Of a stretch of 52,799 nt of DNA, positions 1 through 52,799 are shown one piece after another. The notes beneath the pieces were generated by a model that did not search any database, was not told the DNA's origin, and saw only the letters and a program-made list of their open reading frames with translations. A program made the position numbers and the translations under genes. Source of the DNA: a virus; IMG/VR virus record IMGVR_UViG_3300019889_000237, positions 1 to 52,799 of that record. One strand, given 5' to 3'. Every line of letters begins with the position of its first letter. Positions within the stretch are counted from its first letter, which is position 1.

Positions 1-263
1 TCGGGGTCCAGGCGCAGGAGCTGGAGCCCGGGCGCGTAGGGGATCTCCCACGCGCCGATGAGCTGCGACGCGACTGCGTCGGGTGCGCCGTTCATGATCT
101 GGGCGATGGCCCCCCGGCCGGCGGCGACCCGGCCGGTTTCGATGTCCACGTCGACGGCGCCCATGATGATCGCCTCGACGGCCTTGCGGTCGCGGGCGCG
201 CAGGTCTTCGACGTCGCGGAGCTCGACCCAGGCGCCGTCGGACTTCAGTACGTGGCGGGTCAT
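1..263 (-). CDS. Tail assembly chaperone (gpG-like), 3' part cut off by window edge
   Basis: This is the N-terminal ~87 residues of the same protein that is complete at 51712-52119, and it runs off the left edge. Its ATG at 263 overlaps the stop of the major tail protein (ATGA), the usual position for a tail chaperone in a siphophage. By hand count it differs from the right-hand copy at about 10 of 268 bases, so the two are alleles rather than identical ends. Chaperones of this class coat the tape measure during tail assembly. Confidence 0.8.
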   Translation of the reverse strand, partial: MTRHVLKSDGAWVELRDVEDLRARDRKAVEAIIMGAVDVDIETGRVAAGRGAIAQIMNGAPDAVASQLIGAWEIPYAPGLQLLRLDP

Positions 264-1351
264 CAGTACACGGTCCCGGCGGTCCCGTTGATCACGGTGA
301 TCTCGACCGGGGACAGGCCGCCGGTGCTGCCGGCGTTGGTGCTGTTGGCGATGCCGTCGAAGTCGACCATGAACATGGTGGCCTCCTTGCCGTCCTCGGT
401 CTTGACCTTCTCGTAGATGCACTGCCCCATGTCGACCTTGATGCCGCGCTGACCGGCGCCGACCACGCCGTTGTCGAGCACGAGCTGGAGCGGCTGCACG
501 GTGCCGGCGAGCATCGTGAGCAACGGAGTCTCGTCGATGGCGATGAAAGTCGCCTTGCCCTCGCAGGTCATCGCGCCGCGCTGGATGACGTAGGGCTGTT
601 GCTGGTTCGAGAACGTGTAGATCACGTCGAGCTTCCGCTTGAGCACGAACGAGGCCGTGCTCACGTTCGCGACCAGCGTGCCGCCGGACGCCGGGCCGCC
701 GATACCGAGCAGCGCGCGCCAGGCCGCGAACGGCGGCACGCTCGACGGCGCGGCGACCGGGGCCGCAAGGGCCACGCTCGAGCCCCAGGCGTTGCCCTTG
801 CACTTGTACTCGACGAGGCCGGTGGCCTTCTTGCCACCGCCGCCTCCCCCGCCGCCCTTGCCGCCACCGCCCTTGCCGCCGCCGCCTCCTCCCCCGCCGC
901 CGCCGCCCTCGATGTCGAAGGCGATGGACAGCTCGGCCAGGCACGCGCCCGGGTAGGTGCGGGCGCCGACCTCGTCGGTGATGCCGGTGAACCAGGTCAG
1001 CGTGTGCGTCTTGGGCTGGCCGGAGAACGAGTTGTTCAGCGAGACGGCGTGCGTGTACGGGTCGGCCGCACCGGTGGTGGTGCGGTCACCGAGCATCGAC
1101 TCCAGCAGGTGCGGGAAGGTGTCGACGTAGAGCGGTCCCTCGATCGAGAAGTCGACCTCGCGCACGCCCTGGTACCGGCCGTACAGCGTGGCCATCGACC
1201 CGCGCAGGCTGGGGTCGTCGAGCCACTTGATCTGGTCTTCGAAGTCGACCTTCGTGAACGGGATCGTGGCGGTCATCGGCACGGCGGTGCCGGGCGTGAC
1301 CTCGGGTGCGATGCCGAGGAATTCCTTGGCCGGGGTGTACGTGACGGGCAC
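263..1351 (-). CDS. Major tail tube protein with polyglycine insert
   Basis: This 362-residue protein would polymerise to form the tail tube. The call rests on position (after neck proteins, directly before the tail chaperone) and on the typical N-terminus with a PEVTPGTAV motif at residues 16-24. The start is a GTG at 1351, preceded by a GAGGG ribosome-binding site. Residues 149-175 are almost pure glycine with a few lysines (11 G, K, 4 G, K, 8 G, KK), a flexible linker between two folded halves. That is unusual for a tube protein. The neighbours are a 60-residue protein upstream (4-bp gap) and the chaperone downstream (ATGA overlap). Confidence 0.8.
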   Translation of the reverse strand: MPVTYTPAKEFLGIAPEVTPGTAVPMTATIPFTKVDFEDQIKWLDDPSLRGSMATLYGRYQGVREVDFSIEGPLYVDTFPHLLESMLGDRTTTGAADPYTHAVSLNNSFSGQPKTHTLTWFTGITDEVGARTYPGACLAELSIAFDIEGGGGGGGGGGGKGGGGKGGGGGGGGKKATGLVEYKCKGNAWGSSVALAAPVAAPSSVPPFAAWRALLGIGGPASGGTLVANVSTASFVLKRKLDVIYTFSNQQQPYVIQRGAMTCEGKATFIAIDETPLLTMLAGTVQPLQLVLDNGVVGAGQRGIKVDMGQCIYEKVKTEDGKEATMFMVDFDGIANSTNAGSTGGLSPVEITVINGTAGTVY

Positions 1352-1354
1352 GGC

Positions 1355-1537
1355 TCAGCCCTCCTTTGAGGTGTCGGGAGCGTCCGAGCCGTGCTCGGTG
1401 TCGGTGGTGCGCTTGCGCCTGCTGGGCTTCCACTCGCCGGCAGGCTGGGCGTCGGCGTCGACGACGTCGCCGGGCTCGATCCGGCCGAGCACGAAGTGGT
1501 CGATCGGGTCGGACCCGATGAACTCGAAGCTAGGCAT
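1355..1537 (-). CDS. Small hypothetical protein before major tail protein
   Basis: This 60-residue acidic and basic protein begins MPSFEFIGSDPIDHFVLGRI. Its ATG at 1537 overlaps the stop of the tail terminator gene (ATGA), which fixes the start. The C-terminal third is charged and probably disordered. Small proteins often lie here between tail terminator and tube genes. No function can be assigned from sequence. Confidence 0.75.
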   Translation of the reverse strand: MPSFEFIGSDPIDHFVLGRIEPGDVVDADAQPAGEWKPSRRKRTTDTEHGSDAPDTSKEG

Positions 1538-2097
1538 CAGCCCTCCTCGTAGTAGCGGGCGCTGAACTCGATCGCGAGGTAACCCGTGGTCATCTCGGCG
1601 GACGTCTCGGCTGGGGCCATCGACCAGCGCAGCCACGGATCGCCCTCGCCGACGTCGAACCCGCCCTGCTCCCAGCCGCCGGTGCCGAGGCACCGGTCGG
1701 ACCGGATGTGGGAGATCAGGTCGTCCTTGAGCTGGTAGAACGCGTCCTGCGCGTCCTCGGCCCACTCGGCGTTCGAGCGCAGGAACACGTGCAGGAGCAC
1801 GGCGGACTTGACGAACTTCAGGCCACCGAACGCGCCCGCGGTCGCCGCCCGGGTTTCCACGCCGGAGTCGACGTGCACGAACATCGACGACCCCATCAGC
1901 GCGCCGGCCCCGGTCGCGCCGAGGTAGTACTCGTTGGCGTCCTCGCTCTTCGGCCGGGCGCGGCGCACCACGCCGAGGTGCTCGACCCGCGGGGTGCGAT
2001 ACGAGCGGGTGCGCTCGTCGTAGGGGCCGCCGAACCACCGGCAGATCCCGTCCCGCACACCGGTCGTCGTGGTCGCCTTGGACAGGTCGACGGTCAT
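1537..2097 (-). CDS. Tail terminator / head-tail completion protein (putative)
   Basis: This 186-residue protein starts at the ATG at 2097, which overlaps the stop of the upstream connector gene (ATGA). A further in-frame ATG 33 nt upstream is less likely. Position after the connector and before the tube protein is where tail terminators and neck proteins sit in HK97-like morphogenetic operons. The sequence is a mixed alpha/beta, tryptophan-rich protein without a motif I can name. The role is inferred from synteny only. Confidence 0.6.
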   Translation of the reverse strand: MTVDLSKATTTTGVRDGICRWFGGPYDERTRSYRTPRVEHLGVVRRARPKSEDANEYYLGATGAGALMGSSMFVHVDSGVETRAATAGAFGGLKFVKSAVLLHVFLRSNAEWAEDAQDAFYQLKDDLISHIRSDRCLGTGGWEQGGFDVGEGDPWLRWSMAPAETSAEMTTGYLAIEFSARYYEEG

Positions 2098-2960
2098 CGG
2101 ATCCTCTTGTACGGCTTCAGCAGCTTGCACGCGTCGTCGTAGAGGAACGTGGCGCGCCCGGTGCGGCGGCTGTCACCGGAGGTCGAGGTGGTCGACGGGC
2201 CTCGGCCGGTGTTGCTCTCGGCGGTGGACGCGGGGCGCATCAGCAGCATCACCGCGTAGTTGATGACGGCCTGGCGGACCGTGGTCGGCAACGCCGAGCA
2301 GGTCGAGCCGGCCGGGTGCGCGTTGGTCAGCGGCCGGGCCAGCCCGAGCACCTCACCGGCCACCGAGGCGACCGTGACCGCCTCCTCCAGGCCGGGCGTC
2401 CAGAGCCGCAGCACGGTGCCGGCCGCGATGCCGGTGGCGTCCCGCACCTCGATCGAGGTGGCGGTGGCCTCGGCGGGCTCGGCCAGCTGGGTGGACGGGA
2501 AACCGGCCACGTAGGTCCAGGACACGAGCTGCTCGAAGCCCACGGCCGGGTAGCCGAACTGGAGCGAGTTGAGGCCCTGGCCGGACGACGGGTTGAACGC
2601 GACGATGACTCGACCGTCGTGCTCCGTCCACACCTGTGGATCGGCCTGTGCATCGAGCGTGTCCGGGGACATGCCGATCGCCATCGACGTCACGGCGATG
2701 ACCGGGGCGTGCTCGGGGTGGTAGCGCAGCCGCCCGTTGCGGTCCGGGGTGAGCCGGGCGTGCTCGGTGCGCACGTGCGCGGCCAGGGTGCCGTGCGCGC
2801 CGAACACCTTGTCGTCCGCCCACTGGGAGGCCTCGAGCAGGATGTTGATCAGGGCCGCGTCCTGCTCCGGCTGGGTGTGCCCGGTGCGCAGGTTGTTCGA
2901 GTCGAGGAACGTCGGGTGAGCCCGGAACTCGGCCGCCGACACATACGGGTAGTCGAGCAC
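2094..2960 (-). CDS. Head-tail connector (gp6/gp15-like adaptor, putative)
   Basis: This 288-residue protein starts with GTG at 2960. It begins with a helical segment typical of connector adaptors (a YVSAAEFRAHP start, then helices around ALINILLEASQWAD) and has a middle beta-rich domain. The C-terminus has a second helical part near QAVINYAVMLLMRP. It lies three genes after the capsid protein and overlaps the next neck gene by ATGA. It probably binds below the portal as the first neck ring. This is an inference from order and secondary-structure character. Confidence 0.55.
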   Translation of the reverse strand: MLDYPYVSAAEFRAHPTFLDSNNLRTGHTQPEQDAALINILLEASQWADDKVFGAHGTLAAHVRTEHARLTPDRNGRLRYHPEHAPVIAVTSMAIGMSPDTLDAQADPQVWTEHDGRVIVAFNPSSGQGLNSLQFGYPAVGFEQLVSWTYVAGFPSTQLAEPAEATATSIEVRDATGIAAGTVLRLWTPGLEEAVTVASVAGEVLGLARPLTNAHPAGSTCSALPTTVRQAVINYAVMLLMRPASTAESNTGRGPSTTSTSGDSRRTGRATFLYDDACKLLKPYKRIR

Positions 2961-2972
2961 CGGGCCACCTCC

Positions 2973-3116
2973 CTACCGTGTCCAGGCGCCGTGAACGCAG
3001 GACGCGGTGTCCACGCGTTCGGGCCAACCATCCGGCCAGTGCTGGCCGCAGATCTCGCCCTCGGCCTTGCGTCGTGCCGGCCGCTTGGCCTCGGCTGGCT
3101 TGTCCTCGTCGGCCAT
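2973..3116 (-). CDS. Mini-protein with Cys/His pairs
   Basis: This 47-residue protein starts at ATG 3116 (MADEDKP). It has a basic, lysine/arginine-rich N-terminal half, then a C-x2-H motif and a C-x-H motif near the end that could bind one zinc ion. The downstream connector starts 12 bp later. It is conserved in position with other small head-region proteins, but the function is unknown. Confidence 0.6.
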   Translation of the reverse strand: MADEDKPAEAKRPARRKAEGEICGQHWPDGWPERVDTASCVHGAWTR

Positions 3117-3126
3117 CGCGGCCCTC

Positions 3127-3372
3127 TCAGTTCTGGTGCCCGCAACGCGAGCACGTGCGGAACAGGGATGCGAACCCACATGGACACGGGAAGCCCGCTG
3201 CACGGACCCCGCCCGCGGTCGAGGGCGTGAAGCCCCCGGCCTTGACCAGGGCAGCCGCGTCCGAGGGGCTCATATGGAACATGCCGTCGCGGCTGCGGTA
3301 CTCGCTCCCGGACATGCCGGTGACGGCGTGCACCGCCCCGTCAGGTGCGGCCACCCTGGTCAGTTCGGACAT
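3127..3372 (-). CDS. Small head-region protein with C-terminal zinc-ribbon motif
   Basis: This 81-residue protein follows the major capsid gene by 4 bp. Its C-terminus holds CPCG and CSRCG pairs about 10 residues apart, a four-cysteine zinc ribbon. The N-terminus contains a short beta-strand pattern (VTRVAAPDG... GMSGSEYRS). Its position could suit a capsid-associated or neck protein, but nothing in the sequence proves that. Confidence 0.65.
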   Translation of the reverse strand: MSELTRVAAPDGAVHAVTGMSGSEYRSRDGMFHMSPSDAAALVKAGGFTPSTAGGVRAAGFPCPCGFASLFRTCSRCGHQN

Positions 3373-3376
3373 GCGA

Positions 3377-5068
3377 TCAGGCCGCCAAACAAATGCCGGT
3401 GATCAGACCGGACCACTTGGGCGCGTAGTGCACGAGCGTGCCCATCCAGTAGGTGCTGGCGTCATAGGTGAACTGGACCACGGGCCAATCCACCGACATG
3501 TACTCCTGCACCGAGACGACCTCGGCCGTCGCACCCACGTGCGAGTCCGGGATCGGCAGCGTCTCGGACCGGATCAGCGCGGTACCGACCGGCATCCAGG
3601 GGTGGACGTCGAAGGGGACCATCTTCCTCGTGATCTGGTTCTCGATGCCCGTGACCATGGAGCCGAGGAAGTGGCCCGCGCCGTCGCCGTTGAGCTGGAG
3701 ACGGTAGGACGAGTTGTTGGCCGTGGACTTGAGCAGGTCGCCGAGCTGGCGGGCGGTCCCGCCGTCGACCAGGATGCGATCCGGGTCGGCCTTGACGCTG
3801 TTCCACAGTGACTGGAGCGCGTCCTGGACCTCGTCGCCGGCACTCGCCCCCGTGGCGAGCGGGGCGTTGAGCCGCTTGTAGTAGCCGGTCCGGTCCAGGT
3901 CGGACTGCACGGTGAGGAAACCGTCGTACCCACGGTCCTGGACCGAGGTGTCGACCGCGCCCGGGCTGAGCTTTCCGGTGCTGGTCGGCACGGTGGTCAG
4001 GGTGTAGGTCGGCTCGCCGGTAGCACCGGGAGTGAACGAGGTCTGGAACGTGGCCGTTCCAACCGCTCCAGCGGCCTGCGTCACGTAGAGGTTGTAGGTG
4101 CCGAACGAGCCATCGGGCTCCGTGTCGACGTCGATCTCGATCGAGTTCGTCGAGCCGGTCAACGCCCCAGAGGTGCCCGTGTTCGAGACGACGGTCTCGC
4201 CGAACCCGGTGTCTGCGGTCACCACGACCAGGTAGGTGCCTGCCGTGATGGTGCCGCCCGACGAGGAACCGGTGACGGTGATGGTCGGCGCGGAGACCGG
4301 GCCCGCGTAACCGTTGGCGGTCGGGCCGCGACCGAAGAGCAACGCGCGCTCCTCGCCGCCCAGGTGCGCCCACAGGAGCGCGGTCTGCGACAGGCTGCGG
4401 ATGTCCTGGTAGCCCTGGCCAGCGAACTGGGAGGCCCAGTTGACCTGGTCGGACAGCGACATCTCGACGTAGGCCACGGACTCGTCGTGCGACGCGTACT
4501 CGATCTTCTTACCGCGCCGCAGGGTCATCGGGCCGAAGGTCTCGGTCACGGTCTGCGAGTCCATGAACGGGCTCTTGTCCGCCACCCCGCCGAAGCCGGT
4601 GTTGGAGAACCCGTCGATCACGCGGAACTGGCGGGCCGAGCCCTGGCCCTTGCTGCGCGGGATCTGGTTGCGCAGCGGGGTGAGGCGGGGCACGAGCAAC
4701 TTCGCGGGCGCTTCCAGGTCGTAGGGGACCAGGGTCGCGCTGTTCGGGGCCAGGCCGGGCAGCGACCAGTCCTTGCCGATGTCCGCGCTCAGTGTGCTGT
4801 TCAGGGCGTCGATCTCGCCCTGGACGGACGCGAGCACGTCCGGGCTGATGCCCTTGGTGATGGCCTCGACGCGGCCCTGGATGGCCCGCGACTTGGCGCC
4901 CGGGTCCTCGACGATGCCGACGCCGGGGGCGAAGTTGCGTCCACCGGCAGCGGCCTTCTGGTGCTCGGCGGTCAGCTTGCCCTTGTACTGCTCGAAGCGG
5001 GTCGCGACCTCGGTCGGCGACTGCGCGTCCGAGAACATCTCGGACGGCTGTGGGACTGCGTGTCCCAT
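3377..5068 (-). CDS. Major capsid protein (HK97 fold, with inserted Ig-like domain)
   Basis: This 563-residue protein starts at ATG 5068 with a good AAGGAGAT site. It follows the protease-scaffold gene, the canonical position for a capsid protein. Residues 1-100 are charged and helical (delta-domain-like). Residues 110-255 and 370-563 read as an HK97-type shell protein ending in a W/Y-rich strand (PVVQFTYDASTYWMGTLVHY). Residues about 257-365 are different: Gly/Thr/Val-rich beta strands (ITAGTYLVVVTADTGFGET and following), resembling an immunoglobulin or fibronectin-like surface domain inserted into the shell protein. Most HK97-type capsid proteins have 300-400 residues, so the extra length matches this insert. 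Confidence 0.85.
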   Translation of the reverse strand: MGHAVPQPSEMFSDAQSPTEVATRFEQYKGKLTAEHQKAAAGGRNFAPGVGIVEDPGAKSRAIQGRVEAITKGISPDVLASVQGEIDALNSTLSADIGKDWSLPGLAPNSATLVPYDLEAPAKLLVPRLTPLRNQIPRSKGQGSARQFRVIDGFSNTGFGGVADKSPFMDSQTVTETFGPMTLRRGKKIEYASHDESVAYVEMSLSDQVNWASQFAGQGYQDIRSLSQTALLWAHLGGEERALLFGRGPTANGYAGPVSAPTITVTGSSSGGTITAGTYLVVVTADTGFGETVVSNTGTSGALTGSTNSIEIDVDTEPDGSFGTYNLYVTQAAGAVGTATFQTSFTPGATGEPTYTLTTVPTSTGKLSPGAVDTSVQDRGYDGFLTVQSDLDRTGYYKRLNAPLATGASAGDEVQDALQSLWNSVKADPDRILVDGGTARQLGDLLKSTANNSSYRLQLNGDGAGHFLGSMVTGIENQITRKMVPFDVHPWMPVGTALIRSETLPIPDSHVGATAEVVSVQEYMSVDWPVVQFTYDASTYWMGTLVHYAPKWSGLITGICLAA

Positions 5069-5079
5069 GGTGATCTCCT

Positions 5080-6327
5080 TCAGCTGGTGGCAGCGCGCGC
5101 GTCTGCGGCGAGCTGCAAGTAACCGACTCGGGCCTGTGGGTCGCGCACCTCGTCGGCGAGACGCTCGAAGTGCGCCGCCTTGGTGAGGTGCTCTTCCCGG
5201 TGGTCGGCCTTGGCCGTGTCTCCGGTGGTGCGGGTGAGAACGGGTCCACCCGGGGCCGGCGCGCTCATGGCCTTCGTCAGCTGACCTGCGAGGTCGCCGA
5301 CCTGTGCCTGGAGCGCCTTCACCAGCTCGGTGAGGTCATCGTTCGGTGCGGCGGAATCGCTGCCGCCTTCACCGCCCGTGGCCGCCTTCACGGCAGTCAC
5401 GGGCGGGGGCTCGGTGCTCGGCGCCTCGACGGCGGCCGGAGCGGGGGACGCGACGTCCGGCGCCACGGCCTTCTCGGTGTCCGGCTTGTCGGCCAGATCG
5501 ACGTGTGCCACAGCGGGCTCCTTCTTCTCGCGGCAGATGAACCACTCCAGGGCCTTGACCGCCTGAAGCAGCAATTCGATGTCACAGACCTCGGACGTCG
5601 CGCCCTCGGCCAAGCAGACGGCCTCGGACTGGATGAGGCCGGCGATGATGGCGATGGCCTGGTGCGCGTCGGCGACGTCGCCCGCCTGGTCGCCCTTGCG
5701 CACGGCGACGAGGTCGAAGCCCTTCACGGCCGCCTCGTACGCGGCGAGCGGCTCGCCGGCACGGTCGTCGACCTCGGGTGTATCAGCAGGGGCCTCGTGC
5801 AGCTCTTCCACCTTGACCAGGGAGCGGTCAAAGTCGACGGTCCCGGGCGTGACCGCCAACGGGCCGGGCTTGAGCGCCTTGGCCAGGGTGAGCGTGCAGG
5901 TCGGGTTCGCCGGCCGGTCGACCAAGCTCACTTCGACGATCTGGCCACCCACGATCCGGCCGTTGGGCGCGGACGCGTCCTTGACGACCTTCGGCGACCG
6001 GATGCCGATCGAGTAGCCCTTGAGGACGCCGCGCTCGACCTTGCGGGCCGAGTTCGCGTCCACGACCAGGCTCTTCAGGTCCCACCCGCCGTCCGGCAGG
6101 TGGGAGATCTCGGTGCCGACACCGGCCGCGATGCTGGAGTGCTGCTCGCGGACGTTCGCGCCCGTGGTGAACCAGGTCGGCATCGCGGTCTTGAGCCAGT
6201 CCGGGTCACAGATCTGCCGGTCGAGGTCGAGGTCCGGGCTGGTCGCCCGGCCGAACACCACCAGGTCGCCGTTGGCGTCCCGCTCGTGCTTGACGATCTC
6301 GGCGTAGACGGCGGTGGTGTCAGTCAT
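5080..6327 (-). CDS. Capsid maturation protease with C-terminal scaffold region
   Basis: This 415-residue protein resembles S78-type prohead proteases. His63 sits in REQHSS, Ser106 in KGYSIGI, and a conserved VEVSLVDRPANP stretch covers 131-142. Residues 150-330 are acidic, Ala/Pro-rich and probably disordered. Residues 330-415 include a heptad-like helix (LVKALQAQVGDLAGQLTKAM), as expected for a scaffolding region fused to the protease. It overlaps the portal gene end by 8 bp and lies 11 bp before the capsid gene, so portal, protease and capsid are co-expressed. It should cleave the scaffold and capsid N-terminus during maturation. Confidence 0.88.
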   Translation of the reverse strand: MTDTTAVYAEIVKHERDANGDLVVFGRATSPDLDLDRQICDPDWLKTAMPTWFTTGANVREQHSSIAAGVGTEISHLPDGGWDLKSLVVDANSARKVERGVLKGYSIGIRSPKVVKDASAPNGRIVGGQIVEVSLVDRPANPTCTLTLAKALKPGPLAVTPGTVDFDRSLVKVEELHEAPADTPEVDDRAGEPLAAYEAAVKGFDLVAVRKGDQAGDVADAHQAIAIIAGLIQSEAVCLAEGATSEVCDIELLLQAVKALEWFICREKKEPAVAHVDLADKPDTEKAVAPDVASPAPAAVEAPSTEPPPVTAVKAATGGEGGSDSAAPNDDLTELVKALQAQVGDLAGQLTKAMSAPAPGGPVLTRTTGDTAKADHREEHLTKAAHFERLADEVRDPQARVGYLQLAADARAATS

Positions 6328-9100
6328 CGTGACCCTTTTCCCCAGGCCAGCGCCCGTATCGGTCGTGGTACCACTGGGCGGCCATGCGCTTCGCGCGCTC
6401 GTTGCCGACGTGGTCCTTCAGGTGGTTGTAAAGGTCGGTCCACGACGTCCAGCGGGCCGCGCCCTCGCCGCGTAGCCAGTACTCCTTGAGCTGGTTGCGG
6501 TCGGCCTTCTTGGGCAGGTCGAGCACCGGCGTCAGGCTGCACCGGCAGTGCGGGTGCGCGGGCGGGAACGCGTCGCCGGACTCGAACGAGCTCGTCGTGG
6601 GGATCGCGCCCTGCCCGGCGTTGCCGGCACACGTCTTGCACACCCGCTGGTCGGGCGCGAGAAGCCAGAGCTTGCGGCCGATGGCGTTGCGCTCGTAGGT
6701 GGCCTGGGTGGCCGCCGACATCGCCCGGGCGGTCTCGGTGACCGCGACCGTCTCGGCCCACTGTGGGGCGTCCAGCACGCCGCGCAGGTCGGTCGCAAGC
6801 GACTGTGGAGACCGGCCGTCCTCGACGGCATCGGCCAGCACATCGGCCAGCTCAGCGAACCGAGAGGCGGCCACCGACAAGATGGTGACCCCGGCCGCGT
6901 CGAGCAGCATCTCCAGTCGCTCGGCCGCGGGGGACCGGGCGTCGTCGCCGATCGCGTCCAGGGCGTCGTGCTCGCCAGCGCGCCACGCTTCGGTAAGCGC
7001 GCTGGCGAGCACCGGCCGCAGTCGGCCTGCGAGCGGGGCGGCCCGTTCGAGCAACCAGCCGAGCGCGACCCGCGCGAGATCGCGCAAGCCCTTCTCGGCA
7101 TTCATGTGCTCGCGCCAGGCCGTGGCCAGCTCGTCACAGTCGACCGCACCGAGCGCGGCCTCGTTCAGCTGCCGCGCGACCCGCTCGGTGATCTGGTCCA
7201 GCTCGCCCCGCTCAGGGGCCGGGGCTTTTCCCAGGTCAGCACCGTATGTAACGCGGGCCGGGTCGATGTCGAATTGCACCAGGTCGGCCGGCTCGACGAT
7301 GTACTCGAGCTGGAACCGGCGCCCGGTCCGCCCCTTCGCCAGCCACTTGCGGTAGGCGGAGGCCTCAGCTGCCTTCTTCGCCCCACTCCCCCCGGTGGCG
7401 GAGGAGGCGGAACGGGCGGGAGCCGCGGGCTTCTTGCCGCCGCTCCCGCCCGGCGCGCCGCCGGGCTCCGCCTTCGCGTCCACCGCGCGTTCCTCGAGCT
7501 GGAGCGCAGCCTCGGCCCGCTCCTCGGCGCCCTCGATGAACGTGATCGTCGCGCCGTTGATGACCGCGGGCTTGTCCGCCTCGGGGAAGGTGAAGCGCGG
7601 CCGGCCGATCTCGTCGCGGCCCTCGTTGATGGTGAGCAGACCGGCCGCGACCTGCTCGGCGGTCTTGTCCTCTTCCTCACCCTCGCCCTCGTCGTCGAGG
7701 CCCAACCACTTGAACTCCAGCTCACGCGGCAGCTTCAGGTGCGCCCGGGAGATCTGGGTGATCAGCTCGGCCATCCACCTGAGCGCGGGCTTGCGGCCCT
7801 TGCGGTTGTTGAGCCGGTCCTGACCTTCGGCGTGCCCGTCGGAGCCCAGGCCCTTGGCCTCGGTGAAGCCGAGCTCGTGCACGGTCAAATCGAAGTGGGC
7901 GACGACGAGCTTGAGCAAGTGCATGTCGAACTCGGGCTTGTACTTCTCGGCCACGTTCGGCCCGGACTCCTCCGGCCGGAAGCCGGGCGGCAGCACCCGG
8001 TAGCGGAACCGGTTCGCCGTCTGGCCGCTGTAGTGGTCGTTGAGCTCGCGCTCGTACTCGGCCACCTGGCCCGGCGACCACTGGTGGGTGGACGTCTGCT
8101 CGTTGATCAACCAGCCTGCCGGCATGACACCGTCGGTGTACTCGGCGCGGAGCCAGTTGATCCGCTTGTGCCAGAGGTCGATGTCCATCAGCGACTGCTC
8201 GACCGGGCTCAGCCCGTACGGGGTGTGCGCCCGGACCTCGCGCCGGATGTAGATCAGCTGGTCGGCGGTGTAGGCGTCCGGGACCACGGTGCGGCCCTCG
8301 GTGTCGGAGGTGTCGGCGGTGAACTCGCCCCTCGGGAAACCGTGGATGATCTGCTGGTAGGCGGGCTCGGGCGGCATCGGCCGGCCGCCCCGGTGGTCGA
8401 GCAACGGCTTGATCGTGGTCGAGTCCAGGATCTCCAGCGAGTACAGGTCTCCGCCGAGGGTGTAGCGCGGGTAGATCGCGAGGGCGTCGAGGACGAGCTG
8501 TTCCTCGAGGAACTGGCAGATCCACTCGGCGAACGTGTAGCCGTTACCCGGGTCGGGGTCGAGCCAGAAGTCGGTGCACCGGTCGATGTCGGTGAGCATC
8601 GTGCCGCGAAGCTCGCGCTCGACGTCCAGGCGCCCGGCGTCGGGCTGGTCGCGCTGGGCGCGGTCGATGGCACGTCGGCTCAGGCCGAAGTCCCATTCGA
8701 GGCCCTGGATCTCGGACTTGCGGATGCGCAGGCAGTCGCGGATCAGCGGCAGGTTCGCGGCGTCGCGCAGCGTCTTCCACGGGACGAGGCGGCCGTGCCC
8801 GGTGCCGGGCAGGTTCCAGCTGACCGGGTACTCCCACAGACGCGGCTCGGCGCGGCCAGAGCTGCGCCGGGTCGGGTCCAGCGGCGCCGGCGTGAGCGGG
8901 ATGCCGGGCCCGAACGCATACGGGTACTGGTCACGGGGCAACGGCTGCGCGAGGGCGCCGGTCTCCTGCTGGCGGTTGAGCAGGCCCTGGACCTGTTCGG
9001 CGGTGTAGACCCGTCCGGACACGGTGGCCGGAGCGGTGGTGGCCGGTAGGGCCTTCTCGATCGCCTTGCTGGGGACGGGCTTACGACGGCGCCTGGCCAC
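6320..9100 (-). CDS. Portal protein fused to MuF-like minor head domain
   Basis: This 926-residue protein starts with GTG at 9100. Residues about 70-520 are a portal protein: an N-terminal clip/stem region, a wing with DYGVMPAGWL-type strands, and a helical crown. A Gly/Ala/Lys-rich linker follows at about 555-605. Residues about 640-926 are a MuF (SPP1 gp7-like) domain, with TETARAMSAATQ, CKTCAGNAGQG and the diagnostic HCRC motif at 851-854. Portals are normally 450-550 residues and MuF proteins 250-300, so this is a true fusion with no stop between. It forms the dodecameric DNA gate and also supplies the minor head protein that contacts the entering DNA. Confidence 0.92.
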   Translation of the reverse strand: MARRRRKPVPSKAIEKALPATTAPATVSGRVYTAEQVQGLLNRQQETGALAQPLPRDQYPYAFGPGIPLTPAPLDPTRRSSGRAEPRLWEYPVSWNLPGTGHGRLVPWKTLRDAANLPLIRDCLRIRKSEIQGLEWDFGLSRRAIDRAQRDQPDAGRLDVERELRGTMLTDIDRCTDFWLDPDPGNGYTFAEWICQFLEEQLVLDALAIYPRYTLGGDLYSLEILDSTTIKPLLDHRGGRPMPPEPAYQQIIHGFPRGEFTADTSDTEGRTVVPDAYTADQLIYIRREVRAHTPYGLSPVEQSLMDIDLWHKRINWLRAEYTDGVMPAGWLINEQTSTHQWSPGQVAEYERELNDHYSGQTANRFRYRVLPPGFRPEESGPNVAEKYKPEFDMHLLKLVVAHFDLTVHELGFTEAKGLGSDGHAEGQDRLNNRKGRKPALRWMAELITQISRAHLKLPRELEFKWLGLDDEGEGEEEDKTAEQVAAGLLTINEGRDEIGRPRFTFPEADKPAVINGATITFIEGAEERAEAALQLEERAVDAKAEPGGAPGGSGGKKPAAPARSASSATGGSGAKKAAEASAYRKWLAKGRTGRRFQLEYIVEPADLVQFDIDPARVTYGADLGKAPAPERGELDQITERVARQLNEAALGAVDCDELATAWREHMNAEKGLRDLARVALGWLLERAAPLAGRLRPVLASALTEAWRAGEHDALDAIGDDARSPAAERLEMLLDAAGVTILSVAASRFAELADVLADAVEDGRSPQSLATDLRGVLDAPQWAETVAVTETARAMSAATQATYERNAIGRKLWLLAPDQRVCKTCAGNAGQGAIPTTSSFESGDAFPPAHPHCRCSLTPVLDLPKKADRNQLKEYWLRGEGAARWTSWTDLYNHLKDHVGNERAKRMAAQWYHDRYGRWPGEKGHDD

Positions 9101-9112
9101 TGGTCACCGCCC

Positions 9113-10606
9113 TCACGCTGCTCGCTTCGATCGCCGGATCCAGTCCAGCGCGTCGGGCTGGTTGCCCGGCGGGTTGTAGAACGCGAGCAGGAGCGCGTCC
9201 GCGTCATCGGGTGAGCGGTTGATCCGCTCCCGGGTCTCGTCCTTGGTCTCGACCTGCACCCGGCCCGACGAGTCGAGCTTGTAGTGCGGGGCGACCAGCT
9301 GACTGATCAGTCGCTCCCGGTCACGTTCCTCGAGCCCGGACAGGTCCCATCGGCCTTCCTCGGCCAGCTGCCGGCCGGTCCACCAGATCTCGGAGCGCTG
9401 GCGCATGAACCGGATCGGGTCGCCCGCGGTCTCGCTCACGTTCACGCCGACGACCTTCGCGGTGTGCGCGCCGGTCTCGCCGAGCTCGATGAGCCGGCCG
9501 GTCAGCCCGAACCCGATCCCGATCACGTCGGTCTTGACGGTGGCCGCTCCGGTCTCCCGGATGGCCTGGAGCACGAGCCCGACGATGTGCATGGCGTCGC
9601 GCGAGCCGGTGCGCCAGGTGCGCCCGATGGACACGCCACGTCGCTCTCGGATGACGGTGGTGTCGCCCCCGGCACCGAAGTCCACGCCGAGCTCGACCGG
9701 GGTCAGCTCAGCCTCGGTGCGCGGGGTGTCGGTGGGCATCGCGCAGGCACGCAGCGCGGACAGCCGGATCACGCCGTCGTCGCTGTCCTCGGGGAACTCA
9801 CCGAGGACCTTCGAGATGTAGGTGGGGCTCTCCTCGCCGAACTCGCGGCGCAGGTCGTTCACGTACTCGTGGTTGACCAGCACCTCGGACAGCGCGGGCG
9901 GCACGGGCTCGCCGGTGAAGTTGGGGGTCGAGAACGCGCTGATGGTGAACACGTTCCACTGCTCGTCCTGGCAGTACTCGGCGAACTTGCTGGCCGGGTC
10001 GTCCGGGTTGCCCAGGGCGAGGATGCGGCAGTGCTGGCCGGTGGTGAGCGCCTTCGCGGCGGTCCAGAACTGCGGCACGATGCCGCAGGCCTCGTCCAGG
10101 ATGACGAGCACGTAGGTGGCGTGGTGGCCCTGGAAGCCGTGTTGGTCATGGTCGGCGGGCTTGCGGCCGAAGGCCATCAGCCGGTTGTCGATCTTCCACT
10201 GGGTGCCGAGCACCCGGCCCACGAACGGGCGGCCCAGCGAGGCGGCCCGGTGCGCGGCATCGTTGATTTCCGACCACAAGATGGCCTCGACCTGGGGGAA
10301 GGTCGGCGCGGTCGAGATGACCTTCGCGCTGCCGGGCGGGTGCGTCTGCATCCACCACGCGGCGATGCGGCTGGCCACCCGGGACTTGCCCGGCCCGTGG
10401 CAGGCCTTGACCGCGGTGAAGCGGTGGTCACGGACCGAGTCCATGATCTCTTTCTGGGTGGACCAGAGGAACTCGTCCAGCTCGTCGGCGACCCAGGCCG
10501 GTCCGTCCGCACGCCAGCGAGCCCGGTCGGCGTCCTCCAGCTCGTCGCGCCGGCGTTGCAGCTCACGCAGACGTTGCAGCTTCTCCAGCGGGGCTTCGAT
10601 GCGCAT
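9113..10606 (-). CDS. terL: Terminase large subunit 1 (virion packaging motor)
   Basis: This 497-residue ATPase-nuclease starts at ATG 10606; an upstream in-frame TTG at 10627 would add seven residues. The Walker A motif is CHGPGKS at 69-75 and Walker B is VLVILDEA at 166-173, with a coupling-like ILALGNP at 195-201. The C-terminal RNase H-like nuclease shows acidic residues Asp309 (GVDFGAGGDTT), Asp360 (KTDVIGIG) and SPDDADALLLA at 465-475. It sits between the small subunit and portal, so it is the terminase matched to this head. All active-site positions look intact, even though the window carries a second large terminase at 33477-35036. Confidence 0.93.
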   Translation of the reverse strand: MRIEAPLEKLQRLRELQRRRDELEDADRARWRADGPAWVADELDEFLWSTQKEIMDSVRDHRFTAVKACHGPGKSRVASRIAAWWMQTHPPGSAKVISTAPTFPQVEAILWSEINDAAHRAASLGRPFVGRVLGTQWKIDNRLMAFGRKPADHDQHGFQGHHATYVLVILDEACGIVPQFWTAAKALTTGQHCRILALGNPDDPASKFAEYCQDEQWNVFTISAFSTPNFTGEPVPPALSEVLVNHEYVNDLRREFGEESPTYISKVLGEFPEDSDDGVIRLSALRACAMPTDTPRTEAELTPVELGVDFGAGGDTTVIRERRGVSIGRTWRTGSRDAMHIVGLVLQAIRETGAATVKTDVIGIGFGLTGRLIELGETGAHTAKVVGVNVSETAGDPIRFMRQRSEIWWTGRQLAEEGRWDLSGLEERDRERLISQLVAPHYKLDSSGRVQVETKDETRERINRSPDDADALLLAFYNPPGNQPDALDWIRRSKRAA

Positions 10607-11018
10607 CGGCGCGGCCTCGTTCCGCAAGCTGCGCCTCCAACCGCTGGATCTCGGCGTCGACCGCGTCCACGGTGACGACCTCGGTACGGATGGCGAGCGG
10701 CGCGTCCAGGCCGAGCAGCTTCGAGCGGCGCTCCATGATCCTCAGGATCGAGTCGACCAGGAACGCGCTCGGCTTCTCGTCGAGCTTGCGCCGCAACGCC
10801 ACCTGCATCTCGTTGAGCGTCTCCAGCTCGACCTTGCGCAGCTCGTCGGCCGCCTCGCGCGGGATGTCGCGCAACGCCTGCATCGCCGCCGAGTGCGCGC
10901 CGCCAGCACTGGAGTAACCGGCCACGCGCGCGACCTCGGCCCAGCTGTGCCCCTGCTGGCGGGCCAGGAGCGCAGCTCGTCGCTTCTCGGCGGCGGCGAT
11001 GGTCGGAGGTCGCGACAT
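10563..11018 (-). CDS. terS: Terminase small subunit 1 (putative)
   Basis: This 151-residue protein sits directly upstream of the large terminase and overlaps it by 44 bp. Residues about 20-45 (GHSWAEVARVAGYSSAGGAHSA) form a helix-turn-helix. The middle is a long amphipathic helix (VELETLNEMQVALRRKL), as expected for the oligomerisation core of small terminases. The ATG at 11018 is preceded by GGGAGGAC. It should recognise the packaging site and load the large subunit. Confidence 0.75.
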   Translation of the reverse strand: MSRPPTIAAAEKRRAALLARQQGHSWAEVARVAGYSSAGGAHSAAMQALRDIPREAADELRKVELETLNEMQVALRRKLDEKPSAFLVDSILRIMERRSKLLGLDAPLAIRTEVVTVDAVDAEIQRLEAQLAERGRADAHRSPAGEAATSA

Positions 11019-11062
11019 GATCGTCCTCCCGTTCGGCGAACCATGGGTTCAGCTGAAGCTCG

Positions 11063-11079
11063 TTGTGGGATTTCTACAA
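11063..11079. promoter_or_regulatory. TTGT-N9-ACAA dyad, copy 1, upstream of packaging operon
   Basis: The 17-bp element begins TTGT and ends ACAA. On the minus strand its right part and flank (ATCCCACAACGAGC) match the second copy at 11219-11235. It lies 45 bp upstream of the TerS1 start, between a terminator-like hairpin and the late operon. It is likely an operator or activator site for head gene transcription; this is inferred from position and symmetry. Confidence 0.45.
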
Positions 11080-11086
11080 AGCGAGC

Positions 11087-11125
11087 GGCCCCGCGTCCTC
11101 GAACGTGTCGAGGGCAGACGGGGCC
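11087..11125 (-). terminator. Hairpin terminator between regulator and packaging operons
   Basis: The outer stem pairs 11087-11093 (GGCCCCG on the plus strand) with 11119-11125, and an inner stem pairs 11097-11101 (CCTCG) with 11109-11113. It sits in the 140-bp gap between the gene ending at 11159 and TerS1. There is no strong T-run after it on the minus strand, so termination may be partial. Confidence 0.5.
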
Positions 11126-11158
11126 TGTGCGCAGTGTTGCATGCAGGTCAGGGCCGGA

Positions 11159-11557
11159 TCAAGTCGGCCCACGCCGGCGTGGCGCGCTCCCGGACGTGGA
11201 CCCGGCATGTGGGGCTCGTTGTGGGATCTGCACAACGGACCGGGTGTCGGCGACGCGGAAGCGGCACTGGTTCGCGTTCCACTCGATCGCGCCCGAGGAC
11301 TCGGGCAGGTACACGAGCACGCCGAGGACACCGAGCTTGTCTCGCGACCAGCCGAGCACGAATGCCCATGGCAGGTCGTCGTACGAGGCTTCCAGCGGGT
11401 ACGGCTGCGGGGCAAAGTTGTCCAGCATCAGACGAGCTCCTTGTCGATCACGCTCTCCAGCCATCGTCCAACCACCGACGTAGGCCATGAACAGCTCATG
11501 TGTCGCGGTCGCGCCCTCGGCCATCGGGGTGAGGTCGATCCCGAGCGGGTTCTTCAC
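11159..11557 (-). CDS. Small hypothetical protein in regulator operon
   Basis: This 132-residue protein starts at GTG 11557 in a GTGA overlap with the preceding gene. The first ~45 residues (VKNPLGIDLTPMAEGATATH onward) are a helical segment like those seen in many short actinophage proteins. Residues 45-100 contain aromatic beta strands (YDDLPWAFVLGWSRDKLGVL). The last 30 residues are basic and low-complexity and overlap the second TTGT dyad. Function unknown. Confidence 0.55.
   Translation of the reverse strand: MKNPLGIDLTPMAEGATATHELFMAYVGGWTMAGERDRQGARLMLDNFAPQPYPLEASYDDLPWAFVLGWSRDKLGVLGVLVYLPESSGAIEWNANQCRFRVADTRSVVQIPQRAPHAGSTSGSAPRRRGPT
11219..11235. promoter_or_regulatory. TTGTG-N7-CACAA dyad, copy 2
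   Basis: This is a perfect 5-bp inverted repeat, 17 bp long, matching the copy at 11063-11079 in its conserved half and flank. It lies inside the 3' end of the upstream gene, 156 bp from the first copy, with the hairpin between them. Such a pair could bind one dimeric regulator at two sites. Confidence 0.45.
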
Positions 11558-11754
11558 GTGTCCTCTCCGAGGATGTGCGCAGCGACGCCGTCGGCTCCCC
11601 AGACCCACCCGGACGGGTGGGCCAGCACCTCGCGGGCCCGCTGCTCGAGCGCCTGCAGCCGCTCCAGCTCGGCGAGGAGCATGTTCCGCGCCTCGTCCGC
11701 CGGCGGCGGAAGGTCGCACCCCTCGAGGTGCTGGGCCGCCTCGTCCAGATTCAT
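11554..11754 (-). CDS. Short coiled-coil protein, paralogue-like to 29174-29488
   Basis: This 66-residue protein starts at ATG 11754 in an ATGA overlap with the preceding gene. The central helix (NMLLAELERLQALEQRAREV) is heptad-rich. The C-terminal block, ending in AAHILGEDT, resembles the end of the rightward-arm protein at 29174-29488 (AAGYILGETT), and both carry a RAREV motif about 20 residues before it. Two copies of the same small family thus sit in different operons. Function unknown. Confidence 0.65.
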   Translation of the reverse strand: MNLDEAAQHLEGCDLPPPADEARNMLLAELERLQALEQRAREVLAHPSGWVWGADGVAAHILGEDT

Positions 11755-12071
11755 GTCGGGTCTCCCTTGAGCCGGAGCAGGTCCCCGACGTCGTACAGCG
11801 GCCGGCCCTCGGCCGTGTGGTCGTAGCTGCGGATCGCGAGCCGGCACGCCCACGCCCGCACGGTGCCGGCCGGGATGGACAGGTAGCGCTCGGCGTCCGC
11901 GGCGCTGATCAGTATCAGGTCAGGGGCGTCGGCGAGCTCGTGCCCGCACGCCTTCACGTCGTAGCCCGCGGCGTGCCGGCGGCAGTGCCGGCGCACGGTG
12001 GCGGCCGGCCGGGCGAACAGGGCCGCGATCGCGGAGGTGTCGGCGATGCCGCGTTGGTGGTCGATTTTCAC
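11751..12071 (-). CDS. Two-HTH DNA-binding protein (excisionase/MerR-like C-terminus)
   Basis: This 106-residue protein starts at GTG 12071, overlapping the upstream stop (GTGA). Residues about 9-30 (DTSAIAALFARPAATVRRHC) form one helix-turn-helix. Residues about 56-100 (SAADAERYLSIPAGTVRAWA, then GRPLYDVGDLLRL) match the winged HTH of MerR/excisionase-type proteins. There is no integrase in the window, so a role as replication or transcription regulator is more likely than excision. Confidence 0.6.
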   Translation of the reverse strand: MKIDHQRGIADTSAIAALFARPAATVRRHCRRHAAGYDVKACGHELADAPDLILISAADAERYLSIPAGTVRAWACRLAIRSYDHTAEGRPLYDVGDLLRLKGDPT

Positions 12072-12343
12072 CGTCCACCGAACCGGGCCGCCTTCTGCGC
12101 CTCGGTCATCTCCGGTCCACGCCACATGCCATCGCGCAGGAACAGGAGCCGGTCTCCCGACCTACTGCGGACCTCTTCGGGGTCGAGGCACTGGCCGCGC
12201 TCGCCGTACTGGCCGCGGTGCAGATCGAACGTGCGAGGCGCGGAGAACGTGTGATGGCACGATCCACAGTGCGCAGCTGCGGTGCCGGTCCAGGAGTGAT
12301 CGCAGCCGCTGCACGTGATGGGTGGGTGGACGGACGTAGCCAT
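12068..12343 (-). CDS. FDXHR-type zinc-binding protein
   Basis: This 91-residue protein has CSGCDHSW at 11-18, CGSCHHTFSAPRTFDLHRG at 26-44 and a later RGQCLDP. The FDLHR box between cysteine pairs is the signature of the FDXHR family of putative zinc-binding proteins common in actinophages. It is linked by overlap to the HTH protein downstream. The biochemical role of the family is not established; nucleic-acid binding is a reasonable guess. Confidence 0.8.
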   Translation of the reverse strand: MATSVHPPITCSGCDHSWTGTAAAHCGSCHHTFSAPRTFDLHRGQYGERGQCLDPEEVRSRSGDRLLFLRDGMWRGPEMTEAQKAARFGGR

Positions 12344-12402
12344 GATGGCCTCTCTTTCGTGCGTGGTACGTGCGTAGAGCGACGAACAGGGGCACGGCGG
12401 GG

Positions 12403-13137
12403 TCAGGCTGTCAACAACGGAGTCTTCGCGATCTCGACCAGCTCATGGCCGGTGTAGCGATGCCCGCAGCCCGAGCAGCGCAGGGCCGGGGGCACCATCG
12501 GCTCGTCCATCGCCCGCGGTGGGAGCTCGGGCAGGAACAGCGGCGCAGCACAGCGCCAAGGTCCGGCCGGGGTCTCGCGGCCCTCGTCGTCGACCAGGAC
12601 GCGGCAGCTACCGACCGGAGACGGGCTCGGATCCCCCAGCGCGGCCCTGAGTTGGCCGCTGACGGCCCGCAGCGTCGTGTAGGCCTCGGGCACCCAGGGT
12701 TGGGCCGCCAGGACGCTCACGGCCCCGTGCAGCCACGAGGACAGGCCCATCGTGGTGTAACGCGGCGGGCCCCCGAGCCGGTCGGCGATAGCACCGAGCA
12801 CGAACACCGGCGGACGGGGCGCCCGCTCGACGTCGTCCGGGCCGAGCACGGACACGCTCGAGCGCGGGTCGCGCAGCACCAGGACGTGGTCATCGGCCGG
12901 CGAGCTCGAACCGAACGCGGGCGGGCCGAGCGGCTCCAGGCCACCGTTTCCGCGGCTGGCGGACAATCGCCGATACAGCACCGGAATGCTCGCGATCACC
13001 CGAATGTCGCCGGGCCGGTTCGAGTTATAGACGCTGCCGGTATTGCGCGGGTCGAGCATGTCGCGCAGCCGGTCGTGGTCGACGTAGCAGAGCAGGCCTA
13101 CGTCCGCGCTCCGGTGGCAGCCCAGGGCACAGCTCAT
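12403..13137 (-). CDS. Zinc-finger protein beside origin and replication genes
   Basis: This 244-residue protein has an N-terminal Cys/His cluster (CALGCHRSADVGLLCYVDHD, residues 3-22). It resembles the N-terminus of actinobacterial proteins that combine a zinc knuckle with a helical DNA-binding domain. A second CSGCGHRYTGHE motif at about 222-233 looks like a zinc ribbon. Between them are helical segments (PPRYTTMGLSSWLHGAVSVL). It lies next to the candidate origin and prim-pol gene, so a role in origin recognition or replication control is plausible but not shown. Confidence 0.6.
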   Translation of the reverse strand: MSCALGCHRSADVGLLCYVDHDRLRDMLDPRNTGSVYNSNRPGDIRVIASIPVLYRRLSASRGNGGLEPLGPPAFGSSSPADDHVLVLRDPRSSVSVLGPDDVERAPRPPVFVLGAIADRLGGPPRYTTMGLSSWLHGAVSVLAAQPWVPEAYTTLRAVSGQLRAALGDPSPSPVGSCRVLVDDEGRETPAGPWRCAAPLFLPELPPRAMDEPMVPPALRCSGCGHRYTGHELVEIAKTPLLTA

Positions 13138-13173
13138 CGCGCGCTCCTTCCTCGCAGCTGGTGAACCACGTAC

Positions 13174-13374
13174 GACCCCGTCCCGGGACGGGGTCGAGCT
13201 GTTTGAGCTATTTCAAGATCATTGTCCCGGGACCGCTTGACCCCGTCCCGCGACCCCGTCCCCTGCCCCCCTACGGGGGTGCAGGACGGAGTGGGACGGG
13301 GTGGCGGGACGGGGTCAGCTGTGACCCCGTCCCCGTGGGTGGGGACGGGGTGGGGACGGGGTGGGGACGGGGTC
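13174..13374. repeat. Iteron-like GGGACGGGGT cluster, candidate replication origin
   Basis: About ten copies of a 10-11-bp repeat, GGGACGGGGT(C), lie here in both orientations. A perfect 22-bp palindrome formed by two copies spans 13174-13195. Inverted copies are at 13239, 13252 and 13323. Direct copies are at 13293 and 13306, with three head-to-tail at 13341, 13352 and 13363. A CTGC-CCCCC/GGGGG-GCAG hairpin lies near 13263-13284. An AT-richer stretch (about 13201-13225) sits beside the palindrome. The block separates the zinc protein from the prim-pol/helicase gene, as expected for an origin. Confidence 0.6.
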
Positions 13375-13385
13375 GCGGTCATCGG

Positions 13386-15740
13386 TCATCCCACCGACGC
13401 GAACGGGTCGTCGTCGCCGGCCTGAGAGACCGACGGCAGGCCTCCGTCCGGGTAGTCGCGCAGGTAGCTGTTGAGCTGTCCTCCGCGCCCGCTGGGATCC
13501 TTGCGGTGCCCCACGTAGCCATTCTCCGATAGCCACGCGAGCTGTTCCCGCAAAGCTGCGCCCTTGCCCGTCACGTTCTTTTCCACGGCAGTGCCGGACA
13601 CCTCCGACGCAATTTCCTTGAGATAGGTGATGATCCTGGTCCGGAGCATCTCGACGGCCGCGCTCGTGGTCCCGGTCCTGGTCGTCTCCGCGGGCACGTC
13701 GAAGACCACGGACACGTCTCCGTCCTCGCCTGCCGTCACGGTGACCTCAGCCCAGGTACCGGTCGCGTTGGCCTCACCGCGGACGAACCCGGGCCGGTCC
13801 TTGTCCACGGTCAGGCTCAGCGACCCGGACCTGCCGCGACCGAATGGCTCGTTGACGTCCACGTACACCGCCGCGCCGGTGATGGTCGCGCGCTTGGCCT
13901 GCGCCCCGATCCCGCCCTTGCCGCGCTTCTCCGCATCCTTCGGGACGTGGTCGATAGTCACCACCGCGGCACCGGTCAGCGACGCCGGGCGAGTGATCTT
14001 CGTGAAGAACTTGGTCGCGTCCGTGTTCGAGATCAGATCCAGCCCGTCCTGCGTCATGGCCGCGTTCACCCCGTCGAACACGATCAGCGACCACGCCCGG
14101 GCGCGCAGCACCTGGGCGTACTCGTCGTAAGCCACCGCGTGCAGCGCCTCCTCGGGGCCCACGTAGGCGAGCAGCTGCGCGGAGCGGTACATCAGCTCGT
14201 CGGGCACGCCCAGGGCGCGCAGCCGCATGATGACGGTCCCGGCGATGTCCTCGAAGTCGAGGTAGAGCACCGGGCGTCGGGCACGTAGCTCCTGCGCGAC
14301 GGCCTCCAGGGCGATCCAGGACTTGCCGGACTCGGACGGGCCGATGATCCCGTTCACCTTGCCTGCGTAGAACAGGGCGGCGCCGTCGGTGCGCGCGAGC
14401 ACGCACGGTGCCGGTTCCGGGTTCTCGCCCGAGAGCACGGCGTCCAGATCCTTCGGCCACCACGAGGTGTGCTCGTCCTCGACCGGACCGGCGTCCTCGT
14501 CCTCCGTCCCGTCCTCGTCCTCATCCGGGGACGGGGTGGGGGCGGACCCGTTCAGGCCCGGTGACCTGGTCAGGTTCGAGGGCTCGTCGTGCCGGACGTC
14601 GACGCTGCGCAGTGGCCGCAGCTCGGCCGGCTCGTCCAGGATCCCGACCGCGGTCATCGCGTCCCGGTTGTCGCCCGCGTGGTCGTAGGCCGCGATCACC
14701 TGGAGCTTCGACCAGTCCTTGCGCGCGGACAGCTCGGCCGGCGGCGAGTCGGTCCAGATGTGCAGCACGCCGCCGGTGACCTCACGTAGCCCACACCCGG
14801 GCTCGTGCGCGGTCGCCGACTTCGGTGAGGACCAGTCCCCGGGCCGGGTCCAGATCTCACACCCGCACTGGTCGGTTTTCCCCGAGGTGGTCCAGCCGTA
14901 GCGGGCCAGGATCTGATCCCAGGTGGTCACCGCGGACCAGTCCTCGATCCGGTCGTCCCCGCCCGCCACGTGCTCCCGGTGCCGGTCGATCCGCTCGGCG
15001 TGCCCGGCGATGTGCGCGTGCAGCATCGAGATCATCCAGGCCGGTGCGGGCTGGATCTCCGAGGCCATCACGTACGGGCCCTCCGCGCGCACCGAGGGCG
15101 GCACGAGCACCAGCTGGTTACGGAACATCAGCGAGGCCTTGGCCTCGTGCGCCCCGACCTTGAGCGGGGTCGAGGTGCACGCCTCGGCGAAGTCGACCTC
15201 GTCCGGGAGCAGGAACCAGAAGTGCCCGCCGTCCTTGTGCGACCAGACCTCGTTGCCCTCGGAGTCCTCGCCGCGCCGCTTGCCGGGGCTACGCACGGTG
15301 GGCGCGGCGTGGACCAGCTCGGGGCGCTCCTCCATCTGTGCCCAGAGCGCCGCGAACGACTCCCGCTCGGCGGTGGTGTCGGCGTCCACGACCAGTAGCC
15401 GGGACGCGCCGACCTCGAGACCGATGTTCAGGTCCGGGTTCGTGGCCACGAGCCGCTTGAACACCCGGTCCGCCTCGACCGGGTCGGTGATGGTGTGGTT
15501 GCGCCCGCACGGGTGCTGCCGGCGCTCCCAGTGCTGGACCCCGGCCTCCCGGGCGGCGGCGGCGGCCTTGCGGTCGGCGGTGGTGCGCTGCCGATCGGTG
15601 AGCGTGCACGCCGGTTCCTTGGACAGGGGCTTGACCGCGAGCACCGCGTAGCCCTCCCGGCACGCCGCGCGGGCGATGCCGACTAGGTCGCTGTTCTCCC
15701 GGGCGCCGCCGAACAGCGACACGAACTCGTGCGAGGCCAT
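13386..15740 (-). CDS. Primase-polymerase fused to RecA-fold replicative helicase
   Basis: This 784-residue protein starts at ATG 15740, overlapping the DNA polymerase stop (ATGA). The N-terminal ~230 residues are a bifunctional prim-pol domain: NIGLEVGASRLLVVDADT covers 105-122 with the metal-binding DAD at 119-121, followed by a GGHFWF strand at 171-176. An acidic linker (about 400-425) leads to a RecA/DnaB-like ATPase with Walker A GPSESGKS at 467-474 and a later SLIVFDG Walker B. The C-terminus (about 690-784) is a winged-helix-like module (LREQLAWLSENGYVGHRKD). It should prime and unwind DNA at the fork, working with the polymerase next door. Confidence 0.85.
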   Translation of the reverse strand: MASHEFVSLFGGARENSDLVGIARAACREGYAVLAVKPLSKEPACTLTDRQRTTADRKAAAAAREAGVQHWERRQHPCGRNHTITDPVEADRVFKRLVATNPDLNIGLEVGASRLLVVDADTTAERESFAALWAQMEERPELVHAAPTVRSPGKRRGEDSEGNEVWSHKDGGHFWFLLPDEVDFAEACTSTPLKVGAHEAKASLMFRNQLVLVPPSVRAEGPYVMASEIQPAPAWMISMLHAHIAGHAERIDRHREHVAGGDDRIEDWSAVTTWDQILARYGWTTSGKTDQCGCEIWTRPGDWSSPKSATAHEPGCGLREVTGGVLHIWTDSPPAELSARKDWSKLQVIAAYDHAGDNRDAMTAVGILDEPAELRPLRSVDVRHDEPSNLTRSPGLNGSAPTPSPDEDEDGTEDEDAGPVEDEHTSWWPKDLDAVLSGENPEPAPCVLARTDGAALFYAGKVNGIIGPSESGKSWIALEAVAQELRARRPVLYLDFEDIAGTVIMRLRALGVPDELMYRSAQLLAYVGPEEALHAVAYDEYAQVLRARAWSLIVFDGVNAAMTQDGLDLISNTDATKFFTKITRPASLTGAAVVTIDHVPKDAEKRGKGGIGAQAKRATITGAAVYVDVNEPFGRGRSGSLSLTVDKDRPGFVRGEANATGTWAEVTVTAGEDGDVSVVFDVPAETTRTGTTSAAVEMLRTRIITYLKEIASEVSGTAVEKNVTGKGAALREQLAWLSENGYVGHRKDPSGRGGQLNSYLRDYPDGGLPSVSQAGDDDPFASVG

Positions 15741-17533
15741 CACGCCGCGTCCCAACGTGCGCCGAGCTCGGCCCGGTCCACCCGGATGACCGGGACCCGT
15801 CCGGCGTGCTCTATCAACCGCTGCGGTGGCTTGCGCATGATCTCGACGAACTCGTCGGCCACCTCGGTGGACACCACCAGTTCGTCGTGCACGGCGAGGT
15901 AGACCCGGTCGGCGATCCCGGCGTCGTCGGCGTCGACCAGGGTCTCGGCCATCACGTCGTAGTTGCTGCCCTGCGCGACGTAGTTCGGGCCCTTGTAGCC
16001 GAACTCCGGATCGACGTCGATGATCCGGCCGGACAGCGTCCAGGTCTTGCCGGTCTCCTCCGACCACACCGCGGCCCACTTGGTGAACCGGTCGGTCATC
16101 GGCATCGCGCGCGTCACCAGCGCGTCCAGGGCCTTCGCCTCGTCGATGTCGATGCCCAGGCCGGTGGACAACGAGCGCAGGCCCTGGCCGTACAGCTTGG
16201 CCAGCACGATGACCTTGGCCCGCTTGTAGGCCACTCCGGCCACCTTCGAGACCACGTCGTAGAACTTCTCGCCGGACTCGTAGGCCTCGATCAGCGTCAT
16301 GTCGCCTGCCATGTTCGCGATCAGCACCGGCTCGATGGACGACCAGTCGATGGAGGTCAGGGTGTCGCCCTCGTCGGCCAGCAGGGCCTGGCGGGCGCCG
16401 GGGGTGAACTGTTGGAGAGCGGGGTTCGAGTAGCTCATCCGGCCGGTGCGGGCCTTGAGGATGTTCACCTGGGGGTGGATCCGGCCGTCGGTGCGGGCGG
16501 CGACGAGGCGGGCGTCCTCCAGGTAGGCGAACAGCCGCCGGTGCTCGTCGTGGGTCCGGAACGCGCGCACCGCCGGGTGGTCGACGGTGTCCAGGTTCGA
16601 CTTGGCCGTCGAGTACTTCCCGGTGGCGGTGCGCGGGTAGTCGTCGGGGAAGGCGTCGGCGTCCTCGAGCGCGGCGGCCAGCTGGTTGCGGTTGGTGGCC
16701 TCGGCGACACCGAACCCGGCCAGCTGGTCGCCGAGCTCGTTCATCTGCATCCGCAGCTGGTCCTGTTCACCGGTGACCCGGTCGTCGTCGATGGCGATGC
16801 CGAGCGCGGAGCGGCGCAGCATGATCCGGTTGACCCGCTGTTCGCGTTCCATCAGGTACTCGGCCTGCACCGCGTCGGCGCCGTAGCGGCCGAAGGGGTG
16901 CTCGGTGAGCTGGCGGCGGGCGGCGTCCCGGACCGGCTCCAGCACCATCGAGGTGAGCACGCCGTCCCACCCGGCGTACATCGCGTAGACCGGGTCGGCG
17001 TACTGGGCGCGCTCGAAGACCTGCGACTTGGTCAGCCGGTTGATCTTTCCCCAGTCCGCGAGGTTGTCCTTGGTCATGGAGCGCATTCGCCCGGACAGGT
17101 ACCGGCGTTCCAGGTCGCCGAGGCTGTGCCGGTCCATCTCGCCGGTGCTCGCCATCCGGGAATAGATGAGCGTGTCCGAGATCTTGGCGATGTCCTCGAT
17201 GCGCATGATCCCGGCGGTGACCAGCGGTGGCACGTCGAACGCGCTGTTCTGGAAGACCAGCTCGCGGGCCACTGACAGCGCCTCGCGGGCGGCGGCGCGG
17301 TGCCGGGCGTCGGATGCGTCCAGGACGCAGGACCGCAGCTCGGTGGCGATGATGATGACCTTGACCTGGAACGCCTTCTCGGCCAGCCCGGCGGTCTCGA
17401 TGTCCACGGCGACGCGGGTGGCGGCGCGCGCCATCCGGACGACCTCGCCGGCCGCCTGGTCGCCGATCGCGTAGGAACGCATGGTGGGGTCGGTGTCGGA
17501 GTGCCGGCCGTAGAACGAGATCTGGTCGCTCAC
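15740..17533 (-). CDS. polA: DNA polymerase I-like (family A)
   Basis: This 597-residue protein starts at GTG 17533 (GTGA overlap). Residues about 40-190 are a 3'-5' exonuclease domain with the DIE motif at 44-46 (VAVDIETAGL). The polymerase domain has motif A with Asp396 in TSIDWSSIEP, motif B/O-helix KRAKVIVLAKLYGQG at 437-451, and motif C VHDELVV with Asp550. The length is usual for compact phage family A polymerases without a 5' nuclease. It replicates the phage genome together with the prim-pol/helicase encoded immediately downstream. Confidence 0.93.
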   Translation of the reverse strand: MSDQISFYGRHSDTDPTMRSYAIGDQAAGEVVRMARAATRVAVDIETAGLAEKAFQVKVIIIATELRSCVLDASDARHRAAAREALSVARELVFQNSAFDVPPLVTAGIMRIEDIAKISDTLIYSRMASTGEMDRHSLGDLERRYLSGRMRSMTKDNLADWGKINRLTKSQVFERAQYADPVYAMYAGWDGVLTSMVLEPVRDAARRQLTEHPFGRYGADAVQAEYLMEREQRVNRIMLRRSALGIAIDDDRVTGEQDQLRMQMNELGDQLAGFGVAEATNRNQLAAALEDADAFPDDYPRTATGKYSTAKSNLDTVDHPAVRAFRTHDEHRRLFAYLEDARLVAARTDGRIHPQVNILKARTGRMSYSNPALQQFTPGARQALLADEGDTLTSIDWSSIEPVLIANMAGDMTLIEAYESGEKFYDVVSKVAGVAYKRAKVIVLAKLYGQGLRSLSTGLGIDIDEAKALDALVTRAMPMTDRFTKWAAVWSEETGKTWTLSGRIIDVDPEFGYKGPNYVAQGSNYDVMAETLVDADDAGIADRVYLAVHDELVVSTEVADEFVEIMRKPPQRLIEHAGRVPVIRVDRAELGARWDAA

Positions 17534-17925
17534 GTCGCCACCACCCAGGCACCGGCACGGCGCACGGCCATCCGGTTCAGCGCGTAGGTGCGGCCCGCCG
17601 CGGACACGCGCAGGCCTTCGAACTTGAGGGCGATGTCCTCGCCCGGGATGGGCTTGAGCGCGGTCACCGCGTTGCGCAGCACCACGCCGGAGGCGCGCAC
17701 GGTGACGTAGCGAGCGGGGCTGTCATCGGTGGCGGGCACCAGCAGGTACATGGTCGGCGCGTTCTGGCCGAATGCGGTCTTGTCGACGAGGCGGACCAGC
17801 TCGCCGGTGAGGCGCTCCCCGGGCTCGGGCCGCCAGCGGACCGGCGGCTCGTGGGCGAGCAGTGTGACCAGGTCAAACGGCCCGGGCGGGATCAATGGGT
17901 GTAGCTGCGGCATCGTGTGCGGCAT
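17530..17925 (-). CDS. Hypothetical protein upstream of DNA polymerase
   Basis: This 131-residue protein starts at ATG 17925 with AGGAAGG upstream. It is beta-rich (VTVRASGVVLRNAVTALKPI, then GEDIALKFEGLRVSAAGRTYAL), with a profile that would suit a small OB-fold or SSB-like nucleic-acid protein. It is translationally coupled to the polymerase by a 4-bp overlap. Similar proteins accompany phage polymerases, but I cannot name the family. Confidence 0.6.
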   Translation of the reverse strand: MPHTMPQLHPLIPPGPFDLVTLLAHEPPVRWRPEPGERLTGELVRLVDKTAFGQNAPTMYLLVPATDDSPARYVTVRASGVVLRNAVTALKPIPGEDIALKFEGLRVSAAGRTYALNRMAVRRAGAWVVAT

Positions 17926-17956
17926 ACTGATGTGGCCTTCCTGCAAGAGGCGTCGG

Positions 17957-17986
17957 AGCGGCGGACCCACACACGGGTCCGCCGCT
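17957..17986. terminator. Perfect 12-bp hairpin upstream of replication operon
   Basis: AGCGGCGGACCC at 17957-17968 pairs perfectly with 17975-17986 around a 6-nt loop. The plus-strand side is followed by TTTCGTGTT. On the minus strand it stands between the small zinc protein and the replication operon, so it may act as terminator or attenuator of readthrough from the regulator gene. Confidence 0.55.
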
Positions 17987-18076
17987 TTCGTGTTGTCAGG
18001 CACCTCGGCCGGGGGCTTGGGGAGCGTCCGGCGAGGTGCGCCCACAGTAGCCGGGCCGTCTACGCGCCCCCGCTCA

Positions 18077-18178
18077 TCAGTCGACCGTCCCGAGTCCGTC
18101 GCAGGTGTCGCAGGTGATGGCGTGGTCGCCGTTGTCGTCCTGTACCGAGCCGGCTCCGGAGCACTTCGGGCACGTCAT
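18077..18178 (-). CDS. Mini DnaJ-type zinc-finger protein
   Basis: This 33-residue protein begins MTCPKCSGAGSV. It carries two CxxCxGxG modules (residues 3-10 and 24-31), the repeat found in the DnaJ cysteine-rich domain. Its ATG at 18178 overlaps the regulator stop (ATGA), which supports it as real despite its size. It probably binds one zinc ion; the role is unknown. Confidence 0.7.
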   Translation of the reverse strand: MTCPKCSGAGSVQDDNGDHAITCDTCDGLGTVD

Positions 18179-18423
18179 CGGTCGACCCCGTCCGCGAGCC
18201 GGTCCATGGGCACGTCCAGCACACGCGCGGCGGCTTGCAGCTCGGCGAGGCGCCACGTGCCCGGACGGACGGAGCGCCGTGCCCAGGTAGAGCGCGCCAT
18301 ACCGATGCGTCGGCACAGCTCGCGGATGGATACGCCACGCCGAGCCGCCTCGGCTCGGACGTTCGCGGTCGCGTGCAGCTGCGACCCCGGTGGCCCCGTG
18401 TCAGGGGCAGAAGTGTTCGCCAT
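18175..18423 (-). CDS. Cro/CI-family HTH regulator at the divergent junction
   Basis: This 82-residue protein starts at ATG 18423. Residues about 22-72 are an XRE-type helix-turn-helix (VRAEAARRGVSIRELCRRIG, then MARSTWARR, then LAELQAAARVLDVPMDRLAD). It is transcribed leftward and faces the rightward operon starting at 18523 across a 99-bp gap, the classic arrangement of a phage repressor/Cro switch. It is the best candidate to bind the conserved operators found throughout the rightward arm. It lacks a C-terminal dimerisation or autocleavage domain, so it may be Cro-like rather than a full repressor. Confidence 0.75.
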   Translation of the reverse strand: MANTSAPDTGPPGSQLHATANVRAEAARRGVSIRELCRRIGMARSTWARRSVRPGTWRLAELQAAARVLDVPMDRLADGVDR

Positions 18424-18440
18424 GGCTCCAGAGTAGCGCA

Positions 18441-18465
18441 CATCCGGTGTATGGTGGTAGCGTAG
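18441..18465 (+). promoter_or_regulatory. TCCGGTGT promoter-like element in the divergent region
   Basis: The element contains ATCCGGTGTA and a TAGCGT hexamer at 18458-18463. It shares TCCGGTGT with the operators at 24.3, 26.1, 26.7 and 27.5 kb but lacks their right half-site. It lies between the HTH regulator and the rightward operon and could serve one or both directions. Confidence 0.45.
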
Positions 18466-18522
18466 GAGAGGCCAAGTGCACCGCACATGGCACCGCGAAC
18501 TCGATACGAGGAGAGACGAGCG

Positions 18523-19005
18523 ATGACTCTGACCAAGGCACTGCCCGGTGGCGACACCGACTGGGATGAGATCAAGAAGGCCCTGATCGGCCTGGCCAAG
18601 AAGGAGACCAAGGTCGTGTTCCGCACGTCCGAGCTGCACGACGAGGTCGAGTTGGCCAACGGCAAGGTCCAGCCGGTGACCGCGTGCATGGTCGTGTGCT
18701 CCGGCCCGCACAAGGGCAAGGTGCTGCGCGACTTCCGGCACCAGGGCCGGGGCGTCACCGGCCCGCTGCGTCGGGCCTGGGCGAACGGTGACAAGGAGGT
18801 GGCCTCCCGGTTGGAGGCCAAGCGCACCGGCACCACGGACTGGGTCGCCGCCCAGACGCCGAACGATGACGACTTCGAGCTGATCGAGGCCTTCTACGGC
18901 GACGGCACGAAGGCCTGGAAGGGCCCCGACCTGGTCGAGTCCGAGGGCGCCCCGGCGACCAACGGGCTGGCCAAGGCGGACGACGACGGCCCGCCCCCGT
19001 TCTGA
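18523..19005 (+). CDS. SSB-like protein with acidic DDDGPPPF tail (putative)
   Basis: This 160-residue protein starts at ATG 18523 behind GAGGAGAGACGAGCG. It ends in an acidic, proline-containing tip (ADDDGPPPF) like the DDDxPF tail that bacterial SSB uses to recruit partners. The body has beta-rich segments (ETKVVFRTSELHDEVELANG, then VTACMVVCSGPHKGKVLRDF) compatible with an OB fold. It opens the rightward operon containing a recombination-type nuclease and endonuclease VII. The family is not confirmed. Confidence 0.5.
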   Translation: MTLTKALPGGDTDWDEIKKALIGLAKKETKVVFRTSELHDEVELANGKVQPVTACMVVCSGPHKGKVLRDFRHQGRGVTGPLRRAWANGDKEVASRLEAKRTGTTDWVAAQTPNDDDFELIEAFYGDGTKAWKGPDLVESEGAPATNGLAKADDDGPPPF

Positions 19006-19100
19006 GCGTGAACGACTGCCCCGGGCGCGCTCCCTGCGTCCGGGGCCTCGGGCCCGGCCGGTGCCGAGGTCCACGGGTCCGACTCCCGTGGGGTCCACGC
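19006..19100 (+). ncRNA. Cloverleaf-like structured intergenic segment (candidate RNA)
   Basis: Three consecutive perfect stem-loops lie here: 19018-19024 with 19040-19046, 19047-19051 with 19064-19068, and 19071-19077 with 19085-19091 (loop TCCGACT, like a tRNA T-loop). A closing stem pairs 19006-19010 (GCGTG) with 19096-19100. No tRNA acceptor stem or anticodon loop fits. It may be a structured RNA, a processed leader/terminator, or a tRNA-derived attachment sequence. Confidence 0.3.
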
Positions 19101-19127
19101 AACGATCATTGACACGAGGAGACGACC

Positions 19128-19337
19128 ATGAGCGAGACGCCGATGAGCGAACGAGGTGAGGCCACGTCCCACGAGTGGGGTGTGGCCTACGAGCTGGACG
19201 AGAACGGCCGCCCGATCTGGCCGGTCGAGCTGTCCGATGACGAGCAGGATGCCCGTTCATGGGCCCAGGCCAGTGGCGACCCGGACGCGAAGGTCGTTCG
19301 CCGCACGGTCACCTGCGGCGCATGGACGGTGGCTTGA
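19128..19337 (+). CDS. Small acidic hypothetical protein
   Basis: This 69-residue protein starts at ATG 19128 behind CGAGGAGACGACC. It is acidic in the middle (ELSDDEQDARSWAQASGDPD) and ends in a beta hairpin (VVRRTVTCGAWTV). The short form and the DDEQDAR...RRTVT pattern recall small proteins found beside replication genes in actinophages. Function unknown. Confidence 0.65.
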   Translation: MSETPMSERGEATSHEWGVAYELDENGRPIWPVELSDDEQDARSWAQASGDPDAKVVRRTVTCGAWTVA

Positions 19338-19338
19338 C

Positions 19339-20499
19339 ATGGCCCTCGTCCGCGCCGACCAGACGCCCTCGAACCCGGTCAAGGCCCCGACCGCCGACGT
19401 GCCCAACTCGATCTTTAGGGATCAGTGGAAGAGACCGCTCGTGGTAACTCCCAGCGGGTCAGTGGAGGCCTACACCCGGGCATCGACTATCGGGTCGGTC
19501 CTGGAGGACCAGAACGGGATCGGCATCTGGAAGATGCGCCAGGTCGCGTGGGCGCTCGGGCACTCCCGCCCGCTGCGACTGCGCGCCGCCTCGATCCCGG
19601 ACACCGCGAGTTCGGAGTCCAAGTCTCTGCTCAAGGAGATCACCAACGACGCGTTGGACTTCGCGGACTCCCGGGCGGCAGCCGACGTCGGCACCGCGCT
19701 GCACGCGCTCACCGAGCGGGTCGACCTCGGCCGGCCGATCCCGGACCTGGAGGACGACCAGGCCGCGATCGACGCCTACATCGAGGCGACCCGGGGCAAG
19801 TTCGTCTTCCACGGCACCGAACAGTTCGTGGTGTGCGACCAGTTCCAGGTCGCCGGCACGTTCGACCGGATCGCGGCCCCGCTCGGCGACATGACCACCC
19901 AGGACGGCACCCTGATCCCGGCCGGGTCCCGGCTGGTGTGGGACCTCAAGACGTCCGGCTCGTCCAAGTTCTTCGGGATCAAGTTCGCCGCCCAGCTGGC
20001 CGCCTACGCCAACGGCGTGCGCTACCGGGGCTGGAACACCATCGGCGACGACGTCGACCCGCGCACCCTGTCGCCGGCCGAGAAGCTCGCCGCCTCGCGC
20101 GGCGAGCGACTGGAGTGGCCGGACGGGATCGCCCCGCGCACCGACTGGGCGCTGATCCTGCACGTCCCCCAGGGCGGGCCGGAGCGCAAGGGCGACCCGC
20201 CCGCGCAGCTGTATTGGGTGGACCTGACCCGCGGCCTGGAACTACTGGCGCTGGCCACCCTGATCCAGGGCTGGCGGGCCCGCAAGGACCTGGTCGTGAA
20301 GGCCGACCCGCCGCGGGTGCCGATGGCCGAGGGCCTGTCGGGGGCCGGGCTCTCCTCGCTGATCGCCGCCGTGCCGGCCGGGCCGGACATGCGCGCACAG
20401 CTTCTCCGCCTGTTCGATCAGCACACATCCACCTGGACGGACCTGCACACACATGAGGCCAAGCGGCGCCTGAACGCGCCACGGCTGGGGCGGGCATGA
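19339..20499 (+). CDS. PD-(D/E)XK nuclease (RecB/Cas4-like exonuclease)
   Basis: This 386-residue protein starts at ATG 19339, one base after the previous stop. The nuclease core shows GTALH at 118-122, Glu161 in GTEQFVV, Asp176 in AGTFDR, and the catalytic DLK (Asp202, Lys204) in VWDLKTS, followed by QLAAYANG. This order matches RecB-type nucleases used for recombination or DNA end processing. It lies beside SSB-like, methyltransferase and endonuclease VII genes, a DNA-processing operon. The C-terminus overlaps the methyltransferase start by 4 bp. Confidence 0.85.
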   Translation: MALVRADQTPSNPVKAPTADVPNSIFRDQWKRPLVVTPSGSVEAYTRASTIGSVLEDQNGIGIWKMRQVAWALGHSRPLRLRAASIPDTASSESKSLLKEITNDALDFADSRAAADVGTALHALTERVDLGRPIPDLEDDQAAIDAYIEATRGKFVFHGTEQFVVCDQFQVAGTFDRIAAPLGDMTTQDGTLIPAGSRLVWDLKTSGSSKFFGIKFAAQLAAYANGVRYRGWNTIGDDVDPRTLSPAEKLAASRGERLEWPDGIAPRTDWALILHVPQGGPERKGDPPAQLYWVDLTRGLELLALATLIQGWRARKDLVVKADPPRVPMAEGLSGAGLSSLIAAVPAGPDMRAQLLRLFDQHTSTWTDLHTHEAKRRLNAPRLGRA

Positions 20500-22256
20500 A
20501 CCGCTCCGTCGACCTGCGCTTCGGCGACTGCCTGGCCGTCCTGCGCGAGCTCTCCGACGAGTCCGTGCACGCGGTCATCTGCGACCCGCCTTACGGCCTG
20601 GCCGACGTGCGCCCCGAGCGGGTCGTCACCGCGCTGACCGCGTGGGCGAACGGCGACCGCGACCACGTCCCGGACGGCAAGGGATTCATGGGCCGGGAGT
20701 GGGACGCGTTCGTTCCCCCGCCCGCTGTGTGGGACGAGTGCTTGCGCGTGCTCAAGCCGGGCGGGCACCTGCTCGCGTTCGCCGGCTCCCGCACCGCCGA
20801 CCTGATGGGCCTGTCCGTGCGCATGGCCGGGTTCGAGATCCGGGACACGATCATGTGGGTCTACGGCTCGGGATTTCCGAAGGGGCAGAACGTCGGCAAG
20901 GCCGCCAAGGTCGCAGAGCTGGAGGGGTGGAACACCGCGCTCAAGCCGGCCCAGGAGCCGATCATCGTCGCCCGGAAGCCGCTCGCGGGCACGGTCGCGG
21001 CCAACGTACTAGCATGGGGCTGTGGCGCTATCAACATCAACGCAACCCGGGTCGGCCCGAACGGCGGCAGCCGCGAAAGCCTCGGCCGAGAAGCGGCGCC
21101 GCGAGGGTGTCGTGTTCATGCCGTGCGCGATGTGCGGCAAGGAGATGCGCCGCTGGCGTTCGCAGGTGCAGCGAGCGAAGTTGCCGATGACCTGCAGTCA
21201 GAAGTGCAGGGGCGACCAGCTGCGCGGGCAACGGAACCCGCGGTGGGGCGGCGGCGCCTGGACGGAGAGTCGGTCGGGCTACCGGAAGCTGGCAGTCCGC
21301 CACCTGTCGGCCAAGGACCTGTCGCTGATCCCGGAACCACATCCGCGCGAGGTGTTCGAGCACCGCATGGTGATGGCGAGGAAGGTCGGTCGGCCGCTCC
21401 TGCCGACGGAGATGGTCCATCACATCAACGGGGACAAGGCGGACAACCGTCCGGAGAACCTGCACTTGACGGACTGGGAGGGGCACTCCCGGGAGCATCG
21501 GCTGATCGAGCGCGAGCTGACGATGTTGCGCTGGCAGAACATGGTCCTGGCGACTGCACTTGCGGCACTGATGCAGCGTCCGGAGTAGCGCCCGCCGGCC
21601 GCTGGCCCGCGAACGTCGTCCTCGTCCACGTCGACACCTGCGAGGACGGGGGCGCGTGCGGGGACTGCCCGGTCGCCGAGCTGGACCGGCAGAGTGGGAT
21701 CACGAAGACCGGCGACAAGCCGTTCAACCGGAACACCGCGCTCGGCGTGATGAACGACGACGCGTGGACTGCGCAGCACCAGACCGCCCAGCGTCATCCC
21801 GGCGAGGGCGGCGCGTCCCGGTTCTTCCCGACCTTCCGCTACCAGGCCAAGGCTCCGGCCGCCGAGCGCCCGAAGATCGACGGCAAGGGCTGGCCCACCG
21901 TCAAGCCGCAGGGCCTTATGCGGTGGCTGGTCCGGCTCGTCACCCCGCCCGGCGGGCTGGTGCTGGACCCGTTCGCCGGGACCGGCTCGACACTGCAGGC
22001 CGCCCGCGATGAGGGGTTCGACGCGATCGGGATCGAGCGGGATGCGTTCGCGTACCAGCTCGCATGCCAGCGGCTCGGGCTGACCGAGCTCGTGCTCGTC
22101 GAGCCCGAGCCCGTCGACCCGATCCTGACCTCGATCAGCGCGGCGGCCACGTACGACGACCTGGTAGCGCTCTGGCGTGAACATCAGGACGGGTGGTCGG
22201 ACGTGCACAGCGCGGCGGCCAAGGACCGTCGAGCGGCGATCGATGTGGTGGCATGA
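20496..22256 (+). CDS. DNA methyltransferase (N4/N6 type) with an internal HNH-gene insertion
   Basis: This open frame gives 586 residues. The N-terminal third has DPPY at 30-33, the catalytic motif of amino-methyltransferases, then [15 protein letters not shown] and an FGSGFPK-like YGSGFPKG stretch. The C-terminal third has PNVVL-type sequence ([12 protein letters not shown]) and the AdoMet motif [14 protein letters not shown]. Between them, about residues 185-365 (roughly 21050-21590) read as low-complexity sequence. This is the out-of-frame shadow of an HNH gene encoded in another frame. Without the insert the enzyme would be about 400 residues, normal for the family. The frame stays open across the insert, so a full-length bulged enzyme could be made, or the insert may be removed. 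Confidence 0.82.
21022..21588 (+). CDS. HNH homing endonuclease nested in the methyltransferase gene
   Basis: In a different frame from the surrounding methyltransferase lies an HNH protein of up to 188 residues. It could start at GTG 21022 or, more plausibly, at ATG 21118 (MPCAMCGK). It has a zinc knuckle (CAMCGKEM ... CSQKC) and the typical NPRWGGG link. The HNH core follows: [19 protein letters not shown], then [18 protein letters not shown]. Such free-standing homing nucleases cut allele copies lacking the insert and spread by repair. Its stop at 21588 is just before methyltransferase sequence resumes (GRWPANV). Confidence 0.85.
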
Positions 22257-22624
22257 CCCGCCGTCCGGTCAAAGGCCTGGCCCCCCGGCTGGCCGTCGAG
22301 CCCGCCCCACGTCCGCCCGGCCCGACCGAGATCCTCGGCCCGGACGGGCGGGTGTGGCTGCGGCACGCCGACGGCCTCTACTACGACGAGGAGCAGACCG
22401 AGGTATTCAGTCAGGGCGCGTTGCGCGACCTGATCGCGCGGGCCGCCGAGCGGCTGGCGATCGCGAACGCGCGCACCCCGGACCCGGTGCTGAACGCGAT
22501 CGTGACCGCCCGGACCGTCGACGAGCTGCGCGACATCTGGCCGCGAACGACGACGCGCGAGCAGCGTGCCGCCATCCTCGGCCGCCGGGCCGCGCTCGAG
22601 CTACCACCGAAGGGGGACCGATGA
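22253..22624 (+). CDS. Hypothetical helical protein
   Basis: This 123-residue protein starts at ATG 22253, overlapping the methyltransferase stop (ATGA). A Pro-rich N-terminus precedes a short beta unit (GPDGRVWLRHADGLYYDEE). A helical C-terminus (DLIARAAERLAIANARTPDP, then RDIWPRTTTREQRAAIL) follows. No motif is recognised. It is translationally coupled on both sides. Confidence 0.65.
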   Translation: MTRRPVKGLAPRLAVEPAPRPPGPTEILGPDGRVWLRHADGLYYDEEQTEVFSQGALRDLIARAAERLAIANARTPDPVLNAIVTARTVDELRDIWPRTTTREQRAAILGRRAALELPPKGDR

Positions 22625-22923
22625 CCACCGCGACCCGGGCGCCGCAGGTGTGGCGCGGCTACGACGCGCTGGCGCAGGCCGACGAGCCGATCGGCAGCCA
22701 CTACTCGCCCAACGCGCTGCGCACCCTGCGCCGGCTCGCGCCGGCGTCGTCCACTGTCGCCGCGCTGGTCCGGACCGACGGCCGCCGAACCGTCAAGGTT
22801 CAGGCCACCGTGCGCCGGTTGTACCGCCTGGACCTCGTCCAGATCACCGGCGACGGCCGGTGGGAGCTGTCCGAGCACGGGCGCGAGCTGGTCGCGCTCA
22901 TTGACCGGGAGGGGATCTCGTGA
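22621..22923 (+). CDS. Winged-helix-like DNA-binding protein
   Basis: This 100-residue protein starts at ATG 22621 (ATGA overlap). Residues about 25-95 fit a winged helix: helices NALRTLRRLAP and STVAALVRTD, a recognition-type helix RRTVKVQATVRRLYRLD, and a wing ending in ITGDGRWELSEHGRELVAL. The latter resembles MarR or PadR-type wings. It may regulate this operon. The family is not certain. Confidence 0.6.
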   Translation: MTTATRAPQVWRGYDALAQADEPIGSHYSPNALRTLRRLAPASSTVAALVRTDGRRTVKVQATVRRLYRLDLVQITGDGRWELSEHGRELVALIDREGIS

Positions 22924-23375
22924 AGGTCTGCGTCGACTGCGAGGCGCTGCCGGCCGGTGAACGACCGACCAAGCCCCGGCCGACCGACGGCGCCCCGCGC
23001 CGGCCCCGTTGCGCCACCCACGCCCGGGCCGAGCGGAAGCGCGCCAAGGCCGCCCGGCACGCCACCTACGTGACCAAGACCTACGGCCTGAGCCCCGAGT
23101 TCCAGCGCGCGCTCTGGGAGTTCCAGGGCGGCGCGTGCCCGTGCGGCCGGCAGCCGAGCCGGTTCCCGGACACCGACCACGATCACCGGCTCGCCCGCGG
23201 GCACGACCACCCGGTCGAGCAGGCGTGTCCGGAGTGCGTGCGCGGGCTGTGCTGCCGGGCCTGCAACACCTACGTGCTCGGCCGCTACAGCGCCGCGCAG
23301 CTGCGCGCGCTGGCCCGCTATATCGAGAACCCGCCCGCCCAGGAACTGCTCATCGGAATGGACGTGTCGGCGTGA
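22920..23375 (+). CDS. Recombination endonuclease VII (HNH, T4 gp49-like)
   Basis: This 151-residue protein starts at GTG 22920 (GTGA overlap). The zinc-binding and catalytic region is clear: CPCGRQPS at about 74-81, the DTDHDH catalytic strand, CPEC at about 102-105 and the GLCCRACN motif. These are features of the endonuclease VII family that resolves branched DNA before packaging. The N-terminus is basic. It fits the DNA-processing operon with the PD-(D/E)XK nuclease. Confidence 0.88.
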   Translation: MKVCVDCEALPAGERPTKPRPTDGAPRRPRCATHARAERKRAKAARHATYVTKTYGLSPEFQRALWEFQGGACPCGRQPSRFPDTDHDHRLARGHDHPVEQACPECVRGLCCRACNTYVLGRYSAAQLRALARYIENPPAQELLIGMDVSA

Positions 23376-23551
23376 ACGCATGGCTCAGGCTCTGCTCGGG
23401 CGGCGACTGCCCCGAGGTGCGACGCAACGGGGAGTGGATCGAAGTGCGCGACAGTGCCCGGCCGACCGAGGTCGCCCGGTTCACGCCGGCACAGTTCGCC
23501 GAGATGGTCACCGCCGTCGAGGACGGAGCGGTGGACCATCTGCTAGCCTGA
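23372..23551 (+). CDS. DUF397-like small protein
   Basis: This 59-residue protein starts at GTG 23372 (GTGA overlap). The pattern CSGGDCPEV, then EWIEVRDSARPTEVARFTPA and QFAEMVTAV, matches the DUF397 family. In actinobacterial chromosomes these are usually paired with XRE-type regulators. Here it ends the rightward operon, just before a strong terminator. Its presence in a phage, away from the XRE gene at 18.2 kb, is notable. Family function is not established. Confidence 0.7.
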   Translation: MNAWLRLCSGGDCPEVRRNGEWIEVRDSARPTEVARFTPAQFAEMVTAVEDGAVDHLLA

Positions 23552-23573
23552 CCGCCGCTGGCAATGCGCACGA

Positions 23574-23610
23574 GAGAGCCCCTCCCCCTGGACCTTGGGG
23601 AGGGGCTCTC
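23574..23610. terminator. Strong 14-bp hairpin terminator
   Basis: GAGAGCCCCTCCCC at 23574-23587 pairs with 23597-23610 around a 9-nt loop and is followed by GTTCGTT. It ends the 18.5-23.55 kb rightward operon. It can also serve the leftward three-gene operon that converges on it from 24240. Confidence 0.85.
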
Positions 23611-23615
23611 GTTCG

Positions 23616-23810
23616 TTACGCGACCGCCTCGTCCCGCCAGGCGCCCGGCAGCAAGACCGAGATCACCCACCCGGGCACCGGCGCGGCGACAAACCCGGAC
23701 CGGCGCGCCCGGGCGAGCGACGCCCGGTGCGCGGCCCGGATCTCGGCGGCCGTGCGGGGCACTGGGCTGGTGCACCGGCACTGGTCCAGTGCAGCTCCGC
23801 ACGGGTTCAC
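23616..23810 (-). CDS. Small hypothetical protein
   Basis: This 64-residue protein starts at GTG 23810 in a GTGA overlap with the preceding gene. It begins VNPCGAALDQCRCT, with three cysteines, then a basic helix (TAAEIRAAHRASLARARRSG) and ends in a hydrophobic strand (VISVLLPGAW). No function recognised. Confidence 0.55.
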   Translation of the reverse strand: MNPCGAALDQCRCTSPVPRTAAEIRAAHRASLARARRSGFVAAPVPGWVISVLLPGAWRDEAVA

Positions 23811-24037
23811 GGACTCACCTTCCGTTCGGCCTTGCGGTAGGACTCCAACTCGGTCTCGGCCGCCTCGGCACGGATCAGGGCCTGGTCGCGCTCGTGGCGG
23901 ACGTGCTCGACGGTCGCCGCCAGTGCTCGGATCCATCGCGCGGTCATGTCGTTCTGCGGCTGTTCGGTGCCCGCTGCATAGACGAGGGCCGTGCGGATGT
24001 CGTCGGCGGTCAGGAATGGTGCGTTGAACGTGCTCAC
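23807..24037 (-). CDS. Small helical hypothetical protein
   Basis: This 76-residue protein starts at GTG 24037 (GTGA overlap with the upstream gene). It is helical and charged, with a coiled-coil-like stretch (VEHVRHERDQALIRAEAAET). Its N-terminus (FLTADDIRTALVYAAGTEQP) is amphipathic. It is the middle gene of a leftward trio. Function unknown. Confidence 0.6.
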   Translation of the reverse strand: MSTFNAPFLTADDIRTALVYAAGTEQPQNDMTARWIRALAATVEHVRHERDQALIRAEAAETELESYRKAERKVSP

Positions 24038-24240
24038 GACGTCACCGCCGGGCCCAGGCCGAGCACGAACCGGCCGGAGGCGGCGTAGGTCATGGCCGCG
24101 CCGCCCAGGCCGGGGGTGGCGGCCAGCCGGACGGCCCGCTGACGCATCGCGCGCAGCTCGACCAGCTCGGTCTCCAGGGCGGCCACGTCCGCCTCCCACT
24201 CGTAGGTCGGCTCCGCTACTAGCACGGGTGCAGTGTCCAT
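24034..24240 (-). CDS. Small hypothetical protein, first gene of leftward trio
   Basis: This 68-residue protein starts at ATG 24240 behind CGAGAGGACACGAGGACC, the same ribosome-binding motif used throughout the rightward arm. It contains an acidic helix (EWEADVAALETELVELRAMR) and a Gly/Ala-rich hydrophobic end. The gene faces a rightward gene across a promoter region that holds the shared operator, so one regulator may control both directions. Confidence 0.6.
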   Translation of the reverse strand: MDTAPVLVAEPTYEWEADVAALETELVELRAMRQRAVRLAATPGLGGAAMTYAASGRFVLGLGPAVTS

Positions 24241-24258
24241 GGTCCTCGTGTCCTCTCG

Positions 24259-24298
24259 TTGACAGGGCGTCCCTGTCCGGTGTACCTTACAGGAGACA
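24259..24298 (+). promoter_or_regulatory. Shared promoter/operator, copy at 24.27 kb
   Basis: TTGACA lies at 24259-24264. The operator-like dyad TGTCC-N15-AGACA spans 24274-24298 and includes TGTCCGGTGTACC and TTACAG. It sits between the divergent genes at 24240 (minus) and 24335 (plus). The TTGACA to TACAGG spacing is long, so the operator core is more certain than the -35. Confidence 0.6.
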
Positions 24299-24334
24299 CG
24301 TACGGATGGCAACGCCTGAGACGAGGGAGAGGCC

Positions 24335-24496
24335 ATGCTCGGTCGCGAGTGGAGTACCACGGTCCGCCGCTGGCGCTGCCTTCGCCGCGAGGCGCTGTAC
24401 TGGCGATGGGTCGGGCGGATGGTCGCGGCCCGGCGACGCGTGGGCGTCGTCCCGGTCGACTGGCACGCCGCGACCGACTGCCGGTGTGGCCGATAA
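24335..24496 (+). CDS. Tiny basic protein
   Basis: This 53-residue protein starts at ATG 24335 behind GAGGGAGAGGCC. It is strongly basic and tryptophan-rich (REWSTTVRRWRCLRREALYW) and ends in DCRCGR. Its stop lies inside the first copy of a 30-bp duplicated hairpin sequence. Function unknown. Confidence 0.55.
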   Translation: MLGREWSTTVRRWRCLRREALYWRWVGRMVAARRRVGVVPVDWHAATDCRCGR

Positions 24497-24519
24497 CGCC
24501 TCTGACCTGAGGCGTTGGT
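24490..24519 (+). repeat. 30-bp duplicated hairpin, copy 1
   Basis: This sequence is repeated perfectly at 24949-24978. It contains AACGCCTC-TGACCT-GAGGCGTT, an 8-bp stem with a 6-nt loop, and begins with the last codons and stop of the gene ending at 24496. It looks like a terminator that moved or duplicated with its gene cassette. Confidence 0.75.
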
Positions 24520-24541
24520 AGTACTCATCAGAGGAGACCAG

Positions 24542-24955
24542 ATGCAGAACGTGAACGACCTCATGGCCGAGGAGCTGACGGCGCTCGGGCTGGCCGTCGA
24601 CCAGCTCGACGCGACCAGTCAGGCGGCCGTCTCGGCAATCGCGCCGGTGCTCGACGCGGCGATCGCACCCCTCGCAGACAACCCAGAGGCGCTACGAGTC
24701 GTTGCCGCGGCGCTGCGCTCCTACGCGCGGGTCGCCGAGGTCGCCGAGCTGGTTGGCACGGTTCTCTGGAGCGCAGCCGAGCACGTCCAGGCTGACCGCA
24801 ATGAGCTGGAGGACCTGCGGCGGTACAAGCGCGAGCACTTCGGTCTGACGTGCCGGCGGGGCCACCACACCCGGAACGCTGATCTCGTCGGTCACCCGGA
24901 CGACGAGGACTGGCAGTGCTCGCACTGCGTCCGTCTGGCCGCGGCTGACCGATAA
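24542..24955 (+). CDS. Hypothetical protein with C-terminal zinc motif
   Basis: This 137-residue protein starts at ATG 24542 behind CAGAGGAGACCAG. The first ~95 residues are alpha-helical and rich in Ala/Leu/Val. The C-terminus has CRRGHHTRNAD and CSHC, which could bind zinc. Its 3' end carries the second copy of the 30-bp hairpin, as the upstream gene carries the first. Function unknown. Confidence 0.65.
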   Translation: MQNVNDLMAEELTALGLAVDQLDATSQAAVSAIAPVLDAAIAPLADNPEALRVVAAALRSYARVAEVAELVGTVLWSAAEHVQADRNELEDLRRYKREHFGLTCRRGHHTRNADLVGHPDDEDWQCSHCVRLAAADR

Positions 24956-24978
24956 CGCCTCTGACCTGAGGCGTTGGT
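24949..24978 (+). repeat. 30-bp duplicated hairpin, copy 2
   Basis: This is a perfect second copy of the sequence at 24490-24519, again placed over the last codons (arginine then TAA) of a small gene. The interval between copies is 459 bp and contains one gene. Confidence 0.75.
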
Positions 24979-24998
24979 TCGACGAGAGGTAGAAGAGC

Positions 24999-25424
24999 AT
25001 GAAAAGCACTCGGTACGTGGTCGTCGGGACGTCGCCGTTCAGCGACACGGCCGTCACCGTCGGCCCGCTCTCGCTCCGCGGCGCGACCGCGGCGGCTGGC
25101 GACATGACCCTGCTGGGCTACGTCACTGAGATCTGCCCGCTCCAGCAGGTTGCGGATTTGGAGGTGGTCGTCAACGACGAGGGCGCCGAGATCCGCACGA
25201 TCGACGACGTCGCGAAGGTGTGCGCGGCGGTAGACCTGACGGCAGACGAGGACGGCGTCACGTGGCGCGGCGACTACGACGACCCGTACGTGGCTGCGCT
25301 CGTCGAGGGCGGAGTCCTGGAGGTGGTTGAGGTCGAGTCCGGCGAGACGTCGACCGAGATCTACCCGGGCCAGCCGGCGTCACGTCTCATCGCCGCGATC
25401 CGGGCTGCCGCTGACCAGCGGTAA
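24999..25424 (+). CDS. Hypothetical acidic protein
   Basis: This 141-residue protein starts at ATG 24999 behind CGAGAGGTAGAAGAGC. It alternates beta strands and acidic loops (VVVNDEGAEIRTIDDVAKVC, then ADEDGVTWRGDYDDPYVAAL). It has no motif I recognise. Acidic small proteins in early phage arms are sometimes DNA mimics, but the composition alone does not prove that. Confidence 0.65.
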   Translation: MKSTRYVVVGTSPFSDTAVTVGPLSLRGATAAAGDMTLLGYVTEICPLQQVADLEVVVNDEGAEIRTIDDVAKVCAAVDLTADEDGVTWRGDYDDPYVAALVEGGVLEVVEVESGETSTEIYPGQPASRLIAAIRAAADQR

Positions 25425-25475
25425 GTCAACTTGGACAGTCTACTGACAAACGACCACGACGAGAGGACACGCACC

Positions 25476-25583
25476 ATGGCCAACACCCCCGAGTCCGACG
25501 ACGCACTGTTGGACGCCATCGCCGCCCAGGCCGCCCAGGACAAGCTCGACGCCCTGCTCGACGCCGTCAACCGGACGAAGTAG
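25476..25583 (+). CDS. Short acidic helical peptide
   Basis: This 35-residue peptide starts at ATG 25476 behind CGAGAGGACACGCACC. It is an amphipathic, acidic helix (DDALLDAIAAQAAQDKLDAL). Its stop abuts the next ATG (TAGATG). Start and spacing support it; function unknown. Confidence 0.55.
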   Translation: MANTPESDDALLDAIAAQAAQDKLDALLDAVNRTK

Positions 25584-25892
25584 ATGAAGGGCGTCCTGGT
25601 CGCGATCGGCATCGCGCTGGTCCTCGCGTTCGGCTTCGGCCGGGACGAGGACCAGCCGCCGGCGCCGGTGGCCGCCCCGGCGCCGCTCGCGGTCCCGCTG
25701 GCGGTCTCGGAGACCACGCCGCCGCCGGGCTGGACGCCGCCGGCCGCGCTGGCCATCGAGCAACAGCTCGGCGAGTTCCTGGCCGAGCTCGGCGTGGTCG
25801 CCCGCGGGCAGATCGTCGGCGCGGTGGCGCTGCTGGCGGTCCTCACCGCGCTGGTGGTCTCGCTCGAGCGCAGCCGGATGTCCGGTCAGTGA
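25584..25892 (+). CDS. Two-segment membrane protein
   Basis: This 102-residue protein has an N-terminal hydrophobic segment (VLVAIGIALVLAFGFG, about 4-19), a Pro/Ala-rich outer or linker region, and a second segment near the end (IVGAVALLAVLTALVVSL). It starts immediately after the previous stop. Rightward arms often carry small membrane proteins that change the host envelope. The sequence resembles no specific family. Confidence 0.65.
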   Translation: MKGVLVAIGIALVLAFGFGRDEDQPPAPVAAPAPLAVPLAVSETTPPPGWTPPAALAIEQQLGEFLAELGVVARGQIVGAVALLAVLTALVVSLERSRMSGQ

Positions 25893-26095
25893 GCGTCCCG
25901 TGGTGGATGCTCCCGCGCTGGCTCGACCTCGAGCTGGTGCGCTACCTGGCCGCCTGCGAGACCGAGACGGGAGGAGGTGAGCACATGGCCAGGCAGGATC
26001 CGCGCACACAGCAGGAGAAGTTGCACGACCGCAACACAAAGCCAACCGGCGCCGGCAACCAGCGCGACGCCAAGCACCAGGGCGCGAAGAAGTAG
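25889..26095 (+). CDS. Small protein with possible internal start
   Basis: From GTG 25889 (GTGA overlap) the frame gives 68 residues. A stronger signal, GGAGGAGGTGAGCAC, precedes an in-frame ATG at 25985 that would give a 36-residue basic protein (MARQDPRTQQEKLHDRNTKP). Both products may exist. The basic tail (KHQGAKK) suggests nucleic-acid or membrane contact. Followed directly by a terminator. Confidence 0.5.
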   Translation: MSVPWWMLPRWLDLELVRYLAACETETGGGEHMARQDPRTQQEKLHDRNTKPTGAGNQRDAKHQGAKK

Positions 26096-26101
26096 GACCA
26101 C

Positions 26102-26132
26102 GAGGGGCCCCGGGTGCAGTCCGGGGCCCCTC
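26102..26132 (+). terminator. 12-bp hairpin terminator
   Basis: GAGGGGCCCCGG at 26102-26113 pairs with 26121-26132 around a 7-nt loop, followed by TTGCG. It ends the 24.3-26.1 kb unit directly before the next promoter. Confidence 0.8.
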
Positions 26133-26146
26133 TTGCGTGCCTTCGT

Positions 26147-26171
26147 TGTCCGGTGTACCCTACAGAGGACA
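26147..26171 (+). promoter_or_regulatory. Shared promoter/operator, copy at 26.15 kb
   Basis: TGTCC-N15-GGACA spans 26147-26171, with GGTGTACCC and a TACAGA hexamer (26161-26166) inside. It is placed directly after a terminator and 23 bp before the next gene start. Confidence 0.65.
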
Positions 26172-26193
26172 GCGACGAGAGGAACCTGCGGAC

Positions 26194-26391
26194 ATGGACG
26201 AGAAGGACTTCACTCCCCGCCACCGGCGGATCCTGGAGCGGGCGCGCAACGAGGGCACCGTCAAGATCAGCCGCGTCTTTCGCACGCACGTCCAGGACCT
26301 CGTCGACGCCGACCTGGTCACCGTCACCCACGAGAAGTTCCGTGGCGCGGACGGCCGCGACTTTCCCGTTCTCGTCGTCACACCCCGCTGA
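26194..26391 (+). CDS. Small winged-helix-like protein
   Basis: This 65-residue protein starts at ATG 26194. The pattern TPRHRRILERARNEGTVKIS, then VQDLVDADLVTV, then ADGRDFPVLVVTPR fits a minimal winged helix: two or three helices and a beta wing. It is the first gene after an operator/promoter, so it may be a regulator. The family is not confirmed. Confidence 0.6.
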   Translation: MDEKDFTPRHRRILERARNEGTVKISRVFRTHVQDLVDADLVTVTHEKFRGADGRDFPVLVVTPR

Positions 26392-26403
26392 GAGGACGAG
26401 GAC

Positions 26404-26697
26404 ATGAGCCTCCCCAAGGGAGACCTGCTGAACACCGTCGAGGGCGTGACCGAGCGGATCTCGTTCGTGATCACGGCCAACGACCACGGCCGCCACCTGA
26501 AGCCCGGCGCCCGACGGCTGCGCGCCGCCGCCCTGGCCGACCTGCACGAGGTCCGGGCCCGGCTCTGGCGCGAGCTGGACCTGGCCACCATGACCAGCCC
26601 GGCCGGCCTGAGCACCCTGGCCTTCGCCGCGTCGCAGGCCGCCGAGCTGGACGACCGCTACGTGCGGTTCTGGCGTACCGAGGCGGGCGCCCGTTGA
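26404..26697 (+). CDS. Hypothetical helical protein
   Basis: This 97-residue protein starts at ATG 26404 behind GAGAGGACGAGGAC. It is almost wholly helical with many Ala, Leu and Arg (RRLRAAALADLHEVRARLWR). Its stop overlaps the -35 region of the next promoter. Function unknown. Confidence 0.65.
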   Translation: MSLPKGDLLNTVEGVTERISFVITANDHGRHLKPGARRLRAAALADLHEVRARLWRELDLATMTSPAGLSTLAFAASQAAELDDRYVRFWRTEAGAR

Positions 26698-26730
26698 CAC
26701 TATGTCCGGTGTCCCCTACACTGAACATAG
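26694..26730 (+). promoter_or_regulatory. Best-formed shared promoter/operator (26.7 kb)
   Basis: TTGACA (26694-26699), a 17-bp spacer and TACACT (26717-26722) make a near-consensus sigma-A promoter. The dyad TGTCC-N15-GAACA at 26703-26727 covers the spacer and -10. It is extended by CTATGT (26700-26705) paired with ACATAG (26725-26730). A repressor bound here would block polymerase. Confidence 0.75.
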
Positions 26731-26749
26731 ACAACGAGAGGACATCGAG

Positions 26750-27121
26750 ATGATCGAGCTGGAGCGGGACGAGAGTCAGTGGCACATCCAGGTCTGGGCC
26801 GACAAGGACTTCTTCCACGTGATCGTGCAGGAGACCGAGGACACCTACCGATACGGCAGCGCCCCCGGCTGGTACGTCCGCGACAAGAACAGCGAACGCG
26901 GCCCCTTCGGCGACTTCGACCACGCGCTCACCGTCGCCAACCTGCACTGGGGCGAGGTCACGCTGGTCCCGGCCAACCGGCTGCGTCGCGACATCGAGAT
27001 CGGACGCACCGACGAGATCGGACACTTCCTGCTGGAGTATCTCGCCACCTACGGCTCCGTGGGTATCGACGTGCAGGAGCTGGCCTCGCAGGTGTTCGAT
27101 CGGATCGAGGAAGAGTGCTGA
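26750..27121 (+). CDS. Hypothetical protein under promoter at 26.7 kb
   Basis: This 123-residue protein starts at ATG 26750 behind ACGAGAGGACATCGAG. It begins with aromatic beta strands (WHIQVWADKDFFHVIVQETE) and ends with helices (IGHFLLEYLATYGSVG and VQELASQVFDRIEEEC). No family recognised. It overlaps the next gene start by one base. Confidence 0.65.
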   Translation: MIELERDESQWHIQVWADKDFFHVIVQETEDTYRYGSAPGWYVRDKNSERGPFGDFDHALTVANLHWGEVTLVPANRLRRDIEIGRTDEIGHFLLEYLATYGSVGIDVQELASQVFDRIEEEC

Positions 27122-27300
27122 TGAGGTTCCACCTGCGCAAGACGCTGCGGCTCGGTCCGGTGCGCGTGCACCTGACCGAGCGCGGCTTCTCCTCCTGGGG
27201 ACTGAAGGTCGGCCGCTGGACGTGGAACTCGCGCACCGGCCGGCACACGATCAACACGCCCGGACCGGGCAGCTTCAAGACGAAGGGGCGTCGACGATGA
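27121..27300 (+). CDS. DUF4236-like small protein
   Basis: This 59-residue basic protein opens MRFHLRKTLRLGPVRVHLTE. It has repeated short strands with Gly/Ser/Arg (SWGLKVGRWTWNSRTGRHTI) and ends in PGPGSFKTKGRRR. The N-terminal pattern of a basic strand, a GP turn and an R(V/L)NLT-like strand is that of the DUF4236 family. Function of that family is not known. Confidence 0.6.
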   Translation: MRFHLRKTLRLGPVRVHLTERGFSSWGLKVGRWTWNSRTGRHTINTPGPGSFKTKGRRR

Positions 27301-27491
27301 GCGAGCTCGAGCAGCTCCGTGCCCGCCGGCTCGCGACCGCGGTCATCGAGCGCTGCGACGTCTGCGGCGAGGACGGCCGGCACGACGTCGGGTGTCCGGA
27401 GTGGGTGTGCCTGCACGGCGTCAAGGGTTCTTGCGCATATTGCAAGGACCTCGTCCCGGCCGACGACGGACCGGACGAGCCGACCCCTTGA
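27297..27491 (+). CDS. Zinc-binding mini-protein
   Basis: This 64-residue protein starts at ATG 27297 (ATGA overlap). Three cysteine groups, CDVCGEDGRHDVGC, CLHGVKGSC and CAYC, could hold two zinc ions. It is one of several Cys-rich mini-proteins in this arm. Its 3' end overlaps the next promoter. Function unknown. Confidence 0.65.
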   Translation: MSELEQLRARRLATAVIERCDVCGEDGRHDVGCPEWVCLHGVKGSCAYCKDLVPADDGPDEPTP

Positions 27492-27522
27492 CGTTCGTGT
27501 CCGGTGTCCCGTACACTAGACA
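27488..27522 (+). promoter_or_regulatory. Shared promoter/operator, copy at 27.5 kb
   Basis: TTGACG (27488-27493), an 18-bp spacer and TACACT (27512-27517) form the promoter. The dyad TGTCC-N15-AGACA lies at 27498-27522. It is identical in design to the copy at 26.7 kb, and both overlap the end of the preceding gene. Confidence 0.72.
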
Positions 27523-27544
27523 TAGTCGATGAGAGGACGCCAGG

Positions 27545-27700
27545 ATGAAGGACTCGACCGGCAAGCACATCACCAGCTGCGCCCGCAAGGCGTGCACCGA
27601 CGTGGCCGACGCCCAGCGCGGAGTCCAGACCCGCCACGGCGAGAAGCTCTGCCCCACCCACGGCGAGGTGGCCCTGACCCGGCCGCCGAACCGCCGCTGA
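27545..27700 (+). CDS. Tiny Cys/His protein
   Basis: This 51-residue basic protein starts at ATG 27545 after GATGAGAGGACGCCAGG. It has CARKAC in the first half and CPTHGE in the second, a possible C4/C3H zinc site. It is followed at once by a terminator, so it forms a single-gene unit with the promoter at 27.5 kb. Confidence 0.55.
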   Translation: MKDSTGKHITSCARKACTDVADAQRGVQTRHGEKLCPTHGEVALTRPPNRR

Positions 27701-27711
27701 CCCACCCGCCC

Positions 27712-27745
27712 GGGGCCCGGCCCCTCCCCCAGGGGACCGGGCCCC
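27712..27745 (+). terminator. Long hairpin terminator
   Basis: GGGGCCCGG at 27712-27720 pairs with 27737-27745. An inner CCCCT/AGGGG stem continues it around a 5-nt loop, and CTTCC follows. It ends the one-gene unit at 27545-27700. Confidence 0.75.
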
Positions 27746-27767
27746 CTTCCACGAGAGGACACCGAAC

Positions 27768-27938
27768 ATGGCCAAGATCCTGAACCCCCTGCGCCGCCGC
27801 CCGCAGCCGACCACCCGGGTCTGCGGCCAGCTTCCTCCGGCCTCCCGGCCCCGCCCGGGCGACCACCCGTGCGCCCTACCCGCCGGCGGCCACACCATGC
27901 ACCGCTGCGCGTTCGGCGACTGCGCGTGGGGGTCGTGA
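27768..27938 (+). CDS. Tiny basic Cys/His protein
   Basis: This 56-residue protein starts at ATG 27768 behind CGAGAGGACACCGAAC. It has CGQLPP, HPCAL, HTMHRC and GDCAW, giving a possible zinc site in a Pro/Arg-rich chain. The stop overlaps the next ATG (TGATG). Function unknown. Confidence 0.55.
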   Translation: MAKILNPLRRRPQPTTRVCGQLPPASRPRPGDHPCALPAGGHTMHRCAFGDCAWGS

Positions 27939-28141
27939 TGGCCTGGGGACAGCCCAAGCGCAACGGACGCAGCGCCTGCGGTCACCGCGGGAAGTGCTCG
28001 TGCCAGCGTCGCAACAACGCCGAGGCCGTGCGCAACCCCGAGGCCCAGCCGCGCCCCTGTCCGCAGATGTGCGGCAAGAACAAGGGCATGGCCTGCGGCG
28101 CCACTGTGCGCGGGGGCGTTTGTCCCTGCGGATTCTGTTGA
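27938..28141 (+). CDS. Cysteine-rich mini-protein
   Basis: This 67-residue protein starts at ATG 27938. Nine cysteines are grouped as CGHRGKCSC, CPQMCG and CG...CPCGFC, with the last cysteine at the very C-terminus. It probably folds around metal ions rather than a hydrophobic core. Function unknown. Confidence 0.6.
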   Translation: MAWGQPKRNGRSACGHRGKCSCQRRNNAEAVRNPEAQPRPCPQMCGKNKGMACGATVRGGVCPCGFC

Positions 28142-28153
28142 GAGGACGAGGAC

Positions 28154-28705
28154 ATGAACAAGTACGACGAGACGGCAACGTGGCTGCGCGAGCGAGCGAA
28201 GACGCAGGACCGGCGTGGTGAGCATGACGCGGCCAGGGACAACCGAGAGCTGGCTGACCTGCTAGAGCAGCGCGTACACGAGGGCGGAGGGCAGGACGAG
28301 GCGGCGGCCGGGTCCGAGCACTACCGCGAGGGCTGGCGCAACGGCTACGAACAGGCGCGCACCGCGCGCTTCACCGAGCTGGCCGAGGCGCAGCGCCAGG
28401 CCGAGATGTGGCACGCGCGCTACGTGGAGAACGCGGACGTGTACGAGCTCCGCGCCCGGGACGAGGCGGCCAAGGTCGTCGTGCAGTGGTACCGCACGTC
28501 GGACGGAGTACGGGATCGCATCGTCAGCGACTACGGAGACGCGGTCCTCGACGCGCTGGCCCGCACGCACGAAGACGGAGGGCAGGACGAGGCGGCCGCG
28601 GGGCCGATGAGTGGGCTCGTCCCGCCCCTAGAAACGTCCACGTCCTGGTACACGGCCCCCCGTGCCCGCGCGCACGCGGACGAGGACGGAGGGCAGGACC
28701 GATGA
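28154..28705 (+). CDS. Repeat-containing helical protein (GGQDEAAAG motif)
   Basis: This 183-residue protein starts at ATG 28154 behind GAGAGGACGAGGAC. Long charged helices (TELAEAQRQAEMWHARYVEN) are interrupted by a motif seen three times: EGGGQDEAAAG (about 43-53), EDGGQDEAAAG (about 139-149) and EDGGQDR at the end. The matching DNA is also repeated (GGAGGGCAGGACGAGGCGGC). The motif may be a flexible hinge produced by DNA repeat expansion. Function unknown. Confidence 0.6.
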   Translation: MNKYDETATWLRERAKTQDRRGEHDAARDNRELADLLEQRVHEGGGQDEAAAGSEHYREGWRNGYEQARTARFTELAEAQRQAEMWHARYVENADVYELRARDEAAKVVVQWYRTSDGVRDRIVSDYGDAVLDALARTHEDGGQDEAAAGPMSGLVPPLETSTSWYTAPRARAHADEDGGQDR

Positions 28706-28944
28706 GCGATGATCCGATCGACACGTACGGCCTCGATCCAGCGGACGGCGACCGATCCTACGAGTGGTCCCTGAATCAGCCCGCCCCGATCGACTGGCCG
28801 GCCCGGTTCCGCAAGGCCGCGGACGTGGCCGAACGCGAGGGCGCCTACGGGATAGCCGATCACCTGCGCCGAGGTGCGGACGAGCTACCCCCGGCCGTGG
28901 TCGAGGCCATCGGACGCGAGCTGTCCGGGAAGGACGGGGAGTGA
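28702..28944 (+). CDS. Small hypothetical protein
   Basis: This 80-residue acidic protein starts at ATG 28702 (ATGA overlap). An extended N-terminus precedes helices (WPARFRKAADVAEREGAYGI, then ADHLRRGADELPPAVVEAIG). It overlaps the next gene by one base. No family recognised. Confidence 0.6.
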   Translation: MSDDPIDTYGLDPADGDRSYEWSLNQPAPIDWPARFRKAADVAEREGAYGIADHLRRGADELPPAVVEAIGRELSGKDGE

Positions 28945-29174
28945 TGTACGGCGCCGACTTCGACATGACGGGGGACCGTCGGGAGATCGCACGACTCCAG
29001 GCCGAGGTGCGGAAGCTTCGGGCCGGCCTGAAGAAGCTACAGCACATGCACCGCCGTTCGGACGACGACTCTGCCGGACCGCCGTACTGCCCCGAGTGCC
29101 AAGCCTACGACGGGACCGGGCAGCCGTGCGAGACGCTGCGCGTCGTCGACGAGCTGCTCGGGAAGGGGGAGTGA
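28944..29174 (+). CDS. Small coiled-coil/zinc protein
   Basis: This 76-residue protein starts at ATG 28944. A coiled-coil helix (REIARLQAEVRKLRAGLKKL) covers about 13-33. CPEC then a later cysteine (YCPECQAYDGTGQPCET) form a possible zinc site. It overlaps the next start by one base. Function unknown. Confidence 0.6.
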   Translation: MYGADFDMTGDRREIARLQAEVRKLRAGLKKLQHMHRRSDDDSAGPPYCPECQAYDGTGQPCETLRVVDELLGKGE

Positions 29175-29488
29175 TGGACGCGCACGAGGCACTTCTGATC
29201 ACGAAGCATGCGGACTACGCCGTGATGTCGGTGGGTGAGATCGAGGCGGCAAAGGTGCTCGCAGCCGAGGTAGAGAGGCTGCAGGAGGAGAACGCCGAGC
29301 TACGGGACGGGCTCATCGTCGTGGAGTGCGACGGCCCCGAGCACGCCGAGCTCGCCCAGGCGCGCGCCCGGCTCGCGGTACTGGAGCCGATCGCGCAGCG
29401 GGCCCGCGAGGTGCACGATGGCTGCGCCAACGTCGTCGAGATGAACGCCTCCGACGCTGCTGGCTACATCCTCGGGGAGACGACGTGA
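29174..29488 (+). CDS. Helical protein related to 11554-11754 product
   Basis: This 104-residue protein starts at ATG 29174. It has a heptad-rich helix (AAEVERLQEENAELRDGLIV) and ends with AAGYILGETT, which parallels the end of the leftward-operon protein at 11554-11754. The two also share RAREV about 20 residues earlier. This suggests a duplicated small protein family used in both arms. Function unknown. Confidence 0.65.
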   Translation: MDAHEALLITKHADYAVMSVGEIEAAKVLAAEVERLQEENAELRDGLIVVECDGPEHAELAQARARLAVLEPIAQRAREVHDGCANVVEMNASDAAGYILGETT

Positions 29489-29604
29489 GCACGCCCGAGC
29501 TGATCGTGCTGGGCGTGGCCGCCTGGTTCGCGTTGGCCGCGCTGACCGGACTGGTGCTCGGCCGGCTCACCCACGGGGCGAAGCGTCGGCGGTGGCAGCG
29601 ATGA
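29485..29604 (+). CDS. Single-span membrane peptide
   Basis: This 39-residue peptide starts at GTG 29485 (GTGA overlap). One transmembrane segment (LIVLGVAAWFALAALTGLVL, about 6-25) is followed by a basic tail (RLTHGAKRRRWQR), which would stay inside the cell. Function unknown. Confidence 0.6.
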   Translation: MSTPELIVLGVAAWFALAALTGLVLGRLTHGAKRRRWQR

Positions 29605-29900
29605 GCGCCCCGCGGCCACGGCCGGGCGCGTCGCTGACCGTGCGCCAGGTCGAGATCCTGTCGATGGTCGCCCGCGGGATGACCAACGAGCGGATCGCGC
29701 AGCGGCTGGGCCTGAACCTGGACTCGGTGAAGCGCGCGGTGCGCGACCTACGGATCAAGCTCGGCGCCCAGGACCGGGCCTCGGCCGTCGACCAGGGCTG
29801 GCGGCAGGGCTATCTGGGCATGTGGCGGGTGGGCGTCGACTACACGACGCGTCGGAACGGTCACCTGGTGTCTGGTGTAAGGGATAGTGTACAGTCATGA
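29601..29900 (+). CDS. LuxR/GerE-type HTH protein
   Basis: This 99-residue protein starts at ATG 29601 (ATGA overlap). Residues about 10-65 are a LuxR C-terminal HTH: LTVRQVEILSMVARGMTNER, IAQRLGLNLDSVKRAVRDLR, then KLGAQDRASAVDQGW. It has no receiver or ligand domain, so it acts as a bare DNA-binding regulator. Its last codons overlap the operator-like promoter of the next gene, so it could autoregulate downstream expression. Confidence 0.75.
   Translation: MSAPRPRPGASLTVRQVEILSMVARGMTNERIAQRLGLNLDSVKRAVRDLRIKLGAQDRASAVDQGWRQGYLGMWRVGVDYTTRRNGHLVSGVRDSVQS
29869..29893 (+). promoter_or_regulatory. Shared promoter/operator, divergent copy at 29.87 kb
   Basis: TGTCT-N15-GTACA spans 29869-29893 with GGTGTAAGGGA inside and TAGTGT (29885-29890) as -10. 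The next ATG is at 29897, only 6 nt after the -10, so transcription would give a leaderless mRNA. Confidence 0.5.
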
Positions 29901-30148
29901 CCATGACCGAGATCGACGACAAGCTGGCCCGCCTGGCGGCGCTCCAGGCCCGGCTCGGCGAGCTCGACGCCGAGACGGAGCAGACGCTCAAGGACCGCAA
30001 CGAGCTGGCCTACGAGCTGCGCAACACCGACGACGTGTCGGTGTCGGTGCTGGCGCAGACGCTGGTCATGCGCCGGGGCACCGTGCACGACCTGGTGCGC
30101 GGCCCGGCCACCCGCAAGTGGTCCCGCGGGCGGCGGGCCGACGCATGA
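29897..30148 (+). CDS. Small HTH-like protein with likely leaderless mRNA
   Basis: This 83-residue protein starts at ATG 29897, with a second ATG six bases later. A coiled helix (DDKLARLAALQARLGELDAE) is followed by a helix-turn-helix-like part (DVSVSVLAQTLVMRRGTVHD) and a basic end. Its start lies 6 nt after a TAGTGT -10 element with no ribosome-binding site. This fits leaderless translation, which is frequent in actinobacteria. Confidence 0.6.
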   Translation: MTMTEIDDKLARLAALQARLGELDAETEQTLKDRNELAYELRNTDDVSVSVLAQTLVMRRGTVHDLVRGPATRKWSRGRRADA

Positions 30149-30483
30149 TCCGCCGCCAGCTCGCCCGGGCGCTGCCCTACCTGGTGGCGTTCGCGGTCCC
30201 GGCCGCGTCGATGACCGGCTGGTTCGCCATCGGCGGCGCGGCCGTGTTCCCGGCCTCGGTCGGCGGCCTGCTGGCCGGGCTGGTCGGCCTGCTCGGCGCG
30301 GCCTGCGCCGGCGCGGTCCAGGCCCGACAGGACCGGCGCACCATCGAGCACGAGATCGAAGAGCTGGTGACGGTGGTCAAGGAGCCGCTGCCGGTGCACG
30401 ACCACGAAGGCCTGCGTCGACTACAGGAGGACGTCCTGCGCGACGAGCTGGCCCGAGCCCGGGCCCGGCACAACGACAAGTAG
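30145..30483 (+). CDS. Two-span membrane protein with helical tail
   Basis: This 112-residue protein starts at ATG 30145 (ATGA overlap). Two hydrophobic segments (LPYLVAFAVPAASMTGWFAI, then VGGLLAGLVGLLGAACAGAV) form a hairpin. A charged helical C-terminus (IEHEIEELVTVVKE, then RRLQEDVLRDELARARAR) would project into the cytoplasm. The topology resembles small phage envelope proteins; the role is unknown. Confidence 0.65.
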   Translation: MIRRQLARALPYLVAFAVPAASMTGWFAIGGAAVFPASVGGLLAGLVGLLGAACAGAVQARQDRRTIEHEIEELVTVVKEPLPVHDHEGLRRLQEDVLRDELARARARHNDK

Positions 30484-30504
30484 CACCACGAGAGGACACC
30501 GATC

Positions 30505-30735
30505 ATGGCCATCCGGCCGCAAGACCTGACCGTCGCCAAGAGCGACGTCGCCGCCGAGACCCTCGCCGCTGCCATCTGGGATGCGGCCAACCAGCACGAC
30601 GGAAGCTCGGCCATCGCCGCGTCCGTGCAGCGCTCACTGCGCCGCCACGCCCGCGAGCTGCTCGAGCTGCACGACATCAAGGCCGGCGAGGTGCTCACGA
30701 CCGGCACCGGCGAGCCGCGTCCGGACCAGGGCTGA
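30505..30735 (+). CDS. Small helical hypothetical protein
   Basis: This 76-residue protein starts at ATG 30505 behind CGAGAGGACACCGATC. It is helical with many Ala/Asp/Arg (VAAETLAAAIWDAANQHDGS) and a flexible C-terminus. Function unknown. Confidence 0.6.
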   Translation: MAIRPQDLTVAKSDVAAETLAAAIWDAANQHDGSSAIAASVQRSLRRHARELLELHDIKAGEVLTTGTGEPRPDQG

Positions 30736-30738
30736 CCC

Positions 30739-31053
30739 ATGGCCGACGACGACCGGCGCACGTTCGAGTTCAGCGAAACCGACCTGGTCCGCTGGGCGTG
30801 TTTCGTCGGGTTCTTCGCCAGCACGCTCTCGCTGATGGTCGCGTTGTCGGCCGGTGGCGGCTGGCTCGCCCCCGGCCTGGGCGTGCTGATCTTCGGGGTC
30901 CCGTCGCTGAAGATGTACACCGCCCGGGTCGAGCAGGAGCGGACGGACAAGGCCCAGGCCACGTGGCGGGCGGCCCGCGAGGGCACCGGTCCCGGCTGGT
31001 CCCTGACCGACGACGACGGCGACCCGTCTCAGCCCCCGAGGATGAACAAGTGA
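30739..31053 (+). CDS. Membrane protein with two hydrophobic segments
   Basis: This 104-residue protein starts at ATG 30739. Segments CFVGFFASTLSLMVALSAGG and LAPGLGVLIFGVPSLK could span the membrane. A charged tail with WRAAREGTGPGWSLTDDDGD follows. It overlaps the next start by one base. Function unknown. Confidence 0.6.
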   Translation: MADDDRRTFEFSETDLVRWACFVGFFASTLSLMVALSAGGGWLAPGLGVLIFGVPSLKMYTARVEQERTDKAQATWRAAREGTGPGWSLTDDDGDPSQPPRMNK

Positions 31054-31289
31054 TGAGCGAGGACTACGGCCCCGTCCGCGGGGCGATGAGCGGCCAGGAG
31101 CTGCGGACCCGGGTCGCGATCGGCGACCTGGGCGAGCGGGACCTGGACGAGATCCTGTCCACGGTCAGCCGGGTGCTGGCCGTCTGGCGGCGCCCCGGCG
31201 TGGCCGGGGCCGAGCACCGCGTCCTGGTCCGCCGGACCTGGCCCGAGCTCGGCCACAAGCTGGACGCGCTGAGCGGACCGCGGACGTGA
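31053..31289 (+). CDS. Small hypothetical protein
   Basis: This 78-residue protein starts at ATG 31053 (TGATG overlap). It is helical (GQELRTRVAIGDLGERDLDE, then ILSTVSRVLAVWRR), ending in a basic segment. No motif recognised. It is coupled to the next gene by GTGA. Confidence 0.6.
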   Translation: MSEDYGPVRGAMSGQELRTRVAIGDLGERDLDEILSTVSRVLAVWRRPGVAGAEHRVLVRRTWPELGHKLDALSGPRT

Positions 31290-31462
31290 GCCGGGGCAAG
31301 TGGCGCCCGACCTGGGCGTCGCTCAACGAGAAGACCCGCCGCGGGTACGTCCCGCTCGGCACCACGAAGAGCGGGGTCCGCGAGTTCGTCGAGCACGACT
31401 GCCGACCGCCGAGCGGGTCCGGCACGTGGACGTGTGGGTGTGGGCGGGAGTGGCGGACGTGA
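31286..31462 (+). CDS. Tiny basic Cys protein
   Basis: This 58-residue protein starts at GTG 31286 (GTGA overlap). It is basic, with a single HDC and a terminal CGCGREW motif that could bind zinc together. The next gene starts in its last codons. Function unknown. Confidence 0.5.
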   Translation: MSRGKWRPTWASLNEKTRRGYVPLGTTKSGVREFVEHDCRPPSGSGTWTCGCGREWRT

Positions 31463-31587
31463 GCGAGCTGCGTCCGCTGCGCACCGGATGGCGGGCGCTG
31501 GTCTACCGCGGCCGGCACCGCCAGCGCGGCGGAGTGGGTCGGATCGCGGGCGGGGTCCTGCTGTTCACCATCGACTACCTGCAGTGA
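31459..31587 (+). CDS. Tiny basic peptide upstream of second terminase set
   Basis: This 42-residue peptide starts at GTG 31459 (GTGA overlap). An arginine-rich middle (RTGWRALVYRGRHRQRGG) precedes a short hydrophobic end (IAGGVLLFTIDYLQ). The existence of this gene rests on overlap and codon pattern only. Confidence 0.45.
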   Translation: MSELRPLRTGWRALVYRGRHRQRGGVGRIAGGVLLFTIDYLQ

Positions 31588-31596
31588 TCACTGTCC

Positions 31597-32205
31597 GTGA
31601 GCGACGAACACAGCGTGTCAAGCAACCGTCAGAGAGGGCCGATTCCGGTGACTGTCAGCGAGGATGGCCGCGTCAGCCGGCCGCGCTACAGCCCAGAGAA
31701 GCGGGCCAAGCTCGGTGACGAGGCCTGGAACCTGAAGGACCAGGGCCGGTCCCTGCGCACGATCTCGAAGATGTTCACCGACCGGGGCGACCAGATCAGC
31801 CACGCGACCGTGGCCGAAATCATCAGCGAGGCGCAGGACCGGGCCAGGTTCCTGGACTTCGTCGGCCCGGCTCAGTCCCGGGCCGCGTCCATCGGCCGGC
31901 TCGACCAGGCCCTGGAGCGCCAGCTCGCGACCGTCACCGAGCTGGCCGCCGGCGCGCAGACCGGCGAGCTGGACTTCGAGAAGGGGCACACCGCGCTGGA
32001 CAAGGCGATGGCCCGCTACGTCCAGCTGGAGACGCTCTGGGTGAAGGTGACCGGTGCGGCGATGGCGACCCGGACCCAGATCGAGGGCCCGAACGGGGAG
32101 CCGATCGGACCGGACGTGGCGTTCCTGGCCGCGCTCACCCAGTCGGTCGACGCGCACGCACGCAAGACCAAGAGCATGGAGGAGAACGATGGACTCGACG
32201 GATAG
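31597..32205 (+). CDS. Second terminase small subunit-like protein
   Basis: This protein has up to 202 residues from GTG 31597. A GTG at 31648 behind AGAGAGGG is an equally good start and would remove 17 residues. Residues about 32-75 hold a helix-turn-helix (KRAKLGDEAWNLKDQGRSLR, then TISKMFTDRGDQISHATVAE). Then comes a long helical core (RLDQALERQLATVTELAAGA) like small terminase oligomerisation regions. It lies two genes upstream of the second large terminase, which supports the assignment. Confidence 0.55.
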   Translation: MSDEHSVSSNRQRGPIPVTVSEDGRVSRPRYSPEKRAKLGDEAWNLKDQGRSLRTISKMFTDRGDQISHATVAEIISEAQDRARFLDFVGPAQSRAASIGRLDQALERQLATVTELAAGAQTGELDFEKGHTALDKAMARYVQLETLWVKVTGAAMATRTQIEGPNGEPIGPDVAFLAALTQSVDAHARKTKSMEENDGLDG

Positions 32206-32911
32206 CCCGAGAAACTGGGAAGCGCTGGGCACAGAAGTACGACGCCGTCGCGGCCTACTGCACTTGCGACAGTCCGACATGGAGGCGCGCGGCGGACCGA
32301 GCGCAGGGACCATGCGCAACATCGAGCAGGCGTCGCGGACGAGCTACGCCCCGCGGACCTTCGTGCAGCTGGAGACCGCGCTCCAGTTCGGTGACGGCGT
32401 CGTGGAGAAGATCCTCGACGGCACGGCGACGCGGAGCGAGATCGACGAGGTCGTGCCGCGCGGCACCGTGACTGGGGAGAACTGGCAGGCGCTAGCTGCG
32501 GCCGTGAAAGCGCGTAGAGAACTGCTACGACTGCCGCAACAGCTCATCGGCCACGACGGTCCGGGCGAGATGACGATGCGGAAGATCGAGCGAGCGGAGA
32601 CGACCGCGATACGCGACAAGACAAAGACCCAGCTCGAACGCGCCCTTCGGATGCGCACCGGCTTGGTAGACAGGATCCTCGACGGCACGGCGACGCGGAG
32701 CGAGATCGACGAGGTCGTGCCGCGCGGCACGGCCGATGAGAACTGGCAGGACGCGGAGAGGCTCGTGACAATGGCAGGACTGCTGGCCCATGTGGACAAG
32801 GCCGAGTCGTTCATCGTCGATGCCATCGACCGCGGCGAGGTAGACCCGCTCGCGGGCTCCCGCATGATCCTCCGGTTCGCCTCGTTCCGCGCGCGCCTGC
32901 TCGGATACTGA
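32189..32911 (+). CDS. Tandemly duplicated XRE-like DNA-binding protein
   Basis: This 240-residue protein starts at ATG 32189. It contains two consecutive ~85-residue units. Each begins with NW(E/Q)AL, holds an HTH-like segment ending in (N/K)IE(Q/R)A, and ends in an identical ILDGTATRSEIDEVVPRGT block. The second block's DNA is a perfect 56-bp repeat. A unique helical C-terminus (ERLVTMAGLLAHVDKAESFI) follows. Two HTH domains in one chain can bind a palindrome without dimerising. It sits inside the second terminase set, so it may control that cassette. Confidence 0.65.
   Translation: MDSTDSPRNWEALGTEVRRRRGLLHLRQSDMEARGGPSAGTMRNIEQASRTSYAPRTFVQLETALQFGDGVVEKILDGTATRSEIDEVVPRGTVTGENWQALAAAVKARRELLRLPQQLIGHDGPGEMTMRKIERAETTAIRDKTKTQLERALRMRTGLVDRILDGTATRSEIDEVVPRGTADENWQDAERLVTMAGLLAHVDKAESFIVDAIDRGEVDPLAGSRMILRFASFRARLLGY
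32411..32466 (+). repeat. 56-bp direct repeat, copy 1
   Basis: This is a perfect 56-base repeat of 32675-32730, 264 bp apart. Both copies are in frame inside the duplicated XRE-like gene and encode the same ILDGTATRSEIDEVVPRG end. Exact identity while the rest of the units diverged suggests gene conversion or a recent event. Confidence 0.85.
32675..32730 (+). repeat. 56-bp direct repeat, copy 2
   Basis: This is the second perfect copy of 32411-32466. Recombination between the copies would delete one 264-bp domain unit and keep the reading frame (88 codons). Confidence 0.85.
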
Positions 32912-32914
32912 CCG

Positions 32915-33268
32915 ATGCCTCGCCGACTGCTCGATGACCTGCGCTCGGGCCAGCTGCTCACCTGGAACGTGACCCGCGGGAAGTGCCGATACGGGCCGAA
33001 CGAGCAGTCCGTGCGCCAGGTCGGCGACCAGTGGCGGGGCGAGAGCTCGAACTCGTTCGACTGCGACTACGCACCGCAGGACATGTGCTTGGTCTGCGCC
33101 GGGCGCGGGTGGACCGCACTGTCGGTGGCCGAGACCGAGACCGCCCAGTACGACGAGGACGTCGCCGGTGGCCGCCGCCGGTGCCAGCCGTGCCGGGGCT
33201 CGGGCTACGTCCCGGGTGCGCACTGGCCGTGGCGGCACCCGCACCCAGGCCCGGTACGGAGGGGATGA
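32915..33268 (+). CDS. DnaJ-type zinc protein in the second terminase set
   Basis: This 117-residue protein starts at ATG 32915. It has CLVCAGRGW at about 58-66 and CQPCRGSGYVPG at about 90-101, two CxxCxGxG modules as in the DnaJ zinc domain and in the mini-protein at 18077-18178. The two modules are 23 residues apart and would fold together. The N-terminus (SGQLLTWNVTRGKCRYGPNE) is unique. Function unknown. Confidence 0.65.
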   Translation: MPRRLLDDLRSGQLLTWNVTRGKCRYGPNEQSVRQVGDQWRGESSNSFDCDYAPQDMCLVCAGRGWTALSVAETETAQYDEDVAGGRRRCQPCRGSGYVPGAHWPWRHPHPGPVRRG

Positions 33269-33480
33269 CGATGACGTTCACCTGGTGGCTGATCCCGATC
33301 GTCGTGCTCGGGCTCGCCCTGATCGTGGCCCCGTTCATCGGCGCGGCCTGGGCGCGGGACTGGCGGCCGACGCACTGCGGACGCTGCGGCCGGGAGCTGA
33401 TCGGGTCGCCGCCGATGCACACGCTCACCGACCGGATGCACTGCCGGTGGCTGGCCGACTCGCAGGGAGACCGGCTGTGA
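33265..33480 (+). CDS. Single-span membrane protein with zinc knuckle
   Basis: This 71-residue protein starts at ATG 33265 (ATGA overlap). A transmembrane segment (WWLIPIVVLGLALIVAPFIG, 7-26) is followed by CGRCGREL and a later HC near the end, a possible zinc knuckle. It precedes the second large terminase with a GTGA overlap, so the two are co-translated. Function unknown. Confidence 0.6.
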   Translation: MTMTFTWWLIPIVVLGLALIVAPFIGAAWARDWRPTHCGRCGRELIGSPPMHTLTDRMHCRWLADSQGDRL

Positions 33481-35036
33481 CGCTCTCCCTGGTCCCGCCG
33501 CCGCCGTGCCCGGACATCCGGCCGCCGACCGGGGCGTGGTTCCCCTGGTTCGCGAACGAGACCGCGCCGCTGGCTCACTCGGGCATGCGGACCTCGTCGG
33601 AGTTCCGCCGCCGGTGGACCAAGGGGAGTCCTCTGCTGTTCGCGCTGGTGTACTTCCCACATCACCTCAAGCTCCAGGGCTTGAACCCGCCCATCGTCAC
33701 GTTCAACCAGCTGCACCTCGGGCTGTGCCGGGCGTCGAAGCGCTGGGTCCAGCCCAAGCGCTGGCGTGAGGCCTGGATCGCGCCGCGGGGGATCGGGAAG
33801 ACCTCGTGGGCGTTCCTGATCCTGCCGCTCTGGGCCCTCGCGCACGGGCACCGGAACTACTTCATGGCCTTCAGCGACACCACGGACATGGCCAACAACC
33901 AGCTGGCGAACCTGCGGATGGAGCTGGACCCGAACAGCGGCAACGCCTTGCTGCTCCAGGACTACCCGTCGCTGCGTCAGCGTCGGGTGCGCGGCGGGTC
34001 GAACACGAAGTCGATCGTCGTGGCGAACGGCGGCACGATCCGGGCCAACGGCCTGTCGGAGAACACGCTCGGCGCGAAGTCCGGGGCCGACCGGCCGGAC
34101 CTGTTGGTGTTCGACGACATCGAGCCGTTGGAGTCGACGATGTCGGACAACGAGCGGCGCAAGCGGATCGAGGCCATCACCACGAAGGCGCTGCCGATGG
34201 GCGCCGACCACGCGGCGTCCATCATCCTGGGTACGACGACGTCCTACGACTCGGTCATCGACCAGATCGCCCAGCACGCCCGTGGCCGCAAGCACCACGC
34301 CTGGGTGGCGAACTCGGGCATCACGCCGCGCGTCTTCCCGGCGGTGCAGGTGGACCCGCTCACCGGCGAGGAGCGCTCGATCTGGCCGGAGCGCTGGCCA
34401 CTGACCGAGACGCACCTCGGCCAGGAGCTGCGCCGCACGCCCGAGGGCGACGTACCGCCGGAGTTCGAGAAGAACTACCTGCTCGACCCGTCCCCGTACG
34501 GCACCGAGGCCGGGTCGTTCTGGCGGCCCGAGATGTTCAAGCGCCGCACGTCCCGCTCGTTCGGGGGCGTGTTCGAGCACGCGATGTACATCGACGTGGC
34601 GACGACCTCGCACGCGAAGTCCGACCGGACCGCGATCGTCATCGTCGGCCGGGACCCGGCCCGGCGGCACGCGGTCGTGGAGTACGCGCAGGCGTACCGG
34701 ATCCCCGCGGAGGAGCTGCGCCAGCGGATCCACCAGCTGTGCGCGCGCCAGCCCACGTTGCGCACGGTCGTCGTGGAGACCAACCAGGGCGGCGACTTGT
34801 GGCGGCAGATGCTCTCGCCGCTGCCGGCCGGGGTGCGGTTGATGACCGAGCACGTGTCCAACTCGAAGCAGGACCGGTTTGAGCAGGCGTTGCAGTGGTA
34901 CATGACCGGCCGCGTCTTCCACGCCATCGAGCACGTCGAGCTGGAACGCGAGATGGTGATGTTCCCGAGCAAGGCCGTGAACGACGATCTTCCCGATGCC
35001 GCCTGCGGAGCGTTACGTTGGGCGTTCGATAAGTAA
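33477..35036 (+). CDS. terL: Second, apparently intact terminase large subunit
   Basis: This 519-residue protein starts at GTG 33477, overlapping the previous stop. The ATPase has Walker A APRGIGKTS at 102-110 and Walker B DLLVFDDIE at 208-216. The nuclease part has Asp373 (MYIDVATTSHAKSDRTAI), Glu434 (VVVETNQGG) and Asp504/Asp507 (NDDLPDAACG). It shares little with terminase 1 at 9113-10606 beyond these motifs, so it is from another TerL branch and is not a duplicate. It lies in the rightward arm far from portal and capsid, next to a TerS-like protein. It could be a replacement, a decoy or the motor of a co-resident element; nothing shows which. Confidence 0.9.
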   Translation: MTLSLVPPPPCPDIRPPTGAWFPWFANETAPLAHSGMRTSSEFRRRWTKGSPLLFALVYFPHHLKLQGLNPPIVTFNQLHLGLCRASKRWVQPKRWREAWIAPRGIGKTSWAFLILPLWALAHGHRNYFMAFSDTTDMANNQLANLRMELDPNSGNALLLQDYPSLRQRRVRGGSNTKSIVVANGGTIRANGLSENTLGAKSGADRPDLLVFDDIEPLESTMSDNERRKRIEAITTKALPMGADHAASIILGTTTSYDSVIDQIAQHARGRKHHAWVANSGITPRVFPAVQVDPLTGEERSIWPERWPLTETHLGQELRRTPEGDVPPEFEKNYLLDPSPYGTEAGSFWRPEMFKRRTSRSFGGVFEHAMYIDVATTSHAKSDRTAIVIVGRDPARRHAVVEYAQAYRIPAEELRQRIHQLCARQPTLRTVVVETNQGGDLWRQMLSPLPAGVRLMTEHVSNSKQDRFEQALQWYMTGRVFHAIEHVELEREMVMFPSKAVNDDLPDAACGALRWAFDK

Positions 35037-35084
35037 CACCGCTCGGGGGGCCGCGCGAACTGTGATCGCCTACCCCGAGAGGAC

Positions 35085-35279
35085 ATGAACATGAACCACG
35101 CACTGATGCTCGAGGTCGTCCGCACGCTGCGGAACTTCACCCCGATCGCGAACATCGACAAGATGCTCGACGACCACGCCGTCGACGCGTCCGGGCACTG
35201 TCCGCTGTGTCGATCGCGCGGGTGCACGCTCTACGCCGCCGCCCGGCAGGCCCGGCACGTCCTTCGGGCCGCCCGGTAA
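35085..35279 (+). CDS. Small Cys-containing protein
   Basis: This 64-residue protein starts at ATG 35085, with a second ATG at 35091, behind CGAGAGGAC. Helical N-terminus (LMLEVVRTLRNFTPIANIDK), then GHCPLCRSRGC, which could hold zinc. It opens a new unit after the terminase. Function unknown. Confidence 0.6.
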   Translation: MNMNHALMLEVVRTLRNFTPIANIDKMLDDHAVDASGHCPLCRSRGCTLYAAARQARHVLRAAR

Positions 35280-35284
35280 CACTT

Positions 35285-35313
35285 CTTGTCCGCTGTCCGA
35301 TACACTGGACAAG
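35285..35313 (+). promoter_or_regulatory. Shared promoter/operator, copy at 35.3 kb
   Basis: The dyad TGTCC-N15-GGACA (35287-35311) extends to CTTGTCC (35285-35291) and GGACAAG (35307-35313), a perfect 7-bp inverted repeat. TACACT (35301-35306) is the -10. No clear TTGACA is present upstream. Confidence 0.68.
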
Positions 35314-35335
35314 CACCGCAACGAGAGGGCACCCA

Positions 35336-35608
35336 GTGAGCAACTACTTCGGACCGCCACCGCGCCGGCCGAGCGAGCCGCACCTCGTCTACACCCTGCA
35401 CGCCGTGCACTTCCTGCTGTCGTTCTTCACCTTCGGCCTGTGGGCGATCGTGTGGCTGGCCATGACGCTGATCAACGAGGCCAAGAACCGGCAGCTGCGC
35501 GACGACTACGCGAACGCGCTGGCCCGCTGGGAGTACGACCTGTGGTACTGGGAGCAGGCCCGCCACGAGTACTTCCGCTGGCACGAGGCCCGCCAGCTGG
35601 CCCGCTAA
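35336..35608 (+). CDS. Membrane protein with one hydrophobic span
   Basis: This 90-residue protein starts at GTG 35336 behind ACGAGAGGGCACCCA. A Pro/Arg-rich N-terminus precedes a long hydrophobic stretch (FLLSFFTFGLWAIVWLAMTL, 27-46). A tryptophan/tyrosine-rich helix follows (WEYDLWYWEQARHEYFRWHE). The family of short superinfection-type membrane proteins is possible, but the sequence does not identify it. Confidence 0.65.
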   Translation: MSNYFGPPPRRPSEPHLVYTLHAVHFLLSFFTFGLWAIVWLAMTLINEAKNRQLRDDYANALARWEYDLWYWEQARHEYFRWHEARQLAR

Positions 35609-35642
35609 GATCCACCGACCTGAAGTACACGAGAGGACACCG

Positions 35643-36098
35643 ATGAACCAGCACGCCCCGTGGCCCTACGTCGAGGCCACGCCCAAGCCGAAGACCCGCA
35701 AGGGCCTGACCGTCGCCATCGCCGCCGGCACGTTCCTGCTCGGCCTGATGTTCGGCAGCCTGCCGACCGCCGACGAGCCCGCCCGCGCGGCGACAACCTC
35801 GGCCCCGCACGTGCCCTACGTCCCGGACGTCCAGCAGGTGCCCGCTCCGGCTCCGGCCGACGGGTCCATCTCGAACGGGATCTACGAGATCGGCGACGAG
35901 GTCGCCCCCGGCAAGTACAAGAGCCCGGGCCCGGACGGCGGCGTCATCAAGCTCTGCTACGTCGACGTGCAGCGCGGGGAGAAGTTCCTGCTCCAGGAGA
36001 TCAGCAACGACGGCCAGGTCCGGATCACCATCCCGGCCAGCATGGTCGGAGCCGAGATCGAGGTGTCCGGCTGCGCGCCGTTCACCAAGGTCGCCTGA
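35643..36098 (+). CDS. Membrane-anchored extracellular protein
   Basis: This 151-residue protein starts at ATG 35643 behind CGAGAGGACACCG. The N-terminal cytoplasmic part is short and basic. One transmembrane segment (GLTVAIAAGTFLLGLMFGSL, 21-40) is followed by a Pro/Ala-rich stalk. A beta domain (SNGIYEIGDEVAPGKYKSPG, then LCYVDVQRGEKFL, with cysteines near 104 and 144) follows. This outer domain resembles small secreted domains of actinobacteria that start G.Y.VG.diaPG.Y. It would coat the host surface and could block further phage, but that is inferred. Confidence 0.65.
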   Translation: MNQHAPWPYVEATPKPKTRKGLTVAIAAGTFLLGLMFGSLPTADEPARAATTSAPHVPYVPDVQQVPAPAPADGSISNGIYEIGDEVAPGKYKSPGPDGGVIKLCYVDVQRGEKFLLQEISNDGQVRITIPASMVGAEIEVSGCAPFTKVA

Positions 36099-36099
36099 C

Positions 36100-36315
36100 G
36101 TGAAGACCGCGCCGCGCTGGTGGGCCGTGCCCGGTGGCCCGGACAACCGCAACTACCGACTGACCGACGGCGTGCAGCGCTGCCACCTGTGCAATGTGAT
36201 CGAGCAGCCGCTACGCGTCCCGTCGGGAGACGAGTACACCGATCGGGCCGCCGCGCACCTGGTGCACGGGGTCCGGGCACACCTGGACGCCACCTCGAAG
36301 GAATGGACCGCCTGA
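36100..36315 (+). CDS. Small Cys/His protein, last gene of rightward arm
   Basis: This 71-residue protein starts at GTG 36100. CHLCNV near 28-33 and HLVHG near 53-57 could form a C2H2-like zinc site. It is the last rightward gene, followed by a strong terminator. Function unknown. Confidence 0.6.
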   Translation: MKTAPRWWAVPGGPDNRNYRLTDGVQRCHLCNVIEQPLRVPSGDEYTDRAAAHLVHGVRAHLDATSKEWTA

Positions 36316-36332
36316 CCCTGGACGCACGAAAA

Positions 36333-36365
36333 GAGCCCCCCTCCGCCAGTAGCGGAGGGGGGCTC
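36333..36365. terminator. 14-bp bidirectional hairpin terminator
   Basis: GAGCCCCCCTCCGC at 36333-36346 pairs with 36352-36365 around CAGTA. It ends the rightward arm and may also stop leftward lysis transcripts that converge here. Confidence 0.85.
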
Positions 36366-36419
36366 AGTCGGCACGAGAGGACATCAAGCGCCAGGGCCCA
36401 GCGTACAGGCCGACGATGA
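36366..36419 (+). other. Gap with orphan ribosome-binding motif
   Basis: After the terminator lies CACGAGAGGACATCAAG, the ribosome-binding motif used by rightward genes, but no rightward gene follows. The rest is the end of the leftward lysis operon. It may be the scar of a lost gene. Confidence 0.5.
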
Positions 36420-36581
36420 TCAGGGAACGCGTCGAGGCCAGGTCGCCGGCAGGTTCATCGCGAGCACGGCGCAGGACAGGAACGTCAGGCCGAGCAAGGT
36501 CAGATCGATGCCGATCGCGCCACCCAGCGCGGCGACCAGGAAGCAGACGATGGCCAGGATGGCGAACACAATGGCGATCAT
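36420..36581 (-). CDS. Small two-segment membrane protein after the holin
   Basis: This 53-residue protein starts at ATG 36581, three bases after the holin stop. Two hydrophobic stretches (IAIVFAILAIVCFLVAALGG, then LTLLGLTFLSCAVLAMNL) and a basic tail (WPRRVP) give holin- or antiholin-like topology. It is the last leftward gene of the lysis cluster, where actinophages often keep a second small membrane protein. Confidence 0.65.
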   Translation of the reverse strand: MIAIVFAILAIVCFLVAALGGAIGIDLTLLGLTFLSCAVLAMNLPATWPRRVP

Positions 36582-36584
36582 GGG

Positions 36585-36854
36585 CTAGTTCCTTCCGACG
36601 GTGACTGCGCCCGGACCCGCCTGGTAGGCGGCCAGGAATGTGAGCACCGGCGGGATCACCAGCAGGATCGCCGACTGCCAGAACGTGGGCAGAGTGCCGA
36701 GCAGGTCCGGGTTGGTCTGCATCGCGTTCAGGGTGGTGATGATGACGCCGACCAGCGCGCCGACGACGGTGGCCGCGATCGCCTTGGGCGACACGCCCTC
36801 GGTCTTCACGGCGGGCGCGGCGTGGTCCGGGTAGCCGGGGGTGGGGTCGGTCAT
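36585..36854 (-). CDS. Holin (putative)
   Basis: This 89-residue protein starts at ATG 36854 behind TGGAGGACATC. A short polar N-terminus (DPTPGYPDHAAPAV) precedes two hydrophobic segments: AIAATVVGALVGVIITTLNA (25-44) and FWQSAILLVIPPVLTFLAAY (about 59-78). Length and topology fit class II holins. Its position immediately after the endolysin supports this. It would pierce the membrane to release the amidase at the end of infection. Confidence 0.8.
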   Translation of the reverse strand: MTDPTPGYPDHAAPAVKTEGVSPKAIAATVVGALVGVIITTLNAMQTNPDLLGTLPTFWQSAILLVIPPVLTFLAAYQAGPGAVTVGRN

Positions 36855-36886
36855 GATGTCCTCCAGGGATTCGGGGAGCCGGCCCG

Positions 36887-37726
36887 TCATGACGACGGGC
36901 CGGGGGAGTTTGGGAGCTGGGCGCCCTTCGAGATGTCGCCGAGCATCACGTGCGAGCGGCGGTCGTACTCCTGCCAGGTGCCGTACTCAACCCACATGAC
37001 CGGGATGCCCAGCTTCGCGGCCTGCTCGTCGGTCGGGGTCTCCGTCGGGCCGAGCCCGACGAAGTTGAAGCCGGTCAACAGACCGGCGACGTACACAGCC
37101 CGGCTCTTGTCCGGCTGGCTCTTCAGGATCACAGAGGCGTCCTCTCGGGGGACCGACACGGGGGATGTCTTCGCAGGTGCAACGACCGCGGGGGGTGCGA
37201 GGTCGCGCCCGACCGCGCGGCGGAACTCGCCCATATCCCAGAACGCCGGATCGATCTTGCGGCCGGGCGCCCACTCCCGGTGCGCGATCGCGCGCGACGC
37301 GGGCAGCTTCAGGTAGCGGAGCAGCATGGCCACTCCGCGGGGGTAGCTCTCGCGCTGCGCCGCAGTCCAGTCGTCGCGGGTACCGACGCTCTCGGCTTCG
37401 ACGCCGATCAGGTGCGAGTTGCCCCCGCTCGGGCACCACGCGACGGATCCGGTGCCGGCATGCCAGGCCTGCCCGGCGGCGACCACGATCCACGTCCCGG
37501 CTCGGTCGAGGCCTAGGTTGCACAGCGGCCCGGCCAGTCCGATCCGGCCGTTGACGACCACCTTCTCCGACGGGTACAGGCCGCTAGCCGCCCCGGCGGT
37601 GTGATGGCAGACGACGCCGCGCACGTCGGCCATCGCGCCATGCCCACGGGTGCGCCACCCGACGACCTCCCGGACAGGGAGCCCACCGCCGCGTAGCGCG
37701 TCCGCGAGCCAGGTCATGTAGGGCAT
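36887..37726 (-). CDS. Endolysin, N-acetylmuramoyl-L-alanine amidase
   Basis: This 279-residue protein starts at ATG 37726. Residues about 25-170 are an Amidase_2 domain with zinc ligands His41 (VVCHHTAGA), His149 (AIAHREWAPG) and Asp159 (RKIDPAFWD), plus GVEAES at 108-113. It cuts the bond between muramic acid and L-alanine in peptidoglycan. A Pro/Ala linker leads to a C-terminal ~80-residue domain (ASVILKSQPDKSRAVYVAGL, then MWVEYGTWQEYDRRSHVML) that probably binds the cell wall. Holin follows directly. Confidence 0.9.
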   Translation of the reverse strand: MPYMTWLADALRGGGLPVREVVGWRTRGHGAMADVRGVVCHHTAGAASGLYPSEKVVVNGRIGLAGPLCNLGLDRAGTWIVVAAGQAWHAGTGSVAWCPSGGNSHLIGVEAESVGTRDDWTAAQRESYPRGVAMLLRYLKLPASRAIAHREWAPGRKIDPAFWDMGEFRRAVGRDLAPPAVVAPAKTSPVSVPREDASVILKSQPDKSRAVYVAGLLTGFNFVGLGPTETPTDEQAAKLGIPVMWVEYGTWQEYDRRSHVMLGDISKGAQLPNSPGPSS

Positions 37727-37731
37727 TCGCC

Positions 37732-37938
37732 TTACTCCCGCTCGTCGTCGTCGGTCAGCTCGCCCGGGTCGCGGTCCTCGCACCAATCGTCGACCCGTGG
37801 CGGGACGTCGACGGGATCGTCGGGCGAGGTCGCGGGCATCATCTGCGTCGCCGAGATGTTCGCGGCGGGTGCGTTGGCGTCGTAGACCCAGCGGCCCTCG
37901 CGGTTCAAGCTCCAGTCCCCGATCGGACTCACCTCCAT
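37732..37938 (-). CDS. Small acidic protein upstream of the endolysin
   Basis: This 68-residue acidic protein starts at ATG 37938; a GTG at residue 3 after GGAG is an alternative. It opens SPIGDWSLNREGRWVYDANA and ends in a run of Asp/Glu. The start is close to a strong hairpin that could hide its ribosome-binding site. Function unknown. Confidence 0.55.
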   Translation of the reverse strand: MEVSPIGDWSLNREGRWVYDANAPAANISATQMMPATSPDDPVDVPPRVDDWCEDRDPGELTDDDERE

Positions 37939-37940
37939 GG

Positions 37941-37983
37941 GCTCGGCGTCCGGCCGTCAGGGAGCGCCGGCCGGACGCCGAGC
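37941..37983. terminator. Perfect 15-bp hairpin in the lysis operon
   Basis: GCTCGGCGTCCGGCC at 37941-37955 pairs perfectly with 37969-37983 around a 13-nt loop. It fills the whole space between the stop at 37984 and the start at 37938. It could end or weaken transcription from the surface genes into the lysis genes. Confidence 0.65.
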
Positions 37984-38139
37984 TCAGCCGTGCTGATCGT
38001 TGTTCTTGTGCGCCTGCGCCTCGAGCAGGGCCACCCGCTCGGCGAGCTTGGTGTGATGCTCGGTCTGGCCGATCACGTAGGTCCAGAGCAGATGCAGATC
38101 TACGCGGGTGGCCGGTAGCAGGTCTCTCAGCCGTGCCAC
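37984..38139 (-). CDS. Short coiled-coil protein
   Basis: This 51-residue protein starts at GTG 38139, overlapping the previous gene by 13 bp. It is helical with heptads (HTKLAERVALLEAQAHKNND). It would be soluble or membrane-peripheral. Evidence is frame and overlap only. Confidence 0.5.
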   Translation of the reverse strand: MARLRDLLPATRVDLHLLWTYVIGQTEHHTKLAERVALLEAQAHKNNDQHG

Positions 38140-38348
38140 GGCCCGCTCCCCCGCGGTGCGACCTCTCGGCGGGGGAGCGCGATCTCACGGGAGCGCTGGA
38201 TCGGGATGCGTTGCATCAGCCGGTGCGCCCGGTCCTGCGAACGTCGGACCTCAGCCTCGCGCCGCTCGATCCGGTGGTCGTGGTGCACGGCGTAGGGCAA
38301 CAGGGCGGCGAACACCAGCCACCGCCGCATGGCTTCACAGTCGTGCAC
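38127..38348 (-). CDS. Small protein with short hydrophobic segment
   Basis: This 73-residue protein starts at GTG 38348, overlapping the upstream gene by 14 bp. A hydrophobic stretch (MRRWLVFAALLPYAVHH, about 7-23) could insert in a membrane. A basic helix follows (RIERREAEVRRSQDRAHRLM). Function unknown. Confidence 0.5.
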   Translation of the reverse strand: MHDCEAMRRWLVFAALLPYAVHHDHRIERREAEVRRSQDRAHRLMQRIPIQRSREIALPRREVAPRGSGPWHG

Positions 38349-38487
38349 GCAACCACCTCCGGAGCTGGACCCACCACGGTGGGACGTAGCGCGGGCACTC
38401 GCAGACCAGGCACGGCCCGTGGTGGAACAGGTGTGCGTCGCGCCGGTGATGGCACGACACGCAGCGCCAGCCCCAGCGCACGTTCAT
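38335..38487 (-). CDS. Zinc-binding mini-protein beside sortase
   Basis: This 50-residue protein starts at ATG 38487 (ATGA overlap with sortase). CVSCHHRRDAHLFHHGPC, then CECP, gives two zinc-like clusters. Three tryptophans lie near the C-terminus. Function unknown. Confidence 0.55.
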   Translation of the reverse strand: MNVRWGWRCVSCHHRRDAHLFHHGPCLVCECPRYVPPWWVQLRRWLRARL

Positions 38488-39086
38488 GACGCCAGGTCAG
38501 CCCAGACGATCTCGTTGGAGACGTAGTGCCCGGACTGGCGGTCGAACTCGCCGCCGCAGGTGATCAGCCGCAGCGTCGGTGTCTCGGTCTTGAGGTAAAC
38601 GTCCTCGGTCGGGAATGCGGCCTTCGGGAACGAGGCGACCGCGCTGACCACGAACCGCAGCCGTGACTCGTCCTTGCGGTCGATCAGGATCTCGTCGCCG
38701 GGCACCAGCTCGCCGAGGCGCGCGAAGATGCCGGGGAAGCCCTTGCGGCCGTCCGGCCCGATGCCGTCGACGTGCCCAGCGATGACGGCCGGACCGTTCT
38801 CGCCCGGCTGGTACTCGTCCCCGTCGAACGCCGGGTCCCGCCCGGCGTACCAGCCCGCAAGTAGTGGCTGGTCGACCGGCGGCGGGATCAGCTCGTTGTT
38901 CTCGTCGATGGTCAGCGGGATCAGGTTCGACTCGGCCCCGATCTTCGGGATGATGATCGCGCTGGGGTCGGGCGTCGGGATCTCGTCGACCACGACCGGC
39001 GGCGGCTCACGCGGCGGGTCAGCGACGAACTCGGTACCGCACCCCGCGAGGAGCGCGGCACCGAGCATCAGGGCGGTCAGTCTCAC
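38484..39086 (-). CDS. Lipoprotein sortase (class F-like transpeptidase)
   Basis: This 200-residue protein starts at ATG 39086 (overlap with the next gene). It has a lipoprotein signal with lipobox LLAGC (Cys16), then a Pro-rich stalk. The sortase beta-barrel holds His105 (VIAGHVDG), Cys177 (LITCGGEFD) and Arg183 or nearby (FDRQSGHY), the order of class F sortases. Sortases join proteins with a sorting motif to the cell wall or to each other. No LPXTG-like C-terminus is obvious in this window, so its substrate is unclear. Confidence 0.85.
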   Translation of the reverse strand: MRLTALMLGAALLAGCGTEFVADPPREPPPVVVDEIPTPDPSAIIIPKIGAESNLIPLTIDENNELIPPPVDQPLLAGWYAGRDPAFDGDEYQPGENGPAVIAGHVDGIGPDGRKGFPGIFARLGELVPGDEILIDRKDESRLRFVVSAVASFPKAAFPTEDVYLKTETPTLRLITCGGEFDRQSGHYVSNEIVWADLAS

Positions 39087-39673
39087 GCAGGCCCGCCGCC
39101 GGTGTTCACGCCGCCGGACGGGATGACGACCTCGTCGTCGTTGCCGACGATGACGTCCTCCTCGCAGGCCACGCCGTCGTCATCGCTGTCGAGGTCGTTC
39201 GGGTCGTTCCGGTCGGCGTCGAGGATGCGCTGGGCTTCCTCGTCCGAGACCTCGTCGCAGTCGACGTCGTCGTCCGGAGCCGGTGTCGCCGGCGTGGTGG
39301 TCACGGTGGACGTCGGCGCCGGGTCGTCGCACTTGTCCTTGCGCTTCTCGACGGCGTCGACGTACTTGCGGTCGAGACGATCGATCCGACCCTTCAGCGC
39401 GTCCAGGCCAACGCGCTCCGCTCCGCTGATCTTGACCTCGCCGTCGATCACGACGGTGATATCTCCGACCGTGATGGTGGTCGCGTCGCGTGCCTCGGCG
39501 GCGAGACGGACCCGCTCTCGGTCGTCCTTGGCTGAGCGGAGGTCGGTGAGCGCGTTGCCCTCGGCGATCCGGGCCTTATCGCACGCGTTGCTGTCGTCCT
39601 GCGCCAGGGCGGGGGACGCGGTCAGCACGGACAGCGCCAGGACGGCGCCGGCCAGTAGAGCGGTTCGATTCAT
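39083..39673 (-). CDS. Secreted protein with Excalibur calcium-binding domain
   Basis: This 196-residue protein starts at ATG 39673 behind AGGAGAGACC. Residues 1-24 are a signal peptide with an ALA-Q cleavage site. The middle is a helical hairpin (RKYVDAVEKRKDK). The Thr/Pro linker leads to DVDCDEVSDEEAQRIL, then DPNDLDSDDDGVACEE, the Excalibur calcium-binding motif. The protein would be exported by the infected cell. It is next to the sortase, so it could be its substrate, although no sorting signal is seen. Confidence 0.78.
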   Translation of the reverse strand: MNRTALLAGAVLALSVLTASPALAQDDSNACDKARIAEGNALTDLRSAKDDRERVRLAAEARDATTITVGDITVVIDGEVKISGAERVGLDALKGRIDRLDRKYVDAVEKRKDKCDDPAPTSTVTTTPATPAPDDDVDCDEVSDEEAQRILDADRNDPNDLDSDDDGVACEEDVIVGNDDEVVIPSGGVNTGGGPA

Positions 39674-39715
39674 GGTCTCTCCTTGGGGGCGACGTCCTTC
39701 ACAGAGAAGGACGCG

Positions 39716-40075
39716 TCAGCGCGCGCAGCGTTGTGTGGGGATGGGGTTGGTCGATCTTGTTCGGTCGGCCTCGTCCAGCTGCGCGAGGTATCGGTCCAGC
39801 ACCGCACGACCCTCGTCGGGGGAGGCTGCGCGGTCGGTCAGTAGTTCTCGCTGCGCCTGCCGGTCGGTGCGTCCGGCCTGCGCGGCGACGCCCAGGTAGG
39901 TAACGACCTCGTCGAGCAGGCCCTGATAGCACTCGTTCACCTGGCGCTGCGCCTGCACGTTCGTCACGAGAAACAGGGAGAGCAACACCACGATGAGGGT
40001 GTCCACGGCGAGCACGGCGACGGTGGCGATGCGCAGCCCGTCCACCTGCGTACGGGTCGATTCGGGATCAACCAT
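39716..40075 (-). CDS. Membrane-anchored helical protein
   Basis: This 119-residue protein starts at ATG 40075. It has one membrane segment ([20 protein letters not shown], about 17-36) and an outer or inner helical domain ([20 protein letters not shown], then [17 protein letters not shown]). It overlaps the collagen-like gene by 8 bp. A partner role in the surface module is possible. Function unknown. Confidence 0.6.
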
Positions 40076-40811
40076 CGAGCAACCCTCCGTCGGGGTCGGG
40101 CGGGATCGGCTCGCCGGTGGACGTGACGCAGCCGAGGCCGGTCTCGCCGCTGGCGAACTCGACCGTCTGGAGCGTGCTGCCGTCCGGGCAGGTTGGTCCG
40201 GGATCGCCCTGCTCGCCTTCCGGTCCTTGCTCGCCCTGCGGCCCCATCGGTCCGGCCGGGCCGGGGATCGACTCGCCCGGCTGCCCGGGCTGGCCATCGA
40301 CGCCGGCCGGCCCAGCGCTGCCATCGCTCCCGGGCTGGCCGTCCGCGCCCGGCTGGCCCTGCGGTCCCATCGGGCCGGGGACCGTGGAGTCCGCGCCCGG
40401 CTGGCCGTCCGCGCCCGGCTCTCCCGGGTCGCCCTTCGGCCCAACGATCGACTCGCCGGCCGGCCCGCGCTCGCCGGCTGGGCCGGGGATCGGAGCGCTC
40501 TGCGCCTCGGCCCCGCGCTGGCAGAGGTTCTGACCCGCGGGCGTCTGGACGACGTCGCCGCGTGTGCACGCGGCGGTCACGGACTGGCCGAGATCCTGGT
40601 ACTGCTGGGCCGTGGTGCCGAGTTGGTCCTCGACGCTGCCGGCGCTCTGGGTGAGCCACACGCCGAATCCCACGAGCAACAGACCGATGACCACGATGAT
40701 CGCGATCCACCAGCGGGACGCCGGACGCTCGTCGTCCTTGCGGTGCATGCCATCGACCAGCGCCGGGTCAGGGGGTGGCGCGATGGCTAGCCCGTTCCGG
40801 TGCTGGCCCAT
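40068..40811 (-). CDS. Membrane-anchored collagen-like protein
   Basis: This 247-residue protein starts at ATG 40811. Residues about 33-54 are a transmembrane anchor ([20 protein letters not shown]). A helical stalk follows ([16 protein letters not shown]). Residues about 107-205 are Gly-X-Y repeats with many prolines ([20 protein letters not shown] and so on), giving a collagen-like triple helix. The C-terminal ~40 residues have two cysteines ([21 protein letters not shown]), probably a trimer cap. A host-surface trimer is the likely form. Confidence 0.85.
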
Positions 40812-41061
40812 CCTCGTCCTCGTCCTTCTCCAGGATCTCAGGTCGCTCGGGAACGCGCAGTCCGCGTTGGGCGAGTTCGGTCTCCAGGGTGAAGATGTGC
40901 GCGACGGCGGCGACGAACTTCCGTTGCAGCTCGCGGTACCCGCGCCGCACCGATCGGGAGTCCTCGGAGACCCTCCTCGATCTGGTGGCCAGCACGGCGG
41001 CGAGCCCGGCGAGAAGCCCGGTCAGCCCCGTAAAGACAGCCGAGATCACCTCGACGGACAT
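40768..41061 (-). CDS. Membrane protein with coiled coil
   Basis: This 97-residue protein starts at ATG 41061. An N-terminal membrane segment (VISAVFTGLTGLLAGLAAVL, 5-24) is followed by a charged helix (RRGYRELQRKFVAAVAHIFT, then LETELAQRGL). Proteins of this shape often separate fibre and lysis genes in actinophages. It overlaps the collagen-like gene by 44 bp. Function unknown. Confidence 0.65.
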   Translation of the reverse strand: MSVEVISAVFTGLTGLLAGLAAVLATRSRRVSEDSRSVRRGYRELQRKFVAAVAHIFTLETELAQRGLRVPERPEILEKDEDEDGPAPERASHRATP

Positions 41062-41083
41062 GAGCGGCTCCGGCTTCTTCCTC

Positions 41084-42814
41084 CTACACGATCGGTTCTC
41101 CCGCGCGCAGCTGGCCGACCGCCACTGGCCTGCCCGCGCTCATCCCTCCCACGGTGACCGGCTCGGCCGCGTGGTAGCGGCCGAGCGCGAGCGGTTCCCC
41201 CGACCAGAGGTCTCCCCCGACTCGCGCCCGGCCTATCCCGGTAACGAGCGCGGCGGCCCCACCGGTACGCACGTGCACGGCCGCGTGGATGACCTCGACG
41301 AGCGCGATGCCGACACAGCTCGCCGCCGCGCCGCCGGCCTTGCTGAACACCTCGGCGGGGTCGATGTCGACGGCGGCCGTGCCAGCGCCGGTGGCCACCG
41401 CACCGCCGGTCCTGGCGTGCACGGCGGGGACGTGGTGCTCCAGCTCGCCGGTACCGGCGCCGCACACCGCCGCGCCGCCGGAGAGCGCGTGCACGGCGGG
41501 TGGGACGAGGGCAGCGGAGCCGCTGCCGCCCCCGAGCGCAGCGGCCCCGCCTGTCTTGATGCGAACGAACTCGCGCGCCCCGGCACCGGTCGCCTCGACG
41601 GCCGCGCCGCCGGAGAGCGCGTGCACGGCGGGATGCTGGATCTCGAGAACGCCGGAGCCCGCCCCGGACGCGGCTGCACCGCCGGTCCGGACGATGGTCC
41701 CGGCGGTGTCGTGCACGGCCTCGCCGACGCCAGCACCGAGCGCCGCCGCGCCGCCAGCCCGGTCGTAGACCGCGGCCGGGACGACGTCGCGCGTGCCCGC
41801 GCCGGCGGACGCCGCCGCGCCGCCGCCGGTGTACGAGCGGACGAGACTGCGTGCGCCGGAGCCCGCGCCGGTGGCTGCCGCGCCTCCGGCCTTGTCGTAG
41901 ATGGTGACCGCGTCGAGCTCGGCCTCGCCGGAGCCCGCCGCGTCGGCCGCTGCGCCGCCGGTCCGGTCGTACGTCGTGGGGTGCTCGACGTCCTGCGCAC
42001 CAGAGCCGGCACCGAGCGCAGCTGCACCGCCTGCCTTGTCGTAGGTCGTGGCCGTGTCGTGCACGCTCGCGCCCGAGCCTGCGGACGCCGCCGCTGCCCC
42101 GCCGGTCCTGGGGTTGGTCGCGTTGACGACCCTCTCGCCCGAGCCCGCGGAGAGCAGCGCCGCGCCGCCGGCCTTGTCGTAGGTGGCCGGATGCGTGACC
42201 GTGCTCGTACCAGAGCCTGCGCTCGTGGCGACTGCACCGCCGGTCTTCGCGTGCGTCTCGTGCTCGTCGAACACCTTCGCGCCGGAGCCGGCTCCGAGCG
42301 CGGCTGCGCCGCCGGTCTTCGCGTAGATCGTGAACGTCGTGAAGGTGACGTAGGCGTCGATCGGACCCGTGCTGCTGGCGACCGGGGTGCCGTACGGAGT
42401 GGGCAGCGTCGGCCCGGCCGTGACGGCCTGCTGGCGAGTCATGGCGGCCGTGTTGTCCCGGGAGACGACCACGGACGGTGTGCCCGGGTCATTCCAGGCC
42501 GGGCCGATCCAGTACGGCACGCCGTTGGTGACGGTGATGATGTTGGCGCCGGAGAACGTGAAGACGCGTTCGGCCTCGGAGGTCGCCGTGAGCGTGAGCG
42601 TGTCGGACTGCGCGAGCAGCGCGCCCGGCTCACCCGTGCTGTCCGCGTAGATCGCGAACCGGCACGTCGTCGTGCCGGCAGCGTCGAGCGAGATCCGGGC
42701 GTGGCCGGTGACTACCGGGCCGGTCGCGCTCGGTGTTGCTTGGGAGACCCAGACCCGGGGGGCGCTCGACGCGCTGGTGTTGATGCCGTCGGTGGTCTTG
42801 CCGAAGGTGGCCAC
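41084..42814 (-). CDS. Repetitive tail fibre protein 1
   Basis: This 576-residue protein starts at ATG 42814 or close to it. Residues 1-165 are a beta-rich head (GPVVTGHARISLDAAGTTTC, then FAIYADSTGEPGALLAQSDT). From there to about 530, a ~20-residue unit repeats about 17 times with core (K/R)TGGAAAxxAGSGA. Each unit begins with an aromatic or basic strand and ends in a gly-ala turn. The C-terminal part has (L/P)VAVG...AGEP repeats. Such units form long fibrous shafts. It shares this unit with the fibre-lyase upstream. Confidence 0.82.
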   Translation of the reverse strand: MATFGKTTDGINTSASSAPRVWVSQATPSATGPVVTGHARISLDAAGTTTCRFAIYADSTGEPGALLAQSDTLTLTATSEAERVFTFSGANIITVTNGVPYWIGPAWNDPGTPSVVVSRDNTAAMTRQQAVTAGPTLPTPYGTPVASSTGPIDAYVTFTTFTIYAKTGGAAALGAGSGAKVFDEHETHAKTGGAVATSAGSGTSTVTHPATYDKAGGAALLSAGSGERVVNATNPRTGGAAAASAGSGASVHDTATTYDKAGGAAALGAGSGAQDVEHPTTYDRTGGAAADAAGSGEAELDAVTIYDKAGGAAATGAGSGARSLVRSYTGGGAAASAGAGTRDVVPAAVYDRAGGAAALGAGVGEAVHDTAGTIVRTGGAAASGAGSGVLEIQHPAVHALSGGAAVEATGAGAREFVRIKTGGAAALGGGSGSAALVPPAVHALSGGAAVCGAGTGELEHHVPAVHARTGGAVATGAGTAAVDIDPAEVFSKAGGAAASCVGIALVEVIHAAVHVRTGGAAALVTGIGRARVGGDLWSGEPLALGRYHAAEPVTVGGMSAGRPVAVGQLRAGEPIV

Positions 42815-42819
42815 CGGGT

Positions 42820-45501
42820 CTACCTCCGTACCGGGGTGCCGGAGCTGAACTGGCCGATGGCGACCGGCACGCCGGAGCGCATCCGTCCACCTCGTCGCCC
42901 GCGGCCGGAGCCCACGCCGAGCACGGCGCCGCCCCCCGCCTTCGCGTGGTCCGCGGGATGGATGACCTCAACCAGGCCGATCCCGGCGACCAGCACCGCC
43001 GCGCCACCGGTCCGGACGTAGACCGTGGCCGACGTCCGGTCCTGGATCCCAGCGCCGGCGCCGGTCGTGCTCGCGCCGCCGGTCTTCGCGTGCACCAAGG
43101 CGGGCGTCAGATCGACGGAGCCGGAGCCGGCACCGCGCACGGTGGCGCCGCCGGTGCGGTCGTGCCGGACGGCAGGGACGTGCTCAGCGGTCCCTGATCC
43201 GGCCACTGACGCGCTCGCGCCGCCGACGCGGGTGTGGACTACCGCCGATGCGATCGTGTACCCGCCGGATCCGGCCGTCGTCGTCGTCGCGCCACCGGTG
43301 CGGGGGTAGACGTCCGGGTGCTGGGATTCTCGTGCGCCGACCCCGGCGCCCACGCCCACCGCGCCGCCGCCCTTGCTGTACTCGACACCGCCGCCGGTCT
43401 GGCGCAGGCCGGAGCTCGCGCTGCGAGCTGCGCCGCCGCCGGTCCGGACGTAGACGGTGGCCGAGGTGACGCTCTGCGCGCCCGACCCGGCGGTGACACG
43501 GGCGGCGCCGCCGGTCTTCTCGTGTCGGGCAGCCGAGACGAGCTCGACGGCACCGGACCCGGCAGCACCGGCAGCGGCACCGCCGAACTCGGCGTGGATG
43601 GTAGCGGGTGTGCGCACCTTCGCGCCGGCGCTCGCACCGCGCGCGGCGGCGCCGCCGGTGCGGACGTAGGTCGTGGCCGAGGTGACAGCCTTCGCTCCGG
43701 ATCCTGCGCTGGTGCGGGCCGCTCCGCCGGTCCTGGCGTACACGGCAGGCACCGAGACGGTCTTCGCGCCCGATCCTGCGCTGACGCGGACTGCGCCGCC
43801 GGTCTTGCTGTAGGTCGTGGGGTTCGTGACCGTCTTCGCGCCAGACCCCGCACAGCGCGCCGCTGCGCCACCGGTCTTGTCGTGGGTCGTGCCGGACGGG
43901 TCGTCGTCGGCCGGTTCGAGGACCTCCAGGAACGAGATCTTGGCGATGCCCTCGCCGGACGACCCGGACGCGATCGTGGTCTTGTGGTACGCCCCGCACT
44001 TGTAGTACCAGCCCGACTGGTCGGTGAAGTCCGAGATCGGCCAGTCGTACTGCGGCGAGGCGAGCGGCGCCAGGTCACTGACCTCGCCCGCGACGCCCCA
44101 GACCTTGAGCCGATCGTCCTCGATCCGGATCCGGAACGTGAGCCGCGTGCTGGTCGTGATGCCCGTGATGAGGTTCGCCAGCCCGGGGCCGTTCTTGAAG
44201 ATCCGTACACGCGGCGTGACCGGGCTACCGCCCGACGTCCACTCGGCCGACAGGATCAGCGGAATGGGGCTGTCGCCCGCGCCGTGGATCTGGGAGATGA
44301 TCAGTTCCTTGCGCGGGTTCGAGCCGCCGGTGATGCTCGTCGGATCCGCACTGGTGGTGATGGTCATCTGCCAGCGACCGGACCCGTTCGGGTCCATCGC
44401 CGCGTTGGCGTAGCCGCTCTTGTAGTGCTGGCGCAGCTCCATGCGGACGGCGCCGGACGCGCCCGAGGTGGTGAACCCGTCGACCGGCGCGACGCAGTTC
44501 ACGAACCCGTCGTCATCGACGAAGAACCCGGCGGACTCGAAGCTGTCGAGCGCGGGCTGGTTGATCTGCTCGGCGTCGCCGTCGCCCGAGTCCTCCGGCG
44601 TGGTCAGGTGCCAGTACGACAGGTCGAGGACATCGCTGGGTAGCTGGTCCGGCGGGACGTTGATGACCGACTTCGCTCCGGAGCCTGCGCTGGTGCGGGC
44701 CGCTCCGCCGGTCTTCGGGTTCGTCTTGCCGATCGCCTTCGCGCCCGACCCGGCTCCGGTGCGCACGGCGCCGCCGGCCTTGTCGACGAAGTTGGCCGGC
44801 AGGACCGACTTCGAGCCCGACCCGGCGCTGGATCGTGCCGCCCCGCCTGCCTTCGAGTAGGTCGTGCCGGAGGGCACGGGGAGCAGGGCGACGAGATGCG
44901 CCGTCTTCGTGAAGCTCTGCGTCGTCGTGGTCGTGACCGACCCCGACGCACCGGCCACTGCTTGAGCCTTGCGAGCCGCGTGCACCAGCCGCGAGGCGGG
45001 CGCCCCGGCCGGGGCCGACGCGGTGAACGTGCTCGGCGTCGTCCAGGTGGTGACGTCGTACGTGCCCGCCAGCCACACGAGCAGCCGGTCCGCCCCGGTC
45101 GTGGTGACCGACACGGCCGGCGACGCGGTGACGCTCGTGCCGCCGCTGGTCGCACCGCTGAAGACATCGATCGGGTCTCCGGAGGTGACGCAGCCACGGA
45201 ACGCCATGGCGAACCCGGTCCGCCACACCGACCCCGTCCAGGTGAACGAGTACGTACCGCTGTCCGCGCCGGTGGCCCGCTTCCAGAACACGTAGGTGTC
45301 GTGGTCCTGGCTGCCGGTCGCGGCCTGATGCGATTTCTCGATGAACCCGGACGGCGGGGTGACCGCCGCCGTGTTCTCCTTGTAGACGATCACCAGGATG
45401 ACGTCGTTGGCCTGTACCCCGGCTGGCACGGCGACCGCCGCGCTGGCGCCGCTGGCCTCGGTGAGGTAGGTGCCTGCGGCGACGAACGTGGGTACCGCCA
45501 C
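42820..45501 (-). CDS. Tail fibre/depolymerase with PL7 alginate lyase-like domain
   Basis: This 893-residue protein starts at 45501. An N-terminal domain (1-210) may attach to the baseplate. Three repeats of the shaft unit follow (about 214-280). Residues about 292-528 match a polysaccharide lyase family 7 domain, with RMELR at 353-357, SQIH at 403-406 and YYKCGAY at 499-505 in the right order. About twelve more TGGAA repeats (530-860) and a short tail end it. It should degrade a uronic-acid or alginate-like surface polymer so the phage can reach its receptor. Exact substrate cannot be read from sequence. Confidence 0.87.
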   Translation of the reverse strand: MAVPTFVAAGTYLTEASGASAAVAVPAGVQANDVILVIVYKENTAAVTPPSGFIEKSHQAATGSQDHDTYVFWKRATGADSGTYSFTWTGSVWRTGFAMAFRGCVTSGDPIDVFSGATSGGTSVTASPAVSVTTTGADRLLVWLAGTYDVTTWTTPSTFTASAPAGAPASRLVHAARKAQAVAGASGSVTTTTTQSFTKTAHLVALLPVPSGTTYSKAGGAARSSAGSGSKSVLPANFVDKAGGAVRTGAGSGAKAIGKTNPKTGGAARTSAGSGAKSVINVPPDQLPSDVLDLSYWHLTTPEDSGDGDAEQINQPALDSFESAGFFVDDDGFVNCVAPVDGFTTSGASGAVRMELRQHYKSGYANAAMDPNGSGRWQMTITTSADPTSITGGSNPRKELIISQIHGAGDSPIPLILSAEWTSGGSPVTPRVRIFKNGPGLANLITGITTSTRLTFRIRIEDDRLKVWGVAGEVSDLAPLASPQYDWPISDFTDQSGWYYKCGAYHKTTIASGSSGEGIAKISFLEVLEPADDDPSGTTHDKTGGAAARCAGSGAKTVTNPTTYSKTGGAVRVSAGSGAKTVSVPAVYARTGGAARTSAGSGAKAVTSATTYVRTGGAAARGASAGAKVRTPATIHAEFGGAAAGAAGSGAVELVSAARHEKTGGAARVTAGSGAQSVTSATVYVRTGGGAARSASSGLRQTGGGVEYSKGGGAVGVGAGVGARESQHPDVYPRTGGATTTTAGSGGYTIASAVVHTRVGGASASVAGSGTAEHVPAVRHDRTGGATVRGAGSGSVDLTPALVHAKTGGASTTGAGAGIQDRTSATVYVRTGGAAVLVAGIGLVEVIHPADHAKAGGGAVLGVGSGRGRRGGRMRSGVPVAIGQFSSGTPVRR

Positions 45502-45533
45502 GCGTCACCGCCCTCCCGCTGGATCGACCTCGG

Positions 45534-46010
45534 TCAGCCGCCGAGACCGAGCTTCGGCGTCACCCGGATGATGTCGCCGAGCGCGAGGCTGGTGATTCCG
45601 GTCTCGTCGTCGAAGTTCGAGAAGTAGACCGGCGTGCCGGACGTGCTCGCCGTCGCGATGCCGAACCCGTTGATCGCCGCCGAGGGCGTGGCGCCCGCGG
45701 TCGCGGCGGCGAACGACTTCTGCGTCGCGGTGACCACGCGGGCCACCACCGTGTGCAGCGTCTCGCCGGCAGCCGATCCCCAGTCGGCTGCCGCGATGGC
45801 GACGCGGGCGTACCCGGGGTAGTCGGTCGTGGTCACCTCGGCGAACGTGCCGCCCATGGTGCCCATGGTCGCCGCAGCGGCTGGCACGGTGGACGCGGTG
45901 CCGCCCTTCCAGAGGAACAGGTACAGCGTGGCGGCGTTCGTCCCGTTCTTCGGGAAGATGCCGAGCATGTAGTCGAGTCCGGCATCCGGGAAGATGTCCT
46001 GCGCGGCCAT
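45534..46010 (-). CDS. Tail/baseplate beta-rich protein (putative)
   Basis: This 158-residue protein starts at ATG 46010. It is beta-rich with many Gly/Ala/Thr (LYLFLWKGGTASTVPAAAAT, then GDIIRVTPKLGLGG). It lies between the baseplate and fibre genes and probably binds one of them. No family is recognised. Confidence 0.6.
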   Translation of the reverse strand: MAAQDIFPDAGLDYMLGIFPKNGTNAATLYLFLWKGGTASTVPAAAATMGTMGGTFAEVTTTDYPGYARVAIAAADWGSAAGETLHTVVARVVTATQKSFAAATAGATPSAAINGFGIATASTSGTPVYFSNFDDETGITSLALGDIIRVTPKLGLGG

Positions 46011-46022
46011 GGTCGTGCCCTT

Positions 46023-46388
46023 CTACTGGGTCGTCTCGGGGAGTGCGCGGATCGTGCCCTCGGCGATCACGCGGGGCTTGAGGGTGATGGGCTCGTAGAT
46101 CTCGATCGACACGAGCGCCTTGGTGAAGGTCCACGCCGAGGTCTGCGAGCCGATCACGTTCAGGGTCACGCCGTCGACCGAGCAGCTGATGTTGCCTTCG
46201 TCGATCGACCACTCGTGCAGAACCGGCTCGTTCTCCGAGTGCCGGACCTGCGCCTTGGCGGTCCAGGTGGAGATGTCGACCGCGACGCCGTCCGAGTCCA
46301 GGACCGGCATCAGGATGTCGAACGCGTCGCCCTTGATGATCTCCCAGTCGATCTCGGTCGCGGCCGGGCGGAGCAGGAACGGGGGCAT
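46023..46388 (-). CDS. Baseplate upper-protein-like (BppU N-terminus-like)
   Basis: This 121-residue protein starts at ATG 46388 after GGAGGCGTCCG. The order IIKGDAFDILMPVLDSDGVA, then DISTWTAKAQVRHSENEPVL resembles the N-terminal domain of BppU-type baseplate proteins, which anchor fibres to the tail tip. The full protein is short, so a stand-alone adapter is likely. Confidence 0.6.
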   Translation of the reverse strand: MPPFLLRPAATEIDWEIIKGDAFDILMPVLDSDGVAVDISTWTAKAQVRHSENEPVLHEWSIDEGNISCSVDGVTLNVIGSQTSAWTFTKALVSIEIYEPITLKPRVIAEGTIRALPETTQ

Positions 46389-46399
46389 CGGACGCCTCC

Positions 46400-46540
46400 T
46401 CAGGTGAACTGGGTACAGAGCGGCTCAGTGCCCGCGACCGCACCACTGACGACCGAAGCGGACAGCCGGTCGTTCGCCGCTCCGCCGCTGATCGGCCCGT
46501 AGTTGTAGCGCAGCTTCTGTCCCGCGTACCGGGTCGCCAT
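46400..46540 (-). CDS. Tiny baseplate-region protein
   Basis: This 46-residue protein starts at ATG 46540 behind GGAGGCGAGC. The sequence (MATRYAGQKLRYNYGPISGG onward) has no membrane segment or motif. Strong start signal and placement support translation. Function unknown. Confidence 0.55.
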   Translation of the reverse strand: MATRYAGQKLRYNYGPISGGAANDRLSASVVSGAVAGTEPLCTQFT

Positions 46541-46572
46541 GCTCGCCTCCGTGGAAGGTCATCATCGGGTCC

Positions 46573-48957
46573 TCAAATCGCGAACACAGGCGGGCGCCAT
46601 ACCTTCACGGGCGTACCGGCACCGATGGTCGTCGAGCCCGTCATCGCCCGTGGCAGTGCCGCGGACAGGGTGAAGGTCTGCGGCGAGCTCGCCCCGGTGA
46701 TGGCGGTGACGGTCGCCTTGCAACCGCCGACGTCGATGTCGAACGGGAACGAGTCCGCATCGACCGCGGTGGTCACCCAGATGTTGCCCGAGTTGGTCTT
46801 GACGCTGATCGACGTGCCACTCGTGTAGTTCGCGTTCAACTGCGAGTCCACAGTCTGGAGGCGGCCGACACCGTCGCCGGTCGAGCCGGTGGCCGCCGCC
46901 AGCCGGATCACGTTCCACGGGTCGGCCGGGCTGGTGTTGGCCGTGACCCGCCAGGTGAACGCGTCGATCTCTTCGTGCCACCCCTCGACCAGGAGCCTGA
47001 TCGTGTAGTCCGGGTGCTGCCTGCGGATCGAGGTGATGTTCTCGATGTCGAGCCGGGACTGGGGTGTGACGTCGAGCCAGCCGCCGATCAGGTCCGGGTT
47101 CGTCTCCAGCGCGAAGCTGACGGAGGGGTAGCGGTACCCGGTCCGGGATCCGATCCCGACCACCCATTCCGCGTAGCCGACGAGACCGCTGTCGCCCTCG
47201 GGGTTCAGCGTGTAGCTCGTGCTGAAGTCGCCGATGGCGTCGACGCCCATCGGACCGCTGCGGTCGATGTAGCTGACCGCCGTGGCGTCGCGCCGGTTGA
47301 CGTCGCAGTTGTTGATCGTGAGCTGGTCGTCGTCTATCGGCGTGAACGGCTCCATCAGGTGCGCCTGCGCGGCGTCGAGGACGAGCGTGGCCGGGCCGTT
47401 GGCCTGCTTCTCCCGGTAGCCGCGGGTGACGTAGGTCAGGCCCGGGCCTAGCCCGTCGCACAGGACGCCCTGTCCGGTCCGCTCGATCTCGCGCAGCTGG
47501 TTGGTGATCGTGTCGTAGTACTGCGGCCCCATGCTGTCGGTGGCGGTGACCCAGCCGGGCATCGTGTAGTCCAGCACGGTCAGGTGGATACCGTTCTGGG
47601 TGCAGAGCCGCCCCATTCGGTCCGTCGGATCCTCGCCGGGGTGTCCGCGCATCCAGGCCTCATCGGCCCACAACGCCATGGAGGGGGCGCGGACCACGAG
47701 GTGGCCGGCGCCCAGGCCTTCCATGTCGCTGAACGCGCCGATGTAGCCGCCGTTGACCTGCGCACCGTTGCTGTTGCTGCCCCTGGTTTCCGAGAAGCTG
47801 AACCGGTCGACTCCGGTGGTGGTCACGCAGGGGTTGAGCCATACACGCCAGGTGGTGGTGGCGCCGCTCTGGGTCAGCGTGAGGCCAACCTCGTAGTCGG
47901 TGTTCGGGAACAAGTTGTCGGCCCGGAATGTGGACTCGAAGACGGCATCGGCGACGCCGTCGGTGTAGACCGCATACCCGCGGACGGCGAGGATGTTGCC
48001 CGGCTGGTTGGTCCAGACACTGTTGACGAAGTCGTATCCGCCGAGGTAGGCCACTTCCCATTTCTTGATGGATGCCCCGTTCGGGGTGAACACCGAGAAC
48101 AGTGAGCCAGTGTTGGCGCCGTACCCCACCATGGGGTTGTCGACGGGCTTCACCCCCACGATGCCCCCGAGGATGACGCTGGTCGTCGAGCTGGTGCTCG
48201 TGGTGGTCGTCATGCTGAAGACGGCGGCGCCGCCATCCTTCATGGTCAGCATCGGGGCTGAGCTCGGGACGCTCGTGTAGCTCGCGAAGTCGCCGGGCGC
48301 CCCGGGGACGGTGTGCTCCGTGCCGTCGAACACGATCGTTCGGAAGTCGCCGATGGCGCTCGGGGCACCGACCGCCGCTACCAGGATTCGGCTCTGCTGT
48401 TCCTCCTCCATCGGCCAGTAGGCCTTCACGGTGGAATCCGCCAGGGTGCCGACCCGCATGGCCGAGAACCCTGGCAGGGTGCCCTGGTTGAGGCGGCGCA
48501 GCGGCCCTGACGCGGACAGCGTGACGGTCGCCCATCGGGAGGTATCGGGATCCCACTGCGGTGTGAAGCCGTTCGCGGCTCCCTGGAACCGCACCGACCA
48601 GGTGCTGCCCGCGTCGTCGCTCACGCGCACCCGGACGGGGGTGCCGCGCCGTACGTACGGCCAGTGCGACGACTGGCCGCCTTCGGAGTACTCGCCGGTC
48701 CGGTTGTCCAGCTGGAAGGTCATCTCGGCGGTCTGGGTTTCCTGGGAGAAGTCCGGGCGGCCGAGGGTGATGGAGATCCCGCGGCCCTCGCTCTTGCCGC
48801 CCTCGCCGCCCAGAATCACATCGTCGGTGATGTCATCCCAGGTCCAGCCGCTACCGTCCAGGTCGGTGATGTCACCGCCCCACGCCACCGCCACCTGGAC
48901 CAGGAGCCCCGGGTAGGTGTCGAACGCGGGGGCAGTGGTCAGGAACGAGCGACTCAC
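46573..48957 (-). CDS. Tail tip/baseplate hub protein
   Basis: This 794-residue protein starts with GTG at 48957 (GTGA overlap with the tape measure). Residues 1-165 begin with WTWDDITDDVILGGEGGKSE and resemble the N-terminus of distal tail or hub proteins. The middle (about 180-420) has a LamG-like beta sandwich (AYWPMEEEQQSRILVAAVGA, then WRVWLNPCVTTT). The C-terminal half resembles Tal-type hubs (RLCTQNGIHLTVLD, LREIERTGQGVLCDGLGP). It should cap the tail and mount the fibres. Confidence 0.75.
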   Translation of the reverse strand: MSRSFLTTAPAFDTYPGLLVQVAVAWGGDITDLDGSGWTWDDITDDVILGGEGGKSEGRGISITLGRPDFSQETQTAEMTFQLDNRTGEYSEGGQSSHWPYVRRGTPVRVRVSDDAGSTWSVRFQGAANGFTPQWDPDTSRWATVTLSASGPLRRLNQGTLPGFSAMRVGTLADSTVKAYWPMEEEQQSRILVAAVGAPSAIGDFRTIVFDGTEHTVPGAPGDFASYTSVPSSAPMLTMKDGGAAVFSMTTTTSTSSTTSVILGGIVGVKPVDNPMVGYGANTGSLFSVFTPNGASIKKWEVAYLGGYDFVNSVWTNQPGNILAVRGYAVYTDGVADAVFESTFRADNLFPNTDYEVGLTLTQSGATTTWRVWLNPCVTTTGVDRFSFSETRGSNSNGAQVNGGYIGAFSDMEGLGAGHLVVRAPSMALWADEAWMRGHPGEDPTDRMGRLCTQNGIHLTVLDYTMPGWVTATDSMGPQYYDTITNQLREIERTGQGVLCDGLGPGLTYVTRGYREKQANGPATLVLDAAQAHLMEPFTPIDDDQLTINNCDVNRRDATAVSYIDRSGPMGVDAIGDFSTSYTLNPEGDSGLVGYAEWVVGIGSRTGYRYPSVSFALETNPDLIGGWLDVTPQSRLDIENITSIRRQHPDYTIRLLVEGWHEEIDAFTWRVTANTSPADPWNVIRLAAATGSTGDGVGRLQTVDSQLNANYTSGTSISVKTNSGNIWVTTAVDADSFPFDIDVGGCKATVTAITGASSPQTFTLSAALPRAMTGSTTIGAGTPVKVWRPPVFAI

Positions 48958-51065
48958 CGACGACCCCCAACCACCGCGTTCGCCGTGATCTTGAGCTTGC
49001 CCTGTTGGGCGAGCCGGGCGATCGCCGTGCCCATCGCAGAGTCCGCGCCGCTGCCGATCTGCAGCGTGAACACCTGCTGGCCTCCACGGCCCAAGGCGGC
49101 CCCGCCGATCGCTCCCCGCCCGGCGGCGAGCGCGCCCAGGCCGGTGCGGTTCATGGCGTCGCTGATCAGGCTGGTGTTGCCGGTGATGCCCAAGGCGATG
49201 CCGGCCGGGATCATCTTGCCCACCTCGTCGGCGAAGACCTTCGAGGGCGAGCTGATGCCGAGCGTCGACTTGATCGCGTCCAGGGCCGCCTTAGCGGCCT
49301 TCGTCGCCGCGCCGACCAGGTTGCCGACGGCAGACTGGATGCCCTCGGCGATGCCGTCGATGGCGTCCTTGCCGAGCTGTTTCATGTCGCGGACCCAGTT
49401 GTTCAGGGCCTGCATGACCTTGTCGGGTAGCTGCTTGATGAACTCGACGACCTTGTCGACACCCTCCTGTACGTCCTTCTGGGTGTCCTCCCACCACTGC
49501 TGGACGGACTTTATCCAGCCATCAACCAAATCGTTGATGGCCTTGTTGACGTCGTCTTTCCACTTATCGATGGCCTTCTTGATGTCTGCGACACCTTTTT
49601 CAACGGCCTTCTTGGTATCGTCCCACCACTTCTTGATGCCCTTGATGACATCGGCAACCATCTTATTAATCGCCTTGTTGGTGTCATCTTTCCACTTGTC
49701 GATGGCCTTCTTGGCGTCGGTGACGCCCTTTTCTACGGCCTTCTTGGTGTCTTCCCACCACTTCTTGACCGCCTCGACGGCCTTGGTCACCCCATCGACC
49801 ACGGCCTTCTTGACCACCTCGAACGCGGCGGCGATGATGCCGCCGAGCGCAGCGAAGCCCTTACCCTTCATCACCAGCTCGTCCCACTGCTCGCCGGCCT
49901 TCTGGCATACCTTGGTGACCGGCTCCATGGCCTTGAGCAGCTTCGTGAACCAGCCGATGACCGTCATGATCACGTCGGCCGCGCGGGCGAGCGCCCCGAA
50001 CATGATGCCGATCGTCGGGGCCGCGTCCGACAGCGCCTGCCCGAACTTCTTGATCGCCTCCGCAGCTGGCTTCCCGCCAGACGCGGCCATCTCGATCAGG
50101 ACGTCGATGATGCCGGCAAGGACCACGCCGAACGCTTCGATGGCGGCGGCGCCGGCCTCGAACGCCTTCGTCAGCTGGCCGCTCTCCTCGTTCTTCTGGA
50201 TGACCTTGTTCAGGTTCTCGAACACGGACGAGAGCGCCTTGCCGATGTCGTCCATCGCGGGCGCGGCGGCGGCACCGAAACCGGTGAACGCCTCGGCCAA
50301 CGCCTTCGCCCCAGGGGCCAGCGACTTGACCATGTTGTCGACCCCGCCGAGCATGGTCTTGATCTCTTCCATGCCCTTGCTCGAACGGATCCAGCCGGTG
50401 AACTCCTTGATCACGTCGGAGGTCGACCGGGCGATGGACTTCAACGGTGAATCGAGGGTCGAGATCGCCTGACCCAGCTTCTGGAACTCCCGGGACAGCT
50501 CGGCCCGGAACACGCTTTCGAGCTGCTTTTGCAGCCCGCCGAGGGAGGCCTTGAGCCGCTGCCCGGCCTGCTCGATGCCGCGCCAGCCGCCGATGACCAC
50601 GCCAGCGACCACGCTGAGACCCTGAAGGGCGGCGCCGGCCGCCAGCGCAGCGGCGGCGATCGCGGGCAGGATCGAGGCGATCAGGGCGACAGCGGCCACC
50701 ATCGCCTTCCCTGCCATGCCGGCCTTCAGCATCCCGCCGCCGAGACCACCACCTCCGCCGCCGCCGAGCGCGTCCCCGGCACGGCGAGCCCGGTCGGCGA
50801 GGTCGTCGAGACCACCACCGGCGTTGCGGGTGCTGTTGCCGAACTCCCTGATCTGGTCGGTGGCCTGGCGCAACGTGCGGGTCATCCGCTCCAGCTCGCT
50901 GTTGAGGTCGCCGAACCGGGACGTGTCGATGTCGATGTCGCCGAGGCCCTGCTGGGCCGCCCGAATCCGGGCGGCCGCGCGGGTGGCCGCGTCCGCAGCT
51001 CGATCCCAGGCGGCGATGAAATCGGAGACGTCGGCGTTGAGCCTGGCGGTGACCTCGGGCAGCAC
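48954..51065 (-). CDS. Tape measure protein
   Basis: This 703-residue protein starts at 51065. N-terminal charged coiled coils lead to hydrophobic segments (VAAVALIASILPAIAAAALA and others) and a long helix-rich body. A 44-residue unit (KKWWEDTKKAVEKGVTDAKK and so on) repeats about 2.5 times at roughly 440-560. It ends in a basic beta part after ISSPSKVFADEVGKMIPAGI, a motif common in tape measures. The length would set a tail of roughly 100 nm, using the general rule of 0.15 nm per residue. Confidence 0.92.
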   Translation of the reverse strand: MLPEVTARLNADVSDFIAAWDRAADAATRAAARIRAAQQGLGDIDIDTSRFGDLNSELERMTRTLRQATDQIREFGNSTRNAGGGLDDLADRARRAGDALGGGGGGGLGGGMLKAGMAGKAMVAAVALIASILPAIAAAALAAGAALQGLSVVAGVVIGGWRGIEQAGQRLKASLGGLQKQLESVFRAELSREFQKLGQAISTLDSPLKSIARSTSDVIKEFTGWIRSSKGMEEIKTMLGGVDNMVKSLAPGAKALAEAFTGFGAAAAPAMDDIGKALSSVFENLNKVIQKNEESGQLTKAFEAGAAAIEAFGVVLAGIIDVLIEMAASGGKPAAEAIKKFGQALSDAAPTIGIMFGALARAADVIMTVIGWFTKLLKAMEPVTKVCQKAGEQWDELVMKGKGFAALGGIIAAAFEVVKKAVVDGVTKAVEAVKKWWEDTKKAVEKGVTDAKKAIDKWKDDTNKAINKMVADVIKGIKKWWDDTKKAVEKGVADIKKAIDKWKDDVNKAINDLVDGWIKSVQQWWEDTQKDVQEGVDKVVEFIKQLPDKVMQALNNWVRDMKQLGKDAIDGIAEGIQSAVGNLVGAATKAAKAALDAIKSTLGISSPSKVFADEVGKMIPAGIALGITGNTSLISDAMNRTGLGALAAGRGAIGGAALGRGGQQVFTLQIGSGADSAMGTAIARLAQQGKLKITANAVVGGRR

Positions 51066-51084
51066 GGGGACTCACCCCCGTCTC

Positions 51085-51507
51085 TCAGGTCGTCAGGGCC
51101 GAAGCCCAGGCTGCTTCCATGTACGCCTGCATGCCGGGGATCGCAGTCGCGAGACCGGGTGCCATGTACGGGCGCGCCGGCAGGTTGTTGCCGCCGCCGT
51201 GCTCCTGCACGCCGGCGTAGACCAGTCCCGATCCGACGCTCACCGACCAGCGGCCGGCACCGGTCTGACTCGGGCCCTCGACCTGGATGGAGCGGCGCAG
51301 GTTGCCCGACACCAGCGACGGCGGCGAGCCGGGAGGCGACGGGGTCGGCGTGCCCGCCGGGTGCGAGGTGCTGGACAGCAGGGCCTTTACCTCGGCTTCG
51401 AGGTGGGCCGCAGCGTTGCCGAGCCCGTCCGGCGTGGCGGCCACGACGCGCTCACCGACGGCGCGCAGCGCGGTGAGCATGGCCTCGAAACCGTCGAGCT
51501 CAGCCAT
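51085..51507 (-). CDS. HK97 gp10-like neck/tail completion protein
   Basis: This 140-residue protein starts at ATG 51507. The pattern LVSGNLRRSIQVEG, then GSGLVYAGVQEHGGGNNLPA and RPYMAPGL is that of HK97 gp10-like proteins, which complete the neck or tail end. In most siphophages this gene precedes the major tail gene. Here it lies between the tail chaperones and tape measure, an unusual position. Its start overlaps the frameshifted chaperone end. Confidence 0.75.
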   Translation of the reverse strand: MAELDGFEAMLTALRAVGERVVAATPDGLGNAAAHLEAEVKALLSSTSHPAGTPTPSPPGSPPSLVSGNLRRSIQVEGPSQTGAGRWSVSVGSGLVYAGVQEHGGGNNLPARPYMAPGLATAIPGMQAYMEAAWASALTT

Positions 51508-52119
51508 CGTCGGTCTGCTCTCGCCGCCACTCCTCGACGGCCAGGGTCACCTCGTAGAGACGGTGCAGTACGACCGCCGACTGCCGGTCCACCACGTCCG
51601 GCGGCCAGTTGAACCTGTCCGCCCAGAACCAGTAGTCGGAGAACACGCGCTGCCAGAGCGCGGGCTCGCCCGGGTGCGCGCGGGGTAGCGGGGTGCCCGC
51701 CAGCATCGACCTCAGGCGCTGGCGGGCTCGGAAGGGGACGCGGGCTTGTTGTGGTCGTCGGGGTTGTTCGACCGGCCGGGCATGAGCAGTGCCACGGCCG
51801 GGGCGACCAGGTCCATGAGCATGCGGTAGTCGTCCAGGCGCAGCTCTCCGAGCGCGTCGGGGTCCAGGCGCGGGAGCTGGAGCCCGGGCGCGTAGGGGAT
51901 CTCCCACGCGCCGATGAGCTGCGACGCGACTGCGTCGGGTGCGCCGTTCATGATCTGGGCGATGGCGCCGCGTCCGGCGGCGATCCGGCCGGTGTCCATG
52001 TCCACGTCGATGGCGCCCATGATGATCGCCTCGACGGCCTTGCGGTCGCGGGCGCGCAGGTCCTCGACGTCGCGCAGCTCGACCCAGGCGCCGTCGGACT
52101 TCAGTACGTGGCGGGTCAT
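51500..52119 (-). CDS. Tail assembly chaperone gpGT (programmed frameshift product)
   Basis: The second chaperone frame, ending at 51500, has no good start of its own. It continues the upstream protein in the -1 frame and ends RFNWPPDVVDRQSAVVLHRL, then EVTLAVEEWRREQTDDG. Translation would begin at 52119 and slip before the 51712 stop. A canonical slippery heptamer is not obvious; the overlap contains TCCCCTTCC near 51732-51740. The fusion is found in most long-tailed phages and binds the tape measure. Confidence 0.7.
51712..52119 (-). CDS. Tail assembly chaperone gpG, complete right-hand copy
   Basis: This 135-residue protein starts at ATG 52119. It begins MTRHVLKSDGAWVELRDVED and ends in a flexible acidic/proline tail (GRSNNPDDHNKPASPSEPAS). 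It aids tail assembly with the frameshifted form. The same gene, with ~96% identity over its first 268 bases, is present at the left edge without the downstream HNH insertion. Confidence 0.83.
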   Translation of the reverse strand: MTRHVLKSDGAWVELRDVEDLRARDRKAVEAIIMGAIDVDMDTGRIAAGRGAIAQIMNGAPDAVASQLIGAWEIPYAPGLQLPRLDPDALGELRLDDYRMLMDLVAPAVALLMPGRSNNPDDHNKPASPSEPASA

Positions 52120-52168
52120 CAGTAGATCGTTCCTGGGCGCATAGCAGCAGCTCCTTGTCAGTACGTGG

Positions 52169-52174
52169 TATAAT
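52169..52174 (+). promoter_or_regulatory. TATAAT -10 element of HNH gene
   Basis: A perfect TATAAT lies 7 bases before the HNH ATG at 52182, with no ribosome-binding site between. The transcript would be nearly leaderless. The local sequence is less GC-rich than its surroundings. No strong -35 is visible. Confidence 0.55.
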
Positions 52175-52181
52175 TGCCGTT

Positions 52182-52733
52182 ATGGGGAAACGTGGGCCGA
52201 AGCCCATACCTGCGGCGGAGCGCTTCTGGCCGAAGGTCGACAAGAACGGACCAGTGCCGGACTACGCCCCCGAGCTGGGGCGTTGCTGGGTCTGGACCGA
52301 GTACCTCAACTCCGCCGGGTACGCGCGGTTTATGCCCACGAGCAGCCGGGACCCGAACCGCTACACCGTGCAGGCACACCGGTTCGCATACGAGCAGGTC
52401 AAAGGCCCGATCCCGGAAGGACTCGTCCTTGACCACCTGTGCCGGGTCCCGCGGTGCGTCAACCCCAACCATCTGGAGCCGGTCACTGAATCGGTGAACG
52501 TCCGGCGCGGGATCGCGCCAGCAGCGAGATGGGCCGCCCGCACCCATTGCGACACGGGGCACGAGTACACGCCGGAGAACACCTACCGCACTAAGGCTGG
52601 GGCGCGGGTCTGCAAGACCTGCCGCCGCGATCGCAAGCGACTGGACCGCAGCACGCCCGAGGGCCGCGCCACATACAACGTCTACATGCAGGACTACTAC
52701 CAGCGGAAACTCAAGCCGGAACGCTCGCGCTAG
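52182..52733 (+). CDS. HNH homing endonuclease inserted between chaperone and tail gene
   Basis: This 183-residue protein starts at ATG 52182. It has a basic N-terminus (KRGPKPIPAAERFWPKVD), an HNH core (LVLDHLCRVPRCVNPNHLEP, then VTESVNVRRG), and a zinc end (THCDTGHEYTPENTY, then CKTCRRDRKR). It is on the opposite strand from the structural genes and converges on the major tail gene, whose stop it overlaps by three bases. The left copy of this locus lacks it, so it is probably a mobile homing gene. Confidence 0.9.
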   Translation: MGKRGPKPIPAAERFWPKVDKNGPVPDYAPELGRCWVWTEYLNSAGYARFMPTSSRDPNRYTVQAHRFAYEQVKGPIPEGLVLDHLCRVPRCVNPNHLEPVTESVNVRRGIAPAARWAARTHCDTGHEYTPENTYRTKAGARVCKTCRRDRKRLDRSTPEGRATYNVYMQDYYQRKLKPERSR

Positions 52734-52799
52734 TAAATGGTGCCCGGGCTGCCGTTGATCACAGTGATCTCGACCGGGGACAGGCCACCGGTGCTGCCG
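52730..52799 (-). CDS. 3' end of a second major tail protein allele (partial)
   Basis: The end of the window encodes the C-terminal 22 residues of a major tail protein. It ends in (I/V)NGSPGTIY, where the copy at 263 ends in INGTAGTVY. By hand count 9 of 67 bases differ, more than in the neighbouring chaperone. The gene runs off the right edge. Confidence 0.75.
   Translation of the reverse strand, partial: GSTGGLSPVEITVINGSPGTIY

Follow-up and report, generated by a model that had tools for sequence, protein, structure and literature searches.

A phage is usually assumed to have one terminase, and the gene for the large terminase, TerL, often serves as a marker when phages are classified. 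The architecture described for the small terminase, TerS, consists of an N-terminal HTH, a helical hairpin core and a C-terminal moiety (PMC9611059). For phage D6E, it was proposed that TerL is assembled on the portal by way of its C-terminal arm (PMC5727402). TerS-based packaging interference is known from phage satellites of the SaPI/PICI type (PMC10690885), and two TerL annotations in one phage have been reported for Xanthomonas XaC1/XbC2 (PMC11273794) and phiPDS1 (PMC10773633). When we looked for two or second large terminases in 5.39 million open papers, the hits read dealt with tandem TerLs, with split TerLs or with something unrelated to which the same words were applied, and absence there is no proof of novelty.

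Two terminase loci in one genome

In the stretch of DNA analysed here (the window, 52,799 bases, 70% G+C), the initial annotation described two complete large terminases with intact ATPase and nuclease motifs, TerL1 and TerL2. Their coordinates were right (Table 1). Likeness between the two was said to be confined to these motifs; indeed, comparison of TerL2 with the TerL1 set by BLASTP gave chance-level stretches only. We also confirmed that a single portal, protease and capsid set lies near TerL1. No second portal was found in the window or within reach of TerL2, and no portal, scaffold or capsid genes of satellite type lie beside TerL2. In relatives devoid of TerL2, TerL1 adjoins the capsid genes as well. 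TerL2 is on the strand opposite to TerL1 and has its own TerS-like gene, TerS2, as had been noted; strand and gene content suggest that this side is the early arm. The TerL2 frame, intact over 519 aa, is open from 33168, and the start retained in Table 1 is backed by alignment with a related genome, G001.

Table 1. Coordinates of the features discussed (window, unless another genome is named)
Feature	Position	Strand	Basis or remark
Tail protein	263-1351	-	phrog_290
Major capsid protein (MCP) candidate	3377-5068	-	position and conservation; phrog_13692, without named function
Head maturation protease	5080-6327	-	phrog_80, E 7e-23
Portal fused to Mu-F domain	6320-9100	-	phrog_2662, E 2.5e-91; sole portal found
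TerL1, large terminase, presumed virion motor	9113-10606	-	phrog_2, E 2e-31; adjoins portal
TerS1 candidate	10563-11018	-	HTH, phrog_645; directly upstream of TerL1
DNA polymerase and primase/helicase	13386-17533	-	
DNA methyltransferase	20496-22256	+	586-aa frame; phrog_67
Small protein with two hydrophobic segments (two-helix membrane protein)	30739-31053	+	homologues in same order in G001, G049, G050, G052
TerS2, small-terminase-like partner	31648-32205	+	predicted fold, profile matches; open frame from 31597, start probably at 31648
Protein with tandem XRE-like HTH repeats	32189-32911	+	weak HTH matches
Cys-rich (CxxC) protein	32915-33268	+	in G001 and G049 only
TerL2, second large terminase, ATPase and RNaseH-like nuclease	33477-35036	+	phrog_38, E 7.8e-62
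Small Cys-containing protein	35085-35279	+	homologues in G001 and G049
Class F sortase	38484-39086	-	NF033748, E 1.2e-43, below curated cut-off; tail/lysis region
Homing-endonuclease-like gene	52155-52733	+	PADLOC HEase, E 6e-5; between two tail genes
TerS2 of G052	38336-38893		

The catalytic residues of TerL2 were then compared with those of the orphans, that is, phrog_38 terminases with no portal downstream. Residues R104, G107 and K108 of Walker A, D213, D214 and E216 of Walker B, the coupling threonine T253 and the nuclease D-E-D (D373, E434, D507) were identical in 6/6 orphans aligned, and the same residues occur in 137/137 other phrog_38 TerLs. As no motif is broken among the six aligned orphans, we rejected the idea that TerL2 is a decayed copy; it is very probably an active enzyme. 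Its fold matched those of T4 gp17, HK97 TerL and Sf6 TerL by Foldseek, and a sequence search against solved structures gave no useful match.

TerS2 was modelled with AlphaFold2 (pLDDT 66.6). The model has helices at 33-88, 93-152 and 174-198, which are predicted to form an HTH, a helical hairpin and a C-terminal helix, and would thus have the three parts described for TerS. A Foldseek search with it returned the TerS of Sf6 and G20C at E above 1, none being significant. The TerS2 profile recovers genes upstream of other TerLs, and TerL2 of G088 is directly preceded by a gene with a match to the small-terminase family phrog_7067 (E 1e-4). TerS2 is 79% identical in G001. In G052 a first candidate (40491-40985) was rejected in favour of the gene listed in Table 1. 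The alignments and searches thus show that the predicted active-site residues of TerL2 and a TerS-type, putatively DNA-binding partner are kept, and that a portal of its own is absent.

Several other genes of the window deserve mention. The class F sortase, an unusual gene for a phage to carry, has homologues in the corresponding position of G001, G007 and G049. The phrog_290 tail protein, 90% identical overall in G001, contains a conserved glycine/lysine-rich stretch of ~30 residues. The homing-endonuclease-like gene has homologues in G048 and G050 and is absent from this place in G001. The DNA polymerase and primase/helicase are largely replaced relative to G001 (~34% over part of one gene), with syntenic flanks. 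In the methyltransferase, the catalytic halves lie far apart and the phrog_67 match spans a long insert; the frame may hold an insertion.

Orphan and portal-linked terminases of the phrog_38 family

Single-protein scans recovered one TerL2 relative and no TerL1 relatives, and alignment-based scans were needed for the rest. In this way, the search for the same pair that had been suggested at the outset returned nine IMG/VR genomes in which an orphan phrog_38 TerL2 coexists with a TerL1 of another family, which counts for an accessory role. TerL1 belongs to phrog_2 in the window, G001 and G062, and to phrog_9 in G049, G050, G052, G083, G086 and G087; dual-terminase phages are known here from uncultured genomes alone. 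In G083, G086 and G087, the phrog_9 TerL1 is located elsewhere than TerL2, and no portal was found within 10 kb of TerL2. Two more genomes, G085 and G088, have an orphan TerL2 but no second TerL of phrog_2 or phrog_9, and no head genes were located on these contigs.

G001 (IMGVR_UViG_3300037439_000206) is a complete genome of 50,193 bases with a 127-bp end repeat. It is syntenic with the window over nearly the full length, the two being circularly permuted to each other, and its TerL2 and TerL1 are 74% and 56% identical to those of the window. Between these genomes, TerL2 has diverged much as the portal and the MCP have and less than TerL1, which counts for the accessory reading; dN/dS values are relative only, since the G+C content at third positions reaches about 90% or more. 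In G049 (70 kb) and G050 (61 kb), whose TerL2s are about 63-64% and 42% identical to that of the window, TerS2-TerL2 lies at the same spot, the plus-arm end facing the tail/lysis genes, and the head is entirely unlike that of the window (TerL1 phrog_9, portal phrog_104, MCP phrog_283). The head of G052 is yet another variant (TerL1 phrog_9, portal phrog_104, MCP phrog_29). In G062 (TerL1 phrog_2, portal phrog_64), TerS-TerL2 lies between the portal and capsid genes; this place inside the head module counts against the accessory reading.

The cassette core consists of the membrane protein, TerS2 and TerL2, always in that order, and just these three genes are common to the window, G001, G049, G050 and G052. 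Among 289 loci searched, the membrane protein had no match at E below 0.01 outside these five genomes. The last scan gave weak matches near the orphan TerL2s of G083 (E 7e-4) and G088 (E 1e-3). The XRE-like repeat protein has no homologue in the G001 cassette.

The initial annotation held that absence of TerL2 from related complete genomes would speak against it. This was found in part: a sister genome, G007, has the virion module of the window with another early arm and without TerL2, but the complete G001 has the gene. The case of G007 counts for the accessory reading. Relatives of TerL1 occur on 42 IMG/VR contigs longer than 15 kb, among them G007, and no phrog_38 TerL accompanies them (0/42), single absences weighing little because many of these contigs are partial. 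These comparisons show that TerL2 has been inherited together with the end of the putative early arm, independently of the head genes. Since the same extra set is found in at least nine genomes with unrelated heads, it appears therefore to be a kept accessory machine and not an accident.

About 140 other phrog_38 TerLs have a portal just downstream and the orphans have none, which again counts for this reading. In the first scans, 137 loci were portal-linked, and no portal was present downstream in the window, G001, G049, G050, G052, G062 and one contig cut at its end. The last scan added six portal-linked loci and six without portal (one partial), and a scan of genome contigs gave three phrog_38 loci only, 3/3 portal-linked. 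A maximum-likelihood tree with 43 rows has one branch (100/97) that parts the 11 orphans from the 32 portal-linked TerLs; 0/500 shuffles were as low for this split, which counts for the accessory reading, and earlier trees agree. With a very distant outgroup, the portal-linked TerLs form a clade (98/99) and the orphans a poorly supported basal grade, so that the portal-free state may be either derived or ancestral. Some orphan branches are long, which, like the uncertain root, counts against the accessory reading. The TerLs of satellites fall among the portal-linked rows. Two TerLs of the loci examined, at 10001-11944 of a Nocardia locus (L121) and at 712-2511 of the satellite MulchRoom (L203), are unusually long (684 and 634 aa); their insert could be an intein.

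The residues that follow the last catalytic Asp motif number 12-21 in orphans, 12 in the window, and 23-40 in the 137 portal-linked TerLs. This shorter C-terminal arm counts for the accessory reading, the narrow gap (21 versus 23) against it. Across 120 portal-linked genomes, all 6903 pairs whose TerLs were at least 30% identical also had detectable portal similarity. The window and G049, with TerL2s 64% identical, have portals without detectable similarity, which counts for this reading. Several dual genomes have portals of phrog_104, and docking of TerL2 there is conceivable because this family also serves portal-linked phrog_38 phages.

Possible roles of the second terminase

On the best reading, TerL2 is an accessory terminase of ancient origin that can recognise DNA, cut it and travel along it. 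We give a probability of roughly 60% to TerS2-TerL2 having such an accessory role, distinct from the motor that fills the virion; TerL2 is probably not the main motor. We rejected the possibility that TerL2 is the sole motor and TerL1 is dying, since TerL1 adjoins the portal in 6/6 genomes with both mapped and is the sole TerL in G007. In the proposed mechanism, TerS2, which the two-helix protein encoded upstream may keep close to the membrane, would choose the DNA site, and TerL2, loaded at this site, would cut the DNA and move along it without docking on the phage's own portal. The likeliest purpose, and the least certain step, would be an action in trans on DNA other than the substrate of TerL1, by cutting the DNA of rival phages or resident elements or by preventing its packaging. 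Foreign DNA is favoured as the target because of elimination and position; that TerL2 acts mainly on it is our leading guess, a tentative one, and the lack of any PADLOC defence match for TerL2, TerS2, the membrane protein and four neighbour genes counts against it. It is possible, if doubtful, that these genomes reveal an undescribed class in which a complete TerS2-TerL2 with a dedicated membrane protein, free of capsid and portal, recognises and processes or destroys the DNA of competitor phages or mobile elements during infection.

TerS2-TerL2 could instead be a second packaging motor for the same head. It would then dock on the one portal available, either in certain conditions or to package a different substrate, be it the phage's genome, a plasmid or a satellite. 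All motor residues and a TerS are kept, the phrog_104 portal of G049, G050 and G052 is of the same family as that of the portal-linked G051, and both TerLs of G062 are near head genes. We nevertheless consider it unlikely, as TerL2 does not co-vary with the portal type, its C-terminal arm is short and the same head exists without it in G007. The pair might also cut or resolve replicating phage DNA ahead of packaging by TerL1, which would suit an intact nuclease with a TerS partner in an arm with DNA-metabolism genes. This is somewhat less likely still, given that replication modules differ among dual genomes (polymerase/primase of the window versus G001) while the cassette stays, and that same-head relatives manage without TerL2.

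Besides interference with the packaging of other phages, the initial annotation had offered a replacement in progress, a moron or a satellite-derived module. A replacement, or the decaying leftover of a former head module, would agree with the usual place of phrog_38 terminases in head modules, but frames and catalytic residues are intact, divergence is like that of the portal and the pairing persists in nine genomes, whose TerL1s come from two families unrelated to each other, so that we regard this origin as very remote. The same holds for a module derived from satellites of the MiniFlayer/MulchRoom or capsid-forming PICI type: the satellite TerLs are also phrog_38 (33-35% identity), but a clade of them with the core four TerL2s was rejected (p-AU 1e-4), and satellite portal, scaffold and capsid genes are missing beside TerL2. 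The term moron fits loosely, except that TerL2 is part of a cassette inherited together with the end of the early arm. As the window is an uncultured contig, a chimeric assembly of two phages was also considered; its probability is negligible, as the independent G001 has the same arrangement throughout, both terminases included, and the locus is retained in G049 and G050, where the head is a different one.

Relation to known systems

The genomes compared here show a conserved second terminase, to all appearance catalytically intact, uncoupled from portals, and we infer that it acts at chosen DNA sites, as a translocase/nuclease operating apart from a capsid of its own. Such a lineage suggests that the motor can be kept for something besides filling the phage's own head, and the orphan TerL2 would be a direct test case for a packaging motor that works, or serves as a weapon, when no capsid is attached. 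Two TerLs would be read as two phages, which would mislead contamination checks and taxonomy based on TerL.

The portal-linked phrog_38 TerLs of Microbacterium phages Isperia, Wyvern and OscarSo and of Streptomyces phages Rooney, Zuko and KimJongPhill belong to the family of TerL2, are 31-35% identical to it and have the same catalytic residues. They adjoin a portal and have a longer C-terminal tail, whereas TerL2 has no portal and accompanies a second TerL of another family. The Streptomyces satellites MiniFlayer and MulchRoom (PMC10690885) likewise have a phrog_38 TerL with a TerS upstream, but they possess their own portal and capsid. SaPI/PICI interference resembles the present case in that an extra terminase part is unmatched to the resident head and may act on the packaging of another phage. 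In the window, however, a whole TerS and TerL are involved, in a phage and not in a satellite, and interference is hypothetical. Finally, the two annotations in XaC1/XbC2 and phiPDS1 correspond to adjacent tandem genes or to the two domains of one TerL split, whereas the window carries two unrelated complete motors.
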